NCBI RefSeq assembly: GCF_016907715.1
Contig: NZ_JAFBCM010000001.1
Span: 7,293,420-7,357,419 of the forward strand
Origin: Tenggerimyces flavus
Lineage (GTDB): Bacteria > Actinomycetota > Actinomycetes > Propionibacteriales > Actinopolymorphaceae
Direction: 5' to 3'
Length of the DNA stretch: 64,000 nt
Positions 1 through 64,000 of this stretch are shown piece after piece. How positions within the stretch are numbered: the first letter of the stretch is position 1; every line of letters begins with the position of its first letter. Under the pieces are notes generated by a model. The model ran no database searches. It worked only from the letters and a program-made list of their open reading frames with translations, and was not told the DNA's origin. Made by a program: the position numbers and the translations under genes.

Positions 1-542
1 CATTCTGAGTACGCAAACCCGGTACGGAAAGGCCGGCGGAGCTACGCCCGTTACTGATGAAGGCCGAGGCTGCTTGTGAGACGTCGCGTCGCATCCCTGG
101 CTGGACCCAGCGTACTCGCCCGATCGGATTTAAGGGGCGCGTGCATGAGGACTGTTCGCATGGCTCCGTAGACCGACAATCCACCAATCCCTTCGACATT
201 AGCCGAGCGACGGCAGCCTCATCGAGAGAGGATCGACTTGATAGGCCGGCAGAGCACTGAATTCCATCCCTCGCATTGTAGATCACGAGCTGGGCCGGCT
301 GGCTCCCGCTGACTTAGCCGGCACCTGCAGCTCGGACTCCGGGTTCCAGCCAAGGAGGCGGCAAAACTAGCGGCTCGGACGGATTGGCAGCGAGGAGTGT
401 GCTGTCAGCGTTGATGGTGTACCGGTCGCATTCGACAAGGATCGAACTCCATGTCGCCGAGCGGTGCATATCGAATGTCGATCTCCACGAGAACGACCCC
501 TGAGCCGGGCATGTCTAGTCGTTGGTGGGGTAATCGGACATC
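1..542. other. No recognisable gene
   Basis: No open frame here has a convincing ribosome binding site or a recognisable product. The last 60 bases must hold the leader of the oxidoreductase gene that follows. Nothing else was seen. Confidence 0.5.
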
Positions 543-1961
543 ATGGTGCGATCGAGTATGTGGCTTCCGCTGGAGCGGCCGACCTATTCGGCCCTGACTA
601 GTGACATCGATGTGGATCTAGCGGTGGTAGGTGGAGGCTGGGTGGGCCTGCACGTTGCCTACCTCGCACAACGTGACGGCGCACAGGTCGCGGTGGTGGA
701 GGCCGCGGAGATCGCGTCAGGTACGACCGGGTACTCCACCGCGAAGCTCACCAGCCAGCACGGGTTCATCTATGACGCCCTGGAGACCAGGCATACTGTC
801 GAGGTGGCTGAGCAGTACGCGACTGCGAACGTCGCAGGCATCGACCTAGTCACGGGGCTGGTCGACGAACTCGGCATCAGCTGCGATCTCACACGTGCCC
901 CTGCCTGGGCCTACACACTCGAGCCGACGCGGCGCGATGAAGTGGCATCAGAGGCCGATGCAGCTCGGCGACTCGGTTTGCCTGCTCACCTGGACGAGAC
1001 GATCGACCTGCCGTTCGAAATCGCAGCAGCGGTGCGTTTCGACGGCCAGTACCATCTGGACCCAGTCCGGTACCTCAATGAGCTGGCAGAGGCGTTCGTC
1101 TCCGCCGGCGGAACGATCTACGAGCACAGCCGCGCCACCTCCGTCGATGAGCTACGCGACCAGTCCGTGAACATCTCCGTCGAGCGCATCTCCGATCGAG
1201 GCCTCGGGCACAGTAGCGTTCGCGCCAACCAAGCCGTCGTCACGACGTTGCTTCCCTTGGGCTCACTGGGCGGGTACTTCGCCAAGACGCGACCGATCGG
1301 CGCGTACGGCATCGCCGTACGGCTGCGCAATGCCGCGCCCGCCGGTATGACCATCCAGATCGAGCCACCGAACTGGTCTACCCGACCCTGGCTGGCCGCC
1401 GGCCCCACCGGGATGATCGTCGTCGGCAACGGTCACCAGGTCGGCAAGACTGACGACGCTGCCTACCGATCGGACGAGCTGGCAGCCTGGACGCACAACA
1501 CGTTCGAGGTCGAAACGATCGAACATCGCTGGTTCGCCCACGACTACAGCACCCCTGACCTGTTGCCATACGTCGGATATTCGCCCACGAGCACCGCGAT
1601 CCTTGTCGCGACCGGATTCAGGAAGTGGGGACTCTCCAATGGCGCCGCTGCCGCACTGATGCTCACCGACCACCTTGCCGGTCGCGAGAACAGCTGGGCG
1701 GCGCCCTTCAATGCCGGCCGTATCGGCGACGCTAAGGCGGTCGGCAAGCTCGTCACAGGCGGCTTCCACGTCGGCAAGGAGTTCATAGCCGGCCGTCTCG
1801 GCAACGACCACCCGACCTGCACCCACCTCGGTTGCCCATTGCACTGGAACGCCCCAGACTCCACCTGGGACTGTTACTGCCACGGCTCCCGCTTCGACTC
1901 CACCGGAGCCGTCCTGACCGGCCCCGCCGTCAACTCGTTGAAGCTCGATACCGACAAGTAG
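543..1961 (+). CDS. FAD-dependent oxidoreductase with C-terminal Rieske domain
   Basis: A 472-residue protein of the DadA/GlpO-like amine oxidoreductase class fused to a Rieske [2Fe-2S] domain. Residues about 25-55 carry the dinucleotide-binding motif VVGGGWVGLHVA followed by the acidic VVEA strand that binds FAD ribose. The C-terminus (about 425-455) has the Rieske ligand pairs CTHLGC and CYCHGSRF. The fusion is known in actinobacteria and Bacillus; the substrate is not known with certainty and an amino acid or amine is an inference. The protein stops soon after the second ligand pair, so the Rieske domain is short at its end. The ATG has only a weak upstream GGGGT; an ATG 15 bases later is possible. 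Cytosolic, no signal peptide. It stands alone with no operon partner. Confidence 0.9.
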   Translation: MVRSSMWLPLERPTYSALTSDIDVDLAVVGGGWVGLHVAYLAQRDGAQVAVVEAAEIASGTTGYSTAKLTSQHGFIYDALETRHTVEVAEQYATANVAGIDLVTGLVDELGISCDLTRAPAWAYTLEPTRRDEVASEADAARRLGLPAHLDETIDLPFEIAAAVRFDGQYHLDPVRYLNELAEAFVSAGGTIYEHSRATSVDELRDQSVNISVERISDRGLGHSSVRANQAVVTTLLPLGSLGGYFAKTRPIGAYGIAVRLRNAAPAGMTIQIEPPNWSTRPWLAAGPTGMIVVGNGHQVGKTDDAAYRSDELAAWTHNTFEVETIEHRWFAHDYSTPDLLPYVGYSPTSTAILVATGFRKWGLSNGAAAALMLTDHLAGRENSWAAPFNAGRIGDAKAVGKLVTGGFHVGKEFIAGRLGNDHPTCTHLGCPLHWNAPDSTWDCYCHGSRFDSTGAVLTGPAVNSLKLDTDK

Positions 1962-2697
1962 GCGCGTACTACACGACGACCATGCCAGGCTTGGGCGACC
2001 AGCATCGCTGATGCACAGTCCTCCCCACTGCGTTGACGACCGCTGGCCCGCGGCGGGGAGGACAACACAGCAGAGATTGCCTTAGCCAACGAGGAGACGG
2101 CGCCGAGAGCACGGTGAGAGCGGTCGGCGCCGCAGGATCACGTCAGGCATGCGTGAGCCCTATGGAGTTCCAAGTCGGCGAGGAGGTGGCGGACCCGGCG
2201 TTCGTCTTCGTCGGATCGGTGGGACCTGCTCGACGTCGAGGCCGGTGGATCGCCGAGGTTCTCTTAGCGGAGGTGCGGGAAGATCAGCGCGTCGCCGCAG
2301 CGCATGAGATGACGACGTCTGCAGCGCTGACGATTCATTAGCCGAGGTTCCGGGATCTCTTGGGAGATGTCGATGCACGTTCGTTCATGGCAGCGATCGC
2401 TGCGCTCATCCTGACTCGGACATGTGCTGGTGCAGGACCTGCCGCGCCTGATCGCCGCCCTCGGCGTTTCCTTCGACTCCCCCAGCTCCTACGTCGGCGA
2501 GGCCGAGCTGGCCGACGCACCTGCCGAGGCTGCAGAGTCCGGTCTCCGAGTTCACCAACGAAGACGCCGAAGGCGCCGATGACGGCTGAGACGAGCAGTG
2601 ACCTTGGCCCTTAGGATCGTACTGCCCTTGCGCCGGTCGCATACCTTGTCAACCTGCTATTGACGTCGGCATGCAAGCGGGCCTGGCTGCCCAGTGC
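1962..2697. other. Long gap; possible coding relic near 2420-2570
   Basis: No intact gene is supported in about 735 bases. On the plus strand near 2420-2530 a frame reads HVLVQDLPRLIAALGVSF and continues with coding-like composition, but it has no start signal and soon becomes arginine-rich nonsense. It may be a decayed gene end; I do not recognise the family. Confidence 0.35.
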
Positions 2698-3063
2698 TTA
2701 GCGGTCGACGGGTGTGGATAGGTAGACCCTGTTTCCTTCTACCCGGTCGACCTCATCCGCGCCGACATAGATGTCCGAAGTCAGGATGCCGCGACGGTTG
2801 ATCTTGACGTATCCGATCCGGAGCAGCCTCGCGGCTTCCTGGTCCGGTACCTGAAGTCCTCCTACGCCGAATGCCGAAGCGATCTGGCCCACTAAGGTCA
2901 TGTCATCAGGGGACGGGGTCTGTCCCTGCTCGGTGACAGCCGCCGGGTCGCCCATCTTCACTTCTGAAACCTCGCCCACCACTTCGTTGCGGGCGTCCAG
3001 CACGGTCATGGTCTCCCGCACCGCGGTGATTGGGCCGAGCTCGTTTCCCATCGTTCCGCTCAT
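2698..3063 (-). CDS. DUF2171/PRC-barrel-like small protein
   Basis: A 121-residue cytosolic protein. The start is fixed by the ribosome binding site AAAGGAG just upstream of the ATG at 3063; a much longer open frame upstream is low-complexity and not used. Residues about 15-35 (VLDARNEVVGEVSEVKMGD) resemble a PRC-barrel/DUF2171 strand pair, and the C-terminus (GILTSDIYVGADEVDRVEGN) matches the second half of that family, where a short barrel is common. Such proteins are abundant in actinobacteria and often stress-induced, but no biochemical role is established. It lies downstream of the GH15 gene and a small hypothetical gene on the same strand, and a second PRC protein is at 7.2-7.6 kb, so a shared stress response is plausible. 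Confidence 0.75.
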   Translation of the reverse strand: MSGTMGNELGPITAVRETMTVLDARNEVVGEVSEVKMGDPAAVTEQGQTPSPDDMTLVGQIASAFGVGGLQVPDQEAARLLRIGYVKINRRGILTSDIYVGADEVDRVEGNRVYLSTPVDR

Positions 3064-3274
3064 CGTTTCTCCTTTCGTAGCGGTGCGCCAGGAAGTGGCG
3101 TAGCACCGGGTGTCGTTGACCCGCATTGCCCTGTTTGTCGAGTCGGTTTGTCTAGTTCGGACCGCGCACAAGGTTCTTTCGCACGGTCCGCCTTCCAGGT
3201 ACTTGTCGGTGTCATCGGTGGTGGACGGTGCCCATGTGTGCGGATGGAGTGCGCGCGGCGTGTCCGGGCGGAGG

Positions 3275-3748
3275 TCATTCTGCCCAGACCAGGGCCGCTG
3301 GCCAGGGTTTGGAGTGGGGGCATTGTTTCGGCCGTGCGGGGTCGGGATCGGTGGCCCAGCAGTACCAGTCGAGTTCGGTGGCGACGCGGACCATCGAGGT
3401 TCCTGCCGGGTCGGTGTAGACCTCGGACGCTGCCCTGTATCCGCGGAGATAGGTGCTTTGCTCAAGGTGCTCGTCGATGGCGATCAGGACGACACGATCG
3501 CCGCTGATGTGAACGTCAGAGCAGGCTGGGCGTGGCATCTGCGGGGGTGGAGCTGGAGACCTGCTCTCTGGCGCGGGCACGAATCGCCGTTGCGCTTCGC
3601 GTCGCACCACGGTTCGCACGTCGGCGAGCGGATGGGCTCGTGGAGTGGCCAGAACCTTTCCGACCGACCCCTGGTACGGCTGGTAGAGCAGCTGGCGCCT
3701 CGAGGCGTGGCGCGGATGTCTTGGGTGGTGGGTGGCATCTGGAGGCAT
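3275..3748 (-). CDS. Hypothetical protein, 157 aa
   Basis: Not recognised. The ATG at 3748 has a near-perfect ribosome binding site (AAGGAG, 6 bases before the start), and the gene follows the GH15 stop by 65 bases on the same strand, which argues that it is real. The first half is rich in His, Pro and Arg and looks disordered. The second half is more protein-like, with a segment GDRVVLIAIDEHLEQSTYLR and a Trp/Cys-containing end (LDWYCWATDPDP). No membrane segment or signal peptide is seen. It may be translationally linked to the glucanase; no function is proposed. Confidence 0.55.
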   Translation of the reverse strand: MPPDATHHPRHPRHASRRQLLYQPYQGSVGKVLATPRAHPLADVRTVVRREAQRRFVPAPESRSPAPPPQMPRPACSDVHISGDRVVLIAIDEHLEQSTYLRGYRAASEVYTDPAGTSMVRVATELDWYCWATDPDPARPKQCPHSKPWPAALVWAE

Positions 3749-3813
3749 GGCCTTCTCCTTGGGGTTCGCGGTCGCCGAACGGGCGGATCTACCCGCCTGG
3801 GCGGCGCGCCACC

Positions 3814-5811
3814 TTAGTCGCGGGGTGCGGGCGGCGCTGCGCCGTGATGGGCTTGGGTTGGACGGTTGCGGCTTCTTAGCGCGATGTCGGTTCGGGTTTC
3901 GATGGTGGACAGGTTGCGTGCGGTTTGGATGAGCGGGACATGGCTGAACGCTTGGGGGAAGTTGCCGGTGAGGCGCTGCGCGCGCGGGTCGTATTCCTCC
4001 GCGAGCAGCCCGACGTCATTGCGTAGTGCGAGGAGTCGTTCGAATAGTTGATGGGCTTCGTCGCGGCGTCCCATGAGGGCGTAGTTGTCTGCGAGCCAGA
4101 AACTGCAGGCGAGGAAGGCGCCTTCGCCTGGTGGCAGCCCGTCGACCCCGCCAGAACGTTCAGCTTGTCGGTCAGCGGTTCTGGAGCTGGCTGGGTCGAC
4201 GTGGGCCGGGGGCTGGGTATAGCGGTGGACGAAGCCGTCGACGAGGAGTTCCTTCTCGATCGCGGCGACGGTTCCACGGATGTGTTCGTCGCTGGCGGGG
4301 AGGAACCCGACCAGCGGGGCCATGAGCATGGCGGCGTCGAGCTCGGCGGAACCGTAGTACTGGGTGAAGGTTCCGCGGTCGTGGTCGTAGCCATGGGTGA
4401 GGATGTCGGAGCGAATGTCGTCGCGCAGCGCCCGCCACCTGCGTTCCGGGCCTGGGAGCCCGAAGTCTTGGACTGCTTTGACGGCGCGGTCCGCGGCGAC
4501 CCAGGCCATGAGTTTGGAGTGGGTGAACTGTTGCGACTCGCCGCGAACTTCCCAGATACCTTCGTCGGGGCGGGTCCAGTGGCGCTCGAGGTAGCCCATC
4601 ATCGCCGTTTGCAAGGCCCAGGCGTCTTCGTCTCTGGCGAGTCCGTCCTTGCGGGCTTGGTGAAGGGCGTCCATCACCTCGCCGTAGACGTCGAGTTGGA
4701 ACTGTTCAGACGCGGCGTTCCCGATCCGTACCGGGACGGAACTCTCGTAGCCGGGTAGCCAGTCCGCGTCGTACTCGGTGAGGCGTCGTTCGCCGCCGAC
4801 GCCGTACATGATCTGCATGCTGCCGGGGTCGCCGGCGATCGCCCGGAGCAGCCACTGCCGCCACGCTTCAGCCTCACTGAACAGGCCGCTATGCATGAAG
4901 GCCTGCAGGGTGATGGTGGCGTCACGCAGCCAGCAGAACCGGTAGTCCCAGTTCCGCACTCCGCCCAAACGCTCCGGCAACGAGGTGGTCGTCGCAGCAA
5001 CGATGCCGCCAGTCGGGGCGTACTGCAGGCCCTTCAACGTCAGCAACGACCGCACGACAGCGTCCCGCCACTCGCCGACGTAGGTGCACGGTGCGATCCA
5101 GTTTCGCCAGAACGCGTCGGTGGTGGCCAGCGCAAGATAGGGGTCCACCGGATGCGGGGCAGGTTGGTGGGAAGGGCGCCAAGTCAGCACGAACGGTGCG
5201 GAGAAGCCCTCACCGACACTGAACTCGGCCACCAGCACAGACTCCTTGGCGAGAGCGTTGGTGAGTGCGTCCGCGCTGTTCCCGTGGTCGCTGCGTCCAC
5301 CGTTGCCGTCCTCACCGGTGCTGCTACCGCGGCTGGCTCTGCTGTGGACTTCGATGGGAGTGCGCAGCCACACCGCATCCGGTCCGGCGGCGGCGACAAC
5401 GTCGTGCCCGATACGGCGCACCCAGGGTAGGACGCGGCCGTAGTCGAACCGCAGCGTCAGTTCCATTCGCATCGACACTCGGCCGCGGACGCCTTCGACG
5501 ATGCGGACCACATCAGCCGCCTCGCCCCTGGGCGGCATGAAGTCGACCAACCGCACGGTTCCGTCCTCGGTGTCGAACTCGGTCTCCAGCAGCAGCGTGT
5601 CGCCGCGGTAGCGGCGCCGCACCGCATGGACCTCACCGGCAGGCCCAAGCAGCCAGCGGCCATGCTCAGGTCGACCCAACAACGCGGAGAAGATGGCGCT
5701 GGAGTCGAACCGGGGCAGGCACAACCAGTCGATCGAGCCATCTCGCCCGACCAGCGCCGCGCTTTGGGTGTCACCGATGACGGCGTAGTCCTCGATCGGC
5801 AAAGCCACCAC
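3814..5811 (-). CDS. Glycoside hydrolase family 15 protein (glucoamylase/trehalase type)
   Basis: A 665-residue GH15 enzyme expected to hydrolyse alpha-glucosidic bonds such as those of trehalose or glucans. The N-terminus (IEDYAVIGDTQSAALVGRDG, followed by SIDWLCLPRF) is the signature of the actinobacterial GH15 trehalase/glucoamylase-like family. The (alpha/alpha)6 barrel has RNWDYRFCWLRDA at about 285-300, the likely general acid in EGIWEVRGE near 420 and the second glutamate in LAEEYDP near 620. Length is normal for the family. The start is GTG with GGGAGG upstream; a second in-frame GTG follows directly. There is no signal peptide, so it is intracellular. Position behind AI-2E permease and PRC-barrel genes suggests osmotic or stress-linked trehalose turnover, which is an inference. 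Confidence 0.92.
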   Translation of the reverse strand: MVALPIEDYAVIGDTQSAALVGRDGSIDWLCLPRFDSSAIFSALLGRPEHGRWLLGPAGEVHAVRRRYRGDTLLLETEFDTEDGTVRLVDFMPPRGEAADVVRIVEGVRGRVSMRMELTLRFDYGRVLPWVRRIGHDVVAAAGPDAVWLRTPIEVHSRASRGSSTGEDGNGGRSDHGNSADALTNALAKESVLVAEFSVGEGFSAPFVLTWRPSHQPAPHPVDPYLALATTDAFWRNWIAPCTYVGEWRDAVVRSLLTLKGLQYAPTGGIVAATTTSLPERLGGVRNWDYRFCWLRDATITLQAFMHSGLFSEAEAWRQWLLRAIAGDPGSMQIMYGVGGERRLTEYDADWLPGYESSVPVRIGNAASEQFQLDVYGEVMDALHQARKDGLARDEDAWALQTAMMGYLERHWTRPDEGIWEVRGESQQFTHSKLMAWVAADRAVKAVQDFGLPGPERRWRALRDDIRSDILTHGYDHDRGTFTQYYGSAELDAAMLMAPLVGFLPASDEHIRGTVAAIEKELLVDGFVHRYTQPPAHVDPASSRTADRQAERSGGVDGLPPGEGAFLACSFWLADNYALMGRRDEAHQLFERLLALRNDVGLLAEEYDPRAQRLTGNFPQAFSHVPLIQTARNLSTIETRTDIALRSRNRPTQAHHGAAPPAPRD

Positions 5812-5927
5812 GGACCTCCCTCGTTGATGTGATCGTCTGTCTCCTCCGATGGCTAGCGTTCATCCGATGACGAGCGCAGGGGCCCGGAGGTCATGTATCC
5901 AGGGGCATCGCGGACGGACGGGGGTTG

Positions 5928-7193
5928 TCATTCACGTTCGGGTTCAGCCCGTGTGGACCGAATGGTGTCGGGAATGGTGTGGGCTTCGGCGATCTTGGAG
6001 GCCACGGCTGCTGCCACCGCAACCGTGGGGACCGCGAGCAGGGCGCCAGGTATGCCGAGAAGCACGGTTCCGGCAGTCACGGTCATCAAGGTGACGAGAG
6101 GGTGCAGTCGCACCGCTCGACGCATCACCAGAGGTTGGAGCAGGTTGCCCTCGACCTGCTGGACGACCAACACCACAATCAGCACGATCACCGCGTCGCG
6201 CAGATCGTTGGTGACCAGGGTGGCCAACACGGTCACAGCGCCGCTAACAGTGGCGCCGATAATGGGTATGAAAGCTCCGACGAACACGAGCAGGGTTAGA
6301 ATAATCCACATCGGCACGCCGAGGACGAGCACCGCAGCGCCGATTACGACCGCGTCGGCGGTTGCGATGATGAGCACACCGGACGCGTAGGCGGTCAGCG
6401 TCGTCCATGCCTGCTGTCCCGCGGTGTCGAGGCGACGCCGGTGTCGCGTGGGAACCTTCGCTGTGATCCACCGCCACATCGTGAGGCCGTCCTTCAACAG
6501 AAAGAACGTGGCGAAGATCGACAGTACGACTGCGCCGAGCAGGTATCCGACGCTCTGGGCGCCCGCGAGCGGACCGGGAACGATGTTCTTCAACGCCTCC
6601 AGGATCCGATCCTGGACCGCGTCGAGCTGCGCGGCGTCCAGCGCCAGGGGCCCGGTGATCAGCCAGCTCCGCAGCCTGTCCAGCCCGGTGCCGACCGTTT
6701 CCGCCAACTGGTCGGCCTGGGCGGCGACGCGGGTCGACAACACCACCACCAGCCCGATCGGGATCCCCAGCAACACCACCAACCCCAGCAGAGCGGCGAC
6801 CGCTGCCGGCGCCCCGGTCCGGCGCAACCGGCTACACAACGGATAGACCAGGGCCGTCGCTAAGACGGCGATGGCAAACGTCAACCACACCACCGCCAAC
6901 CGCGCTACGAGCGGGCCGGCCAGCCAACACACCGCCGCCGCCACGACGAACGCGCCCCCAAAACCCACCACGCGAACCACCCATACCGGCACCACAGCCG
7001 GCACAAGTTGTGCCAGTCGCTCGGCGGTTGAGCGGTGCTCCGACGGGTCTCCAGATGTGTGTTCCGACGGGTCTCCCGAGGTGTGTTCTGCGCGGCCCAC
7101 CCAGGCGGCACGTTGCCGGGCCCGGTGGCGTCCACGGGCAACCCGCCGTGGTCCGATACCGGCGACGGGACCAGGGATCACGGCAGGGTTCAT
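5928..7193 (-). CDS. AI-2E family transporter (PerM/YdiK-like permease)
   Basis: A 421-residue polytopic membrane protein with about eight hydrophobic segments and the family's characteristic mid-region (FATFFLLKDG, around residue 225) and end region (GNLLQPLVMRRAVRLHPLVT). Family members have been linked to autoinducer-2 export or Na+/H+ exchange, but most are uncharacterised. The N-terminal cytoplasmic tail contains a short tandem repeat, EHTSGDPS twice, from a 24-bp DNA repeat. The gene follows the PRC-barrel gene by 17 bases and precedes the GH15 gene by 116 bases, so the three may be co-transcribed. The start codon is supported only by a weak GGACCC; a shorter start would remove the repeat. 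Confidence 0.88.
   Translation of the reverse strand: MNPAVIPGPVAGIGPRRVARGRHRARQRAAWVGRAEHTSGDPSEHTSGDPSEHRSTAERLAQLVPAVVPVWVVRVVGFGGAFVVAAAVCWLAGPLVARLAVVWLTFAIAVLATALVYPLCSRLRRTGAPAAVAALLGLVVLLGIPIGLVVVLSTRVAAQADQLAETVGTGLDRLRSWLITGPLALDAAQLDAVQDRILEALKNIVPGPLAGAQSVGYLLGAVVLSIFATFFLLKDGLTMWRWITAKVPTRHRRRLDTAGQQAWTTLTAYASGVLIIATADAVVIGAAVLVLGVPMWIILTLLVFVGAFIPIIGATVSGAVTVLATLVTNDLRDAVIVLIVVLVVQQVEGNLLQPLVMRRAVRLHPLVTLMTVTAGTVLLGIPGALLAVPTVAVAAAVASKIAEAHTIPDTIRSTRAEPERE
7025..7090 (+). repeat. 24-bp tandem repeat inside permease gene
   Basis: Two and a half copies of a 24-bp unit containing TCCGACGGGTCTCC occur head to tail. On the minus strand they encode the repeated EHTSGDPS octapeptide near the N-terminus of the permease. 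This looks like simple slippage. Confidence 0.7.
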
Positions 7194-7210
7194 GGATCGG
7201 GTCCGTTGGT

Positions 7211-7645
7211 TCAGCGACGGTTGTGGGGGTAGCCGGGGTAGACGTACCCGGGCAGCCAGTGCGGAGAGTAGCCATAGTAGCCATAGAGGCCCTCGTAGAA
7301 GCCTCGCTGCTGTGTGAGGTCTTGGGCGAGGTCTGGGTCGTAGACCGGGGCCGCGGCTACCCGATCGCGCTCGACATCGATATGGACCGCGTCCTCGTCC
7401 ACCCTAGTGACGGCATCCACAGGAATGAGTTGCTTCTTGGTGCCGATGCCCAGGAAGCCACCCGACCCAACCTGAAGAAACCGAACCCGCCGCTCCTCCT
7501 CATCGATCAGCAGACCATCGACATCACCGATCTCCTCCCCTGACCGGTCGACTACGACGCGTCCACGAACATCGTCGTTCCCATCCGCCACGGTCAAGTC
7601 CGTATCACCAAGTCGCACCAAAACAGACTGCGCATCCTCGCCCAT
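7211..7645 (-). CDS. PRC-barrel domain protein with Tyr/Gly/Pro-rich tail
   Basis: A 144-residue protein. The ATG at 7645 is chosen because it has the ribosome binding site AAGGAGG 6 bases upstream. Residues about 25-100 form a PRC barrel: RGRVVVDRSGEEIGDVDGLL, then RVRFLQVGSGGFLGIG, then IPVDAVTRVDEDAVHIDV. This is the plasmid-stability/photosystem-type barrel common in actinobacterial stress proteins. The tail (about 115-144) is aromatic and rich in Tyr, Gly and Pro. It is the first of a minus-strand run with the permease and the GH15 enzyme. Function is unknown; RNA or protein binding has been proposed for the fold. Confidence 0.85.
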   Translation of the reverse strand: MGEDAQSVLVRLGDTDLTVADGNDDVRGRVVVDRSGEEIGDVDGLLIDEEERRVRFLQVGSGGFLGIGTKKQLIPVDAVTRVDEDAVHIDVERDRVAAAPVYDPDLAQDLTQQRGFYEGLYGYYGYSPHWLPGYVYPGYPHNRR

Positions 7646-7781
7646 GAATCCTCCTTCGCTACGTTTCAAACTGTCCGACCAAGCGGCCGAACATCGTCTG
7701 GTCTCGTCCTCCGATGCCGCGATTTCGTAGGCATCGACTCCTTTCTCACCGCTCGTTCGCCTTGGGCCGCATCGTTGGGCC

Positions 7782-8642
7782 TCAACCAGGCAGCGGTTGT
7801 TGGCCATGTGGCGGCGTTTGGTGGGGCGGTGCTTGGTTGAGATCGGCGGTCAAGAACTTGGCCGGATCACCAGCGGCTCGAGCCCCGGAGCCGAGCCAGC
7901 GGTGAAAGTGCGCGGGGTGGCGCCGTTGCAGCTCGTCGAGGTAGCGCTGCCGAAGGTCGACAATCTCGATGCGGTCCGCGTCGGAGGTGGCGTTCTCTAA
8001 CGTTCGGAAGCTGCGCCGCCAAGCCAAACATAGCTCCCGGTCGTCGAGGCCTTCCGGTTCGGGACCGAACTGCCTGGACCCCATGGGCCCCGCCGGTATC
8101 GAACACCCGGGTGGGTTGGACGGCAGGGGCGGTGCAGGACGACTAGGATCCTTCGTCCTTGGGGCAAGCCACCACCTCGGCTCATCACTCTCATCACTGC
8201 CGGGTGGGTGCTTGGCATCTGGTGGCCGCCGTGTTCGGTCCACACGGCGGGGATCGTCGCCGGATGGTGGGTGGGGGCGGATATAGCGGCGGTGGAGTCT
8301 GCTGAGTACCGGCGGTGATGCCACTGCGATAAGGATCATGACCGGCAGAGCAAACCATCCAGTCGTGGCGAGATGCCCGGACGCGGCGACTGCGGCGATT
8401 CCGGTGACGAAGGAGTCGGCGGCCACACCGGGTCTAGAGGGGCCCTTGGCGGGGGGAGGCCCTGCAGACGGGGGAGCGGCCCATGCCCGAGCAGCCGAGG
8501 GCTGCGCGATCATAAAGCCGGCAGCGATACCGAGCCCGAAGACCGTCAACGTGCCGGCGACGGACCAGAACAAGGCGAGGACGAAGCCGGGCAACGCCCA
8601 CAGCCCGGCGACCATCCACCACACTCGTCGGTACACCTTCAT
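7782..8642 (-). CDS. Two-segment membrane protein with conserved C-terminal signature (paralog A)
   Basis: A 286-residue protein with two N-terminal hydrophobic stretches (about 8-50), a further one near 85-110, a proline-rich linker and a cytosolic C-terminal domain of about 70 residues. That domain carries LDDRELCLAWRRSFRTLE, LRQRYLDELQRRHP and SGARAAGDPAKFL. The same signature ends the protein at 20.7-21.4 kb, so the two are diverged paralogs with unlike membrane parts. The start has GGGGAGGG just upstream. I do not recognise a named family. The charged helical C-terminus suggests a protein-interaction module, which is inference. Confidence 0.75.
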   Translation of the reverse strand: MKVYRRVWWMVAGLWALPGFVLALFWSVAGTLTVFGLGIAAGFMIAQPSAARAWAAPPSAGPPPAKGPSRPGVAADSFVTGIAAVAASGHLATTGWFALPVMILIAVASPPVLSRLHRRYIRPHPPSGDDPRRVDRTRRPPDAKHPPGSDESDEPRWWLAPRTKDPSRPAPPLPSNPPGCSIPAGPMGSRQFGPEPEGLDDRELCLAWRRSFRTLENATSDADRIEIVDLRQRYLDELQRRHPAHFHRWLGSGARAAGDPAKFLTADLNQAPPHQTPPHGQQPLPG

Positions 8643-9146
8643 CTCAGCCCTCCCCTTTGGAGGTCCATCCGGTCTATGACTTCCGTTGCTTCATCGTCTT
8701 CAGATGTTTATGACGAACCCTCGTGGAAGCCGGATCCTCCCGATCGACGGGCGATTCGCATTCGACAGATCCGCAAGCCTCGAACTCGTCGGCACGCTTG
8801 TAGCGGGGCTACCCACACGCCAAGCGCTTATGCCACTGGGATCGCGTCGTCACAGACTCGTCACAGAGTCGCAATCCAAGCGTGGGTCGGGCGAGCGGTT
8901 GGGCAGCGCCGCGGGCCCAGGTAACAGGCGGTCGGCGAGCCAACATGTCCGGACAACTCCCATCCGCCAACCCTCCGGATCGGCACTCGGTATCGTCAGC
9001 TGCGTTGTTCACCTCCGATCAGGTCGGCTGCGGTGCTCGACCGCGGAGACGCGGTCAAGCCCGGTGCGTCCAAGCAATCCAATGTCCGTTTGTTGGGTGT
9101 CCCGGTGCCCGAGTCTGGGGATCAGATGCCTCTGGCGATCCGTGGC
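8643..9146. other. Gap without supported gene
   Basis: About 500 bases separate the membrane-protein start from the stop of the BON-domain gene. The first part must contain the leader and promoter of the membrane-protein gene. No frame has coding character I can defend. Confidence 0.5.
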
Positions 9147-9566
9147 TCAGGCATCTCTCCCGCGAGCATCTCGGCCGCGTCGTTCGAGTTGGTTGCTGAC
9201 GTCGACGACGCCTCGTGTATCCCAGGCGTCGTCGCCGGCGGCGCGTTTGGCGAGCCACGAGGACACCTCGCCGCCGAGAATGACGACGCGCTGCTTGACG
9301 TCCACCTTGATCGTGTCGTCTTGCGTGTGCGGGTTGGTGTGGAGCCGGTCGACGATGACGGCATTGATTTCGCCGTCGCTGAACTCGCGTTCCGCGGGTG
9401 GAGGATCCGTGCCGAACCACGAGTCGTAGTAGCGGCCTGTTGGATAGCTCCAGGGCGGCACCGGCGCCACGGCGGGGGGTTCCGCCATCCTTGCGACGGT
9501 CTCCCTGGCGACGCGTTCGGCGTTCGCGGCTTCTTCGCTGCGGCGAAGATCATCTGGTCCTAACAT
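9147..9566 (-). CDS. BON domain protein
   Basis: A 139-residue protein. The BON (OsmY-type) domain occupies about 65-130: SDGEINAVIVDRLHTNPHTQ, then IKVDVKQRVVILGGEVSS and GVVDVSNQL. BON domains bind membranes or phospholipids and are typical of osmotic-stress proteins. There is no clear signal peptide, so a cytosolic location is likely. The ATG at 9566 has AGGAGG about 9 bases upstream; an in-frame ATG overlapping that site would add only six residues. It lies 60 bases after the end of the peptide-importer operon on the same strand. Confidence 0.82.
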   Translation of the reverse strand: MLGPDDLRRSEEAANAERVARETVARMAEPPAVAPVPPWSYPTGRYYDSWFGTDPPPAEREFSDGEINAVIVDRLHTNPHTQDDTIKVDVKQRVVILGGEVSSWLAKRAAGDDAWDTRGVVDVSNQLERRGRDARGRDA

Positions 9567-9626
9567 CCCAGCCCACCTCCTCATCGATAGACGATTGAAC
9601 AATCGATACACGCTTTGAAATACGGT

Positions 9627-10658
9627 TCAACGAGCGCATGGGCAGGCGAGCACCCAGTGTCCGGGCATCGACTCCTGCCATACCGGCGGTACCTGTCCGC
9701 AGGTCGGCGTCGCGCGCGGACACCGGGTGTGGAACCGACAACCCGACGGAGGATCCATCGGGCTGGGAAGGTCGCCCTCAAGCACAATCCGCTTCCGTAA
9801 CGCCGCTGCATCTGGATCTGACACTGGCACCGCCGACAGGAGTGCCTGGGTGTAGGGATGCAATGGATGACGGAACAGCTCCCTTGTGTCGGCGAGCTCG
9901 ACCAGCTGCCCCAAGTACATGACCCCCACCCGGTCACAGAGGTAGCGCACGACCGACAGGTCGTGAGAGATGAACAAGTAGGTCAGGCCCTTGTCCTCCT
10001 GCAGCCTCCGTAACAGGTTGACGACCTGCGCTTGGATCGACACGTCGAGGGAGGAGACGGGCTCATCGGCGACGATGAACGCGGGTTCGACGGCCAACGC
10101 GCGAGCGATCCCAATCCGCTGCCGTTGCCCGCCGGAGAACTCGTGCGGATAGCGGCCGGCGTGCTCGGGTCTCAGGCCGACGGTTTCGAGAAGCTCGCCG
10201 ACGCGGTCGAGGCGCTCCTTCCGGCTGTCGGCGAGTCCGTGAATGTCGATGCCTTCCGCGACGATGTCGCTGACGATCATGCGGGGATTGAGCGATGCCT
10301 GCGGGTCCTGGAAGACCATCTGCATCGACCGACTGAGCTCGCGCGCCTTACTCCGGCGGCTCGCCTTCGCGTCGAAGATGTCCTCACCGTCGAACAGGAC
10401 GTGCCCATCGGTGGGTTCGTGGAGCCGGACGAGCACCCGTCCCGCGGTCGTCTTCCCGCACCCGGATTCGCCGACCAGCCCGAAGGTCTCGCCCCGATGG
10501 ATCTGGAACGAGACGCCGTCGACCGCTTTGACGCTTCCCTGTCCGACGCGAAAGTGTTTCCGTAATCCCTTCACCTGCAGCAGTGGTCTCCGCCCGGCTC
10601 GATCGGTCACCCGGCTGGATGCCCGGCCAGATGTTTGGTTGGATCCGACCGTCCTCAC
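9627..10658 (-). CDS. oppF: Oligopeptide ABC transporter ATP-binding protein (DppF/OppF)
   Basis: A 343-residue ATPase of the peptide/nickel importer class, second ATPase of the operon. Visible are Walker [11 protein letters not shown]-loop [11 protein letters not shown], signature [15 protein letters not shown], Walker [12 protein letters not shown] and the switch histidine in FISHDLSV. The C-terminal oligopeptide-transporter extension has cysteines (GCRFHTRCP and CPCAR) that in homologs bind an Fe-S cluster. The GTG at 10658 is preferred because it overlaps the stop of the preceding ATPase in a GTGA junction; a longer frame would run far into that gene. Acts at the cytoplasmic face of the membrane with OppD and the two permeases. 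Confidence 0.93.
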
Positions 10659-11671
10659 AGTGGTCTCCCGTCGATCGTCGGCAGGTCCACGTCTGGTGAC
10701 ATGGGATGGTGCAGCCAGCACGCGGCGATGTGCTCGGCCGAGAACCTCGTCATCTCTGGCATCTGATGCCCGCAGATCCCCATCGCGTAGGGGCATCGGG
10801 TCGTGTAGGGACACCCCGTGGGTGGATCGAGGGGATCAGGTGGCGATCCAGGGATCGTCGCCAGTGCCTGGCCGGAGTCGAGCGTGGGCCTCGGCACCGA
10901 GGTCAACAGTCCCCACGTGTAGGGCATTCTCGGCTGGTAGAACACTTCGCGGGCCTGGCCGATCTCGACGATCCGTCCTGCGTACATCACGGCCACCCGG
11001 TCCGCGATACCCGCCACGACTCCCAGGTCGTGGGTGATCAGGACGATTGACATGTCCAGCCGCTCTTGCAACTCGCCGAGAAGCTCCATGATCTGGGCCT
11101 GGATGGTGACGTCGAGCGCGGTTGTGGGTTCGTCCGCCAGAAGAATCTGCGGCTCGCACGCGAGTGCGATCGCGATCACGACGCGTTGACGCATACCTCC
11201 CGACAGCTGGTGTGGATACTGCCTGAGGCGCTCCTCGGGGTCGGGGAGGTGAACCATCGTGAGCAACTCCACCGCCCTCTGCCTGGCCTCACCGGAAGAG
11301 AACCCGAGCCGCTTGCGCAGGCCTTCGGTGAGCTGTCTACCGAGCTTCATGGTGGGATCGAGCGACGTCATCGGGTCCTGGAAGACCATCGCGATCCTCG
11401 AACCGCGTACTTGGTCGAGCTCGCGGTCGCCCAGCCGGAGCAAATCCGTGCCGTCGAGCATCGCCGAGCCGGCTTCGACATTCGCGTTGGACGGTAGCAG
11501 TCCGACCAGGCTCCTAGCCATCACGGACTTGCCCGAGCCCGACTCCCCCACGACAGCAAGGGTCTCTCCGCGTCGCAGATCGAACGAGGCTCCTCGTACC
11601 GCACGGACGTCGCCGGCATACGAGTGGAACGAGATCTCCAGATCCGACACTTCCAGCAGAAGGTCAGGCAT
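10655..11671 (-). CDS. oppD: Oligopeptide ABC transporter ATP-binding protein (DppD/OppD)
   Basis: A 338-residue ATPase. Motifs are Walker [11 protein letters not shown]-loop [11 protein letters not shown], signature [15 protein letters not shown], Walker [12 protein letters not shown] and the switch histidine in LITHDLGV. The C-terminal extension with [16 protein letters not shown] carries the cysteine pattern of OppD-type Fe-S sites. The ATG at 11671 follows AGAGGTG; a TTG one codon earlier also exists. It starts 9 bases after the OppC stop and overlaps OppF, so all five genes are one transcription unit. Confidence 0.94.
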
Positions 11672-11680
11672 CAAGCACCT

Positions 11681-12634
11681 CTAGCTTCGCAATCGGGGAT
11701 CGAGGGCGTCCCGCAGCCCATCACCCAGGAGCCGGAAACCGACCGTGAGGAGGCTCAGGACGACAGCCGGAACGATCAGCAGGTACGGGTAGTACCGCAT
11801 GGTCTCCGCACCGGTGTTGATCAGAGATCCAAGCGATGCCTCAGGAGGAGCGATCCCCAGCCCGATGAAGCTCAGGAAGGCCTCGAAGAAGATGGCCGAC
11901 GGAACAGTGAACATCAGTGTGATGACGACGATGTAGAGCACGTTCGGGATCAGGTGCCGGAGGATCAATCGGCCGACCCCTGCTCCGAGCACCCGCGACG
12001 CCAGGAAGAAGTCCTGCTCCTTGAGCCGCAACACCTGACCGCGGATCAACCGCGCCGACGAGGTCCACCCCGTGATGACCAACGCGATCGTGATGGTGAG
12101 GATGCCGGGTTCCAGGACGAGCATCACCAGGATCATCACCACAAGGTTGGGTACTCCAACGAGAACCTCGACGACCCGCTGCATTACGTTGTCGACCTTG
12201 CCGCCGAAGTATCCGGAGATCGCGCCGTAGAACATGCCGATGCCGAGGTCCAGCACCGTGGCGAGGAACGCGATGTAGAGCGAAACTCGGGTGCCCTCCC
12301 ACACACGGTCCCACATGCTGCGGCCGAACTGGTCGGTCCCGAACCATGCACCTTCCAGCGACGGACGCTCGTACTGCCGGTCGAGCGAGAGCTGCGAAGG
12401 AGAGTCCGTCGTGAGATATGGCCCGATCGCGGCGAGGGCGATGACCAAGATGATCACGCCGGCCGAGACCAGGGCCGTACGGTTCCGCCGCAGCCGCCTC
12501 CACGCGTCCCGCCAGAAGCCGATCGGTGCACCGGTGAGCTGCTCTGCGTCGTGCTCCAAAGGTCCGATGGGTTCGAAGACGCTCGGCTCGAAGCTGTCCT
12601 GGGTCTCCTTGGTCCGCCGCTCGTTGGTCGCCAT
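11681..12634 (-). CDS. oppC: Oligopeptide ABC transporter permease (DppC/OppC)
   Basis: A 317-residue inner-membrane permease with the N-terminal OppC extension, about six membrane helices and the EAA-type coupling loop near 210-235 (ASRVLGAGVGRLILRHLIPN). The first transmembrane segment is VSAGVIILVIALAAIGP. The ATG at 12634 is chosen because it has GAGGAG upstream and begins one base after the OppB stop. It pairs with OppB to form the peptide channel. Confidence 0.94.
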   Translation of the reverse strand: MATNERRTKETQDSFEPSVFEPIGPLEHDAEQLTGAPIGFWRDAWRRLRRNRTALVSAGVIILVIALAAIGPYLTTDSPSQLSLDRQYERPSLEGAWFGTDQFGRSMWDRVWEGTRVSLYIAFLATVLDLGIGMFYGAISGYFGGKVDNVMQRVVEVLVGVPNLVVMILVMLVLEPGILTITIALVITGWTSSARLIRGQVLRLKEQDFFLASRVLGAGVGRLILRHLIPNVLYIVVITLMFTVPSAIFFEAFLSFIGLGIAPPEASLGSLINTGAETMRYYPYLLIVPAVVLSLLTVGFRLLGDGLRDALDPRLRS

Positions 12635-12635
12635 G

Positions 12636-13565
12636 TCACCCACTCCTCGTTCCGGCAACCCGGATGCGCGGATCGACGACCCCGTACAACAGGTCCTGGA
12701 CGAGATAGGCCGTCACGAAGAAGATCGAAAACAGGATCGTCGTGCCGACAATCATCGAATAGTCATTGACAGTGATGGACCGAACGAACTGCTCGCCAAT
12801 GCCGGGGATGGCGAAGACCCGCTCGATCACGAGTGTCCCGGTGAGCAGCGCCGCCGCAAGCGGAACGATGATGGTGATCAAAGGCACCATCGAGTTCCGC
12901 AGCACATGCCGCGTCATCACATGGAACCCGCCCAGCCCCTTGGACCTCGCGAGCGTCACATAGTCCTGGTTCAGAACTTCCAGCATCTCCGTGCGGGTGT
13001 ACGTCGCGACGACGGCCGCCACGTAGATGCCCAGAACCAGCGAAGGCAGTACCGAATGTGCCCAGCTCTCGAAGAACGCGATGGGCAACAGACCCCACTT
13101 GAACGCGATCCAGTACTGCAGCAGCGGAGCCAGCACGAAGATCGGTACGGAGATGCCCAGTACCGAGACAAGCGTGCTGAGCCGGTCCCACACCGTGTTG
13201 TGCCGCATCGCCGAGATCGCTCCTAGCGCGATCCCGCCTATGGTCCCGGCGACGATGCCCTGCAACCCCAGGAACGCCGAGACCGGCAACCGATCGAGAA
13301 TGATCGCCGTGACCGGTCGACCGTTGAGGAAGTACGAGTTTCCGAGGTCTCCCTGGATGACGTTCCACAGGTACGTGGTGTACTGCACCAGCAGGGGTTC
13401 GTTCAGCCCGTACTTCGCTTCCAGCTGGGCGCGGGCCTGCTCGGTCAGTCGCTGGTCGTTGAACGGAGAACCGGGCAGGAACTGCATCAGCAGCCAGGTG
13501 ATCGTGATGATCACGAACAGTATGACGACCGCGTTGAGCAGCCGCTTCACCGTGTAACGCAGCAT
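12636..13565 (-). CDS. oppB: Oligopeptide ABC transporter permease (DppB/OppB)
   Basis: A 309-residue permease beginning MLRYTVKRLLNAVVILFVI, the standard OppB/DppB N-terminus with its first helix. The periplasmic-loop motif FNDQRLTEQARAQLEAKYGL and the coupling loop ARSKGLGGFHVMTRHVLRNS (about 200-220) are typical. It starts 25 bases after the substrate-binding protein stop. Confidence 0.95.
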   Translation of the reverse strand: MLRYTVKRLLNAVVILFVIITITWLLMQFLPGSPFNDQRLTEQARAQLEAKYGLNEPLLVQYTTYLWNVIQGDLGNSYFLNGRPVTAIILDRLPVSAFLGLQGIVAGTIGGIALGAISAMRHNTVWDRLSTLVSVLGISVPIFVLAPLLQYWIAFKWGLLPIAFFESWAHSVLPSLVLGIYVAAVVATYTRTEMLEVLNQDYVTLARSKGLGGFHVMTRHVLRNSMVPLITIIVPLAAALLTGTLVIERVFAIPGIGEQFVRSITVNDYSMIVGTTILFSIFFVTAYLVQDLLYGVVDPRIRVAGTRSG

Positions 13566-13590
13566 GAACGACCAGTCCCCTTCAGAGTCC

Positions 13591-15282
13591 CTACTGCTTG
13601 TCCAGCCGTGCGTACTTCCAGTCCGGCTCCGGCCCGTACGGGTGGGAGACGAAGTTCTTCAGGTACGGCTTCTTCAGCCCCACCACCGCCTCGAAGTACT
13701 CCGGAACGAGAACAGCCTCCTCGAAGAGAATCTTCTCCGCTTCCAGCATCATGGCCATGCGCTTGGCGTTGTTCGGCTCCTTGCGGGCGCCACCCACGAG
13801 CTTGTCGTACCGATCGTTCGACCATCCCGCGCGGTTGAATCCCGACCCGGAGGTGAAGTACTGCATGAACGTCATCGGGTCGTTGTAGTCCGCGCCCCAG
13901 CCGGAAGCGAAGGAGATCTGGTAGTCGCGGTTGTTCACCCGATCCAGGGCGTTCTCGAACGTGGTGATGTCGATGTCGGCCCGGATACCCAAGTGCTTCT
14001 GGTACTCCGCCTGGATGAACGTCGCGATGTCACGCGCGGTGCTGCTGTCGGAGAACAGCATGACGATCTTCGGCGCCTTCCCCAGTTCGCGGACACCCTG
14101 CTCCCAAAGGCCGCGGGCCGCCGCAGGATCGGGCTCGACGAGGTCGCCGTTCGCCTCGCGGAACGTCTGGCCCTCCGGCCCTTCCATGCCTGGTGGCACG
14201 AACGCGTACGCCGGCTCCGACCCGTCGTTCAACACCCGGTCCGTCAGGAGCTTCCGATCGAACCCCGTCATCAAGGCCTTGCGGATGTTCAGGTTGGCCA
14301 TGGCCGGGTTGCCTTGGTTCATCTGCCCGAAGAAGTGGGTGAAGTTGACGGTGCGGAAGAGCTCCGGCGAGTCCTCGAACCTCGGCACCTGCTCACCGGT
14401 CAGGCCAGTCAGGTCGATCTCCCCCGACTGGTACAGGGTCAGCGCGGTGTTGGTGTCCTTGACGATCCGCATGTTGATGCGTTCGATGTCGACGTTCGTC
14501 TTGTCCCAGTAGCGGTCGTTCTTCTCGAGCGTGCCACCGCTAGCCGGGCTGTACCGCGTCATCTTGTACGGGCCATTGAACAGCAGGTTGGCTGCACCCT
14601 TCGCGTAATCCGCGGCCTGCTGCCCGACGAACTCCTCGTTCTGAGGCAGGTACGTCGTGAACGCCGTGAGTCCGAGGAAGAACGGCGTTGGTCCGACAAG
14701 CGTCACCTGCAGCGTCCGATCGTCGGGAGTCTCGATCGCGACCTGATCGCGACTCCCCTTGCCCGCGTTGTACTCCGCACCACCCTTGACGAACTCGGCG
14801 AGGATGAACGAGTACTGGCTCGCCACCTTCGGGTCCATCGCGCGGAGCCAAGCGAACTTGAAATGCCGCGATGTCACCAAGTCACCGTTCGACCAGGTGA
14901 TGCCGTCGCGCAACCTGAACGTGTAGACGAGCTCGTCCTCGCTGACCTCGACACCTTCGGCCTGTGCCGGTTGTGGCTCCTCACTCGGATCCAGCCGGTA
15001 CAGGCCTTCCATGGTGTTGTACAGAACTTCGAACGAGATCTCGTCGGTCGCGGTCGCCGAATCGAGATCGTCGATCTCGGCACCAAGATTGCGGTTCATA
15101 GTTTCGGGAGCCTCAGAGTCGGTGCTTCCCTCTTCCTCACTGCCGAAGACACCGCATCCGCTGACTCCGAGGAAGGCCGCTCCGGCTAGTCCACCACCCC
15201 CCACGCGGAGAAATCCGCGGCGGCTCAACCCCGCGTTGCGGAGCGCCCGCTGGATGTCGGTCGGCATCCTTCGATCGCTCAT
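13591..15282 (-). CDS. oppA: Peptide ABC transporter substrate-binding lipoprotein (DppA/OppA)
   Basis: A 563-residue extracytoplasmic binding protein of SBP family 5. The N-terminus has a twin-arginine motif (SRRGFLRVGGGGLAG) followed by a lipobox ending GVSGC, so it should be exported folded by Tat and anchored to the outer membrane face by lipid. Family 5 signatures include LRDGITWSNGDLVTSRHFKF near 150 and the ligand-binding lobe up to the C-terminal YARLDKQ. The ATG at 15282 has AAGGAGG 7 bases upstream. It is the first gene of the importer operon. Substrate is probably di- or oligopeptides; nickel or glycopeptide cannot be excluded. Confidence 0.94.
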   Translation of the reverse strand: MSDRRMPTDIQRALRNAGLSRRGFLRVGGGGLAGAAFLGVSGCGVFGSEEEGSTDSEAPETMNRNLGAEIDDLDSATATDEISFEVLYNTMEGLYRLDPSEEPQPAQAEGVEVSEDELVYTFRLRDGITWSNGDLVTSRHFKFAWLRAMDPKVASQYSFILAEFVKGGAEYNAGKGSRDQVAIETPDDRTLQVTLVGPTPFFLGLTAFTTYLPQNEEFVGQQAADYAKGAANLLFNGPYKMTRYSPASGGTLEKNDRYWDKTNVDIERINMRIVKDTNTALTLYQSGEIDLTGLTGEQVPRFEDSPELFRTVNFTHFFGQMNQGNPAMANLNIRKALMTGFDRKLLTDRVLNDGSEPAYAFVPPGMEGPEGQTFREANGDLVEPDPAAARGLWEQGVRELGKAPKIVMLFSDSSTARDIATFIQAEYQKHLGIRADIDITTFENALDRVNNRDYQISFASGWGADYNDPMTFMQYFTSGSGFNRAGWSNDRYDKLVGGARKEPNNAKRMAMMLEAEKILFEEAVLVPEYFEAVVGLKKPYLKNFVSHPYGPEPDWKYARLDKQ

Positions 15283-15459
15283 GGCTCCTCCTTGGATCGC
15301 CGGACCTCGCACTGGATCCCGTTGGGCTGTGGGCTTTCCCGCGCACATCGTGGCTACGCAAGCAGAGGCGAAACGACATGTCATCGTCATGAGTCCGCCG
15401 CACGATCGGAACCTTCATGACGATCGGGATCCGTTCCGTGCCCATCTGCACCCCCGCGG

Positions 15460-15484
15460 GATTCATCCCCGGCATTGCGGGTAC
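15460..15484 (+). promoter_or_regulatory. Candidate SigB-type stress promoter
   Basis: GATT, then 15 bases, then GGGTAC, about 45 bases before the stress-protein start. This fits the actinobacterial SigB-like pattern GNNT-N14-16-GGGTAY. Seen by eye only. Confidence 0.4.
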
Positions 15485-15529
15485 GGCGCCGATCACGACC
15501 TCATTGATCCCCGAAACAAGGAGATACCG

Positions 15530-16117
15530 ATGTTTGCACGACGCAGTCAGCTGGTCGTCGATCTTCCCGCGAATGGGATGGTGGTGGGTTCCTACAGCAC
15601 CTATGTCGAAGCACAGCGGGCGGTTGACTTCCTGTCGGATCAGAAGTTTCCGGTCGAACACACCAGCATCATCGGTAACGGACTTCGGCAGGTAGAGGAG
15701 ATCACCGGCAGGATGACCTGGCCTCGCGCCTTGGGCGCCGGACTCGCCAGCGGAGCATGGTTCGGCTTGTTCGTCGGCCTTTTGCTCGGCCTGTTCGCCC
15801 CCGTCGGCGCGAACTGGCTGGCGACGGTGCTCACCGGCCTCATCCTCGGTGCGCTGTTCGGCATGGTGTTCGGTGCGGTCGGATACGCCCAAGTTGGTGG
15901 CCGGCGCGATTTCACCTCTCGATCGGCGATCGTCGCCACCAGTTATGACGTCTGGTGCGACCTGAGCCATGCCGAGGAGGCGACCAACCAACTCGCCCAA
16001 CTGGCACTTCGTGGCGACGTCATTCCACGCGCCAGGGCGGTCGCCAGGACCACCACCGGCCCGCACAACACTTCCCACGATGTCCGCCATGAGGATCCAC
16101 CCGGACTTCCGGTGTGA
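15530..16117 (+). CDS. General stress protein 17M-like membrane protein
   Basis: A 195-residue protein. The N-terminal domain (VVGSYSTYVEAQRAVDFLSD, then FPVEHTSIIGNGL) is the general stress protein 17M/YflT-like domain. Two glycine-rich membrane helices follow (about 70-120: ASGAWFGLFVGLLLGLFAPV and GLILGALFGMVFGAVGYAQV), then a short cytosolic tail. The ATG has AAGGAG 7 bases upstream. It is divergent from the peptide-importer operon, and the preceding SigB-like promoter candidate fits a general stress role. Molecular function is unknown. Confidence 0.85.
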   Translation: MFARRSQLVVDLPANGMVVGSYSTYVEAQRAVDFLSDQKFPVEHTSIIGNGLRQVEEITGRMTWPRALGAGLASGAWFGLFVGLLLGLFAPVGANWLATVLTGLILGALFGMVFGAVGYAQVGGRRDFTSRSAIVATSYDVWCDLSHAEEATNQLAQLALRGDVIPRARAVARTTTGPHNTSHDVRHEDPPGLPV

Positions 16118-16206
16118 GGCATGGCGACTGCCAAGAAGCCATCTGGGGACGCAGAACCTTCATCTCGTCGTCATCAGACCGTCAAGCACCCGGCGAGGTT
16201 CGGTGA

Positions 16207-16231
16207 GTTTCTGCACGCTGGCATAGGGAAT
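16207..16231 (+). promoter_or_regulatory. Candidate SigB-type stress promoter
   Basis: GTTT, then 15 bases, then GGGAAT, about 60 bases before the SDR start. The -10 box deviates at one position from GGGTAY. Seen by eye only. Confidence 0.3.
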
Positions 16232-16290
16232 TGGCTCAGTCGGTTCGAACGTCAACTCTGCACCAAGTCGCTTGGATGGAGGTCGTAGCC

Positions 16291-17328
16291 GTGGTTGTGC
16301 GATCCGTTAATAGTTCAGTCGTTGTTGTGTTGGGCGCGAGCGCTGGAATTGGGAGGGCCGTGGTTAGGGAGTTCGCGTCCCGCGGCGCGGCCCTGGGCAT
16401 TGTGGCCCGCGGCCGGGCGGGATTGGAGGGGGCGCGTCGTGACGCGCTGCAGCTTGGCGCCAGCAAGGTGGTCGCCGTCGAAGCCGACATCGCCGACCAC
16501 GAGCAGGTGGCGGCCGCGGCGAGCCAGTTCGAGAACGAGCTCGGCCCGTTCGACGTGTGGGTCAACAACGCGATGGTGTCTGTGTTCGCTCGAGTCTGGG
16601 ACATCCCGCCGGAGGAGTTCCGGCGCGTGACGGAGACGAACTATCTGGGCTACGTGTACGGAACTCTGGAGGCGTTGCGGCGTATGCGGCCTCGCCAGCA
16701 CGGCACGATCGTGCAGGTGGGTTCGGCGCTGGCGTACCGGGGTATCCCGCTGCAGTCGGCGTACTGCGCGTCGAAGCACGCGATCCAGGGGTTCATGGAC
16801 TCGCTGCGCTCGGAGCTGCTGGCCGAGGGCAGTGATGTCCGGGTCACGATGGTGCAGATGCCGGCGGTGAACACTCCACAGTTCGGTTGGGTCCGGACGC
16901 GGCTGCCGCGCCATCCGCAGCCGGTGCCGCCGATCTTCCAGCCCGAGGTCGCCGCTCGCGCGGTGGTGTGGGCCGCCGATCACGGGCCTCGCGAGCTGAA
17001 CGTGGGGTGGCCCACGGTCAAGGCGCGGATCGGTAACCGGTTCGCCCCTGGTCTGCTGGATCACTACCTTGCCCGCTACGGGATCGATGGTCAGCAGACC
17101 AGTGAACCGATCGATCGTGAGGCCTGGACGGACAACCTCGACGCGCCCGCCGACGACACCGACGATCGTGGCGCACATGGCGTCTTCGACGATCGCGCCC
17201 GGTCCCGCAGTACGCAGCTCTGGTTGGCGACCCACAAAAGTCAGCTCGTGTACGGGGTGCTCGCCGCCGGTCTCACCGCGGCTGCCGCCGGGCTGGCCCT
17301 ACGTAACGGCAACGCCAACGGCACCTAG
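16291..17328 (+). CDS. SDR family oxidoreductase with C-terminal membrane anchor
   Basis: A 345-residue short-chain dehydrogenase. The Rossmann motif VVLGASAGIGRAVV is near the N-terminus, NNAMVS replaces the usual NNAG, and the catalytic pair sits in YCASKHA. The C-terminus ends with a hydrophobic helix (LVYGVLAAGLTAAAAGLAL), suggesting tail anchoring to the membrane with the catalytic domain in the cytosol. NAD(P)(H)-dependent; substrate unknown. GTG at 16291 is preferred because GGAGG lies 8 bases before it; an ATG 15 bases upstream is possible. Actinobacterial homologs of this architecture often sit with stress genes. Confidence 0.88.
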   Translation: MVVRSVNSSVVVVLGASAGIGRAVVREFASRGAALGIVARGRAGLEGARRDALQLGASKVVAVEADIADHEQVAAAASQFENELGPFDVWVNNAMVSVFARVWDIPPEEFRRVTETNYLGYVYGTLEALRRMRPRQHGTIVQVGSALAYRGIPLQSAYCASKHAIQGFMDSLRSELLAEGSDVRVTMVQMPAVNTPQFGWVRTRLPRHPQPVPPIFQPEVAARAVVWAADHGPRELNVGWPTVKARIGNRFAPGLLDHYLARYGIDGQQTSEPIDREAWTDNLDAPADDTDDRGAHGVFDDRARSRSTQLWLATHKSQLVYGVLAAGLTAAAAGLALRNGNANGT

Positions 17329-17384
17329 CAGGCGAGGCGAGACGTGAGGCATAACGTGAGGTGCGAGACGCGAGGCGAGAGCTG

Positions 17385-17969
17385 ATGACCTCTGCCATCC
17401 CGCCCTACGGCGCCGTTCCTCCCGGTTGGGCGGCCAACCCATCATCATGGCGTCAACGTCTGCCGATCGTCGCGTTGGCGATGGTCGGGTTCGCGATCGC
17501 GAGTTACCTGACGGCCTACCAGTACGGACTGGTCGGCGACGTGTGGGAACCGTTCTTCGGGGACGGAAGCCGCACCGTCCTGGACTCCTCGCTGTCGCGG
17601 GTGCTGCCGGTATCCGACGCCGCTCTCGGCGCCGCCGCCTACCTTCTCGACGCCGTCAGCGGCGTCTTCGGGGGCCGTGCCCGGTGGCGGACGATGCCTT
17701 GGATCGTCATCGTCTTCGGGATCGCGGTCGGTCCGCTCGGTGCGGTCAGCATCCTGCTAGTGATCGCCCAGCCTGTCCTCTACGGCGCCTACTGCACGTT
17801 GTGCCTTGCCTCGGCCGCGGTCTCCCTGGCTATGATCGCGCCCGCAGTCGACGAGGTACTGGCCAGCCTGCAGTATCTGCGCGGCGTCCACGCTCGCGGC
17901 GAGTCAACCTGGCGGGCGTTCTGGGGAACGCGGTCCGCCAGGCCGAGCCACACGATGAGCCAGACCTGA
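17385..17969 (+). CDS. Vitamin K epoxide reductase-like membrane protein
   Basis: A 194-residue protein with four or five membrane helices and the VKOR-like active-site motif CTLC (in GAYCTLCLASAAVSL, about residue 138). Bacterial VKOR homologs reoxidise thiol oxidoreductases for extracytoplasmic disulfide formation. The expected second cysteine pair in the first periplasmic loop is absent: that loop reads DVWEPFFGDGSRTVLDSSLS without Cys. Electron relay must therefore differ or be lost. The ATG is preceded by GAGGCGAGAG. Next gene is SPW-like, then an HtrA protease, so an envelope protein-quality cluster is plausible. Confidence 0.75.
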   Translation: MTSAIPPYGAVPPGWAANPSSWRQRLPIVALAMVGFAIASYLTAYQYGLVGDVWEPFFGDGSRTVLDSSLSRVLPVSDAALGAAAYLLDAVSGVFGGRARWRTMPWIVIVFGIAVGPLGAVSILLVIAQPVLYGAYCTLCLASAAVSLAMIAPAVDEVLASLQYLRGVHARGESTWRAFWGTRSARPSHTMSQT

Positions 17970-18008
17970 CAACCGACTGCTGACAACCGACGGGAGTGGA
18001 CCCCTGAG

Positions 18009-18404
18009 ATGTGGCGCAACGTCGTTGTAAGCGTGGTGGTACCAGCCATCGGTGTTGAGCTGATGGCGGCACCGTCTCTGCTTGGCTTCGCCTTCGACCG
18101 TGCCACGGACTTCGGCGGTGCCGCGGACAGCTTCCGTACGGTGGGACCGATCATCGTGGCGGCCGGATTCCTCTCCGCGTTCAGAATCACCCGTGCTCTG
18201 CGGTGGTTCAATCTCGTTCCGGGACTCTGGCTCCTGGCAGCGCCGTGGCTGCTGCCCCACCCAGGGGACGCGGTGGTCAACGGCCTTGTCGCGGGCGTCG
18301 CGGTCGTCCTGCTTACGGCGTCGGGCCGTCGCGCGGATCTGAGCCGCTACGGCGGCGGCTGGAAAGCCATCCCGCGGCGTTCGCAGGAAGGAGCCGTTGA
18401 ATGA
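18009..18404 (+). CDS. SPW-repeat-like integral membrane protein
   Basis: A 131-residue protein with four predicted helices. The repeat-like motif LRWFNLVPGLWLLAAPWLLP resembles SPW repeat proteins of actinobacteria, in which a Trp-containing helix is followed by APWLL. The tail (GGGWKAIPRRSQEGAVE) is cytosolic. Function unknown. It follows the VKOR-like gene by 39 bases. Confidence 0.65.
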   Translation: MWRNVVVSVVVPAIGVELMAAPSLLGFAFDRATDFGGAADSFRTVGPIIVAAGFLSAFRITRALRWFNLVPGLWLLAAPWLLPHPGDAVVNGLVAGVAVVLLTASGRRADLSRYGGGWKAIPRRSQEGAVE

Positions 18405-18527
18405 CGACGCAGTCAGGAGCGGCGCGTATCTCGCCAGTATGGGAGAGGAATCCGGTCATCGATGCGGCCGGCGCCAGGGATAGCCGCGCAGACAAGTCGA
18501 CGCGGGTTGACGCAGAGGTGGTGGCAG

Positions 18528-19631
18528 GTGAGGCGACGGACGATCAGGACCTCTGACCAGGTCCAATCCAGTGGCATGACGGCCGCGAGCGTCATGCTCG
18601 GCGTCATGCTCGGAGTGCTCGGGTGGACGGCGGGATGCACCGATGAGCCCGGCGGGCCTGTGGAGAAGCCGACCCCCTCGCCATCGATGCACGGAACCAG
18701 CGCGGACCCGGACGGCGACACCAGCGGAGGAGGGTTGTTCGGTCGGCTGCCGGAGCTGGTGGCCCGGGTGGAGCCGTCGGTAGTGACGGTGTTCGCCGGG
18801 GAAGGGTTGGGCAGTGGCGTGGTCTACAACGACGCCGGCGTGGTGGTCACCAACGCCCACGTCGTACGCGACGCGAGAAAGGTGGAACTGGGCCTGGCCG
18901 ACGGCACTCGGACCCCTGGAACCGTCTTAGCCACCGACGAACCGACCGACCTGGCAGTGATCCAGGCCGATCGCCGGGACTTGCCCGCGGCATCCTTCGC
19001 CGCCACGCTGCCTCCTCGCGGTGAACTCGTGGTGGCGATCGGCAGCCCGCTCGGCTTCGAGAACAGCGTCACCGCCGGCATCGTCTCCGGCCTTGGCCGC
19101 AACATTCCCGGCGCCGCACAAGGCGCGCCCGCGCTTGTCGACCTGATCCAAACCGACGCCGCCATCTCCCCCGGCAACTCCGGCGGTGCCCTCCTCAATA
19201 CCGAGGGCAAGATCGTGGGGATCAACGACGCCTACATTCCCCCAGCCGCCGGCGCCGTCTCGCTGGGTTTCGCCATCCCCGCCCCCACTGTCACCGACAC
19301 CGTCGACGAACTCCTCGCCGACGGCACCGCACAGCACGCCTACCTAGGCGTCGCCGCCGGCCCACTGACACCGCAGGTTGTCGAAGCGCTCGCCCTGGAC
19401 GTCGACGCCGGCGCCATCGTCATGGACGTCGCGAAGAACAGCCCCGCCGCCACCGCAGGAATGCGCACCGGCGACGTCATCACCGCTGTCGCCGACACCA
19501 AAGTCGACTCCGTCGGTGGCCTCCTCGGCGCACTTCGTGACTTCGACCCCGGAGACACCGCGACCATGCACGTCCACCGCGGCGGCGACACCCGCCAACT
19601 GAAGGTCACCTTCGGGGAGCTCCCCACATGA
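18528..19631 (+). CDS. HtrA/DegP-like trypsin-fold serine protease with PDZ domain, lipoprotein
   Basis: A 367-residue extracytoplasmic protease. Signal region: Arg-rich start, hydrophobic segment, lipobox ending GWTAGC, so probably a lipoprotein; a disordered linker follows. The catalytic triad is visible as NAHVV (His), TDLAV (Asp) and GNSGGAL (Ser). The PDZ domain (about 275-360) includes AYLGVAAG and NSPAATAGMRTGDVI. The GTG at 18528 is preferred because it gives a basic n-region and follows AGAGGTGG; an ATG at 18576 is a weaker alternative. Role: degradation or chaperoning of misfolded envelope proteins. It overlaps the next gene by an ATGA junction. Confidence 0.9.
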   Translation: MRRRTIRTSDQVQSSGMTAASVMLGVMLGVLGWTAGCTDEPGGPVEKPTPSPSMHGTSADPDGDTSGGGLFGRLPELVARVEPSVVTVFAGEGLGSGVVYNDAGVVVTNAHVVRDARKVELGLADGTRTPGTVLATDEPTDLAVIQADRRDLPAASFAATLPPRGELVVAIGSPLGFENSVTAGIVSGLGRNIPGAAQGAPALVDLIQTDAAISPGNSGGALLNTEGKIVGINDAYIPPAAGAVSLGFAIPAPTVTDTVDELLADGTAQHAYLGVAAGPLTPQVVEALALDVDAGAIVMDVAKNSPAATAGMRTGDVITAVADTKVDSVGGLLGALRDFDPGDTATMHVHRGGDTRQLKVTFGELPT

Positions 19632-20347
19632 CTGGTCCCACCCGCCGCACATATCTGCGGAACCTGACGAACAGGCAGCGCCGCCATACCGTCAGCCACG
19701 AACGAGACCACGAACAACGCCCGGAGCGCGATGACTCAAGAGCGTCGGATCATGGTCCATCACAGGTTGACGAAACCACGGATATCAGGCCAGGAGCGCC
19801 CGCCGCAGTGACGGTAGATCCCCGACGGAGCACGTCTCGTCCCGCAGCTCTCGTCGGCCTGTTCTTCTTGGTCGCAGTGATGGCTGCCACGCTGCCGTTC
19901 CTTGGCAAATGTGGGCCGTCGGTTCCGACGTCGGCGGTGGAGTACGGCACCGGACAAGGCATCGCGCGCAACACCGGCGAACTGGCACTGCGGAACATCG
20001 TCGCTGTCTCCGGCCGCGACGGACACGGCACCCTGCTCACCACCATCCTCAACGAAGGCACCTCCGACGACGCCCTCACCGGCGTCACTATGGTCGGCGG
20101 ACAGGTCGAGCTCACACCGAAACCCCTGCCGCTGGCCTCCCGGGAGGCGGCCAACCTCGGAGTCGCCACCACCCTGGGTCGAACACCAGCCACAGCCACA
20201 CTCCGCGGCGAGCCAGTGCGGGCCGGCTTCGTCGTCGACGTCACCTTCACCTTCACTCGCGCCGCTCCCATCACCGTTCCGGTCCTCGTCGTCGAACACG
20301 AACGCGCCTACGCCGACGTCCCCATCCCAGGATCTTCACCGACATGA
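19628..20347 (+). CDS. PCu(A)C-like secreted/membrane-anchored protein
   Basis: A 239-residue protein: basic N-terminal region of about 75 residues, one membrane segment (ALVGLFFLVAVMAATLPFLG), then an extracytoplasmic beta domain resembling the PCu(A)C/LpqE copper-chaperone fold (LALRNIVAVSGRDGHGTLLT, then FVVDVTFTFTRAAPITVPVL). The Met and His copper ligands of true PCu(A)C proteins are not visible, so copper binding is doubtful. The ATG overlaps the HtrA stop, indicating translational coupling. Likely a structural or accessory partner of the protease, which is inference. Confidence 0.68.
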   Translation: MTGPTRRTYLRNLTNRQRRHTVSHERDHEQRPERDDSRASDHGPSQVDETTDIRPGAPAAVTVDPRRSTSRPAALVGLFFLVAVMAATLPFLGKCGPSVPTSAVEYGTGQGIARNTGELALRNIVAVSGRDGHGTLLTTILNEGTSDDALTGVTMVGGQVELTPKPLPLASREAANLGVATTLGRTPATATLRGEPVRAGFVVDVTFTFTRAAPITVPVLVVEHERAYADVPIPGSSPT

Positions 20348-20369
20348 CAATGCGGGATAGGTGAGTTGT

Positions 20370-20400
20370 GGGCGTTCCTGTAACCCGCGCGGGAACGCCC
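20370..20400 (+). terminator. Hairpin after HtrA operon
   Basis: GGGCGTTCC and GGAACGCCC form a perfect 9-bp stem with a 13-base loop, 22 bases after the stop of the PCuAC-like gene. No T-tract follows, so termination would be of the intrinsic-like hairpin type common in high-GC genomes. Confidence 0.6.
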
Positions 20401-20684
20401 TGAGCGGGCAACAGTTCGTGCAGGCAGAACGGCTGTTCCAGGGTGAGTTCATAGGACGGATCTCACGTTGAGGCCAAAGAGGGCGGGCACGCATCGCCGC
20501 GGCGTTCCTAGTCGGAGCGGTAGTCTCGCTCCTGGTCCAGTTCGCTTCCCCGCTCGCACTGTCACGCAATCACGAGCATCGCGTCCATCGCGACGGGTCT
20601 GGATCTCCGGTTGCGTCATCATCGTGGACCAGGCGGATCGCTACAGGACTCCTCATTCAATGGTGATCTCCTGTACTTGGACAC
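20401..20684. other. Gap without supported gene
   Basis: Lies between the hairpin and the stop of the next, convergent gene. No frame with coding character or known motif was seen. Confidence 0.45.
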
Positions 20685-21434
20685 CTAGCTATGCCGTGGC
20701 CTGGACCCCCCGGATCCTTCGCCGAGGAACCGGCTTGGATCTCCGGCGGCACGCGCTCCAGACTCGAGCCATCGGCGGAACTTTGCTGGATGGCGACGTT
20801 CCAACTCGTCGAGGTAGCGCTGTCGGAGCTCGACGACGCGGAGCCGGTCCGCGCGAACGGATCGCTCGAGCACACGGAAGCTGCGCCGCCACTCCAGGCA
20901 GAGTTGTGCATCGTCAAGACCACCTGGTTCGGGACCGGGCGGCAGCAACCGAGCTCGGTCGGTAGATGCAGGTCGGCGACCAGGCGCCGGTAGATCAGTC
21001 GTGTGAGAGGGCACCTGTTCCTGTCGCTCATCGGATCGATCCGGCCGTTCCAGTTGATTCGAGGCAACACGCGTCGGCGGCACGCGGCGACGGTAGCAGC
21101 GGACGTAGAGCGTGATCGCGAACGGCGCCGAGGCGAAGACGATCAACGCCGCGAGCAGCGCGGTACCACCAACAAGCGCAACGTATCCAGCGAGACCCAC
21201 CGCGACCGCGCCCGCCGCAAGCGACTTGGTCGCCACGTTCCGCACGAACTCACGCCGCGCACGTAAAGGGATCTCCGCAGCCTCGACACCAGCCGTCACC
21301 ACGACGCCGCCCACTGTGACGACCACGAAGACCCCCAGCGACCCGCCGAACGACCACGTCACCAATGCCAGGAAGGCTCCGAACGCTACAAAGCTCGAGA
21401 CGACCTTCCGCCACACCACCCGATACGCGTTCAC
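20685..21434 (-). CDS. Membrane protein with conserved C-terminal signature (paralog B)
   Basis: A 249-residue protein with two pairs of hydrophobic helices in the first 125 residues and a C-terminal cytosolic domain carrying LDDAQLCLEWRRSFRVLE, LRQRYLDELERRHPAKF and SGARAAGDPSRFL. The C-terminal domain is nearly identical in pattern to that of the protein at 7.8-8.6 kb, while the membrane parts differ. The GTG at 21434 is preferred: it aligns with the start of paralog A (YRVVW against YRRVW) and has GGGGTGG upstream. Unrecognised family. Confidence 0.72.
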   Translation of the reverse strand: MNAYRVVWRKVVSSFVAFGAFLALVTWSFGGSLGVFVVVTVGGVVVTAGVEAAEIPLRARREFVRNVATKSLAAGAVAVGLAGYVALVGGTALLAALIVFASAPFAITLYVRCYRRRVPPTRVASNQLERPDRSDERQEQVPSHTTDLPAPGRRPASTDRARLLPPGPEPGGLDDAQLCLEWRRSFRVLERSVRADRLRVVELRQRYLDELERRHPAKFRRWLESGARAAGDPSRFLGEGSGGSRPRHS

Positions 21435-21903
21435 ATCACACCACCCCAAAGCCCGAGGCTAAGCGTGCCGCTGGCGCAGGTGAGGTACGCATCAGACCAG
21501 TTCCGTACGACCAACCCACGAAACGCGAGGCCCGTCGACCAGAACGGTCGGCCCGTCCTGGCGTCGAGGCGCTCAGGCGCCACTCGTATGAGTGCCACAA
21601 TCGTCGTGGCCCTTTCCTTCCTGGCCCTTTCCTTCGTGGCTTGGCGTTTCGCTACCCACGAAGCTGGGAGTTACACAACGGACCGAACCAGCCGGGAACT
21701 CGTCATCAAACCTTCACCGTCACGGTCTGAGAGACGCCGTCAATCCGACGGATAGCCGGCGATGGGGACGATCCCACGACCCGCTCATCGGCGCCGAGAT
21801 GTGATGACGATGTCTGAATTCCTCATGCCGCGGTCACGTCGTACGGTCACGCGTGCATGAGGCTGAGCCCAGTGCGGGCTGATCCTCAGCTGAGGCTAGC
21901 GCG
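21435..21903. other. Gap; possible small membrane peptide
   Basis: About 470 bases between a divergent pair of genes, so promoters for both lie here. A plus-strand frame from about 21588 begins MSATIVVALSFLALSFVAWR, a plausible single membrane helix, but has no convincing ribosome binding site. Not called as a gene. Confidence 0.35.
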
Positions 21904-23481
21904 ATGGCGGAGGCAAGTTTCTCATGTGGGCAGGGGTTTCGAGGCACTCAGACATGGAAGTCTACCGGCGTGGCACATGAGCGACTGAATGGGCGGTACG
22001 ACCTTGAGGCGATAGTCGGCCATGGCGGGATGGCCGATGTGTGGCGGGCGCACGACCGGCGGCTCGGTCGCGTCGTCGCTGTAAAGGTGCTGCGCGCGGA
22101 CCTCGCCTCGGATCCGACCTTTCCCGAGCGGCTTCGTAGAGAGGCTCGCTCGGTCGCACGACTGAAGCACCCCCACATCGTCGACGTCTACGATGCCGGC
22201 GTCGACACGATCGACGGAGCCGAGCTGCCCTATCTGGTGATGGAGTACGTGACCGGCGACGCTCTCAGCGAGCTGCTTCGCGACGGTCAGCGTCTCACGT
22301 CAGACCGCGCGATGGACATCGCCGCGACGATCCTCGACGCGTTGGATTACAGCCACCGGGCCGGCATCGTGCATCGCGATGTGAAGCCGGGCAACGTGAT
22401 GGTCACCCACGAGGGCCTGGTGAAGGTCATGGACTTCGGCATCGCTCTGGCGATGTCGGACTCGGACACCGCGGCGAATCTGACCAAGACCGATCAGATC
22501 CTCGGCACTGCGCGTTATCTCTCGCCGGAACAGGCTCTCGGCATTCCTGTCGATTGCCGGAGCGATGTGTACTCGACCGGGTGCCTGCTGTATGAGCTCC
22601 TCACCGCTCGGCCACCTTTTGTCGGCTCCGCCCTCGGGGTGGCGTACCAACACGTTCAGGAGGAGGCGCTGTCGCCGCGGGCGATCGATCCGACGGTACC
22701 GGAGCTGTACGCGGCGATCGTCCTTCGTGCATTGTCCAAAGATCCCGACGAGCGGTACCAGACCGCGGCGCAGATGCGGGCCGACATCGAGTCCGCGCTC
22801 AACAATCCGCCGGCCACGAAGTCACCACAGGCCATGGAGCTACTAGAGGCCGTTGATACGGCCGGGACCGTCGCGACGGTCGAGCGCGGGCGCCGTGCGC
22901 CAGCCCGGACCTACGCCGTCACAGCAGCTGTCGCCGCGGCCGCCGCCGCACTCGCCCTTGCCGGAGGAGCCTTCCTGCTCGTCAACTGGCCGGAATTGGG
23001 CTCGCCTCAGGGAACGGGAACGTTGCCGGGGGAATCGATGCCAGATCAGACCGGCAGCCCGAAACCTCCCCTTCAGCCCGACAAGACTGGCGCCGACACA
23101 ACGCCGGCGGCCGAGGCTGGCGCCAAGGTGGGGGCCAGGGGTGGCGCCAATGACGTCGACGTACAACAGCCGTCGACGCCTGAACCGTCCCCACCCAGCG
23201 ACGAACCAAGCCCGGAGCCCAGCCGCCCGAGTCCCGAGACATCCCCACCGGCTCCCACACCGGCTCCGACTTTGGCACCTACACCGAGAGAACCCAAGCC
23301 AGTCCCGACGAACCCGCCCCCCACACCGAACGATCCCGATCCCGGGACACCGTCGCCGAGCCCCGAGCCCTCAGAACCGGAGCCAGAGCCGGATCCGGAG
23401 CCCAGCGAGTCGAGCGAATCGACGCCGTCGTCGGCGCCAACCGAGAAACCTCTCGAGCCTTCGCCGAGTGTTCGCCGATGA
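21904..23481 (+). CDS. Transmembrane serine/threonine protein kinase (PknB-type)
   Basis: A 525-residue Hanks-type kinase. The catalytic domain (about 30-295) shows the glycine loop VGHGGMADVW, the ATP lysine in VAVKVLR, the catalytic loop VHRDVKPGNVM, DFG in MDFGIAL and the SPEQ motif. A single membrane helix (about 337-360, alanine-rich, ending GGAFLLV) is followed by an extracellular region of about 150 residues dominated by Pro, Ser, Glu and Thr. There are no PASTA repeats, so peptidoglycan sensing of the PknB kind is unlikely. The start is uncertain: ATG 21904 has GAGG upstream, and a GTG at 21970 is possible. Confidence 0.9.
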   Translation: MAEASFSCGQGFRGTQTWKSTGVAHERLNGRYDLEAIVGHGGMADVWRAHDRRLGRVVAVKVLRADLASDPTFPERLRREARSVARLKHPHIVDVYDAGVDTIDGAELPYLVMEYVTGDALSELLRDGQRLTSDRAMDIAATILDALDYSHRAGIVHRDVKPGNVMVTHEGLVKVMDFGIALAMSDSDTAANLTKTDQILGTARYLSPEQALGIPVDCRSDVYSTGCLLYELLTARPPFVGSALGVAYQHVQEEALSPRAIDPTVPELYAAIVLRALSKDPDERYQTAAQMRADIESALNNPPATKSPQAMELLEAVDTAGTVATVERGRRAPARTYAVTAAVAAAAAALALAGGAFLLVNWPELGSPQGTGTLPGESMPDQTGSPKPPLQPDKTGADTTPAAEAGAKVGARGGANDVDVQQPSTPEPSPPSDEPSPEPSRPSPETSPPAPTPAPTLAPTPREPKPVPTNPPPTPNDPDPGTPSPSPEPSEPEPEPDPEPSESSESTPSSAPTEKPLEPSPSVRR

Positions 23482-24201
23482 TGGATCCAGTGACTGGTTC
23501 GGAGCATGTCGAGGCCGAGCGGCGCAGACGAGCGCTGGGAGTGGAGCGAGTGCGGGAGGAGTACGCGAGCCAGCTGCTCAGGGCCTGCAAGCCGTGGAGG
23601 TCGCCCGGTATGCCTGGTCGTATGGACAGATGCGGTTCTGGCCGAAGTCGAACTTGGTTTGGATGTTGCTGATCTCGCGATACGTACCGCTGCGCCTACT
23701 GGTAGGGAACCTTCGCCAGATCATCGTCTTGTCGACCTGAGGTACGTCGCAGCGGTGGACGCGGGTCGGTCACTGGTCGTGGTGACCAAGCTGCTCGAGC
23801 AGGCAGCCCACGCGACCCGCAACCAGCCAAGTTAGCCAACTTAGCTCCCGACGGACGGGTCAACAGATTTGGCGTTGTGCGGCCTAGGCGACATCTGGTC
23901 GATCGGGAAACAGGCGCTCAATGCCTTCGCGATCACCTTTGAAGGCCGCATCACCCCGAGCGCCAACCAACCGATGCCAAGGCTCGCATCCGCCGTTAAT
24001 CGGACTGTCCCACGCACGGGCAACCCCGTAATGCGTCGATGCTTGGCCGGCGCCGGTTGCTCCCACCCACTTCTCGATTTCGGATGAGCCTCAGGATTTC
24101 AGAACAAGCGACGCCACTGGCTGAAACCTACATGGTTCTCTGGTCCGCTATGGCTCATCGACATATGGCTGTGACGGCACCCGGACCCTAACGTTCTCCG
24201 C
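23482..24201. other. Long gap, possible decayed small gene
   Basis: A plus-strand frame overlapping the kinase stop (from 23478, MMDPVTGSEHVEAERRRRAL) and a second frame (to about 23835, ending in DAGRSLVVVTKLLEQAAH) could be pieces of one frameshifted gene of unknown family. Neither is convincing alone. The rest to 24201 shows nothing recognisable except the expected promoter of the dehydrogenase operon. Confidence 0.35.
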
Positions 24202-24966
24202 ATGAACGGTGGTCCAGGCCACACCGAGCTCGACGGGCGCATCGCACTTGTCACCGGCGGTGGTGGCGGCATCGGTGCGGCCTGCGTGCAGGCGTTGGCC
24301 GCCGCCGGGGCGAAGGTGCACGTGGTCGACCGGGATGCCGCGGCGGCCGAGCGGGTGGCGGACGACGTCGGCGGGTGGGCGCACGTCGTGGACCTGGCCG
24401 ACGGCGACGCGATCGACAAGCTGCCGGCTGAGGTCGACGTCCTGGTCAACAACGCCGGCCTCCAGCACGTCGCGCCACTGCACGAGTTCCCGCCGGCGAC
24501 GTTCACGCTGATCCAGCGGGTGATGGTGACCGCTCCGTTCCTGCTGATTCGCCGGTGCCTGCCGCACATGTACTCCCGGGGGTGGGGCCGCATCGTGAAC
24601 GTGTCCAGTGCGCACGGGCGGCGGGCGAGTGCGTTCAAGTCCGCGTACGTGGCCGCCAAGCACGGCCTCGAAGGGCTGTCCAAGGTCGCGGCGCTCGAGG
24701 GGGCCGCGTACGGGGTGACCAGCAACTGCGTCAGCCCGGGGTACGTGCGCACGCCGCTCGTCGAGAGCCAGATCGCGGCGCAGGCGGTCGCCCACGACCT
24801 GCCGGTCGACCAGGTGGTCGAGCGGATCCTGCTCGACCGTCCAGCCATCAAGCGGTTGGTCGAGCCGGCGGAGGTCGCCGAACTCGTCCGCTGGCTCTGC
24901 GGTCCGCACGCGGGAGCGCTCACGGGGGCGTCGGTGGCGCTGGACGGCGGATGGACCGCGAACTGA
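24202..24966 (+). CDS. 3-hydroxybutyrate dehydrogenase (SDR family)
   Basis: A 254-residue NAD-dependent dehydrogenase expected to interconvert (R)-3-hydroxybutyrate and acetoacetate. Features are TGGGGGIGAA (cofactor loop), NNAGLQHVAPLHEFP, the catalytic Ser in VSSAHG, YVAAKHG (Tyr and Lys) and the family-typical C-terminal run LLDRPAIKRLVEP followed by TGASVALDGGWTAN. The NNAGLQHVAP segment separates this subfamily from general SDRs. It heads a plus-strand operon with an MHS transporter and a PucR-type regulator, fitting uptake and use of ketone bodies or PHB monomers. Confidence 0.9.
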   Translation: MNGGPGHTELDGRIALVTGGGGGIGAACVQALAAAGAKVHVVDRDAAAAERVADDVGGWAHVVDLADGDAIDKLPAEVDVLVNNAGLQHVAPLHEFPPATFTLIQRVMVTAPFLLIRRCLPHMYSRGWGRIVNVSSAHGRRASAFKSAYVAAKHGLEGLSKVAALEGAAYGVTSNCVSPGYVRTPLVESQIAAQAVAHDLPVDQVVERILLDRPAIKRLVEPAEVAELVRWLCGPHAGALTGASVALDGGWTAN

Positions 24967-25002
24967 ATCCGATGTCCGAGCCCAAGGAAGTGCGGTGATC
25001 TT

Positions 25003-25294
25003 GTGAGTTCCCCATCCCCGTCGAAGCGGTCGCTGGCGCGGATCGTGGCCGCCAGCATGATCGGCACGACCATCGAGTGGTACGACTTCTTCCTCTACGG
25101 TGCCGCGGCGGCGCTGGTGTTCAACACCCTGTTCTTCCCGAACGCCGACCCGCTCACCGGCACCCTGCTGGCGTTCACCACCTATGCCATCGGGTTCGCC
25201 GCCCGGCCCATCGGCGGGCTGGTGTTCGGGCACTTCGGCGACAAGGTCGGCCGCAAGAAGCTACTCGTGATCAGCCTGGTGCTGATGGGGATAT
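25003..25294 (+). pseudogene. MHS-family (MFS) transporter, N-terminal fragment
   Basis: The first 97 codons of a metabolite:H+ symporter: [20 protein letters not shown], then [20 protein letters not shown] (the MFS loop 2-3 signature) and [13 protein letters not shown]. The gene is cut at 25294 by a nested mobile element and resumes at 30044. Joining 25294 to 30047 after removing one copy of the TAT duplication restores the frame (LVLMGISTFGIGLL). Start GTG at 25003, 36 bases after the dehydrogenase stop. Product as it stands is a truncated protein with two or three helices, surely inactive. Confidence 0.92.
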
Positions 25295-25319
25295 TGTGGT
25301 TCCCCCCGAATCGTGGAGG
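25295..25319 (+). repeat. IS3 left terminal inverted repeat
   Basis: Matches the complement of 30019-30043 at 20 or more of 25 positions, with the TGNGGTTCCCCCCG core conserved. Confidence 0.9.
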
Positions 25320-25324
25320 GTTCT

Positions 25325-25838
25325 CTATGCGGCTTCCCGGTTGGGGGCCGTGGTGTTCTCGTAGTTGATCGGGCTCATCATGTCGGCCGAGCTGTGTCGG
25401 CGGTGGTGGTTGTAGAACCCGTAGCACCAGTCCAGCACAGCGGTCTGGGCTTGGCGGGTGGTCTCGAAGTCGTGTCGTGACAGAACTTCCCACTCCAGGG
25501 AGGAGAAGAACGCCTCGGCGGCGGCGTTGTCGAAGCACGACCCGACCCGGCCCATGGACTGGCGGATGCCGAGTTGCCGGCACAGTCTGGTGAACGCGTG
25601 TGCGGTGTAGGTCGAGCCGCGGTCGGTGTGGAAGACGACCCGGTCGGCCTCCTCCTCCCGCCAGATTGCGTCCTTCCCGCCGCGCGTCGTTACGGCCATC
25701 GTGATCGCCGCCCGGGCCAGCTCGGCGTCGAGGCGGAGCCCGGTGGCGGTGCCGAGCAGGCGACGGGAGTACAGGTCGATCACGGTCGCCAGGTACAGCT
25801 TCGGACCACGGCCATCGGGGCCGGTGGGGATCTCGGTC
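25325..25838 (-). pseudogene. IS3 transposase orfB, C-terminal part
   Basis: Encodes the second half of an rve-type transposase: TEIPTGPDGRGPKLYLATVI at its start, the second catalytic Asp in FHTDRGSTY and the catalytic Glu in NAAAEAFFSSLEWE, then YNHHRRHSS. The first catalytic Asp (WVGD) lies on the other fragment beyond the RIT element. Removing the RIT plus one ATGTC repeat reads straight from WVGD into MTEIPTG. A residual start (ATG of MTEIPTG) exists, but the fragment cannot catalyse transposition alone. Confidence 0.9.
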
Positions 25839-25843
25839 ATGTC
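25839..25843 (+). repeat. Target duplication of RIT element, left copy
   Basis: ATGTC, repeated at 29274-29278. One copy belongs to the uninterrupted orfB. Confidence 0.7.
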
Positions 25844-25925
25844 CTATGCCGACCTTCGGTTTATGCCGACGTCGCGGGCGACGGTGCGTGCCGGTGGGGC
25901 TTCGGGGCTGGGGAGGTCGGCATAG
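25844..25925 (+). repeat. RIT left end module
   Basis: 82 bp containing CTATGCCGACC at the outer edge, TATGCCGACGTCGC at 25862 and the inverse GGTCGGCATAG at the inner edge. The inner edge touches the stop codon of the third recombinase. These copies are likely recombinase binding sites. Confidence 0.85.
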
Positions 25926-26915
25926 TCAGAGGGCCGTGAGCCAGGCGAGGATGTCGGGCTCAGGCTGGTAGGTGCCGGGTCTCACGTCGGGTGGCCTGGT
26001 TCGGTCGATGGCGGCCTGTTTGATGGCCATGTCGGCGTGGAGGTAGGCGTCGGTGCTGTGGGTGTCGGCGTGTCCGAGCCAGAGCGCGATGACGGAGACG
26101 TCGACTCCGGCGGCGAGGAGGTTCATCGCCGCGGTGTGCCGCAGTGTGTGCATCGTGACGTGCTTGCCGGCGAGGCTCGGGCAGGTCGTCGTTGCGGTGA
26201 TGAGGTGTTTGGCGAGCCGGTGCTCGAGCGCGTCGCGGGACAAGGGTTGCCCGTGGGGACCGCAGAACAGCGCAGTGCCGGGGCGGTTGATCCGTTCTGC
26301 GAGGTAAGTGGTCATGATGGCCACGGCTGCTCGGGTCAGCGGGGTGACGCGTTGGCGTCGCCCTTTGCCGGTGCAGGCAACGTGGGGGCCTGCGCCGAGG
26401 TGGACGTCGTCGACGGTCAGGGAGCAGATCTCGCTGATCCGTAGACCGGTCTGCACTGTCAGGGCCAGCAGGGCGTGGTCGCGTCGCCCGGTCCAATTCG
26501 TGGCGTCGGGTGCGGCGAGGAGTGTGTCGACCTCGTCGGTGGTGAGGAACTCGATGACAGCCCTGGTTGTGCGTTTGGGTGGGATCGCGAGGACTTGGGT
26601 GATCGTGGCGGCGTGCTCGGGATGGTCGGGCAGTGCCCGGGCGAGCACGGAGCGGATCGCAGTCAGTCGGGCGTTGCGTGTCCTGGCGCTGTTGCCACGC
26701 TCGTGTTCGAGGTGGTCGAGGAACCCGGCGACGTTCGTTGCGGTGATGGCGTCGAAGTCGAGTGCGTCCGCAGGAACCCCGAGCGTCGCAGTCAGGTGCT
26801 TCAGCAGCAGCCGCCACGTGTCGCGGTAGGACGTGATCGTGTTGGCGGACAGGTCGCGCTGGGTGTGCGCGAAGGTCGTGAAGTATGCCTGCAGACTGGC
26901 GGCCAGAGCGTTCAT
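25926..26915 (-). CDS. Tyrosine recombinase RitC
   Basis: A 329-residue phage-integrase-family recombinase, third of the trio. N-terminal SAM-like core-binding domain (about 5-100, with SANTITSYRDTWRLLLKHL). Catalytic domain: first Arg in TGLRISEI, Lys in TGKGRRQR, HTLRH box, and LGHADTHSTDAYLH with the nucleophile Tyr. The ATG overlaps the RitB stop by ATGA, indicating translational coupling. Acts with RitA and RitB in RIT movement; how the three share the work is not settled. Confidence 0.93.
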   Translation of the reverse strand: MNALAASLQAYFTTFAHTQRDLSANTITSYRDTWRLLLKHLTATLGVPADALDFDAITATNVAGFLDHLEHERGNSARTRNARLTAIRSVLARALPDHPEHAATITQVLAIPPKRTTRAVIEFLTTDEVDTLLAAPDATNWTGRRDHALLALTVQTGLRISEICSLTVDDVHLGAGPHVACTGKGRRQRVTPLTRAAVAIMTTYLAERINRPGTALFCGPHGQPLSRDALEHRLAKHLITATTTCPSLAGKHVTMHTLRHTAAMNLLAAGVDVSVIALWLGHADTHSTDAYLHADMAIKQAAIDRTRPPDVRPGTYQPEPDILAWLTAL

Positions 26916-27877
26916 GACGGTTCTCCTCCGTCACCCTGCTCGTCGGGTTCGAGCATCCCGGCGGCAAGGGCCATGAGCTCGCCGGTCGCGGTCAGGTACC
27001 AGTAGGTGTGGGCGGCATCGGAGTGCCCGAGCCAGGTGGTGAGCAGCGACAGGACCCGGTCGGGATCCCCACCGTGGGCGTAGGCCGCGGTCATGTGCGC
27101 GGTGGCAAAGGTGTGTCTCAGGTCGTGCAGGCGGGGGCGTGCCCTGGCGCGCGGGGTGAGCCCGGCAGCCTCCCTGACTCGTTTGAACATGGACTGGAAG
27201 GACACGTAGGCGTAGCCGGTCCCCTGGGAGGTCACGAAGACCGGCCCGTGGGGATCGGGCTGGGTGGCTGTGCGGGCAGGGAGAGCGATGTACTGCTGCA
27301 GCGCGGTCGATGTCGACGGGTGGACCGGAACGAGCCGCTCGTGAGACTTGGCAGCCTTGATCACTAACACGTCGTTGTCGGGGTCGATGTCATCGACTCC
27401 CAGGTTCAGCGCTTCGCTGATCCGCAGGCCAGTGGCGGTGAGTAGACCGATAACGGTGCGGAGGGTCGCGGCGATCCGCTCGTCGGTGAACTCGATGTCG
27501 CAGGCGACGAGCAACGCATCGATATCGTTCTGGGTGTAGATGAAGGGAACCGCCCTGGGCTTCCTGGCCGGCAGTAGCCCGCTGGGGATGACCGGGACGT
27601 CGACACCGTTAGCGTTCAGGTAGCCGGCAAAGCGGCGGACCAACGACAGGCGGGTCGCCCACCACGAGGGGTGCGCGTCGGGATTGAGCCGGGCCCACGT
27701 CACGGCGTCGTCGATGGTGAAGGTCTGCCTCTGGCCGCGTGCTTCGAGCCAAGTGCAGAACAGGCCGACCTGCCGTTCGAGATCGCCCAGCTGGAACCCC
27801 AGCGCCCGGCGCATCACCAAGTACTCGTCGAGTCGCTCACGCAACGTCGGCGTCGTCGGGGTTGTCGGCGTCGTCAT
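26912..27877 (-). CDS. Tyrosine recombinase RitB
   Basis: A 321-residue tyrosine recombinase, second of the trio. A TP-rich start (MTTPTTPTTPTLRERL) leads into the core-binding domain. Catalytic residues: TGLRISEAL, Lys in IKAAKSHERLVPV, LHDLRHTFAT, and LGHSDAAHTYWYLTATGEL with the Tyr nucleophile. The ATG at 27877 touches the RitA stop (TGATG), which overrules longer upstream starts. Confidence 0.93.
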   Translation of the reverse strand: MTTPTTPTTPTLRERLDEYLVMRRALGFQLGDLERQVGLFCTWLEARGQRQTFTIDDAVTWARLNPDAHPSWWATRLSLVRRFAGYLNANGVDVPVIPSGLLPARKPRAVPFIYTQNDIDALLVACDIEFTDERIAATLRTVIGLLTATGLRISEALNLGVDDIDPDNDVLVIKAAKSHERLVPVHPSTSTALQQYIALPARTATQPDPHGPVFVTSQGTGYAYVSFQSMFKRVREAAGLTPRARARPRLHDLRHTFATAHMTAAYAHGGDPDRVLSLLTTWLGHSDAAHTYWYLTATGELMALAAGMLEPDEQGDGGEPS

Positions 27878-29112
27878 CAGGGCACCTGCCCGAACGGGAC
27901 GACCAGCTCGCGCAGCGACACCAGGTCGACCTTTGCGTAGGTCATCGTGGTGACGGTGTAGACGTGGCCCAGAAGCTCCTTGGCTTCGGTCAAGGAGCCA
28001 CCCGCAGCCAAGACGTCCATCGCGGCGGTGTGCCTCAGCCGGTGCGCGCGGATCTGATCGATCCCGGCCAGGTCTGACAGTCGCGCGATGATCCCCGAGA
28101 GCCCCGCGACCGTCATCATCTGGCGCGGTGCCCTCAGCCGCACAAACACCGCCCTGTCCAGCGCGGGTGGTCGTAGTCGCAGCCACGCTTCCAGCGCCTG
28201 GCCCACGTCGACCGGGAGCGGCAGCGTGTGCTCGCGGCCCTTGCCGGTGACCTTCAGGAGTCCGCTGGCCCAGTCGATGTCGTCGAGCCTGAGACGGGCG
28301 GCTTCACCAGCGCGCAGGCCCAGCCGCACCAAGGTCACGACGACGGCCCGGTCCCGTGTCCCGATGGCCGTGGCCGGATCGCACACGGCAAGCAAGCCTG
28401 CGACCTGCTCGGCGTCCACCCCTCGCGGCACTGAACGTCGCGTCCCAGCAGGCTTGAGGATGCCGCCGGTCAGGTCGCGGTTGAGGCGGCCGGTGGACAA
28501 CGCCCACCGCAGTAGACAGCGGACCGATCCGACGATGTGAGCACGAGCTACGACACCATAGGGTCGGCCGCGTTCGGCGATGTAGGAGTTGACGATGGCC
28601 GCGTCGAGCCGGTCCCATTCCACCGACCCGTCAGTGGCGGTCATCTCGTCCAGGAGGCTGGCCGCGTAATGACAGTAGGCCACGATGGTCTTGTCGGTCA
28701 GACCACGCTGTTCACGCATCCAGGAACGCCAGTCCTCCGCCGCGGCCTGGACCGGCGTGAGTTGATCCGGCCTCTTCCTGGCTGCGCCCAGATAGCCAGC
28801 GGACGCCAAGAACCGGCTCATCGTGCCCGTCCAGCGCTGCACGCTGGCGCAGGGAAGTTCTCGGGAGAGTTCAGCTGCGACGAACTCGGCGAGCACGTCC
28901 TCGTCGAGGTCATCGACACCGGCGCCGACTTCCTCCATCCACATGCTCAGCCGCTCCAGCAGGTTGCCGATCCCGGCTGCTGAACCCAGCGAGTACCCCT
29001 GTGCGGCCGACCATGCCGAGCACTCGCCCAGCACCGTTGGCGCCAAGGGACCCACCGCAACCCGTGGGATCCGAACTGGATACGACCGGGCAGTTGACGA
29101 TCTCTTCGTCAC
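27877..29112 (-). CDS. Tyrosine recombinase RitA
   Basis: A 411-residue tyrosine recombinase, first of the trio. N-terminal region of about 110 residues, a SAM-like domain, then the catalytic domain with GLRAGEAARL, TGKGREHTLP, AHRLRHTAAM and LLGHVYTVTTMTYAKVD. The GTG at 29112 is preferred because GGAGG lies 8 bases upstream; an ATG six bases earlier sits too close to that site. The region before it is the right end module, which probably holds the promoter. Confidence 0.92.
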   Translation of the reverse strand: MTKRSSTARSYPVRIPRVAVGPLAPTVLGECSAWSAAQGYSLGSAAGIGNLLERLSMWMEEVGAGVDDLDEDVLAEFVAAELSRELPCASVQRWTGTMSRFLASAGYLGAARKRPDQLTPVQAAAEDWRSWMREQRGLTDKTIVAYCHYAASLLDEMTATDGSVEWDRLDAAIVNSYIAERGRPYGVVARAHIVGSVRCLLRWALSTGRLNRDLTGGILKPAGTRRSVPRGVDAEQVAGLLAVCDPATAIGTRDRAVVVTLVRLGLRAGEAARLRLDDIDWASGLLKVTGKGREHTLPLPVDVGQALEAWLRLRPPALDRAVFVRLRAPRQMMTVAGLSGIIARLSDLAGIDQIRAHRLRHTAAMDVLAAGGSLTEAKELLGHVYTVTTMTYAKVDLVSLRELVVPFGQVP

Positions 29113-29163
29113 GGACATCACCTCCAGACACTCCGTGTCTGAAGGGTCAACCGGGCTACGCGA

Positions 29164-29246
29164 CTATGCCGACCTGCCGAACCTCAACACCGCCGCTGAC
29201 CTGCGTCATCGCCAGCGACGTCGGCATATTCCGAAGGTCGGCATAG
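29164..29246 (+). repeat. RIT right end module
   Basis: 83 bp mirroring the left module: CTATGCCGACC inside, GTCGGCATA at 29220 and GGTCGGCATAG at the outer edge. The outer 40 bases match the left end complement with few changes. Confidence 0.85.
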
Positions 29247-29278
29247 GACATCTCATGCCGACATCGGCATGAGATGTC
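29247..29278. repeat. Perfect palindrome at RIT right boundary
   Basis: Arms GACATCTCATGCCGA and its complement TCGGCATGAGATGTC flank a 2-base centre (CA). The outer ATGTC is the target duplication. The motif ATGCCGA again matches the end-module repeats. No such extension exists on the left. Confidence 0.85.
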
Positions 29279-29710
29279 GCCCACCCAGCGGGCGTTCGGA
29301 CGCGACGCGGTGAAGTCCCGCTTGAGCAGGTCGGGGAACACCGGGGCGGTCTTGTCCTGCCGGGTCAACCCGTTCGCGCGCCGGATCCGGCGCGCGACCA
29401 GCCCTTGGCGGCGCATCGAGTCCGCCACCGTCTTCTCGCTGACCTTCCAGCCGTCGTCGACCAGGTCGGCGTGCAACCGGGGCGAGCCGTGCAGGCCACG
29501 AGCCTTCTTGAACGCGACCGCGACCGCACGGTCGATGGTGTCGCGGCGCCGGTCCCGCGGTGTGTGCAACCCGGCCGCCGCACCGGGTGCTTCGGCTCGG
29601 CCCAGCCACTTGTAGAACCAGGCAAGGCTGACACCGAGCAGGACGCAGGTGATGGTGTGCGGCACCCGATAGCTGGTCCTCTGGTCGGCGATGAAGCGTG
29701 CCACGCTCAC
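29279..29710 (-). pseudogene. IS3 transposase orfB, N-terminal part
   Basis: Encodes the HTH_21 and start of the rve domain: VARFIADQRTSYRVPHTITC, then GLHGSPRLHADLVDDG, and FTASRPNARWVGD where the RIT interrupts, directly after the first catalytic Asp. The GTG at 29710 overlaps the orfA stop (GTGA) and has AAGGAGG 7 bases upstream, so orfB was expressed by coupling or by frameshift from orfA. The open frame runs on into the RIT palindrome and adds about 40 unrelated residues. Confidence 0.9.
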
Positions 29711-29997
29711 TTCGTCGCCTCCTTGACCCACAGGACCACGGATCGCTTGAGGACATCACGCTCCATCCGGAGCTCCGCATTCTCCGCGCGTAGCCGGTTG
29801 AGCTCCTCACGGTCGTCCTTCGACAACCCCCTGGTGCCCTCGACCGCTGCCCGAGCCCGGTTCACCCAGTAGCCCAGGGTGCCCTCGTTCACGCCCAGGT
29901 CACGGGCCACCTGAGCGATCGGCTTCCCGGTCTCCTCGACGATCCGGACCGCACCCTCACGAAACTCCCGGTCGTACTTCTTCCGCTTCTCAGACAT
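29707..29997 (-). CDS. IS3 transposase orfA
   Basis: A 96-residue helix-turn-helix protein (KKYDREFREGAVRIVEETGK, then IAQVARDLGVNEGTLGYWVN) followed by a leucine-zipper-like coiled coil (LNRLRAENAELRMERDVLKR). This is the DNA-binding subunit of IS3 transposase. Intact, but its orfB partner is broken. Confidence 0.92.
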   Translation of the reverse strand: MSEKRKKYDREFREGAVRIVEETGKPIAQVARDLGVNEGTLGYWVNRARAAVEGTRGLSKDDREELNRLRAENAELRMERDVLKRSVVLWVKEATK

Positions 29998-30018
29998 CGC
30001 TACCCCTTATAGCTGATG

Positions 30019-30043
30019 CCTCTACGGTCCGGGGGGAACCTCA
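30019..30043 (-). repeat. IS3 right terminal inverted repeat
   Basis: Complement begins TGAGGTTCCCCCCGGACCGT, pairing with the left end at 25295-25319. Confidence 0.9.
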
Positions 30044-31098
30044 TATCGACGTTCGGCATCGGCCTGCTGCCGCCCTACGCGATGATCGGCGTCGCGGCAC
30101 CGCTGCTGCTGACGTTCCTGCGGCTGGTGCAGGGCTTCGCCCTCGGCGGCGAGTGGGGCGGCGCGGTGCTGATCGTTTCCGAGCACGGCGGCACGAAGCG
30201 TCGCGGGTTTTGGGCATCGTTCCCGCAGGCCGGCGCACCCGGCGGAAACCTGCTGGCGACCGCGGTGCTCGCCGTCCTCGCCGCCGTGCAATCCGACGAG
30301 GCCTTCCTGTCCTGGGGCTGGCGGATCCCTTTCCTGCTGTCCGCGGTGCTCGTCGTGGTCGGCCTGTGGATCCGGCTCGCGGTGGCCGAGTCGCCGGTGT
30401 TCCTGGCGGCCGCGCGCAAGGCCGAGGAGCGCGGTGCGGCTGAGAAGGCGCCGATCGTGCAGGTGTTCAAGCACAGCTGGCGTTCGGTGCTGATCGCCAT
30501 GGGAGCCCGGATGGCCGAGAACGTGTCGTACTACGTGATCACCGCGTTCATCCTCGTGTATCTCACCCAGATACTGGACCTGGACCGCTCCGCCGGGCTG
30601 ACCGCCGTGCTGATCGCTTCGGGCGTCCACCTCGTCACGATCCCGCTGTGGGGCCTGCTCTCCGACGTGGTCGGCCGGCGGGCGGTGTACCTGTTCGGCG
30701 CTGCTGGGATGGGGGTGTGGGGCTTCGTGTTCTTCGCGCTGCTGGACACGCGGTCATTCGGCGTCATCGTGCTGGCGACGACCGTCGGCCTGGTTCTGCA
30801 CGGTGCAATGTACGGCCCGCAGGCGGCGTTCTTCTCGGAGCTGTTCGGCACCCGGGTGCGCTACTCGGGCGCGTCGATCGGCTACCAGCTTGCGTCGATC
30901 GGGGCCGGCGCGGTGGCGCCGCTGATCGCGGTCGCGCTGCTCGACTCGTGGGACAGCACGCTGCCGGTGTCGCTTTACCTTGCGGCGATGTGCCTGATCA
31001 CGGTGGTCGCCGTGGTCGTCGCGAGGGAGACCCGCGGGTCGTCGCTTGAGGAGGACCCTGACGTGGTCGCCGCGGTTCCCGCCCCGGGGCAACAGTGA
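30044..31098 (+). pseudogene. MHS-family transporter, C-terminal fragment
   Basis: Resumes the transporter frame with STFGIGLLPPYAMIG and contains the central MFS motif FALGGEWGGAVL and the remaining nine or so helices, ending in a short cytosolic tail. The whole gene without insertions would give a protein of about 448 residues, normal for MHS symporters of small carboxylates. An internal start inside the IS right end (near 30016) could translate this part, but it lacks the first helices. The predicted substrate, by operon context, is 3-hydroxybutyrate or a related acid. Confidence 0.92.
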
Positions 31099-31102
31099 AA
31101 GC

Positions 31103-32926
31103 ATGACCTGCGTGGACCTCGGCACCTCCGGTGTGCTGCGCCAGCTGCTCGACCTACTCGCCGACGGTGCGAGCGGCGAGCAACTGGCGCAGGTGGCGGT
31201 GGCGGCGCGGGCTGCCGGGCACACGTCGGCGGAGGTCGAGGCAGCCGTCGAGGTCGCGTTGCGGATCCGGCACACCCTCACCGAGCACCGCCGCCGCGAG
31301 GCCGAGCTCACGGCACTGTTCGACACCGCGCGGGACCTGTCCAAGCTGCGCGACCTCGACGAGGTGCTGCGCTCGATCGTGCGACGCGCGCGGATGCTGC
31401 TGCGCGCCGATCTGTCCTACCTGAGCATGAATGACGAGGAGGCAGGCAGCACATACATGCGGGTCACCGACGGCTCGGTGTCCTCGCTGCTGACACGGTT
31501 GCGCATCGGGCACGGCGATGGGCTCGGCGGCCTGGTCGCGCAGACCGCGCACCCCTACGCCAGCGCCGACTACCTGCACGACGAGCGGTTCGCCCACACC
31601 CGGCCGATCGACGAAGCGGTGAGGGCGGAGCGCATGGTCGGCATCCTGGGCGTGCCGATGTCGCTGGGCAGCAAGGTGATCGGTGTGCTGTTCGCGGCCG
31701 ACCGAGCCCGGCGCGACTTCACCGTCGAGGAGGTGGCGCTGCTGTCGTCGCTCGCCGACCACGCGGCGGTCGCCATCGACAACGCGCAGCTGCTCGCCGA
31801 GACCCGCCGGGCGAACGAGGAGATGCACCGCGGCGAGGACACCCACGATCGGCTGATGCAGCTGGTGCTGCGCGGTGGCGACCTTGTAGCGGTGGCCGGC
31901 GAGATGGCCGCGGTGCTCGGCGGCGGTCTGGTCTTGTTCGACGAGTCCGGCACCGAGCTGGCACGCGTCGGCACCGAGCCGCTCCCACCACCCGAGGCCG
32001 CGATCGCGAGATCACGGTCGTCGGGCCGGGCGGTCCCGGCCGGCACCGACTGGGTGTGCGCGGTGCTCGCCGGCCCGGAGCCGCTCGGGTGCCTCGTACT
32101 CACAGGCCACCGCGCGCTCGGCGTCGCTGACCGGCGACTGTTCGAGCGGGCTGCGGTGGTGACAGCGCTTCTGCTCCTGCTGCGGCGATCGGTGGCCCGC
32201 GCCGAGGACGAAGTGCGCGGCGAGCTGCTGACCGACCTGCTGACCGCGCCAAGCCGCAACCCAACCGCGCTGCTCGCTCGAGGTCGCCGGTTGGGCATCG
32301 ACCTGGCCGCGCCGTACACCGTGCTGATCGCCCACGTGGATGGCGCGTCACGTCGCCGACTCGCGATGGCGTGCCGTCGGTGCGCGGCACTGGTAGGCCT
32401 GCACGCCGAGCAGGTGGTGATGCTAGTGGCCGCCGGCGCTCCGAGCTCCCTGGCGACCAAGCTGTCGGCCGAGCTATCGGCAACGGTGGACGCCCCGGTG
32501 ACGGTCGGCGCATCCGGTCCAGCCGCCGGCCCGACGGCACTGGCGGCGGCCGCCGCCGAGGCCACCCGATGCGTCCGGTCGCTGCTGGCACTGGGCCGGG
32601 CCGGACACGGCGCGGCGCTGGCCGATCTCGGCTTCGTCGGTCAGCTGATCGGCGACCGCACCGATCTGGCGAGCTACGTCCGCGCGATCCTCGGGCCGGT
32701 GCTCGACTACGACGAGCGTCGCGGCACCGACCTGATCGACACGCTGCGCGCCTACTTCGACTCCGGCACGAACCTGACCCGGGCGAAGGACTCGCTGCAC
32801 GTCCACGTCAACACCGTGGTGCAACGGCTGGACCGGATCGCGTCCCTGCTCGGCGAGGACTGGCACTCCCCGGACCGCGCGCTGGAGATCCAGCTCGCGC
32901 TGCGCCTTCGGCAACTGCACGCCTGA
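31103..32926 (+). CDS. GAF and PucR/CdaR-type transcriptional regulator
   Basis: A 607-residue regulator. A GAF sensor domain spans about 75-240 (LFDTARDLSKLRDLDEVLRS, then VPMSLGSKVIGVLFAADRAR), a degenerate middle domain follows, and the C-terminal PucR helix-turn-helix (about 555-605) reads LRAYFDSGTNLTRAKDSLHV, then VNTVVQRLDRI. The ATG is 4 bases after the transporter stop, so it belonged to the same transcript and most likely controls the hydroxybutyrate operon. The inserted mobile elements may now separate it from the operon promoter. Confidence 0.9.
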   Translation: MTCVDLGTSGVLRQLLDLLADGASGEQLAQVAVAARAAGHTSAEVEAAVEVALRIRHTLTEHRRREAELTALFDTARDLSKLRDLDEVLRSIVRRARMLLRADLSYLSMNDEEAGSTYMRVTDGSVSSLLTRLRIGHGDGLGGLVAQTAHPYASADYLHDERFAHTRPIDEAVRAERMVGILGVPMSLGSKVIGVLFAADRARRDFTVEEVALLSSLADHAAVAIDNAQLLAETRRANEEMHRGEDTHDRLMQLVLRGGDLVAVAGEMAAVLGGGLVLFDESGTELARVGTEPLPPPEAAIARSRSSGRAVPAGTDWVCAVLAGPEPLGCLVLTGHRALGVADRRLFERAAVVTALLLLLRRSVARAEDEVRGELLTDLLTAPSRNPTALLARGRRLGIDLAAPYTVLIAHVDGASRRRLAMACRRCAALVGLHAEQVVMLVAAGAPSSLATKLSAELSATVDAPVTVGASGPAAGPTALAAAAAEATRCVRSLLALGRAGHGAALADLGFVGQLIGDRTDLASYVRAILGPVLDYDERRGTDLIDTLRAYFDSGTNLTRAKDSLHVHVNTVVQRLDRIASLLGEDWHSPDRALEIQLALRLRQLHA

Positions 32927-33910
32927 ACTCGTTCACAGATGCCGGCGACACGGCGCGCCCGTCAGCGCAGCCAGCGCTCCAGCTCGGCGACAGCGGCCTG
33001 GAGTGCGGCGCGAGGGGAAAGGCGTTCCGGGTAGACGACCACCAGGCCGTCGACGTGGTTGCCACCCAGCAGCGCGTCCATGCACCTGTGAGGGCGCCAT
33101 CCGTGCGCCCGTCGCTGTTGAAGTCTCGCTGATTGTGATATTTACGCCGAGCCAACTGCCCAGAAGCGAACTCGGCGGCGGCGGAGTTGGGTTCGGCTGA
33201 ACGCGCCCGCGCTTCCCTCGGCCGATGCGACAGGCAGCGTCCGAAGCCCGTTCCACTCATCAAAGCGATGTCGGTGTCAGCGTTGAAGTCCCCGCTGAGC
33301 GACGAGGGCGCTGCTCGTTCAGACTCGGCCGGAACCGCGAACTCGCGGCCCGCCGCCTCGTTTCCACACCAAGCGACGTGGCTATCACCAGGAGGGCCAC
33401 AAACGCAAGCGCATGCACCCCCAGCGGCGTCTCCGACTCAGCGCGTCGGATCGCAAACAAGCCCGTGCCACTCTCCCCTCTGCGGTTGAACAGTCGGCCC
33501 GCTGGCGTACAGCCTGTCGACCCGCCTCGTAACGAGTCGACTCAGGGACCTCTGACGTTGGGAACCCTCAGACCCCGCGGTCGCGCTCTACGTCAAGTCA
33601 TCGCCGCCCCGTGGGTCAAGCTTGGTGCATCCGGCTCGAGCTAACCGAGCCAACTGAGCAAGGTCGCCGGCGTACGCCGGACGAGCGGGCGATCGAATGG
33701 CTGCGGATCTGGAACCGACCTCGGTCGAGCACAATAACGCGGCGGCTTTGACCGTGGCTTCCAGCTCCGCTAGTCGGTGAGCGTCGGCTCCACCTGTTGG
33801 TGGGGAGTCTGTTGTCGGTGAGTTTGAGCTCGACCTGAGGGCTTGTGTATGGGAGGATGACGTGCCTTCTGGTGCGGGAGCACGTCTGTGCCGCGATGGC
33901 CGGCTACCGG
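32927..33910. other. Relic-bearing gap, including FG-GAP/VCBS-like repeat remnant
   Basis: No intact gene. Minus strand 33085-33300 reads in one frame GDFNADTDIALMSGTGF and, further on, RDFNSDGRTDGALTG; both match the FG-GAP/VCBS beta-propeller repeat (DFNGDGRTD type), with the text between them eroded. Minus strand 32962-33081 holds a 39-residue end-like frame (HVDGLVVVYPERLSPRAALQ) of unknown family. The rest to 33910 shows nothing. Confidence 0.45.
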
Positions 33911-34044
33911 GGTCAAATACACCCTGGCCACCAAGCTGGTGAACTAACTCGTCGAGGCCGCCGACGAGAAGATCCTGACCAAGACGATCGCCCGCTACGG
34001 CCGCGTCGACCTGCTCTGCATCGACGAACTCGGCTACATGGAAC
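33911..34044 (+). pseudogene. IstB-like ATPase remnant (IS21 family)
   Basis: Reads VKYTLATKLVN, an in-frame stop, then LVEAADEKILTKTIARYGRV and DLLCIDELGYMEL. This is the Walker B region of IstB, the ATPase helper of IS21 transposition. No Walker A, no IstA and no ends are present. A second, different IstB remnant lies at 63.0-63.4 kb. Confidence 0.75.
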
Positions 34045-34143
34045 TCGGGGTGTTGGTAAGGAACGTGTCACCACCAGCGGCAAACGAGCAAAGGGGGCGG
34101 AGGATTGGGCGAAGATCGTGCGGATCGTCGGGCCTTTCCTGCG

Positions 34144-34785
34144 TCACCGAGGTGCCCAGGTCGACGGAATGAACTCTTCCCCGCGCCAGACATAGATCGC
34201 GAGGAGGGGTTGGTCGCCGGCCCGCATCGCGTGCTCGACGAACGTGCCATGGTGCCTTACGCTGCCCGCCGGCCCGGGTTGCCAGCCGGATGTCTTGGTC
34301 CACCATTCCGCGGCGGTCAACGACACGTAGTCCTCGAGGGCGGGATGGTGGTGCGGCGGCTACTCGGTCTTCGGCCCCAGCATGAGAAGTCCGACCGCTA
34401 CCCGATCGTCGTACGCGAGCGACGGCGCCCCGCCGGGCCGATCGACGATAGCGGCGAAACCGTAGTTGTCGAGGAACGTTGGCGACGGCGGAGACCTCCG
34501 ATAATTGGGGTTCTGCATCCAGACGAGCCGGTCGGCGAGCCTGGCCAAAGGGCCGGCCAACGCTGGCACGTCGCGTCCGGCCGCGGTGCGAGCGTCGTCC
34601 CAGAAGGTGCAGACCGGCAACGAGTGATGCGCGTTCGGCGCTTCCGCGGACGTGAGATGCTTCTCCCGCACAGAAAGCAGCATCGCGGACTTGAGCAGCT
34701 CATCCGCCGCGGGTCCGGAGCGGTCGGCGGATCGCAGATGCACGCTCAGGGCACGCAGGAAGTCGGTCGCTGGCTCGACGGTCAT
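34144..34785 (-). pseudogene. DMSP-lyase-like cupin gene with one in-frame stop
   Basis: Two open segments in the same frame, separated only by TAG at 34360-34362, together give 213 codons that match the dimethylsulfoniopropionate lyase cupin family (DddQ/DddL-like): WMQNPNYRRSPPSPTFLDNY, GLLMLGPKTE-stop-PPHHHPALEDYV, EWWTKTSGWQ, then HAMRAGDQPLLAIYVWRG. The metal-binding HHHPALEDY motif and the later His are all present. The stop replaces a residue just before the metal motif, where I expect Tyr (TAC to TAG). The start at 34785 has GAGGAG 7 bases upstream. Active members cleave DMSP to DMS and acrylate; this copy is inactive unless the stop is read through. Confidence 0.78.
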
Positions 34786-35195
34786 GGGCGAACTCCTCAC
34801 CCGGCAACGCCGGTCGGTCCGCCCACCATGCAGTCTACAGGTCACCTCTCAGTCCAACCGGCGGAGCGTGGGTGGGGCACCTATTGGCGAGGTGTTGGCG
34901 CACGCAACGCTGCAGCAGCGGCCGGTACGGGCTATTCTTCGACTTCCTGGTCGAGGAGGGCGTGCGCCAGTCCAACCCGATCGGCCGCGGCTGTCACACG
35001 CCGGGCCGGGCATTTCGGAGGTGGTCAGGCCGGCCGCTGATTGCAGATGGTCATGTTGCCGTGGATCCCAGGCGAGGCGGAGCGGCGCCTCGACCGCTCG
35101 CGACTTGGTCCAGGGAACAAACTCCGCATCTCGCGAGCGCCGCACCCACTCGGCCGATGGGCTTAGGCTGGGATGACGGTAGGGCGGAGGTGGTC
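34786..35195. other. Gap with tyrosine-integrase remnant
   Basis: Plus strand 34932-35015 encodes LFFDFLVEEGVRQSNPIGRG followed by CHTPGRAF, the typical end of a core-binding domain in XerC/phage-type integrases. No catalytic part remains. The last bases hold the leader of the GAF-ANTAR gene. Confidence 0.55.
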
Positions 35196-36005
35196 ATGGA
35201 GAGTCGCCGTGCACGCCTGGTGGCCTTGTTGGCCACGGATCGCGCTCGGCACCGCGCAATGCAGCGGGCCTGGAACGGCACCGGAGATCTTGTGGCTGGG
35301 CCTGCTTCCGCTGTGGGACTGGTGTGCGCGGTCAGTGTGGACGAGTTGTCGGTCACCGGGGCGGGTGCGACGGTGCTCAGTCACCTTCCGGAAGGTGATG
35401 GGCAACCGACCCGTGGGTTGGTGTATGCGACAAATGAGGTCAGCGCAGGGTTGGAGGATCTGCAGCTCACTGTGGGGGAGGGCCCTTGTTTGGACGCGTT
35501 CGCGTCTGGAGGGCCGGTGCTGGTGGCGGATCTGAGTGCGGAGAGTACGCGGTGGCCGGGGTTCACCGCGGCGGCGCGGGCGTTGGGTGCGGCGGCGGTG
35601 TTCTCGTTCCCGTTGCAGGTCGGGGTGGTCAGGTTGGGGTCGCTGGACCTGTACCGTGAAGTCCCTGGGCCGCTGACACGGCTGGAGTTGACCGACGCGT
35701 TGATTCTTGCCGACCTCGCGACCCAGGGGGTGGTGGAGGAGTTGGACGGGCACGCCTCGTCCGATCTGAGCTGGCTGGCCGATCCCCACGTCGAGATCCA
35801 TCAGGCGGTGGGGATGGTGAAGGTTCAGCTCAAGGTGTCGACCAACGTGGCGTTGATGCGGCTGCGCGGGCACGCCTTCATCCACGACCGTCCCCTGGCC
35901 GAAGTGGCCAAGGAGGTGGTCGCCCGGGCACTGCGCTTCACCCGCGACCCTGACGTTCTGGACCCTGAGGCCGACGGTGACGTCGACGGTAGGGCGGGGC
36001 CATGA
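35196..36005 (+). CDS. GAF and ANTAR domain protein (1)
   Basis: A 269-residue regulator. The GAF domain (about 25-180) includes LTVGEGPCLDAFASGGPVLV and the C-terminal ANTAR domain (about 200-255) includes IHQAVGMVKVQLKVSTNVAL and MRLRGHAFIHDRPLAEVAKE. ANTAR binds paired RNA hairpins and prevents termination. The ATG at 35196 has GGAGG 6 bases upstream. First of three consecutive genes of this type. Confidence 0.9.
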   Translation: MESRRARLVALLATDRARHRAMQRAWNGTGDLVAGPASAVGLVCAVSVDELSVTGAGATVLSHLPEGDGQPTRGLVYATNEVSAGLEDLQLTVGEGPCLDAFASGGPVLVADLSAESTRWPGFTAAARALGAAAVFSFPLQVGVVRLGSLDLYREVPGPLTRLELTDALILADLATQGVVEELDGHASSDLSWLADPHVEIHQAVGMVKVQLKVSTNVALMRLRGHAFIHDRPLAEVAKEVVARALRFTRDPDVLDPEADGDVDGRAGP

Positions 36006-36050
36006 CGCCCCACACGACGAGGTAAGGGTGCCGTACAGGAGGTCGTCTTG

Positions 36051-36815
36051 ATGAGCACTACCCGTGATCAGCGGCTGGCGGACACCTTTGTCCTGCTGGC
36101 CGACACTCTCGTGGCTCGGTTCGACGTGCTCGACTTCTTCAGCCTGCTCGCCGAGCGGACAGTGGAGCTGCTGGATGTCGACGCCGCCGGGGTGATCTTG
36201 TCCGACCAGCGCGGCGGTTGGCGCCCTGCCGCCGGGTCCTCGGAGGACGCGGCGCTGGTCGAGGTGTTCGCCGCCCAAACCCAGCAGGGACCCTGCCTGG
36301 ATGCAGCCCGCACCGGCGCCGTCGTGGCGAGCGCCGATCTGGTCGCCGACTCCGACCGCTGGCCACAGTTCGTCCCGGCAGCTGTCGACGCCGGATTCCG
36401 CGCGGCGTGTGCGGTGCCGATGAGGCTGCGGGACGAGGTCATCGGGTCGCTGACTCTGCTCAACACCCGCCCGGTCGCCGTCGACGGGCCGGACATCGCG
36501 CTCGGTCAGGCGTTAGCCGACATCGCCACCATCGGCATCCTGCAACAACGCGCTGTTCGTCGCGACGAGATCCTCTACGAACTGCTCGAGGCGACCCTCC
36601 ACCACCGCACCGTGGTCGAGCAAGCCAAGGGGGTACTCGCCGAAGTCGGTATCCTGGACATGCACCAGGCGTACACTGCGCTCCGCCGCTACGCCCAAGC
36701 CCACAGTCAACTGCTGTCCGACATCGCCCGCGACGTCGCCACCGGCGACCTCGATGCGAACGAGATCCTCGCTGCCCAACCTGTACCCCGGGCTGCGTCG
36801 TCGATTTCCGACTGA
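36051..36815 (+). CDS. GAF and ANTAR domain protein (2)
   Basis: A 254-residue paralog. GAF: LAERTVELLDVDAAGVILSD, QQGPCLDAARTGAVVASADL and CAVPMRLRDEVIGSLTLLNT. ANTAR: HHRTVVEQAKGVLAEVGILD, then AYTALRRYAQAHSQLLSDIA. This is the classic actinobacterial cytosolic sensor/antiterminator form. The ATG follows AGGAGG, 45 bases after gene 1, so the two are likely co-transcribed. Ligand unknown. Confidence 0.92.
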   Translation: MSTTRDQRLADTFVLLADTLVARFDVLDFFSLLAERTVELLDVDAAGVILSDQRGGWRPAAGSSEDAALVEVFAAQTQQGPCLDAARTGAVVASADLVADSDRWPQFVPAAVDAGFRAACAVPMRLRDEVIGSLTLLNTRPVAVDGPDIALGQALADIATIGILQQRAVRRDEILYELLEATLHHRTVVEQAKGVLAEVGILDMHQAYTALRRYAQAHSQLLSDIARDVATGDLDANEILAAQPVPRAASSISD

Positions 36816-36974
36816 CCAAGGATCTCGCACCACCACGTGCCTGCCAGGGCAAGGCGTGGGTAGCGGCGTCAGGGTGTCTAGTTGCCTGGCGAGTCCGGCA
36901 GGCCGCTGCCTGATCATGCCCTCGGATTGTTCGACGTAGAGGGCGGCATGGTCGCGGCGTGAGATCCGTCGAGC

Positions 36975-37393
36975 GACGGTGATCGGCGTGCGGGTTTCGG
37001 TCCGTGCACGCGGTCCCGCTACGGCGGGGAACCCAGGTCGTGGGAGTGCTGACGCTGCTGGGCAGCGACCCAGGCGCGCTCGCCGACGACGATCTAGGAC
37101 TTGGTCAGGCGCTGGCCGACATCGCGACCATCGCGATCCTGCAACACCGCGCAAGCGAGCACCGCGACGAACTCACCGCCCAACTGCAGATCGCCCTCGA
37201 CACCCGCGTGGTCATCGAACAAGCCAAAGGCGTCCTCGCCCAACGCGGAGGACTGTCCATGGACGCCGCGTTCACCCGCCTCCGGGCCCACGCCCGCTCC
37301 CACAACCAACGCCTCACCGACCTCGCCCGAGCCATCACCGACAGCACCGCCGCCACGGCCGACCTCGACGCCATCCTCACCCCACCAAACTAG
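36975..37393 (+). pseudogene. GAF-ANTAR gene (3), 5'-truncated
   Basis: The frame starts mid-GAF (CGFRSVHAVPLRRGTQVVGV) and continues to a complete ANTAR domain (TRVVIEQAKGVLAQRGGLSM, then AAFTRLRAHARSHNQRLTDL). The first two thirds of the GAF domain are missing. Translation could begin at GTG 37004, giving a 129-residue protein that is nearly an ANTAR domain alone, so activity as an RNA binder is conceivable. It probably arose by deletion within an array of paralogs. Confidence 0.75.
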
Positions 37394-37492
37394 CCCTGGC
37401 CTAGGCGCGGCCTGATTTCGCTCCTTCCTCACCGAGCCCATTACCGTGGACTATGTAGTCGCGGGCAGGGAAACGGGTCTATTCGCTCGCTC

Positions 37493-38092
37493 TCAGGATG
37501 CGAGCAGCATCTGGTAGTTGGCGGCGGTGAGTGGTTCCGCGGTGAGGGATCCGTCCACGAGGGGTGCTTCGATCGTTTCGCCCTGCTGAGTCAGTTGGAC
37601 CTCTCCGACACCGCTGACTGCGGTCGCGGTGAGCACGATTTGGGCGACTGCGAGTGTCAGGTTCTGGGCCGGGGGGTTGGGAAGGGTTCCGGTGAGGTCG
37701 ATGGTTGCTCTACCGTCCCGGAGTGAGACCACAGTCAGCTCGAGGTCGGACGGTATGGCTGTGCTGAGGCCATGTGCCTGCTCATTGTCGGTGGGACCAG
37801 CCAGGAGGTGATGGATCGCTCGGCGGAGCTTTCCGGGTGCGGTCCCATCCCGATCCGGGCGTCGAACCGCTACGAGCCGGTTCGCCTCGAGGAAGTACGA
37901 CGTGGTGGCAGGACCGACGGGTATCGCGGGTGAGACCGTCGGTGTGGAGGGCGAACGATCCAGGAGTCCGTTAGGTATCGCCGTCGGCTGAACGACATGG
38001 GGCTCGTCGTCCACCGAAACACCGCACGCCGCCAGACCACCAAGGCAGAGGCCGACCAGCAGCGTGGTCGAGATGGATCGCCGGGTGGTCAT
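37493..38092 (-). CDS. GerMN domain lipoprotein
   Basis: A 199-residue lipoprotein: signal TTLLVGLCLGGLAACG with the lipobox cysteine near residue 23, a short linker, then a GerMN domain (about 70-180) with HHLLAGPTDNEQAHGLSTAI and GRATIDLTGTLPN, then NLTLAVAQIVLTATAV. The ATG overlaps the sensor kinase stop (ATGA). The order response regulator, kinase, GerMN lipoprotein resembles mtrA-mtrB-lpqB, where the lipoprotein tunes the kinase outside the membrane. It lacks the beta-propeller of LpqB. Confidence 0.85.
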   Translation of the reverse strand: MTTRRSISTTLLVGLCLGGLAACGVSVDDEPHVVQPTAIPNGLLDRSPSTPTVSPAIPVGPATTSYFLEANRLVAVRRPDRDGTAPGKLRRAIHHLLAGPTDNEQAHGLSTAIPSDLELTVVSLRDGRATIDLTGTLPNPPAQNLTLAVAQIVLTATAVSGVGEVQLTQQGETIEAPLVDGSLTAEPLTAANYQMLLAS

Positions 38093-39450
38093 GCGTCGCT
38101 TCGCGGCAGGGCGAAGGTGAACCTGGCCCCGGTGCCGGACGGCTTGGTGGTGCACCAGATGGTGCCGCCGTGGGCGGTCACCGTTTCGGCCGCCAGCGCG
38201 AGGCCAAGTCCCGTCCCGGAGGAGGACTGCCGGGCGACGCCGGTCGCGAAGCGCTCGAAGACCCGTCCGCGGTCGGCTTCGGGCACACCTGGCCCATCGT
38301 CCTCGACTGTGACGAGGACGCGCTCCGCGGTCGCGACGACGGTGACACCGGTGGCACCGCCTCCATGGCGGTCGGCGTTGTCGAGGAGATTCGTGAGGAC
38401 TCGTTCTAATCGGACGCGGTCGCCTCGGACGGTCGCCCGTTCCTTCGGCTGCGTCAGCAGCCCGACGGGTCGGGCGGTCACGTCGAGGGTGTGTTCGACG
38501 AGCTCCGACACTGGGATCGTTTCGATGGCGGAGGGGTCGAGACCGGCGTCGGCTCGTGCAAGCTCCAGGAGGTTCTGCAGCAGCCGCTCGAAGCGTCCGA
38601 GCTCCTCTGTGACCAGGGTCAGGGCTCGACGCGATCGTGAGGGAAGTTCGTCGCGGCGGGTGTTCATCACCTCGACTGCGGCGACGAGCGTGGTGAGTGG
38701 CGAACGGAGCTCGTGGCTGACGTCTGCGGCGAGGCGGGCGTCGCGTTGGAGTCGTTGCTGCAGGGTGTCGACCATGCTGTTGAAGGAGCCGACGATCGTC
38801 GCGAGCCCGGGGTCGCGGGTCGCGGGAAGCCTGGTTCCAAGTTGTCCGGCGGCGATCAGCGCGGCGGTGGCCGCGACGCGATCGAGTGGCTGGATCACCG
38901 ACCTGCTGGCCCAGACGCCAAGGGCGCCACCCCCGAGAGCCGCGACGAGCGCTCCGACGACGAGGACGGTTCCCAGGACCCGCAACGTCTCGTCGAGTTC
39001 TTGCAGGGAGCTGATCTCGTACAACTCCGCGTTCACGGCCGGAAGCGGGAGCCCGATGATCAGGTCGGGATCCTCACCCTGCTGTACGCGCTGGGTGATG
39101 ACGTCGCCGTTGCGCACATGGTCGCGGATCGGGGCCGGGACGGCGTCACGACCACCCTCAAGCGACGTCGCATACCAGTCTCCTCGCCAGCGCAGGACGA
39201 TCGTTGTCGTCGTCGGAGGAGCGAGCTTGGCAAGAGCGTCGGAGGCGTTCACTCCGGCCGTCTGGAGCTGGTCGCGGACGAGGGTCGCGTCGGTGAACGT
39301 CTGTCGAAGGGCGATTCGATGGCGTTGCTCGGTGAGGTAACCCTGGGCGAGCAGGTACGTCAACGCGGCGAATGCCGTCGTGATGACGGCGGCACCGACG
39401 CCGAAGGCGAGGATGACCCGACCGCGCAGGCCCAGAATCGGTGGTCTCAT
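38089..39450 (-). CDS. Sensor histidine kinase (OmpR-partner type)
   Basis: A 453-residue membrane kinase: TM1 near 8-32, an extracytoplasmic sensor region of about 120 residues, TM2 near 150-175 (VLVVGALVAALGGGALGVWA), HAMP, HisKA with DVSHELRSPLTTL, and HATPase with NLLDNADRHGG, DDGPGVPEADRGRVFERF and GTGLGLALA. The ATG at 39450 overlaps the regulator stop (ATGA), replacing a longer frame inside the regulator gene. Signal unknown; envelope stress is likely by analogy. Confidence 0.93.
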   Translation of the reverse strand: MRPPILGLRGRVILAFGVGAAVITTAFAALTYLLAQGYLTEQRHRIALRQTFTDATLVRDQLQTAGVNASDALAKLAPPTTTTIVLRWRGDWYATSLEGGRDAVPAPIRDHVRNGDVITQRVQQGEDPDLIIGLPLPAVNAELYEISSLQELDETLRVLGTVLVVGALVAALGGGALGVWASRSVIQPLDRVAATAALIAAGQLGTRLPATRDPGLATIVGSFNSMVDTLQQRLQRDARLAADVSHELRSPLTTLVAAVEVMNTRRDELPSRSRRALTLVTEELGRFERLLQNLLELARADAGLDPSAIETIPVSELVEHTLDVTARPVGLLTQPKERATVRGDRVRLERVLTNLLDNADRHGGGATGVTVVATAERVLVTVEDDGPGVPEADRGRVFERFATGVARQSSSGTGLGLALAAETVTAHGGTIWCTTKPSGTGARFTFALPRSDA

Positions 39451-40154
39451 CGCCGGTCGAGCCGATATCCGAGCCCTCGTACCGTGAGGATGAGGCACGG
39501 ATGTGCGGGATCCGGCTCGATCTTTGCTCGGAGGCGTCGCACGTGAACGTCAACGATCCGCTCGTCGCCGAAGTAGTCACGATCCCACACTGTCTCCAGC
39601 AGACTGCGACGGCTGACGACCCTTCCGGGCACGCTCGCGAGCTCGCTCAGCAGGCGAAACTCCGTCAACGTGAGGTGGATGTCGTCCTCACCGCGACGCA
39701 CCGTTCCGGCACGATGCGAGAGGACAAGGGCAGAAGGACCAACCGAGTCGATGACCATCTCAGCGTCGGAAGACTCGTCGGCGATCGCCGGCCTGGTGCG
39801 GCGGAGCAAAGCACGCAAACGGGCCGAAATCTCCTTGATCTGAAAGGGTTTCGTCACGTAGTCGTCCGCACCTGCCTCGAGGCCGGCGACGATGTCGTGC
39901 GAGTCCGTGCGGGCGCTGACCACGATGATCGGCAGGTTGCGGTGGCGTCGAACCTCACGGATGCAGGCGAAACCGTCCATCCCACTGAGCATCAGGTCGA
40001 CGATCATGACGTCCGGAGGTGTGTCCTCGACCTCCTTGAGAGCCGACTCCGCCGACGCGGATTCGACGATCACGTAACCCTCGTCCTCCAGCCCGAGACG
40101 CAGGGTGGCCCGGATCCGGTCGTCGTCCTCGACGATGAGCAGCCGATTCGTCAC
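39447..40154 (-). CDS. OmpR-family response regulator
   Basis: A 235-residue regulator. The receiver has the acidic pair in IVEDDDR, phospho-Asp in MIVDLMLSGMDG, Thr/Ser in VSAR and Lys in VTKPF. The C-terminal winged helix has LTLTEFRLLSELASVPGRVV and RIVDVHVRRLRAKIEPD. Start is GTG; only a G-rich stretch directly precedes it, so the exact start is less sure. Its own kinase and a GerMN lipoprotein follow in a coupled operon. Confidence 0.93.
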   Translation of the reverse strand: MTNRLLIVEDDDRIRATLRLGLEDEGYVIVESASAESALKEVEDTPPDVMIVDLMLSGMDGFACIREVRRHRNLPIIVVSARTDSHDIVAGLEAGADDYVTKPFQIKEISARLRALLRRTRPAIADESSDAEMVIDSVGPSALVLSHRAGTVRRGEDDIHLTLTEFRLLSELASVPGRVVSRRSLLETVWDRDYFGDERIVDVHVRRLRAKIEPDPAHPCLILTVRGLGYRLDRR

Positions 40155-40300
40155 TCCCCCATGCTGTCAAGGGCGGAAGCCGGAGCAGCGGGCGGGGTTG
40201 CATCGTCACGCGATCGCAATACAGTCCGCGTGTCGACCGCAACCCCTCGCTGCCAGCGTTGAGGTGGTTCGTCGAAAGGAACTGCGAGAGGAGCCGAGCA

Positions 40301-40651
40301 GTGAGGCGGTCTGTTGACACGACGCACAGCGACCGCGCGATCGTCGAGCTCACAGACGACGCGCACGTCGAGGACCTGGCAGACCTTCGGTGGAACCTAC
40401 GCCATCTCCTGATGAGCGGAGTCCGCGACATCGTCGTCGACGTCGCTGGCTTGCGACAGCTGTCGTCGACCTGCGTCGCAGCTCTGCTGAGCACTCACAG
40501 GATCTGCAGGATCCGCGGTGGTGGAGTGGTCCTCAGGACACCCAACAGGCGGACGTTGGACCTACTTCGACGCACAGGGCTGCACCACGTCTTCGAGATC
40601 GAGCTGCCCTCGCCCGCCGACGGGCGAACCGAGATGAGGGATGCCGGATGA
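40301..40651 (+). CDS. STAS domain protein (anti-sigma factor antagonist-like)
   Basis: A 116-residue protein with STAS-type strands and the phosphorylatable-Ser region: IVELTDDAHVEDLADLRWNL, IVVDVAGLRQLSSTCVAALL and GGGVVLRTPNRRTLDLLRRT. The Ser pair in QLSST corresponds to the site phosphorylated in SpoIIAA/RsbV. GTG at 40301 has GAGAGGAG upstream. The next gene overlaps by ATGA and is phosphatase-like, so a partner-switching module is inferred. No kinase-type anti-sigma factor is adjacent. Confidence 0.83.
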   Translation: MRRSVDTTHSDRAIVELTDDAHVEDLADLRWNLRHLLMSGVRDIVVDVAGLRQLSSTCVAALLSTHRICRIRGGGVVLRTPNRRTLDLLRRTGLHHVFEIELPSPADGRTEMRDAG

Positions 40652-41328
40652 CGCTGGCGAAGGTCGAGCGGAGCCATCCGGCACGCGAAGCCAGGGCGAC
40701 AGCACACGCGGCTTGCGATGTCATCGACCGGTTCGGCTGGTCGGTGTGCGTGACGTCAGGGGGCGATGGACTCGGTCTCCTGGTGCGATCTCGCGACCGG
40801 GTTCGGCTGCTGATCGGCGAACCGGCGATCCGGTGCCCACACCCGAGCATCGACAGACAACTCCAGACGGTTGCCGCGAAGCTCCTGTCGGTCCGATGCC
40901 CGGCTGCCGATTCTGTGGACGTCCTGTGCAGATTCATGAATCGACAGCTGGGCAACGACCTTCTGCCCGGTCCAAGCTTGACTGTCATCGACTTGCACAA
41001 GTCCGGCCAGGTCCAACTCGCCTGCCGCGTCTCCCCGCCCGTTCTCGTCCTCAGCGCCTTCGATCGGCCCGGCTCCCCGCGCTGCGCCGGTAGCGATGGT
41101 GACTCGGACATGGACCACTTCCAGTCGCTGCCCGGTGACTACCTGGTCGCCTTCTCACCCCGCGCGGTCCGCAGCCTTTCAAGCGAGAGGTTGGCGACCC
41201 TCCCGAACCGAGTGGCCGACTCGCGAGGGCCCTGTGCGTTGAGCGACGAGCTCCTTGATTCCGTCGGAGACCGCCACGAAACTGCGCCACCAATGGCCCT
41301 TGTACGGCGCACCTGTGCCATGAAGTGA
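40648..41328 (+). CDS. Degenerate SpoIIE/RsbU-like PP2C phosphatase
   Basis: A 226-residue protein that follows the PP2C/SpoIIE layout in outline: a strand pair ending LLIGEP where active enzymes have GD, a helix VDVLCRFMNRQL, SLTVIDLHKSGQVQLACRVS with PPVLVLS, and LPGDYLVAFSPRAV where active enzymes have TDG. Metal-binding aspartates are thus missing, so catalysis is doubtful. It is translationally coupled to the STAS gene. Either a pseudophosphatase that binds the STAS protein or a decaying gene. Confidence 0.6.
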   Translation: MTLAKVERSHPAREARATAHAACDVIDRFGWSVCVTSGGDGLGLLVRSRDRVRLLIGEPAIRCPHPSIDRQLQTVAAKLLSVRCPAADSVDVLCRFMNRQLGNDLLPGPSLTVIDLHKSGQVQLACRVSPPVLVLSAFDRPGSPRCAGSDGDSDMDHFQSLPGDYLVAFSPRAVRSLSSERLATLPNRVADSRGPCALSDELLDSVGDRHETAPPMALVRRTCAMK

Positions 41329-41367
41329 GGACGCCAACTCGCCTCGCTCCACCAGAGGGGGACACCC

Positions 41368-41570
41368 ATGCCCGCTTGCGAGGCCTGCGGCAACGACTAC
41401 AATAAGGCGTTCTTCGTCACCACCCACGACAACGTCATCTCACCTTCGACAGCGTGGAAGGCGTCGCCCACCTGATCGCACCCCATGCGGCCAATGCGGC
41501 TACCGCATCCTCAGACACGACGTCGCAATCGCTGGTAGCGCAATCTGCTGCTATGCCTTCCTCGCCGGTG
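41368..41570 (+). pseudogene. Frameshifted small zinc-ribbon protein
   Basis: Begins MPACEACGNDYNKAFFV after a good AGAGGGG site, then shifts frame to TFDSVEG and shifts again to CGQCGYRILRHDVAIAG. Put together this is the small actinobacterial protein with CxxCGNDYDKAF and a later CEHCGYRI motif. At least two frameshifts make it non-functional. Confidence 0.65.
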
Positions 41571-41924
41571 GAGGATGAGGTATCGACACGGCCCTCAGCA
41601 TGCCTTTCTCACTGCCCTGCGCCAACCGTCGTAGGAGCGACCCGCAGCTGAGGCGATAGGTACAGAGCAATGGCTGTTATCCAGCATGTGACAGCTCGGA
41701 CTGCCTCCGTGCGCAAGGCGCCCAACCTACTGCGCGCCAGTAGCGAACTTAAGTGTCGACCTACGCTTCCGGGGGACGGGCGACATCCGTTGCGTCGGTA
41801 CGGTTTCTCCGGTGGTCGACGCGATCTGTTGGCGCACACTGCTCGCCGACGGGGTCGACGTCGTACGGAAGGCCGCCTCCAACCGTAATTGTGCTGCAGG
41901 GCACTCCTCAGGTGGAGCATGCGT
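41571..41924. other. Gap, nothing firm
   Basis: A plus-strand frame near 41755-41880 (GTGDIRCVGTVSPVVDAICW) has coding-like composition but no start or family. It runs into the end of the convergent oxidase gene. Confidence 0.35.
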
Positions 41925-44015
41925 CTACTCGGGCCGGTTGGTCGTCGCGTGTCCGACCTCGTACGGGCTGCTGACACCGGCGTAGGCGAGATGCATCACC
42001 ATCCCGTGGGCGGCATGGTCGAGATTGTGGCAGTGGTCCATCCAGACCCCTGGATTGTCGGCCCGGAACGCGACCTCGTAGACCTCGCCGGGCTCGACCT
42101 CGAGCGTGTCGCTCCACCACGGGCTGCCTGTCGTGGGTATGCCGTTGCGCGTCAATACGAGGACGTGGTGGCCGTGCAGGTGCATCGGATGATCGAGGTG
42201 GCCGCGGTTGATGATCGTGGTCTTGACGAGGTCGCCCTCGCGGACCATCAGCATCGGTGTGTCGGGGAACACCTTGCCGTTGATGGTCGGCGGGAACGTG
42301 AAGTGCCCGTCGTAGAAGCCGGGCCCGTCGTCGAGGATGAGTCGGAACGAGCGGTCGAACTTGCTCTGCGCGTCGAACGGTGTCGCAGCCGACGCACCGT
42401 ACGCGGCGGGGTCGAACACCGGGCCGTCGAGACGCACTGGCCGGGCGTTCCCGGTCCCCGACGGGCTGAGCACCAACCCGGCGGTCGGCGCGAGCTCGTC
42501 AGTCAATCGGACTGGATGGTCGGGCATGGTGAGCTCTACGTCGTACCGTCCGCCGACCGCCATCGCCAGCCGCACGGTTGCCAGTTCGGTCGGGCCGTGG
42601 AGGTTGGTCCCGTCGATCGCGGTGACGCGCACTCGGGCGCCCGAGACCGAGAGGATCCTCGGCTGGACGTCGGACGTGAGGTTGTCGCTGGTGTTGATCA
42701 GTCGAAGCCGGACGTGCGTGCCGGCCGTGACCGTGCGGCGCTGCGGGGTGTCGGAGGTCCCGAGCGCCTCTACGTTGCCCTGCGAGGTTTGCCAGGTGTG
42801 TGCTACCACCGGGATGTCTAGGACGTTGGTGGAGGGCGCGGTGCGAGGCAGCACCACGAGCGGGCCGAACAGCCCGCGCGCCACGGCGGGCGCCGATGCC
42901 TGATGCGAGTGGTACCAGAACGTGCCGACCTGATCGGCGCGGAACCGGTAGACGAAGCGATGCCCCGGCTGGATCGCATCCTGGGTTACTCCGGCGACGC
43001 CGTCCTCGGCGTTCGGTACGTCCAGGCCGTGCCAGTGCACGGTCACGCCTTCTGACCGCAGGTGGTTGACGACGGTGACCTCGACCAGATCGCCCTGGTG
43101 CATGCGCAGCTCTGGACCGGGTGCCTGCCCGTTGAACGTCCACGCCTCGACGGCACGCCCGGACGAGAGCCGGAGGCGTTGCTCCTGCGCGACAAGGGTG
43201 AACCGTACATCGGGCGTCCCGGCGGTATGACCGGTCAGCGTGGGAACGGCGACGTCGCCGTGGCTCGCGGCGAGCACGTGGTGGGTAGGGTGATGAGCGG
43301 CGCCAACCGGGCCGCCGCCCCAATCCATCGTCGCCGACGCCATGCCGAGACGGTCCGGCAATCGGCTCGTAAGCGTGCCGTATCCGATGAGGCCGACCAC
43401 GGCGATGGCCACCGCACCGATCCCGACGGCCGCCCTCGCACTACGCCGCCACAGCGCCGTCCTGCCGAGCGGTGCGGCCGTGTTCAAACCGCGCTGGCGG
43501 CCAGCTTGCCGACGCCACAACAGTACCGCCCCACCCCCGAGCGCGATCCAGATCAGCGTGGCGTAGCTCAGGTACGGCGGAGCCGGACGGTCGATGAACA
43601 CCACCCAGAAATCGACGAACGCGCCGAGTCCGGCTAGTTGCACGGGAACGACAAGATGCGGGCTTGCCGCCTCGCGGTGAAGCGGCGTCGACCTCCCCCG
43701 CGCGAGGTGCCACAGGCGAGGGATCGTCAACGCGCCAACGGCGATTGCGGGAATCTCGACGGCGGGTAGCGCGAGTACGACCCGGTTCGAGGCGAAGTTC
43801 CAGTCGATCGTCCACAAGTCGAGGGCGAATACGAGCTGGACGATCAGGAAGAGGAACCCCGCACTCAAGTGAACGAGGATCCATCGCGCGGTGCGACGAA
43901 GCTTGCGCGGCGTTGGACGGGAGGCAAGTTGTCCGGTCCGATATCCAGCCAGTGACCAAACGACGAACAGAACGGCGCCGAGGACCTCAGACAGGTTTGC
44001 GCTGATCTCGAACAT
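41925..44015 (-). CDS. Multicopper oxidase fused to an N-terminal membrane domain
   Basis: A 696-residue protein. The first about 210 residues contain five or six membrane helices (for example ILVHLSAGFLFLIVQLVFAL and ATLIWIALGGGAVLLW). The rest is a three-domain laccase-like oxidase facing outside, with copper motifs HWHGLD, WYHSHQ, HPMHLHGHH and HCHNLDHAAHG; the Cys in the last is the T1 copper ligand. It should oxidise phenols, metals or similar substrates with O2 reduced to water. Long for a laccase because of the membrane part. No neighbouring copper genes are seen. Confidence 0.93.
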   Translation of the reverse strand: MFEISANLSEVLGAVLFVVWSLAGYRTGQLASRPTPRKLRRTARWILVHLSAGFLFLIVQLVFALDLWTIDWNFASNRVVLALPAVEIPAIAVGALTIPRLWHLARGRSTPLHREAASPHLVVPVQLAGLGAFVDFWVVFIDRPAPPYLSYATLIWIALGGGAVLLWRRQAGRQRGLNTAAPLGRTALWRRSARAAVGIGAVAIAVVGLIGYGTLTSRLPDRLGMASATMDWGGGPVGAAHHPTHHVLAASHGDVAVPTLTGHTAGTPDVRFTLVAQEQRLRLSSGRAVEAWTFNGQAPGPELRMHQGDLVEVTVVNHLRSEGVTVHWHGLDVPNAEDGVAGVTQDAIQPGHRFVYRFRADQVGTFWYHSHQASAPAVARGLFGPLVVLPRTAPSTNVLDIPVVAHTWQTSQGNVEALGTSDTPQRRTVTAGTHVRLRLINTSDNLTSDVQPRILSVSGARVRVTAIDGTNLHGPTELATVRLAMAVGGRYDVELTMPDHPVRLTDELAPTAGLVLSPSGTGNARPVRLDGPVFDPAAYGASAATPFDAQSKFDRSFRLILDDGPGFYDGHFTFPPTINGKVFPDTPMLMVREGDLVKTTIINRGHLDHPMHLHGHHVLVLTRNGIPTTGSPWWSDTLEVEPGEVYEVAFRADNPGVWMDHCHNLDHAAHGMVMHLAYAGVSSPYEVGHATTNRPE

Positions 44016-44080
44016 GCTGAGATGGTCTCGATCAGCAGCGGCACAGGCATCCGGCTGACGGAGGCATTTGCGCCCAGGTG

Positions 44081-44776
44081 CTACGGCGCCTCTGTACTCC
44101 CTGGAGAGTACGGCGGTGCGACGAGCCCGCTCTGATAGCCGAACACGACGAGCTGTGCGCGGTCGCGCGCACCGACCTTGGCCATGGCTCGCGACACGTG
44201 CGTCTTGGCCGTCAACGGGCTCACTACCAGGTGACGGGCGATGTCGTCGTTCGTCAGCCCGGACGCGACGAGCCGCACGACCTCACGTTCCCGCTGCGTG
44301 AGAAGGCCGAGCTCGGGCGGTTCGCGTCGTGGCGCGGGAGTTGGCGCGGCCGAAGCGGTGAACTTCGCGATGACCGACTGGGTAACTCGTGGTGAGAGCA
44401 GGGCCTCGCCACCGGCGACGATGCGGACCGCCTGAAGCAGCTCGTCCGGCTCGGCGTCTTTGACAAGGAAGCCGCTGGCGCCAGCACGAAGGGCGGCGAA
44501 GACGTCGTCCTCCTCGGTGAACGTGGTCAGTACCAACACGCGAACACCGTTCAGCGCGGCGTCGTCAGTGATGCGTCGGGTCGCGGTGACCCCGTCGACG
44601 TCCGGCATCCGCAAGTCCATCAAGACCACGTCCGGCCGCAGCTCGCGGGCCAATGCCACAGCGATCCCGCCGTTGGACGCCTCTCCCACCACGCGGATGT
44701 CGGGCGCGGTGTCGAGCAAGCCTCGGAACCCGGCCCGCACCAACGCCTGGTCATCGACGAGCAGAACCCGGATCAC
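44081..44776 (-). CDS. NarL/FixJ-family response regulator
   Basis: A 231-residue LuxR-type regulator. Receiver: LLVDDQALVRAGF, phospho-Asp in VVLMDLRMPDVDG, LTTF and LVKDAEPDELL. HTH: LTQREREVVRLVASGLTNDD, then VSPLTAKTHVSRAMAKVGAR. It overlaps the kinase gene (ATGA at 44773), forming a two-gene operon. Confidence 0.94.
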   Translation of the reverse strand: MIRVLLVDDQALVRAGFRGLLDTAPDIRVVGEASNGGIAVALARELRPDVVLMDLRMPDVDGVTATRRITDDAALNGVRVLVLTTFTEEDDVFAALRAGASGFLVKDAEPDELLQAVRIVAGGEALLSPRVTQSVIAKFTASAAPTPAPRREPPELGLLTQREREVVRLVASGLTNDDIARHLVVSPLTAKTHVSRAMAKVGARDRAQLVVFGYQSGLVAPPYSPGSTEAP

Positions 44777-45999
44777 GCCGAATCTCCAATGCCGATGGGG
44801 ATTCGAGCCCGCACGCGGAACCCTCCGTCGCCGATGGGGCCGGCTTCGAAATGGCCACCGAGCGCATGAGCGCGTTCTCCCATGCCCTCAAGGCCATGCC
44901 CGTCGCCGGGTGGCTGCGTCGGCCCGATGCCGTCGTCGCTGACTTCGACCTCGAGAGCGCCCTTTCCCAGCTCCAGCCGTACCCTTGCCCGGGCCTGCGT
45001 TCCGGCGTGGCGGAGCACGTTGGTCAATGACTCCCGCACGATCCGGTACGCGGCATGGTCAACGAGCGCGGGCAACGACGCGCCCGTTCCGCCGGCCGGT
45101 GAACGGTCGAGGTTGCCTTCCACGACGACATCCAGCCCGGCGGCCCGGACCGCCGTCAGCAGGTCAGGGAGTCGTTCCAGCCCCGCGTCGCGTTCGGCGG
45201 TGACGGACGGCTCCCCGTTGGCACGCAGTACTCGCAGCGTGGCGCGCATCTCCGCGAGCGCGTCCTTGCCCGTCTGTCGGATCGCGGTCAACGCTTCACG
45301 CGCCTTCGCCGGTTGGTCGTTCATTGTATAGAGCGCAGTCCCGGACTGAACGGTCATCGTCGAGATCGCGTGCGCCACGGTGTCGTGCAGCTCACGAGCG
45401 ATCCGCAGCCGTTCGTCCACGACGCGGCGCTCCGCGTCGCGGTCACGCGCCGCCTCGACGGCGCGCAGCCTCTGCTGTGCCTCCGCCGCGTAGGCGTGCC
45501 GGCTCAGCACGAGAGCACCCAGCAGGAGCGCGACGGCGACCAGGCCGAGCTGCGGCAAGAACACGTCGACGACATCGAGCAGCGCCGTACCCTTCCGCCA
45601 GGCGACCACCATCCCCACGCCGAGTAACAGGACCGGCACGGGTACTGCACGCCACAGCCGGCCGGCGTGTGCCGCGTCGTACAGCGGCACGGCGAGCACG
45701 ACCGCCGGCGGGAACCCCGGATATCCGATCACGTAGTAGGCCAGCAACGCGACAGCGACCACGTACAGCTCCGCGAGCGGTCTGCGTCGCCGAAGCACCA
45801 GTACGGGCACCGCCATCGAAACACCGAGCAGGTACGCTCCCGCGTTCTGCGGGATCGACCCGACCTCGCTGCCGGCGGCGATCGAGATCTCGGCGACGGT
45901 CAGGACGACGAGGGCCAACACGACGTCCACCAGCCACTCCCGACCGGTCCGCCTCAGCATCGCCACGGACCCAAGATAGGCGCTTCGGCGACCAGGCAT
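44773..45999 (-). CDS. DesK-type sensor histidine kinase
   Basis: A 408-residue kinase with four to six membrane helices in the first 170 residues, HisKA_3 (RIARELHDTVAHAISTM) and a HATPase domain with ESLTNVLRHAG and GHGLEGMGERA. It phosphorylates the NarL-type partner encoded next. Start at 45999, 4 bases after the esterase stop, is plausible but lacks a clear ribosome binding site; ATG at 45960 or GTG at 45966 are alternatives. Confidence 0.9.
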   Translation of the reverse strand: MPGRRSAYLGSVAMLRRTGREWLVDVVLALVVLTVAEISIAAGSEVGSIPQNAGAYLLGVSMAVPVLVLRRRRPLAELYVVAVALLAYYVIGYPGFPPAVVLAVPLYDAAHAGRLWRAVPVPVLLLGVGMVVAWRKGTALLDVVDVFLPQLGLVAVALLLGALVLSRHAYAAEAQQRLRAVEAARDRDAERRVVDERLRIARELHDTVAHAISTMTVQSGTALYTMNDQPAKAREALTAIRQTGKDALAEMRATLRVLRANGEPSVTAERDAGLERLPDLLTAVRAAGLDVVVEGNLDRSPAGGTGASLPALVDHAAYRIVRESLTNVLRHAGTQARARVRLELGKGALEVEVSDDGIGPTQPPGDGHGLEGMGERAHALGGHFEAGPIGDGGFRVRARIPIGIGDSA

Positions 46000-46003
46000 G
46001 CGC

Positions 46004-47449
46004 TCAACTGGATGCACTTCGCGTTGACCGGCCCGCCAACTCACGGGCGAGGAAGTCCACGACCTGCTCGGTGAGTTGTTCCTGCGATGGCTGCTCGCCG
46101 GGAACGGCCAGGCCGTGGTCCGCACCATCCACGACCACCAGCGCGGTATGGACGCCGGCCGATCGCAGCCGGTCGGCGAAGTCGGTGGACTGCCGTACCG
46201 GGAAGTCGGTGTCGTCCCGGCCGTGCAGGATGAGGAACGGCGGTGCGTCGGGGCGCACGTAGCTGATCGGACTGATCGCGTGGCGGATTCCGGGCGAGCC
46301 GCCGAGGCTGACGCGGGCTGTGAACCGGGCGAACGGACCTGCGTCGCCGACCCGGGTCAGGTCTGCCGGTCCGAACATGTCCACGACCGCCTGGACGGCA
46401 CTGGACTGATCGGCGTACTGGCCGTGGTCGAAGCCCGCTCCGGGCCCGGCCAGGCCCACGAGCGACGAGATCGTCCCGCCCGCGCTGCTGCCCCACACGC
46501 CAATGTGGTGCGGGTCGATGCCTAGGCCAGCGGCATGCGCACGCAGGAACCGGACCGCGCACTTGGCGTCCTCTACTGGGACCATCGGTGGCACGCCCGG
46601 AGCCAGGCGATAGTCGATCGACGCGACCACGAAACCGAGCGCGTTCAACCACTTTTGGAGCGGGACGAACAATGCGCCCTCATGCCCACCCAGTCGCGCG
46701 CCGAGACCGTCCAGCCGACGATTACCCAGAACGAACCCGCCACCGTGCGCGTACATGACCACAGGGGCAGGTCCGCTCCGGCGCTGCGCCACGGCAGGCA
46801 GGTAGAGATCCATCGGTAGCGGAATGCCGTCCGGCCGGCAGTACTCCACCGTGCTGCGCTGGCCCGCCGGGAGCGCATGCGGTGCGACGGTCGCGGCAGG
46901 GATGGCGGCGCCTGCGAACGCGTTGCTTCCGAGCACCACGCCCAGCGTCGTGACTGCCACCACCAGCACCAGGACCGGGGCCGCGACGACCATCGCGACG
47001 ACCCGCCGCCACCGTGGCCGGCTTATCCGGCCTGGACGCGCCGCCACGCCGAGCAGGCCGAGGAGCGCCAGCGCCTCCAGGCCGAAGCACAGATGCCCGG
47101 TGATGCCGACTGTAGCGTTGAGTGGCGTCCATGGGTTCGGATCCGGCAGGACCGGCCATGCTTGCGTCAGCAGCCAGACACCGGCGAAGCCGGCGGTGGG
47201 GACCGCCGCGAGCAGCATCCTCGCGCGGGTGGGGCGGATTCCGGCCGCGACGTAGGCGGCGAGCCCCGCAGCCAGCAAGAGCGTCAGCGCCAAGGTGTAC
47301 GGCCACGTCAGCTGCCACATCGCTGGCAGCCCCACCAGGATGACAATGACACCGCCGATACCGGCACATCCTGCAACAGCGAACAGCGGACCTCGCCGCC
47401 GACGAATTGCCCCGCCCTCAGACCTGTCTTCAGTGATCATGCGCACCAT
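46004..47449 (-). CDS. Membrane-anchored alpha/beta hydrolase (HSL-type esterase)
   Basis: A 481-residue protein: four to five N-terminal membrane helices (about 20-180), then an alpha/beta hydrolase of the hormone-sensitive lipase class. The oxyanion motif is YAHGGGFVLG, the nucleophile is in WGSSAGGTIS, the acid is in HGRDDTDFP and the His is in DGADHGLAVP. It likely hydrolyses carboxyl esters on the outer membrane face. Same strand and 4 bases from the kinase gene, so possibly in one operon with the two-component system. Confidence 0.88.
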   Translation of the reverse strand: MVRMITEDRSEGGAIRRRRGPLFAVAGCAGIGGVIVILVGLPAMWQLTWPYTLALTLLLAAGLAAYVAAGIRPTRARMLLAAVPTAGFAGVWLLTQAWPVLPDPNPWTPLNATVGITGHLCFGLEALALLGLLGVAARPGRISRPRWRRVVAMVVAAPVLVLVVAVTTLGVVLGSNAFAGAAIPAATVAPHALPAGQRSTVEYCRPDGIPLPMDLYLPAVAQRRSGPAPVVMYAHGGGFVLGNRRLDGLGARLGGHEGALFVPLQKWLNALGFVVASIDYRLAPGVPPMVPVEDAKCAVRFLRAHAAGLGIDPHHIGVWGSSAGGTISSLVGLAGPGAGFDHGQYADQSSAVQAVVDMFGPADLTRVGDAGPFARFTARVSLGGSPGIRHAISPISYVRPDAPPFLILHGRDDTDFPVRQSTDFADRLRSAGVHTALVVVDGADHGLAVPGEQPSQEQLTEQVVDFLARELAGRSTRSASS

Positions 47450-47565
47450 CGTCGGCTCGCCGCGACCGCGGCACGTCAGCCCAGAACAGACACCGGTCCG
47501 GCGCGGCTACCACTCGCGGATACTTCAACCGCGGTATCCCACACGATCGAAGTCAGATCCTGATC

Positions 47566-48886
47566 ATGGCTGCCCAAGCTTCGGAACCGCACCAGGAGCT
47601 CCAGCAGGCAGCGCAGGGGCCAAGGTGGCGCCTCGCCCGTTCCCAACGCCCAGCGGACACCGACCTGCGGCCGGCCCTCGCCGACGAACTCGGCATTGAG
47701 CCCGGCGAGCTCTCCGCCCGCTGGAACACCAGATCCTCAACGGCGACAGCCTCCGATCAGCCGCGGAGCTGCGTACATCGACCAACCGATGTCGTGGTTC
47801 CACGGGAGTTGCCTGGCGTCCAACTCTCACTGGTCGGACGCGCCAAGGTCCTCGACGAGATCTGCGACGAACTCGACGACCAGAACCGTCGTCCTGATGG
47901 CCTCGTGCATTCCGCTCTCTGTTGGTGGGTCCCGGCGGCATCGGCAAGCCGCGCCTCCGGTTCGCCCGGTGTCCTTGGAGGCCAGATCCCCTCCGACGAT
48001 GGCGCACGGACTGCCAGGTTTCGAAGTCGGGTGTACGAGCGGCGGCTGCTGATCGTTCTCGACGACGCTGCGGACGAGGCGCAGGTCCGCCCCGCTCCTT
48101 CCCAGCGGAGCGGAGTGCAGGTCTATCGGCACATCGCGCCGGAGTCTGGCCGCGTTGACGGGCAGGTCCCGCTGGACGGCCGCCCCTCACTCGATCGCCG
48201 ACGCGTCGGGCTGCTCGCGGAGATCGCCGGTTCGGAAAGGATCGGCCGCGTCGTCGTCGCCGCGGAGTCGATCGCCGAGCTGTCCATTTGCCGCTCGCGC
48301 TCTGCGTCGCCGGTGCTCGCCTGGCGGCGGACCCGACGTGGGGCCTCGGGCAGCTGGAGGAGTTACTGATCGACGAACGAGGTCGCTTGGAGAACTCGCG
48401 GTTAGCGATGTCGATGTGCGAGCTGGGATCGAACTCAGCTATCAATCGCTCAATGACCGGCGACGGCTGCTGTTCCGCCGGCTGGGTTGAGCAGTCGGAG
48501 ACGACTGGCCGTTGTGGGTCGCAGAGGAGTTGCTCGGCGAGGATTCGGGCACCGTCGAGGTGTGAACTCTGCTAGCTGACCTCACGGACATGCATTTGGT
48601 CGAAACCGCTAGGGCACGACCTTGTGGGGCAGGTCCGTTCCGACTCCATGAGCTCGTCGCAGACTTCGTCTACGAACGTGCCTGGGAAGAAGATCCGAGA
48701 CGGACCGTAGTCAAGCTATCGCGCGGGTTCTCGACGGTTGGCAGGGCTGCCGACGGTCTTGGAGAACTGCGTCCAGTGACCCTCGGAGACGAGGCCCACG
48801 GTGCCATCGGTTATTACGATGGCGGTCTCGCAGCGCCCTCGCCCGCAACGAGCGGGGAGCCAGAGGCTGACCTGCACCTGGAATGA
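47566..48886 (+). pseudogene. AfsR/SARP-type regulator, heavily frameshifted
   Basis: Pieces in all three plus frames line up with an AfsR-like protein from the end of the BTAD domain through the NB-ARC ATPase: LADELGIEPGELS, then PRELPGVQLSLVGRAKVLDE, VGPGGIGKPRLRFA (degenerate Walker A), RRLLIVLDDAADEAQVRP (Walker B), LPLALCVAGARLAADPTWGL, ELSYQSLNDRRRLLFRRLG and PFRLHELVADFVYERA. At least five frameshifts or stops. The DNA-binding OmpR domain and the TPR part are absent. These regulators activate antibiotic clusters; this one is dead. Confidence 0.78.
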
Positions 48887-48892
48887 GGCAGG

Positions 48893-48940
48893 GCCTATTA
48901 TCGCCCGCTTTATCCTTTTTATCGGCTATATCATAGACAC
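48893..48940 (+). promoter_or_regulatory. AT-rich promoter region for CHRD gene
   Basis: An unusually AT-rich stretch (CTTTATCCTTTTTATCGG followed by CTATATCATAG) about 100 bases before the CHRD start, standing out against the GC-rich surroundings. Exact -35 and -10 boxes are not resolved. Confidence 0.35.
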
Positions 48941-49028
48941 GCCGTGGTTGAGGTCGAACCCATCCGTTTAGGCTCCGGCTCCGAACCACACTCAAATGAC
49001 CAGATTCCGAAGGACTCGGAAAGGTGTG

Positions 49029-49835
49029 ATGCGGATGCCACGCTTGACACGTACGGCGGCAGTCGCGGCCGGAACCGGCTTGATCGCGGCGATGGCCGCG
49101 GTGTTGTTCGCCGCGAGCCCGGCCTATGCGGACCAGACAGTCCGGTTCACGTTGGACGAGCTGAACGACAGTGGTTCCAGCGGAGACGCGACGATCACCG
49201 CACGAGAAGACGGCAGCCTGCACGTCAAGATCGAGGGCTCGGGCTTCACCCCGAACTCGCCGCACGCTCAGCACATTCACGGCATGGCGCACAGCGACGA
49301 CTTCTTCTGCCCGCCTCCGTCGGCGGACAAGAACGGTGACGGACAGGTCGCCACCGAAGAGGGCGTTCCCCAGTACGGCGGGGTGTTCGTGTCGTTGACG
49401 ACGAAGGGCGACACGAGTCCGAAGAGCGGGCTCGCGATCGACCGGTTCCCGGTCGCCGACGCGAACGGAGACCTCGAGTACGACCGCACCATCCCCGCCA
49501 GCCAGCTGCCAGCTGGCCTGGTGGACAGCCTGTCGCACCTGCACGTGGTGCAGCACGGCCTGGATGCCAACGGTAACGACAAGTACGACCTCGAGGCGCT
49601 CGGCGAGTCTGTCTTCGCCAAGTCCCTCGGCGTGAGCGGCATCCCGGAGGAAGCCACCAACCCGGCGACCTGCGGAGAGGTCTCCCCTGTGGGCGGTGTC
49701 GAAACCGGCGCCAGCAGCACCCACGGGATCGAGCGGCTCGACCTGCTCGCCGCCGGTGGCGTTCTGATGCTGGGTGCGGGTGGCGTGCTGATCGCGCGCC
49801 GACGGTCCGCCGCGGCTCACCGAGTCGAGTCCTGA
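49029..49835 (+). CDS. CHRD domain surface protein, likely sortase substrate
   Basis: A 268-residue secreted protein. Signal peptide (AAVAAGTGLIAAMAAVLFAA then SPAYA). The CHRD-like part (about 35-180) includes HIHGMAHSDDFFCPPPSADK and LHVVQHGLDANG. The C-terminus is a cell-wall sorting signal: VETGASS, a hydrophobic helix (LLAAGGVLMLGAGGVLIA) and a RRR tail. The motif is not a canonical LPXTG. A class F sortase gene follows by 14 bases, so it is a likely substrate or partner. Either of two ATGs (49029, 49035) behind AAGGTG may be used. Confidence 0.83.
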   Translation: MRMPRLTRTAAVAAGTGLIAAMAAVLFAASPAYADQTVRFTLDELNDSGSSGDATITAREDGSLHVKIEGSGFTPNSPHAQHIHGMAHSDDFFCPPPSADKNGDGQVATEEGVPQYGGVFVSLTTKGDTSPKSGLAIDRFPVADANGDLEYDRTIPASQLPAGLVDSLSHLHVVQHGLDANGNDKYDLEALGESVFAKSLGVSGIPEEATNPATCGEVSPVGGVETGASSTHGIERLDLLAAGGVLMLGAGGVLIARRRSAAAHRVES

Positions 49836-49849
49836 ACCAGGACGACTCG

Positions 49850-50575
49850 TTGACCTCGGAACAGCTGCCTCGCAGCCGACGAGCGCGGATCCTCGCGCTC
49901 GTCGGCGCCACCCTCGCGCTTCTGGGCGTGGCCGCCGTCGTGTTCGCGCTGGTCGGCCAGCAACCCGATCCGCCCGCGGTGAACGAGACCCAAACGCTGC
50001 CCACGCCGCCGAAGCAGTCGGCCGCGCCGTCGCCCTCCGCTTCCTCCGCACCGCCGCAGGCGTCCCGCTCGCCTTCGCCCGCGGCGCGTCCGACGCCTGA
50101 GCTCGAGCTCGCCAGGTCCGAGCCGAGGCGCGTACGCATCCCCCGACTCGACGTCTCCTCGACATTGGAACACCTCGAGCTCGACAACGACGGCGTGATG
50201 GAAACGCCCAAGGACCCGGCCAAGGCGGGCTGGTTCACCCCGTCGCCCACTCCCGGCGTCGTGGGGTCGGCGATCCTCGCGGGCCACATCACCTGGGACC
50301 GACGTCCGGCCGTGTTCTTCCAGCTGTCCACCCTGCACAAGGGTGACCGCATCGAGGTGGACCGAGCAGACCGTACGACCGCGGTGTTCAAGGTCGAACG
50401 GGTGGCCACGTTCCCGAAGAACGACTTCCCCAGCAAAGACGTCTACGCCGGAGCCGGCCACGCGGGCCTCCGCCTGATCACCTGCGGCGGCGACTACGAC
50501 TCCGCACGACGGTCCTACAAGGACAACACCATCGTCTGGGCGCGACTGGTCTCAAGCACACCTACACAGACCTAG
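49850..50575 (+). CDS. Class F sortase
   Basis: A 241-residue membrane-bound transpeptidase: one N-terminal helix ([20 protein letters not shown]), a Pro/Ser-rich linker, then the sortase barrel (about 95-235) with the active-site His in ILAGHITWD and Cys in [11 protein letters not shown]; the catalytic Arg is probably in [10 protein letters not shown]. Start is TTG with AGGA upstream, 14 bases after the CHRD stop. It would cleave a sorting signal and attach the protein to the envelope, here presumably the CHRD protein. Confidence 0.9.
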
Positions 50576-50654
50576 CTCGAGCAGCGCACTTCCTAGGGCA
50601 GGGCAGGCGTAACTGGCTAGGTCTCTCGCGCTCAGGTGAAGGCGATCTGCGCGA

Positions 50655-51356
50655 TTATCGGTAGTGTGAGGTTCTCCGACCGAACGCGCGATCCGCGATC
50701 CCGCAGCCGTGAAGATCAGCAGCGGCAGCGCCGCACCGATGGCGAACGAGACCGTGAGAACGACCGTACGCCACCCGATCTGCCCGGTCGCGCCGGCGAC
50801 GGTGATCGCCGCAAGGACGGGACTGGCGCACGGGACGAACAGGGTCCCGAGACCCAACCCGAGAACGAAGGCGCCGTTGGCGTTCCGGGTGACCTTCGGC
50901 AGCCGGTAGAACGGCTTCTCGATCAGGTGAGCCAGCGCCGGGACGATCAGGCCGAGCCCGACCAGAACGAGCACGGTCAGGCCAGCCCAACGAAGGAGGT
51001 TGTCCGGCAGACCGAGGAACGACAAGATCACCGAACCCTGCAAGGTGAAACACTGAAGCTGACCACGATCCCGGCGATGATCCGCAAAAGGGCGTAGGTC
51101 GCGCGTGGGTTTCCGTTCCGCCTCCCTGTCGACTGCACTGTCGACGACCTCGTCGACCAGCACCCCTCCACCAGGTCGCGGCTGTGCCGCCCGCTGCCGC
51201 TTTGTCGGGTTCCTTGTCGGGTGGGTTGTCGGTCTTGCCGGCAGTGCCGGCGAAGAAGATGATCGGAAGCATCGGCAGGACACACGGGGAAACGCCCGTG
51301 ATCAGGCCGCTTACCAATCCGATCAAGGCCAGCGTGATCATCGAGAACAACTCCAC
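50655..51356 (-). pseudogene. CcdA/DsbD-type membrane protein, frameshifted
   Basis: The minus strand encodes, in pieces, a cytochrome-c-biogenesis/thiol transporter: [20 protein letters not shown] (active Cys-Pro motif) in one frame, [11 protein letters not shown] in a second, and [20 protein letters not shown] with [20 protein letters not shown] (second Cys-Pro) in a third. Two frameshifts (near 51200 and 51040) break it, and the end after [11 protein letters not shown] is truncated. Normally it carries electrons across the membrane to envelope thioredoxins. Confidence 0.8.
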
Positions 51357-51558
51357 CCATAGCAGGGTTAGTCTGGTCGAATCTCATCTCCTCTTTTGAA
51401 GCCGCAGTCGTCTCGGATGGGTGAGCGCCCGCACACATGGCTCAAGTGGTTCCAGTGCGGATGGTCGTTCAGCGCCAGCTAGCGTGCGCGTCACGGCGGA
51501 TCCGTGATCGTGTCGAGCTGGGAGCACTCCGACCGCGCCCCAGCTCCGAATACTCGGC

Positions 51559-52149
51559 GTGGACGACTCCCAGCGCAGGAGGGATGATGCGCCCGACCTG
51601 GGTGCGCGGTTGCAGGACCTCGTCGTCGATGTAGCAATGGGTGACGCCGTCGCGTTCGAACGGCTCTACGCCATCGTAGTCACGCCGGTGACCGAAACCA
51701 TCCGAGCTCTGGTGCCCGACCCTGACCAGATCGACGACATCGCCCAGGAAGTCGCACTACGCATCTGGCGTGAAGCTGACCGCTACGACCCCAGCCGCGG
51801 AAGCGTCCTGTCCTGGGTTCGGGTGATCGCGCACCACCGCAGCGTCGACCACATCCGCGCCAGGCAGCTCCGTTCCACGAGAGAGGCATCCGCATCCGGG
51901 CGCGAGCCCCGATCCGCACCCGACCCCCTCGAGCAGGTACAGACCAACCTCGAGCACGCCGCCGTACGGACCGCTGTCGCGAACCTCTCGCCCACGCACC
52001 AGAAGGCCATCGTCGCGGCCTACTACCATGGACACACGTACCGTCAAGTAGCCGTCATCCTGGACATCCCCGAAGGTACGGCCAAAGCACGCCTGCGCGA
52101 CAGCCTGGCCCGCATCCGCCTCTACCTCAAGGCGCATCACGGTCTCTGA
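51559..52149 (+). CDS. ECF sigma factor (SigK-like)
   Basis: A 196-residue sigma-70 family protein. Region 2: FERLYAIVVTPVTETIRALV, then DDIAQEVALRIWREADRYDP and WVRVIAHHRSVDHIRARQ. Region 4: AVANLSPTHQKAIVAAYYHG, then YRQVAVILDIPEGTAKARLR. Closest in pattern to the SigK/ECF19 group. The usual anti-sigma gene directly downstream is missing; the next gene is convergent. Start GTG at 51559 is without a strong ribosome binding site. Confidence 0.9.
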   Translation: MDDSQRRRDDAPDLGARLQDLVVDVAMGDAVAFERLYAIVVTPVTETIRALVPDPDQIDDIAQEVALRIWREADRYDPSRGSVLSWVRVIAHHRSVDHIRARQLRSTREASASGREPRSAPDPLEQVQTNLEHAAVRTAVANLSPTHQKAIVAAYYHGHTYRQVAVILDIPEGTAKARLRDSLARIRLYLKAHHGL

Positions 52150-52243
52150 ACCTGTCCGGCATGCTCAGAGGAACGTCGGAACGCCTTGACAAGCGAACCG
52201 GTCCCGCCCTGTCGACCACGGCTTGGCCAGCGCACAGCCGTTC

Positions 52244-54040
52244 CTACCTGTCGACGTCACTACCTGACGCCGTTCGAGCAGGCCTCGAGATGTCCACCTG
52301 TTGCGGATCCCAGTAGTCATAGAGGGCGGCGTACGACGTGGACGAGCGAAGGAGTTCCTGGTGTCGACCGATGGCAGTCCGAGGTCCGTCGAGGAGTAGG
52401 ACGCGAGCGGCTCGCAGAGCGGAGCTCATGCGATGCGCGATGATGATCAAGCTGCCTCCCCTCGCTGCGAACGCCTGCTCGACGTGCGCTTCGGTCGCCG
52501 GATCGAGATGACAGGTCGCCTCGTCGAGGATGATCAGAGGCGACGGGCTTGCGTACGCGCGGGCCAGGGCGACGAGCTGCCGCTCGCCGGTGCTGAGGTT
52601 CGTCGTGTGTGGTGCTACGAGGGAGTCCCATCCGCCCGTTCGATCGAGTAAGGGATGAAGATGCAGATCGTCTGCTACCTCAGTCAGATGGGCTTGGGAC
52701 AGATCGGGATTCAGGTAGAGGACATTCTCTCGGAGCGTGCCGGAGAACAGGTATGCCTCTTGAGGAATGAGCGTGATCGTCCGTCGCAGGAGCTGGGGAT
52801 CCCACCTGGCCAGGTCCAGCCCGCCGAGGCGGATCGTGCCTTGTGTGGGTGGAAGCAGGCCGGCGAGGAGATCGGCGAGGGTGGACTTGCCGGCGCCGCT
52901 GGGTCCCACCACGGCTAGATGGTCTTGTTCGTTGATCTGGAGTTCGAGCTGGTCGATGACCGCGGCTGCGCGCGGTCCGTAGCTGAAGCCGAGCCTTCGA
53001 ACAGTGAGGTTCCGTCCACGTGGACGTAGCGGATGGGGCGCCGAATGATCCAGCTGCGGACGGCGAGAAGGATCAGGAACGTTCAATGCAGTCGCGAGGC
53101 GCGAGACGACCACCGCGAGCTGCAGACCCCAGTTGCCGCCGATCTGGATCAGCGCTCGCAAAGCCGGCTGCACCGTGACGGTCAGATAGGCCGCAGCCGC
53201 CAAGAGCTCGCCGGCGCCGACGCGGCCCGCTCCCAGAAGCCACGGTGCGGCAGCGAGTATTGCCAGCAGCGGGAGATGAACGCCGAGCGCGATAAGAACG
53301 ATGCGGTTGGAGGACATCGAGGCGAGCCTTCGACTGGCCGTCAGCTGAGTGTCGATGACGTCGCCAGCTTCGGCGACCGCGCGGTCCACGGCCTGGCAGG
53401 CACGAACGTCCCGGACCCCGTGCAGGAGCCTGGTGACATGGCCTGCGACGCCCTCCTCCGCCACCACAACCGCACGTTGCCGACCGGCCAGCCTTGGCAG
53501 CAGCAGGCCGAAGAGCACGAGCGACAACACAACAGGCGGCAGGACAACGACGAGAAGCATCGGGTCAAGTACCGCGACACCGCCCAGGGCCGCCAGGACC
53601 GAGAACGCGAACTGGCGAGCTGTGCGCAGCAGGCCGGAGGTCAACTTCCGTACGGCCTCGATCTGACCGGTCAGGCGAGTCACCGCCGCAGGATCCCCGC
53701 CAGCGGATCGATGTCCCGGGGCTTGCAGAGTCGCGGTGACAAGTCGGAGGACAAGGTCATCGCGCAGCGGTTCGATGATGGCTGCGAGTCGCGGCAAGAC
53801 CATCGCCGACGCGCCGGTGGCGAGAAGCATCACCACGAGGAGTGCCGCCAACCACCCCAGGCCCAGCACCGGTCGCCCGGCGAGGAACCCTTGCTCGAGA
53901 GCCAGGGCGAGCAGTTTGCCGGTCGCGAGCGTAGGCAGGGCTTCAACGGCAGACCACAAGGCGAGGTCACGAAGGACCTTGGGGTGTGCACGCAACCCTG
54001 CAAGGACGAGACCAAATCCGGTGATCCTTTCACGCCCCAT
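52244..54040 (-). CDS. ABC exporter half-transporter of the lanthipeptide cluster (2)
   Basis: A 598-residue protein with an N-terminal six-helix export domain and a C-terminal ATPase: Walker A GPSGAGKSTL, signature LSTGERQLVALARA and Walker B LIILDEATCHLDP with a proper catalytic Glu. There is no peptidase (C39) domain. The ATG at 54040 overlaps the stop of the first half-transporter (TGATG), so the two likely form a heterodimer that exports the modified peptide. Confidence 0.92.
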   Translation of the reverse strand: MGRERITGFGLVLAGLRAHPKVLRDLALWSAVEALPTLATGKLLALALEQGFLAGRPVLGLGWLAALLVVMLLATGASAMVLPRLAAIIEPLRDDLVLRLVTATLQAPGHRSAGGDPAAVTRLTGQIEAVRKLTSGLLRTARQFAFSVLAALGGVAVLDPMLLVVVLPPVVLSLVLFGLLLPRLAGRQRAVVVAEEGVAGHVTRLLHGVRDVRACQAVDRAVAEAGDVIDTQLTASRRLASMSSNRIVLIALGVHLPLLAILAAAPWLLGAGRVGAGELLAAAAYLTVTVQPALRALIQIGGNWGLQLAVVVSRLATALNVPDPSRRPQLDHSAPHPLRPRGRNLTVRRLGFSYGPRAAAVIDQLELQINEQDHLAVVGPSGAGKSTLADLLAGLLPPTQGTIRLGGLDLARWDPQLLRRTITLIPQEAYLFSGTLRENVLYLNPDLSQAHLTEVADDLHLHPLLDRTGGWDSLVAPHTTNLSTGERQLVALARAYASPSPLIILDEATCHLDPATEAHVEQAFAARGGSLIIIAHRMSSALRAARVLLLDGPRTAIGRHQELLRSSTSYAALYDYWDPQQVDISRPARTASGSDVDR

Positions 54041-55827
54041 CAGCGCGTCCGGTCTTCCGCGAGATCGTCGGCGGCCGGGGAGAACAGCGTGCGGTAAGAC
54101 GGATCGCGCCACAGCCGAGCGTGGGTGTCGACCCTGAGGAGGCGTCCGCCGACGAACCAGGCGACTCGGTCGGCGCGAGCGGCCGTCGCGGCTCGGTGGG
54201 CCACGACGAGCTTCGTTCTGCCCGACAGGGCATCTGACAGCGCCTCGACCACATTGGCTTCGGTGGCGGTGTCGAGGCTCGAGGTCGCGTCGTCGAGAAC
54301 CAGCACCCGCGCGCCCTGGGCGACAGCTCGCGCAAGGCCAAGGCGCTGCTGTTCGCCGCCGGACAGCGGCGCGTCCACGACGGGTGTGTGATAGCCCAAG
54401 GGAAGGCGGCGGATGAACTCGTCTGCGTGTGCCGCTGTCGCGGCGAGAAGGACATCCATGCCACGATCCATGTTCTGTGTACGTGGCGACTCGAGCACGG
54501 CGGGGACAGCTGGGCGCGCGTAGGCGATGGCGTCGGCAACCGTCTGACCGAGGAGGACGGGGCGCTCGAACCCGTACGCGACCGCCTGACGCAGTTGGGT
54601 CGTCGTGAGCTCGGCGATATCGTGCCCGTCGATCAACACCCGACCCGCGTCAGGCTCGACCATGCGCCCGAGCAGGCCGGTAAGAGCGGACTTCCCGGAG
54701 CCGCTGGGGCCGACGATGGCCACTGTGCTCCCGGCGGCTACCCGCAGCGAGACTTGGTCGAGAACGGTAACTCCTGCCCGCCGGACGCTCACGTCGTCGA
54801 ACCGGATCTCTCCGACGCCCGAGGGCAGCAGTTCCTCGCCCTCCGCGGGCCGTATCGGACGGACGAAGTCGACTACCCGTGCCGCGCCGGCGCGGATCCC
54901 CGCTAAGTCGACGACGATGTCGATCTTGTCGACGGTTCCGAGAGCTAGAGCGGCATACCCAACAGCCGCGATGAGTTGACCCGGCGAGATCCGCCCAACC
55001 GCCAGCGCCCAGCCGGCGGCGCCGATGACGGCGACGTGGAGAGCGGGCGTCAACAGGCCGAACGACACGGCAAGCCCGCGCTGGAGTTCCCACGAGCGGA
55101 GACCTGCCGCACGCAGCTCAGGAAGCGGGGAGAGAATTCTCGCGACCTCTTGGTCGACGGTGCCGCTCGCGCGGATCGTCCGCAGCCCGGCGAGGGCGTC
55201 GACCAGACGATCCGCGATTCTGCCCTGCGCCTCCTGATACGCCGTCGAGGCGTCGGTGGATCGTCTGGTGAAAGGGCGTAGGACGGCATAGCCGATTGGT
55301 GCCCCGACGAGCAGGACCAGCGGGAGGAGTGGGTCGATAGTGCCGAGTAGGGCCAACGCGGCGATCGCCGTCAGCACAGTCCGGACCGCCGACGAGACTA
55401 AAGGGATGATGCGACCGCATGCACTTCCGCCGGCGATGATCCGTGACGCGACCTCACCTGCGCCAAGCTCGGGAGCTCCCGACCGGGCGTCGAGCGCGGA
55501 CACGACCATGCGCCGCCGCACCCATGCGCTGGCGCCTGTCGCGCCTGTCGTGTTCGCGCGTTGCGCCAGCACGTCAGCGATGACGGCCAGGGTCACCATC
55601 CCAGTCGCCAATCCAGCGGCCACAGGAAGGCTCGTTGGGTCACTCAGCGCCGCATCAAGGGCTCGGCCGACAGCTGTGGGAAGACCGAGAGTGCCAGCTG
55701 ACGCGACAACACCTGCCGTCACGGCGGCGACGGTCCAACCGCGTTGGCTTCGCAGCACGGTACTAAGAAGCCGATCCGACCCTTTCTGGCCTCGCGGGTC
55801 GGGTCGAGAGCGCCTCTGCCCAACCAT
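54040..55827 (-). CDS. ABC exporter half-transporter of the lanthipeptide cluster (1)
   Basis: A 595-residue half-transporter: six membrane helices, then an ATPase with Walker A GPSGSGKSAL, signature LSGGEQQRLGLARA and Walker B LVLDDATSSLDT. The usual catalytic Glu after Walker B is Asp, a mark of the degenerate site in heterodimeric exporters; the partner has the Glu. No C39 peptidase domain, so leader removal must be done elsewhere. Begins 189 bases after the precursor gene, with hairpins between. Confidence 0.92.
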   Translation of the reverse strand: MVGQRRSRPDPRGQKGSDRLLSTVLRSQRGWTVAAVTAGVVASAGTLGLPTAVGRALDAALSDPTSLPVAAGLATGMVTLAVIADVLAQRANTTGATGASAWVRRRMVVSALDARSGAPELGAGEVASRIIAGGSACGRIIPLVSSAVRTVLTAIAALALLGTIDPLLPLVLLVGAPIGYAVLRPFTRRSTDASTAYQEAQGRIADRLVDALAGLRTIRASGTVDQEVARILSPLPELRAAGLRSWELQRGLAVSFGLLTPALHVAVIGAAGWALAVGRISPGQLIAAVGYAALALGTVDKIDIVVDLAGIRAGAARVVDFVRPIRPAEGEELLPSGVGEIRFDDVSVRRAGVTVLDQVSLRVAAGSTVAIVGPSGSGKSALTGLLGRMVEPDAGRVLIDGHDIAELTTTQLRQAVAYGFERPVLLGQTVADAIAYARPAVPAVLESPRTQNMDRGMDVLLAATAAHADEFIRRLPLGYHTPVVDAPLSGGEQQRLGLARAVAQGARVLVLDDATSSLDTATEANVVEALSDALSGRTKLVVAHRAATAARADRVAWFVGGRLLRVDTHARLWRDPSYRTLFSPAADDLAEDRTR

Positions 55828-55860
55828 TTGCGCGAACTCTCTGCTCGGAGCCGACAGGAT

Positions 55861-55916
55861 CCCTACTCTTTGAGTAGGGCAGTGGAGGCAGCCGGGCCAG
55901 CTAGCCGAACGCCTCC
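55861..55916. terminator. Tandem hairpins between precursor and exporter genes
   Basis: CCCTACTC-TTT-GAGTAGGG forms a perfect 8-bp stem with a 3-base loop. Adjacent GTGGAGGC and GCCTCCAC form a second 8-bp stem. On the minus-strand transcript they lie after the precursor and before the exporters, so they may act as partial terminators or stabilisers that keep precursor mRNA abundant. Confidence 0.55.
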
Positions 55917-55987
55917 ACCGCTACCGGGGTCGACCTTGATCGCTCGGCGCTCCAACGCCGAACTGCGCGGTCAGGTCGACCCCCACC

Positions 55988-56003
55988 TCGAAAGACGAGG
56001 CTG
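55988..56003. terminator. Short hairpin just after precursor stop
   Basis: CCTCG-AAAGA-CGAGG, a 5-bp stem beginning about 14 bases after the precursor stop on the minus strand. Confidence 0.4.
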
Positions 56004-56016
56004 GTAGCTCAACGGC

Positions 56017-56175
56017 CTACCAGCAGTCGTCGCCGCCGTTGTCGACGGTGAATCCGCAGGTGACGACACAGGTGATCAGCTCGCAGCCGCCACCGTCGCC
56101 ATCGCCCAGCAGTCCGAGGTCGGCCGTGCTGGCCTCGGGAAGCAGCTCGAGAGCCGCAACGCTACGCATAGTCAT
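56017..56175 (-). CDS. Lanthipeptide precursor peptide (LanA)
   Basis: A 52-residue peptide with a very strong ribosome binding site (GGGAGGAGGGA) before the ATG at 56175. The leader (about 1-25) has the hydrophobic/acidic motif VAALELLPEAS followed by a Gly/Asp-rich hinge GDGDGGG. The core is CELITCVVTCGFTVDNGG and ends DDCW: four Cys, three Thr and no Ser. Class III and IV leaders have a similar LxLLxE helix. The gene sits between the peptidase and exporter genes on the same strand, and its first codons overlap the end of the peptidase gene. No second precursor was found nearby. Confidence 0.85.
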   Translation of the reverse strand: MTMRSVAALELLPEASTADLGLLGDGDGGGCELITCVVTCGFTVDNGGDDCW

Positions 56176-58003
56176 TGTTGTCCCTCCTCCCTGATGTGTT
56201 GATGCGGTCGCTGTGGCGGTTGCCACGGCGAAACCTTGGAGACATCACCTGCAGCTCGTCTCTCGGCTCGGCGGCAAGAAACGTAGATACGAGCGCGGCT
56301 GTCGACGGTCGCTCCAGGGGGTGATGTCCGGCACCGGGGACTTCACGGTAGTCAGGAGCCCTTCCGCCGGCGCGTAGCCGATCCACCAGCTGCCGCGAGT
56401 GGGTCACGGGGACGATGGGGTCCTCGGCACCGTGCACGATCAACAGCCGCGCTCGGATCAGGTCGGCTACCGCCAGGACGTCCCGCGGCCCGGACTCATC
56501 GACGAAGACAGACGCCCCGCCGAACCGGTCGACGATCGCGCGTGCTTGGCGGCCGCCGTCGGAACGCAGCCGAGAACCCGACAGGAACGGCGCGACCACG
56601 GCGCCGCGGTCCCAGAGCGCCGGTTTGGCAGCCAGAGCGAGCAGGCCAAGGAACGCGCCGTAGCTGGCACCGAACAAAGCCACGGGCCGGCCACGCCGGC
56701 CAACGATCGCAGCGGCGACGGTAAGCACGTCGACAAGGTCTGTCCCACCCCAGGCTCCGTGAATCTCCGCAGACTCTCTGACTGGATAACCGCGGCTGCC
56801 CCTGGGATTGACGCCAACGACTGCGACTCCGCTGTCGACCAAGTCGGGGAACGGCCCTCTTCCGGTCAGCCGCCAGGCAGCATCCGGTCCGCCGTGAAGG
56901 GCGATCACCACATCTCGAGCGTTACGCCAGTTCCCGTAGCAGACTGCCTCGACGACCCCGCCGCTTGGACGATCGAAGTGTTCCGCTGTCGGCGCGCCAT
57001 CGGGTGTGGACGACACGGATGCGGTCCGCGGTCCCGGCAGCAGCCTCATGGAGGCGGCCGCGAAATCGTTCGCCGGGTCGTTCGGCATCAGCTCAGCGAT
57101 AGAGGCGGAGGCACCCGGCGACCCGAACGGGAACCGAATCGCGGTGCTCGACCAGTGCGCGACCCCGCCCACCACCCCATCCGGAAGGGAGAGCTCGGTC
57201 CGGGTTACACCCTCGGTATCGATGATCGCTAGGCCGGCTCGGGCGCCGTTCTCGACGCGGAGAAGGAGTCCCTGGCCGGCCGGATCGACTGCGAGTGGCA
57301 TCTGTGCTCTCTCGCTCCGCAGCTCAGGCAGCCAGCGGGATTCCCCACTCCGGTCGAGAGGCAGCAGACCCCACCGATTGTCTCTGTCTTCCACCACGAC
57401 GTAGCCGCCCGTCGCCGAGACCAGCCGCAGGCGCAGATCCGATCGGTCGGGCCACAGTGGCTCGTGAGTCCCAGTAACCAGGTCGATGGCGTGGATGGTG
57501 AGACCCTCTGCGGTAAGTAGTTCCACAGCGAGGCGTTTCCCACCCTCGTCTGACCAACCGGTGCGCCCCACCAACCCGGGCAGGGTGATCCGAGGGCGCG
57601 CCAGCTCCGCAGCGCTCGGGACCGTTATGAGATCGGTCTGGCGCCTTCCGTCCGTGGACAGCACGAGTGCGGAAGCGGTGGGCGAACCGATCAGCCGCAC
57701 ACCGGCAGCGCGGAGACGAAGCACCTCGAGAGGCGGCAGCGGAGGCTCCATCAGCAGGATCGCGTGATCGTCGCCGTCGAGCAGGCGCACGAGAACCTTG
57801 CCGTCGCGAAGCGGGAGGACCTGGGCGTCCGGCCGGGTGATCTGCGGTGTGCCCGCCAGTTCTTCGACAACGAGAGGCTGAGCACCGCTCGTTCCGAAAC
57901 GCCACCGAACCACTCTCCGTGCCCGGGTCGCCGGATCGACCTGGAGGCAGCACGCGACCTGGCCATCTCCGGAGAATGCGAAACCGGTCCTCGTCAGGAC
58001 CAT
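56162..58003 (-). CDS. S9 family peptidase (prolyl oligopeptidase type)
   Basis: A 613-residue serine peptidase with an N-terminal beta-propeller-like region and a C-terminal alpha/beta hydrolase. Catalytic Ser in FGASYGAFLG, Asp in HGAEDPIVPV, His in GAGHHPLERP. No signal peptide. The ATG at 58003 overlaps the synthetase stop by 10 bases; a longer upstream frame is inside the synthetase gene. The stop lies inside the start of the precursor gene. Prolyl oligopeptidases such as FlaP remove leaders in class III lanthipeptide clusters, so leader processing here is a strong inference. The leader contains a Pro (LLPEAS) as a possible cleavage point. Confidence 0.9.
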   Translation of the reverse strand: MVLTRTGFAFSGDGQVACCLQVDPATRARRVVRWRFGTSGAQPLVVEELAGTPQITRPDAQVLPLRDGKVLVRLLDGDDHAILLMEPPLPPLEVLRLRAAGVRLIGSPTASALVLSTDGRRQTDLITVPSAAELARPRITLPGLVGRTGWSDEGGKRLAVELLTAEGLTIHAIDLVTGTHEPLWPDRSDLRLRLVSATGGYVVVEDRDNRWGLLPLDRSGESRWLPELRSERAQMPLAVDPAGQGLLLRVENGARAGLAIIDTEGVTRTELSLPDGVVGGVAHWSSTAIRFPFGSPGASASIAELMPNDPANDFAAASMRLLPGPRTASVSSTPDGAPTAEHFDRPSGGVVEAVCYGNWRNARDVVIALHGGPDAAWRLTGRGPFPDLVDSGVAVVGVNPRGSRGYPVRESAEIHGAWGGTDLVDVLTVAAAIVGRRGRPVALFGASYGAFLGLLALAAKPALWDRGAVVAPFLSGSRLRSDGGRQARAIVDRFGGASVFVDESGPRDVLAVADLIRARLLIVHGAEDPIVPVTHSRQLVDRLRAGGRAPDYREVPGAGHHPLERPSTAALVSTFLAAEPRDELQVMSPRFRRGNRHSDRINTSGRRDNNDYA

Positions 58004-60804
58004 GACGCCACCCGGGTCATGAGCGCATCGTCGAGGAGGAACGAACGCGTCCCTCCCATGTGCAGCCGGATCAGGAAGTTCACGACGCCCGCGAGACCGA
58101 CTCCGGCATCGAAGGTGACGTCCCTGCCGGTCTCGTCCGGTACGAGGTACCGCCCGTCCCGCAGAGCAGCGCGGACCGCCATCGGCGGGACGAACGTGGC
58201 AGCGACGTCTCGATAGTTGGAGTCGCCGGTGAATTCCGCGGCGTCCAGGAGGAGCTCGCCGTGTCCGGCCAGCCCATGACATGCCGACGGTAAAGACGCC
58301 CAACGAGTCCTTTGTACCGCGAAAGTCGCGCCGACGGCGCCGGCCACGGCTTGTTCGTCACCGGTAACCGCGGCGAGGCGAAACAGGAACGTTCCCACGC
58401 CCGCCGCACCGCTGCACCAATGCGGCAGCAGGCCGGCCTCGCGAGGCCCGACGGGCCACCACGCCGATCCGTCGTTCTCGCGAATTGCGACGTTAGCCAT
58501 GGTGAGGCCCGCCTGCGAGGCCCACATCAGGTAGTCCGGCCGATTCAGGGCGCCTGCAGCCGTGAGAAGGAACGTTCCTATGCCCGCGACGCCGTGGGCG
58601 AAGCCGTAGTGCACGGTCCCGGCGAGCCGGGAACCTGCTCCCGCGGAGATCGGCCACATAACCCCGCGCGGGGTCTCCTCGGCAGCGTCGACCACAGCGT
58701 CGGCGTACTGCGCCGCTCGGGCAAGCAGAGAGCTGTCACCCGTCAACCGGGCGAGGTACAAGTGGGCCAGCCCGGCGCCGGCAAGACCATGAGTGACGTC
58801 TGGGTTGCCCCACGCCGTTGGCAGCGAATGGGCGATCGAAACGGCTCGGTCGATCCATGCCTGTTCGCCAAAGAGAACTCCAGCGTGAGCAAGCGTCCAT
58901 GCCGTTCCAGCCCGACCGAAATACAGCCCTGGGAGAGGTGGCCGTTCCGGCAGGCGGCGGGGATCCAAATTGGCCAACCAGGCGGCGGCTTCCCTTGCTA
59001 CGTCCACCAGGTTCGCTGGCCCGATTCGTTGCTCGTAAGCACGAAGAAGGACGTCGAGAACGCCGGCGGCGCCGTGCTGGACGTTGCCCGGGTCGGTCTG
59101 GTCGCCGAACGCTCCGGTTGGCCAGGCCCGACCGCCATCCGGTGCGAAGCTATCCACCAGCTGGGCCAAGCCGTCGTCGAGCAGGCGTCGACTCGACGGC
59201 AGCACCGCGGGATCGCTGTTCCCGTGCTCGAGGGTCGAGAGCTCTCCGATCCGGCTCGTCTGCGGGCGGTCCTGGGCACGTTCCGCGAGAAGAGCGACCA
59301 CCAGTGCGGAGTCCAAGTGCGTTTGTTGGTCTCTGGGCGATTCCGCGAACTGGGTGCTCATCCAAGCTTCGAGGCGTTGCTGTGTCGTGCGCGTTCTCGG
59401 TCTGTCCGCGGCCAGAAGAGGATCCGACCCGGTCGAGATGAGGAACAGCAGAGCGCCGAGGCTGAACAAGTCCTCGGTCGGGTCCGCGCGCACCAACGGC
59501 CCACCGCCCCGAACCTCGGGAGCCTGATACGCCACTGTCCCGCTCGCACGCACCAAGTCGCCGATCGGAGCGGCATGCTCCAGGTCGACCAAGTGCAGCT
59601 TGCCGTCATCGGCGACTATCACATTCGTCGGGCTCAGATCGCGGATCACGTACCCGGCGTCGTGGACGGCTTCGACGAGCCGGCACAGCTGCCCACTCAT
59701 CGCCTCCAATGCGGGCTCCGCCTCACCACCGGGGTCGCCCGACGAACTGGTGCCGCCACCGATCCGATGCCTCCATGATCGAAGCGGAACGCCGGAGACC
59801 CGTTCCTCGATGAGGAACACGTCTCCCTCGGCTTCGAAGAGGTCCAAGACCCGAGGTATCGGGACGACATCGGCCAGCAGCCGAAGCGTGGCCGCTTCCT
59901 GGCGAAGTCGATCGCGTGCATCTCGGCCGTTCAGATCCGTCTCGGCAAAGGCTCGCGCCTGTTTGACCACTACAGACTGGCCCGTGACCAGATCTGTGCC
60001 AAGAAACACCCCACCGCGAGCGGAATGCCTAACTGCGTTCCGCATCTCGTACCGCTCGTTGAGAACGACAGCGACCCCCCGGCCGGCACCAGACTCGTGC
60101 GGTTCGATCGAAGGGAACGGGTCCGTTGTCCACGAGGGGGGCGTGAACGAGGCCTCCCTGCGATCTTCGACAACTGCCCCGTCCGGTCCAACGAGGACGT
60201 ACCTGAACACGCCGTCGTCATCGAGTCCTCCGTCGCCGGAGAAGCCTCCGTAGCGATAGTGCACCAGGCTTCCGGGTCGAACGGGTCGGTCGGACAGCAC
60301 CCGCGGCCCTCCCAGCCCAGCCGTGGCATCGTCGAGCTCGATCGCCAACGAGCGGAAATAGACCTCGTCCTCCGGGTAGACGGTAATGATCTTGCCGAAC
60401 TCAGCCCGCCCGCAGTCCCGGCCTGTCAGCCATGCCACACCGGACCTAGTCGCCGCGAACTTGAACACCACCGCATGTCGCGCCAGAACCGGAACGACCC
60501 TGGCAAGGAGGTCGTCCACGTTCGCCGGCGAGGCCGAGATATGAAGCTTCCATCCCTGTGCCGGCAGCTGAGGCGCGCTCCCTTGCCTTGCGGAACACCA
60601 CATACTGCTGCGCCGGAGTCGCCAATGTGAACCCGAACGCCCCGCTAGGAGGCGCTCAACGGCGGGTACGAGGTCATCCTTAGCTGATCTGTCAGAGGTA
60701 TCCGGGGCGTCCTTGAGGCGCGACTGCTGGTCTTGCGTCACGTCCCACCGCACCAGCTTCACTCCCTGAATCGACTCGAACCTCGCCGAAGCCTGTCCCC
60801 GCAT
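57994..60804 (-). CDS. Lanthionine synthetase, lyase-kinase-cyclase (LanL/LanKC type)
   Basis: A 936-residue three-domain enzyme that phosphorylates Ser/Thr of the precursor, eliminates phosphate and closes thioether rings. Lyase domain (about 80-225): GWKLHISA, FKFAATRSG, FGKIITVYPED and VHYRYGGFSG. Kinase domain (about 255-500): VVVKQARAF, VIRDLSPTNVIV and LHLVDLEHAAP. LanC-like cyclase (about 530-936): YGFAHGVAG, PHWCSGAAGVG and ACHGLAGHGELL, which supply the His and two Cys zinc ligands plus the adjacent His. Class III enzymes lack zinc ligands, so this is closer to class IV (LanL). First gene of the cluster; ATG 60804 with AGGTAG close upstream. Confidence 0.93.
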   Translation of the reverse strand: MRGQASARFESIQGVKLVRWDVTQDQQSRLKDAPDTSDRSAKDDLVPAVERLLAGRSGSHWRLRRSSMWCSARQGSAPQLPAQGWKLHISASPANVDDLLARVVPVLARHAVVFKFAATRSGVAWLTGRDCGRAEFGKIITVYPEDEVYFRSLAIELDDATAGLGGPRVLSDRPVRPGSLVHYRYGGFSGDGGLDDDGVFRYVLVGPDGAVVEDRREASFTPPSWTTDPFPSIEPHESGAGRGVAVVLNERYEMRNAVRHSARGGVFLGTDLVTGQSVVVKQARAFAETDLNGRDARDRLRQEAATLRLLADVVPIPRVLDLFEAEGDVFLIEERVSGVPLRSWRHRIGGGTSSSGDPGGEAEPALEAMSGQLCRLVEAVHDAGYVIRDLSPTNVIVADDGKLHLVDLEHAAPIGDLVRASGTVAYQAPEVRGGGPLVRADPTEDLFSLGALLFLISTGSDPLLAADRPRTRTTQQRLEAWMSTQFAESPRDQQTHLDSALVVALLAERAQDRPQTSRIGELSTLEHGNSDPAVLPSSRRLLDDGLAQLVDSFAPDGGRAWPTGAFGDQTDPGNVQHGAAGVLDVLLRAYEQRIGPANLVDVAREAAAWLANLDPRRLPERPPLPGLYFGRAGTAWTLAHAGVLFGEQAWIDRAVSIAHSLPTAWGNPDVTHGLAGAGLAHLYLARLTGDSSLLARAAQYADAVVDAAEETPRGVMWPISAGAGSRLAGTVHYGFAHGVAGIGTFLLTAAGALNRPDYLMWASQAGLTMANVAIRENDGSAWWPVGPREAGLLPHWCSGAAGVGTFLFRLAAVTGDEQAVAGAVGATFAVQRTRWASLPSACHGLAGHGELLLDAAEFTGDSNYRDVAATFVPPMAVRAALRDGRYLVPDETGRDVTFDAGVGLAGVVNFLIRLHMGGTRSFLLDDALMTRVASWS

Positions 60805-61199
60805 CTACCTGAGCATCACGGGCGATGGCTTACATACAGCTAGTTCGGATGCCACGACAGCTTGGACGGGTACCAATCGGACTTTTCTGCAGGAGTTCGT
60901 GACCGAGCCATTCGCCGATCGATCACAACGACGCAGTGCGTGCCGTACCTGCGTCGTTGTCCGCGGCGCCTGGAGGTCGGGCCATTCGCGACCCACCTCG
61001 CGGTTCTTCGTCACTCGTTCGTAGCCGGACACCGCACGGACCTTGCTGTCCAGAGCCCACGCGGACCGCGAGCTCCAGGAACTCCCTGCTCGCTAGGACT
61101 CCCCCGCCGACCCGAGCGCGTTGTTCGCCATCAGCGGCGCTCACGTGTCGACGAAGGTTCCAGTGGTCCGGTTCTGGCGATGCTCCGGCCGTGAGGTGA
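60805..61199. other. Upstream region of the lanthipeptide cluster
   Basis: About 395 bases without a recognisable gene. It should hold the cluster promoter on the minus strand. No regulator gene is adjacent, and no clear -35/-10 pair was resolved. Confidence 0.45.
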
Positions 61200-61320
61200 C
61201 GCCGAGACTTGCGGGTGGCCGACAACCCGGCGTTGCTGCAGTCGGTGGTCGCCGGAAGCCGCCCAGTGGCCGGTCTGTTCGTGTTGGATCCGGCTCTGTT
61301 CGACCCTGCCCGTGAGGCAT
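61200..61320 (+). pseudogene. DNA photolyase N-terminal remnant
   Basis: One frame reads RRDLRVADNPALLQSVVAGS, then PVAGLFVLDPALFDPAREA, the first about 40 residues of a cryptochrome/photolyase (the RDLR...DNPAL nucleotide-binding start). The start codon is missing and the frame closes soon after. Confidence 0.7.
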
Positions 61321-61329
61321 CGGCGCCAC

Positions 61330-61959
61330 TACCTGCTCAGCAGGTGTCAGACCAGGCGCCGACGCGGTCAAGTCCGCCGCCGTAGACGGATTCACCATCG
61401 GGACCCCGCTCGAGGCGTTGACCGACGGCAGAGACGCGATGTTCGCGGTTGCTATGAACGGCGTTCCGCTGCCGCTAGCGCATGGGTTTCCGATCCGGAT
61501 GATCGTCTCCGGCCTGGACGGATATGTGTCGGCAACCAAGTGGCTGTCGACGTCGATGTCGCCCGGTTTGCCGACTTCAAGGCCTACTGGTCGACCCGTG
61601 GTTGGGCCGAGCAAGCGCCGATCAAGACCTCGTCCCGCATCGACGTTTCGAAACCGTTCGCCCGCGTCCAGGCCGGCGACGTTGCTGTGGCAGGTGTCGC
61701 CTGGTCCCGACAACGCGGCATCACTAAAGTCGAAGTCCGCGTGGATGTTGGCGCTTGGCAGACCGCAGAACTCGCTGCTGAGGATTCCATCGATACCTGG
61801 CGGCAATGGCTGTGGTCCTGGGAGGACGCTGCCGGCGGGCAACAACACGCTGCAAGTCCGCGCAACGGACGCCACCAGCACAGTCCAACGTCTCGCCGTG
61901 TCCCGCCACGCCCCAATGGGTCCAGCGGATGGCACAGCGTCGCGGTGATGGTCGAGTGA
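61330..61959 (+). pseudogene. Sulfite-oxidase-family molybdopterin oxidoreductase, C-terminal remnant
   Basis: Frames alternate but join into the molybdo-oxidoreductase end: VDGFTIGTPLEALTDGRDAM, VAMNGVPLPLAHGFPIRMIV, GLDGYVSATKWL, then FADFKAYWSTRGWAEQAPIK, VAVAGVAWSRQRGITKVEVR and ASSGWHSVAVMVE-like end (GSSGWHSVAVMVE). At least three frameshifts. The N-terminal domains that bind the cofactor are gone. It directly follows the photolyase remnant, so a deletion or fusion joined two dead genes. Confidence 0.8.
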
Positions 61960-62115
61960 AGTTCCTCGCACCGTCGGTCGAGCGCGTGTTCGCCAAGAGC
62001 GACGCGCGGCGTCGGTCGGTACAGCATGACCGACAACGCGCTGATGTCGAAGCCGGGCAAGCAGACGTCCAAAGGTGTTTGACGTCCGGTCGCGCGTCCA
62101 GCCAGGATCGATCCC

Positions 62116-62958
62116 ATGAACACCCTCGAACGTACGGTCGAGATCAACGGCATCGAACTGTGCACGCAGACCTTCGGAGAACCGGAGAATCCCGCCGCTC
62201 TGCTGGTCGCCGGTACGTCGTGCTCGATGGACTGGTGGACCCCGACCTTCTGCACGGCGCTTGCAGGCAAGGGCTTCTTCGTCCTTCGTTTCGATCAGCG
62301 CGATACTGGCCGATCCAGTCGTGACGAGCCCGGGCACCCCACGTACTCGCTGACCGACCTGACACTTGATGCCGTCCACGTTCTCGACGGCTACGGAATC
62401 GACCGAGCGCACTGGATCGGCTTCTCCCAGGGTGGTTGGGTCAGTCAACTCGCCGCGCTCGACCACCCCGATCGGGTCGCGGCTCTCACCCTGATCTCGA
62501 CCCGGCCGACCAGCCATGGCCCAGCCGATTCCGATCTGCCAGAAGTCACCACGGAGCTCCTTGCCGCGTGGGAGCAAACGGGTGAGCCGGACTGGGACCA
62601 ACCGTCGGCTGTGGTCGACTATCTGGTCGAGTCCGAACGGTCGCTGGCAGCCAACCCGTTCGACGAACAGGCTGCTCGCGACATCTGTTCGAGTTGCGTC
62701 ACACGATCAATCGATGTCCGGTCGGCTGTCACCAACCATCCGATCGCTGATCAAGGCCCGCGTTGGCGCGGTCGTCTCGGCGAGATCGCCGTCCCGACGG
62801 TGATCCTTCATGGTGACCACGACCCGCTGTTCCCTCCTCCCAACGCCACAGCCCTAGCCGCCGAGATCCTGGGCTCTAGAATCCAGTTCCTACCTGTCGG
62901 GCACGAGCTGCCACCACGCATTCATTCCCTCGTCATCGACGCCATCTCAAGTCTGTGA
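62116..62958 (+). CDS. Alpha/beta hydrolase
   Basis: A 280-residue cytosolic hydrolase. Nucleophile elbow in IGFSQGGWVS (Ser), acid in HGDHDPLFPP, His in PVGHELPP. The N-terminal run FVLRFDQRDTGRSSRDEPGH is typical of the aclacinomycin-methylesterase/haloperoxidase-like group. The ATG has AGGATCG about 7 bases upstream. It is the only intact gene between degraded neighbours. Substrate unknown. Confidence 0.9.
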   Translation: MNTLERTVEINGIELCTQTFGEPENPAALLVAGTSCSMDWWTPTFCTALAGKGFFVLRFDQRDTGRSSRDEPGHPTYSLTDLTLDAVHVLDGYGIDRAHWIGFSQGGWVSQLAALDHPDRVAALTLISTRPTSHGPADSDLPEVTTELLAAWEQTGEPDWDQPSAVVDYLVESERSLAANPFDEQAARDICSSCVTRSIDVRSAVTNHPIADQGPRWRGRLGEIAVPTVILHGDHDPLFPPPNATALAAEILGSRIQFLPVGHELPPRIHSLVIDAISSL

Positions 62959-62971
62959 GCATCCCAGTTCA

Positions 62972-63420
62972 ATGGATGCAGCTGCCGTCTTAGAGCCTGT
63001 TCCTGAACCTGAGTTGATCTTGGCGGCGTCGTCGTCGAACAGTAGCTCGATTCGGAGATGCTCACGCCCACGGCCGCGAACGACTCTCTACCTGGACGCC
63101 GGGCAACTAGTCGTGCTGCTCGGTGACTCCGGCATCGGCAGGACCCACCTACTCATCGCGCGCGCCTGGCCGCCTGCGACCAAGGCCGCCACGTCCGCTA
63201 CGTCACCGGCGCGCAAATTAGCCATCGAACTCGTCGAAGCCGCCGACGACCGCATGCCGTCCTGCGTCGTTGCCCGCTACGGCCACCTCGACCTCTTGCT
63301 GCTCGATGAACTCGGCTACGTCCAAGTCGATCCTCGCGGGCCCGAGCTGTTGCTCCAGATCATCACCGAACGCGAGGAACGCGCCTCGATCGGCATCGTG
63401 GATCCACTCCGCGCGGGCCA
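62972..63420 (+). pseudogene. IstB-like ATPase remnant (second copy)
   Basis: Contains a degenerate Walker A (VVLLGDSGIGRTHLLIA, with Arg in place of the Walker Lys), LAIELVEAADDRMPS, YGHLDLLLLDELGYVQVDPR (Walker B) and IITEREERASIGIV, then breaks off before the C-terminal part. IstB serves IS21 transposition. No IstA or ends are visible. It differs from the 33.9 kb remnant, so two separate IS21-type elements have decayed here. Confidence 0.75.
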
Positions 63421-63540
63421 CATCGTTGAGGTTGACGTCAGGGTCCTCCTCCGGATACGGCCACAGTCCGCCGCCGCGGTTCCAGGCCGCCCACGTTGGT
63501 GCCGGGTCGAGCGTGGATTACCTCGGCCAGGAATGACGGC
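63380..63540 (-). pseudogene. Unidentified gene fragment
   Basis: On the minus strand one frame reads DPAPTWAAWNRGGGLWPYPE and continues DPDVNLNDVARAEWI. Composition is coding-like and it abuts the break point of the IstB remnant. Family not recognised. Confidence 0.35.
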
Positions 63541-63722
63541 TCGAGTTTATGTGCCACGCCTTCAGGATCAGTCGGAACGTGTGCGCCGATAGGAGTTGAT
63601 CGTCCGGATGCCGTCCGGATGCGGACAGCATCCGTAACAGGACGCGGCTGCAGTCGTTGGATCAGCGCGATTCACTCAGGGGAGGAGGGCGCGGTAGTCG
63701 CGGGTGTGCAAGGGAGGTAGCC

Positions 63723-64000
63723 GTGAGCGAGCCAGGTCAGGCATCCGAACCTGGGCACGCACTATGGGTGCGCTCGCTGATCATGCGGGCGCTGCCATCC
63801 GCTTGTTCCCACCGGCCGGATCAACTGGGACGTCGTTAAGGCAGCCATCGAGTCGGTCGAGTCGGTCGAGCTGGTCAACAGATACGCGTTGGCTGGGTAC
63901 GCGTCGGTCGACCGAGTCGACAGGGCCGCGATCAGAGCCGCGGTCGTAGTGCATATCGACACCCGAGCGCACGCCACGGTGGTCGAAGCCAGCCTGCCCA
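63723..64000 (+). CDS. Possible gene at window end, partial
   Basis: A GTG at 63723 has a good ribosome binding site (AAGGGAGG) and starts MSEPGQASEPGHALWVRS, but this frame ends at 63839. In the same frame past that stop, the text AIESVESVELVNRYALAGYA, then VHIDTRAHATVVEASLP, is open to the window edge and looks coding. A nonsense mutation or a separate gene is possible. Not recognised. Confidence 0.35.

Follow-up and report, generated by a model that had tools for sequence, protein, structure and literature searches.

Genes at the locus

The window, by which we mean the whole stretch of 64,000 nucleotides of Tenggerimyces flavus DNA that was analysed, contains five adjacent genes on the minus strand that are transcribed in the order lanL, S9 peptidase gene, lanA, ABC1 and ABC2. 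The original prediction had their place and order right, and the limits of the genes were refined. The genes are given below in window coordinates.

60804-57994, minus strand: lanL, class IV lanthionine synthetase, 936 amino acids (NCBIfam NF038150; Pfam PF25816, PF00069 and PF05147)
56162..58003, minus strand: S9 peptidase of a LanL-associated family, acylaminoacyl-peptidase-like, 613 amino acids (PF00326; predicted fold)
56175-56017, minus strand: lanA, precursor with an ATG start, 52 amino acids (independent profile match; ribosome-site-like GGAGGAGGG directly upstream)
55827-54040, minus strand: ABC1, exporter half-transporter 1 (PF00005 and PF00664; motifs)
54040-52244, minus strand: ABC2, exporter half-transporter 2, ATG at 54040 (PF00005 and PF00664; motifs)

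The S9 gene starts at the ATG at 58003 and not at the upstream TTG at 58303, and it therefore overlaps lanL by 10 bases. At its other end it overlaps lanA by 14 bases, which bears out the proposed overlap of the first three genes. The start codon of ABC2 shares one base with the end of ABC1. A small sigma-70-type factor, ECF-like by our reading (Pfam; 51559-52149, plus strand), adjoins the end of the cluster on the opposite strand, a sortase (Pfam; 49850-50575, plus strand) lies near that end, also on the opposite strand, and a minus-strand ORF with a DsbD_TM match (Pfam) is found among the flanking ORFs. These three were left out of the cluster. Five flanking ORFs, located either downstream of 52244 or upstream of 60804, were compared by phmmer with an ORF set of 89 sequences, and the window itself was the only source of relatives. 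Regarding a link with phages or proviruses, 76 stretches of viral contigs matched a pattern, and none of them encodes a LanL relative.

It could be argued that the cluster is a decayed remnant, as LanA is divergent and an IstB/IS21-like ATPase gene (62972-63592, plus strand) lies about 2.2 kb upstream of lanL. However, all five reading frames are open, the catalytic residues are intact and codon position 2 has the lowest GC content in each of the five genes, and we consider such decay highly improbable.

Both ABC proteins carry a membrane and an ATPase domain (PF00664 and PF00005, respectively), and no C39 peptidase domain was present among the Pfam matches of either. ABC1 has the signature LSGGE and a degenerate Walker B motif, LDDA, and ABC2 has the degenerate signature LSTGE and the Walker B motif LDEA. 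These complementary changes in two half-transporters agree with the heterodimeric exporter that had been predicted, and the pattern fits a heterodimer with one weak ATP site. Two ABC genes are present in 36 of the S9-bearing loci; there, the Walker B motif of ABC1 was DDA in 20 cases and DEA in 3, with 13 cases lacking a match, and that of ABC2 was DEA in 34 and DDA in 2; the motifs were read by regular expressions, a few signature readings are spurious, and the duplicate L097 is kept in the count.

The precursor LanA (MTMRSVAALELLPEASTADLGLLGDGDGGG-CELITCVVTCGFTVDNGGDDCW, where the hyphen is our guess at the start of the core) has 4 Cys in 52 amino acids and is therefore Cys-rich, as predicted. 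The leader carries the motif ALELLPE, and LanA shares with its relatives the pattern AL..LPE in the leader and a closely spaced series of C, TC, TC and T in the core. A leader profile was seeded with the window peptide and was used at E up to 1 for the precursor counts at loci; because it contains this seed, a profile of 11 Streptomycetaceae precursors, with the window peptide excluded, served as the independent test. It ranked LanA 16 of 7506 small ORFs (E 5e-4), and a second precursor of the same genome outscored LanA (E 1e-7). LanA did not match any of the NCBIfam precursor models, including the VenA family NF038147 and the ALQxL family NF038157, at E up to 10, and the second precursor reached 29.6 bits with NF038147, for which the cut-off is 35. 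By the independent profile, LanA is a precursor in the neighbourhood of the synthetase gene that has a class IV-type leader and a core with Ser/Thr plus Cys. If we guess that the core runs from about Cys31, it holds Thr35, Thr39 and Thr43 with Cys31, Cys36, Cys40 and Cys51, and the three Thr would allow three dehydrations. Cys31 is not preceded by a core Thr, and it may therefore be free, in a disulfide or part of a ring closed toward a later residue.

The synthetase and its class

LanL has a lyase, a kinase and a LanC-like domain in one protein (PF25816, 181.3 bits; PF00069, 60.2 bits; PF05147, 114.8 bits). Its regions, in amino acids, are as follows.

About 56-235: RamC_N-type lyase
264-518: kinase
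572-918: zinc LanC-like cyclase

LanL passed the NCBIfam class IV model NF038150 (907.5 bits, cut-off 650) and failed the class III LanKC model NF038151 (449.6 bits, cut-off 575). The motifs YGFAHG, WCSG and CHG, quoted in the original prediction, are all there, and the cyclase His and the three zinc ligands are His737, Cys797, Cys842 and His843. In an alignment of 88 LanL rows, two of which are duplicates, these positions are conserved in 87, 88, 88 and 87 rows, respectively, and 86 rows keep all four. The exceptions are L045, where Asn replaces the His of YGFAHG, and L019, where Cys replaces the His of CHG. For the 13 LanKC rows, the last His is present in none, the two Cys in 1 and 2 and the His of YGFAHG in 6. 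In a FastTree phylogeny of 86 LanL rows (L097 and L098 were omitted as they are the same loci as L031 and L064) and the 13 LanKC rows, the two classes lie on two sides of one branch, the support of which is only 36, with L102 and L113 as long rows. The phylogeny, one of the checks that had been proposed, places the window LanL on the LanL side, away from the LanKC rows. There, a starred group of five unites it with the second LanL of its own genome (51% identical) and with those of genomes from the same family. Because of the model scores, the zinc ligands and the side of the tree, the synthetase and its cluster can be assigned to class IV with near certainty.

The original prediction had proposed a new lanthipeptide, either of class IV or an intermediate between classes III and IV. 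Class IV was confirmed, and the intermediate was not. Peptidases of the broad S9 family do occur in class III clusters as well, with FlaP (PMC10885120) and NorP (PMC10206099) named in the accessible parts of these papers, and this speaks for an intermediate. The class III model failed and the class IV model passed, however, the zinc ligands are intact, LanL lies among the LanLs in the tree, and the window S9 protein is from a different subfamily than the FlaP-like enzyme described below. We therefore reject an intermediate, the probability of which is close to nil.

One LanL-like synthetase falls short of both models. This protein, L014/L102 (G025 C2 365995-368493), scored 575.6 against the cut-off of 650 for class IV and 356 against 575 for class III, and it has a very long branch.

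The S9 peptidase family and its distribution

The S9 protein matches PF00326 with 57.8 bits (cut-off 22.6), and no PF02897 match was found in it with Pfam at E up to 1. As a control, the S9 protein encoded beside the LanKC of the same genome matches PF02897 with 229.7 bits (E 7e-68). We call this control enzyme FlaP-like; the label is our own, and the comparison was made with this enzyme and not with FlaP itself. The window S9 protein is 16% identical to it, and the two are in separate clades. An AlphaFold2 model based on 44 rows (pLDDT 86.6) has strands in residues 5-356 followed by a mixed helix/strand domain, and the structural matches of this model indicate an N-terminal beta-propeller and a C-terminal alpha/beta hydrolase. 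The closest fold is that of 8wt1, an S9 carboxypeptidase (550 residues aligned with Z 28.2 and rmsd 3.5, only about 17% identity), further fold matches include acylaminoacyl peptidases, and a sequence-profile search gave the acylaminoacyl peptidase 2qzp as best match (E 4e-40). The best profile and fold matches are thus the acylaminoacyl peptidase and S9 carboxypeptidase structures 2qzp, 1ve6 and 8wt1. The catalytic Ser, Asp and His and the HGGP motif are kept in 46 of the 47 rows of the S9 family, and the remaining row has a gap. In a FastTree phylogeny, a starred branch (99) separates 44 LanL-associated proteins from 14 other S9 proteins of the window's genome; long branches were noted in this tree, and L099, L060 and L097 were left out of the alignment and the tree because they are partial or duplicate.

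The peptidase had been labelled as POP-type. It is indeed an S9 enzyme, but it is not a prolyl oligopeptidase of the FlaP type, which we rejected on the basis of the missing PF02897 domain, the 16% identity and the separate clade; it resembles acylaminoacyl peptidases and has a clade of its own. As this label was wrong, the argument for a mixture of class III and class IV features falls. S9 peptidases are moreover common beside LanL, and a review names them, in the part accessible to us, for the maturation of both class III and class IV peptides, including FlaP (PMC10885120).

The distribution of the S9 family was determined around the best 80 of 143 confirmed LanL relatives, chosen by similarity to the query (genome contig scan, LanL alignment), and the resulting fractions are therefore biased toward the LanL of the window. 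In 43 of these 80 loci, a gene of the same S9 family follows lanL on the same strand. The genome of the window has 31 PF00326 places in 8.52 Mb, which by our own arithmetic, ignoring strand, gives a chance of about 1.5% for finding one within a given 4 kb, compared with the 43 of 80 observed. The full order LanL-S9-LanA-ABC-ABC, for which a neighbourhood check had been suggested, is identical in 33 of the 80 loci. The other ten S9 loci have a precursor without ABC genes (5), neither (3), a precursor and a single ABC gene (1) or two ABC genes without a precursor call in place (1). In 39 of the 43 S9-bearing loci, the next gene after S9 is a precursor gene; these precursor counts were made with the permissive profile (E up to 1) that has the window peptide as one of its seeds. 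One further S9 gene lies beside LanL at a contig end (L084). No such S9 gene is nearby in 37 of the 80 loci, or 36 when L084 is counted, and the peptidase is therefore not needed for class IV as such. On the LanL tree the presence of S9 changes 13 times, compared to a shuffled mean of 33.3, so the trait is clustered on the tree but was gained or lost repeatedly. S9-bearing loci were found in Streptosporangiaceae, Streptomycetaceae, Pseudonocardiaceae, Micromonosporaceae, Thermomonosporaceae and Kribbellaceae. Many related bacteria have the same cluster layout. The original prediction had itself named membership of a known class, together with the same gene order in other clusters, as evidence against it, and this is what we found.

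Among 147 genomes of the window's relatives, its own included, four have a LanL above the cut-off and one more has a LanL at E below 1e-150. The same genomes have three full-length matches to the S9 family (E up to 1e-60), each beside a LanL. The S9 family of the window was found in none of 12 LanKC loci from other genomes, and a FlaP-like S9 was found in 1 of them. By score, FlaP-like S9 proteins occur in 2 of 13 LanKC loci (L009 of the window's genome and L152) and in 1 of 84 LanL loci (L026, on the opposite strand).

In one genome from a genus of the same family (G005, locus L099), LanL, a propeller-only homologue of the S9 protein and LanA are encoded consecutively, with lepA on one side and an APH-like gene on the other. 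Five other genomes of this genus have a propeller-only gene between lepA and the APH-like gene, and no LanL was found in them, either in the fetched stretches or genome-wide at E up to 1e-150. The propeller-only relatives are the following.

L099, 10924-12540
L172, 7777-8868
L173, 7725-9311
L174, 8014-9600
L175, 8565-9638
L176, 8287-9600

L172 has a further APH-like gene on the lepA side, and one stop was read within its longer match. The five genes without LanL show pairwise dN values of 0.028-0.18 and dS values of 0.15-0.72, and dN well below dS points to selection on them. The propeller may have a job for which no protease is needed. Since L099 combines LanL and a precursor with the propeller half only, proteolysis may not be the whole role of the S9 protein.

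This leads to an alternative in which the propeller is the main part of the S9 protein, binding LanA or presenting it to LanL or the exporter, with proteolysis being secondary. The L099 arrangement and the propeller-only genes retained without LanL are in line with this. The conservation of the catalytic residues in the rows that have the hydrolase half argues against it, however. The propeller-only form, moreover, was found in a single genus and may be a relic that has acquired another use. We consider this alternative very unlikely. It is also conceivable, as a speculation to which we give a rather low probability, that classes III and IV recruited different S9 enzymes to remove their leaders, as the S9 lineage is near the acylaminoacyl peptidases and apart from the FlaP type, and that the propeller is a precursor-handling module able to work without the peptidase, as the propeller-only genes, both the one beside LanL and those retained without it, would suggest.

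Leader removal and related systems

What we observed, namely the order of the genes, their domains, their catalytic residues, the families to which they belong and their conserved synteny, fits a mechanism that we consider probable as a whole, with a class IV operon in which the S9 peptidase is the leader protease. LanL would bind LanA through the acidic leader (ALELLPE), its kinase domain would phosphorylate the core Thr residues, its lyase domain would eliminate the phosphate and its zinc cyclase would close the (methyl)lanthionine rings. If the core starts near Cys31, Thr 35, 39 and 43 and Cys 31, 36, 40 and 51 would be available for this. The S9 peptidase would then cut the leader, presumably in the cytosol; Pro13, which is conserved, and the Gly-rich stretch that precedes Cys31 are possible cut sites. 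An aminopeptidase encoded elsewhere may do some later trimming. ABC1 and ABC2, in which no C39 domain was seen, would form an asymmetric heterodimer and export the product, and removal of the leader before export is the likely role of the S9 protein. We infer the LanL chemistry from LanL homology, including ring formation, and the remainder, that is, cytosolic cleavage, the cut site, the order of the steps, export and any activity of the product, from synteny and domain content.

The Pro of the leader motif was considered as a candidate cut site. Counted by locus, it is present in 39 of 43 loci with S9 versus 13 of 20 without (Fisher p 0.028), and counted by peptide in 54 of 62 versus 17 of 24 (p 0.11). 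The count covers 86 loci, L097 and L098 having been dropped, and 21 of these had no precursor match and two with a match gave no motif. After kinship was allowed for, nothing was left of the association between Pro and S9 (sign test, median p 1).

An alternative is that the S9 protein is not the leader endoprotease. The leader would then be removed by a housekeeping protease, such as an AplP-like M1 enzyme encoded elsewhere in the genome, and the S9 protein would only trim, degrade failed products or protect the producer. According to the accessible part of PMC10885120, an AplP-like enzyme encoded outside the cluster processes SflA, which is a class IV peptide, and the genome of the window has 6 Peptidase_M1 places. 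In addition, the closest folds of the S9 protein carry the titles S9 carboxypeptidase, acylaminoacyl peptidase and puromycin hydrolase, and from our reading of the titles these include exopeptidases and a resistance enzyme. On the other hand, the synteny is tight, with a precursor after S9 in nearly all S9-bearing loci, and the S9 gene overlaps both of its neighbours, which fits a dedicated step. This makes the alternative unlikely, and leader removal by the S9 peptidase is the reading that we prefer.

The system is related to that of venezuelin (venL, venA, venT and venH), which likewise has a LanL with lyase, kinase and zinc cyclase, a small precursor and two transporter genes. As far as the accessible part of the paper describes it (PMC2843593), the ven cluster contains no protease gene, whereas the window has an S9 gene between lanL and lanA, and the ven transporter consists of separate ATP-binding and permease subunits, whereas both ABC genes of the window carry membrane and ATPase parts. 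The same text reports the demonstration of the LanL chemistry for VenL (PMC2843593). Closer in layout are clusters of Kitasatospora, Yinghuangia and Streptomyces (for example, L035, L054, L061, L072 and L085), in which the gene order, the S9 family and the leader are as in the window and the LanL is 41-44% identical to that of the window in the best segment. The core form GC..TC...TC..FT is a shared feature as well, but the core of the window has a longer acidic tail that ends in DDCW. The precursors of L061 and L035 pass the VenA-family cut-off of 35 with 46.6 and 45.3 bits, respectively, whereas LanA of the window misses this model. The class III system of FlaP and flavipeptin also has an S9 peptidase encoded beside the lanthipeptide synthetase. 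The FlaP-like enzyme of the window's genome, however, has the PF02897 S9A domain and lies beside LanKC, whereas the S9 protein of the window has no PF02897 and lies beside LanL.

The class is already known, and the proposal of an S9 protease is not new either. There are 815 reported class IV clusters, and classes III and IV were separated with custom models, according to the portion of PMC7268733 that was accessible. Leader removal in classes III and IV is barely understood because most characterised clusters contain no protease gene, as stated in the accessible text of PMC8960859. A class III cluster with an S9 peptidase, NorP, is described in what is accessible of PMC10206099. We recognised no description of the LanL-associated S9 group or of its separation from the FlaP type in the literature covered, which is partial and has most subscription papers outside it, and we do not claim its absence from print. 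Roughly every second LanL locus of the biased sample (43 of 80) encodes a member of the S9 family, which offers ready candidates for leader-removing enzymes. The built-in S9 peptidase is the most useful part of the cluster, and the window provides a compact five-gene set for testing leader removal by an S9 enzyme that differs from the FlaP-like one encoded elsewhere in this genome.

Some other loci are of interest as well. L009 of the window's genome (C1 4532000-4551999) contains a second class IV set, with LanL2 at 16677-19640, an S9 gene at 14920-16686 and a precursor. The class III part of this locus has LanKC at 9737-12448, the FlaP-like S9 at 7452-9545 and ABC ORFs at 5791-7911 and 4064-7009. 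About 2.5 kb, containing a response regulator gene and an MR_MLE gene, separates the class IV set from the class III LanKC. L026 has a second kinase-cyclase match (181 bits) on the minus strand near its LanL, with the FlaP-like S9 on the same strand as this match, and is possibly another neighbourhood of classes III and IV. Finally, the class IV clusters of L042, L051, L060 and L082 each have an array of four to six different precursors.
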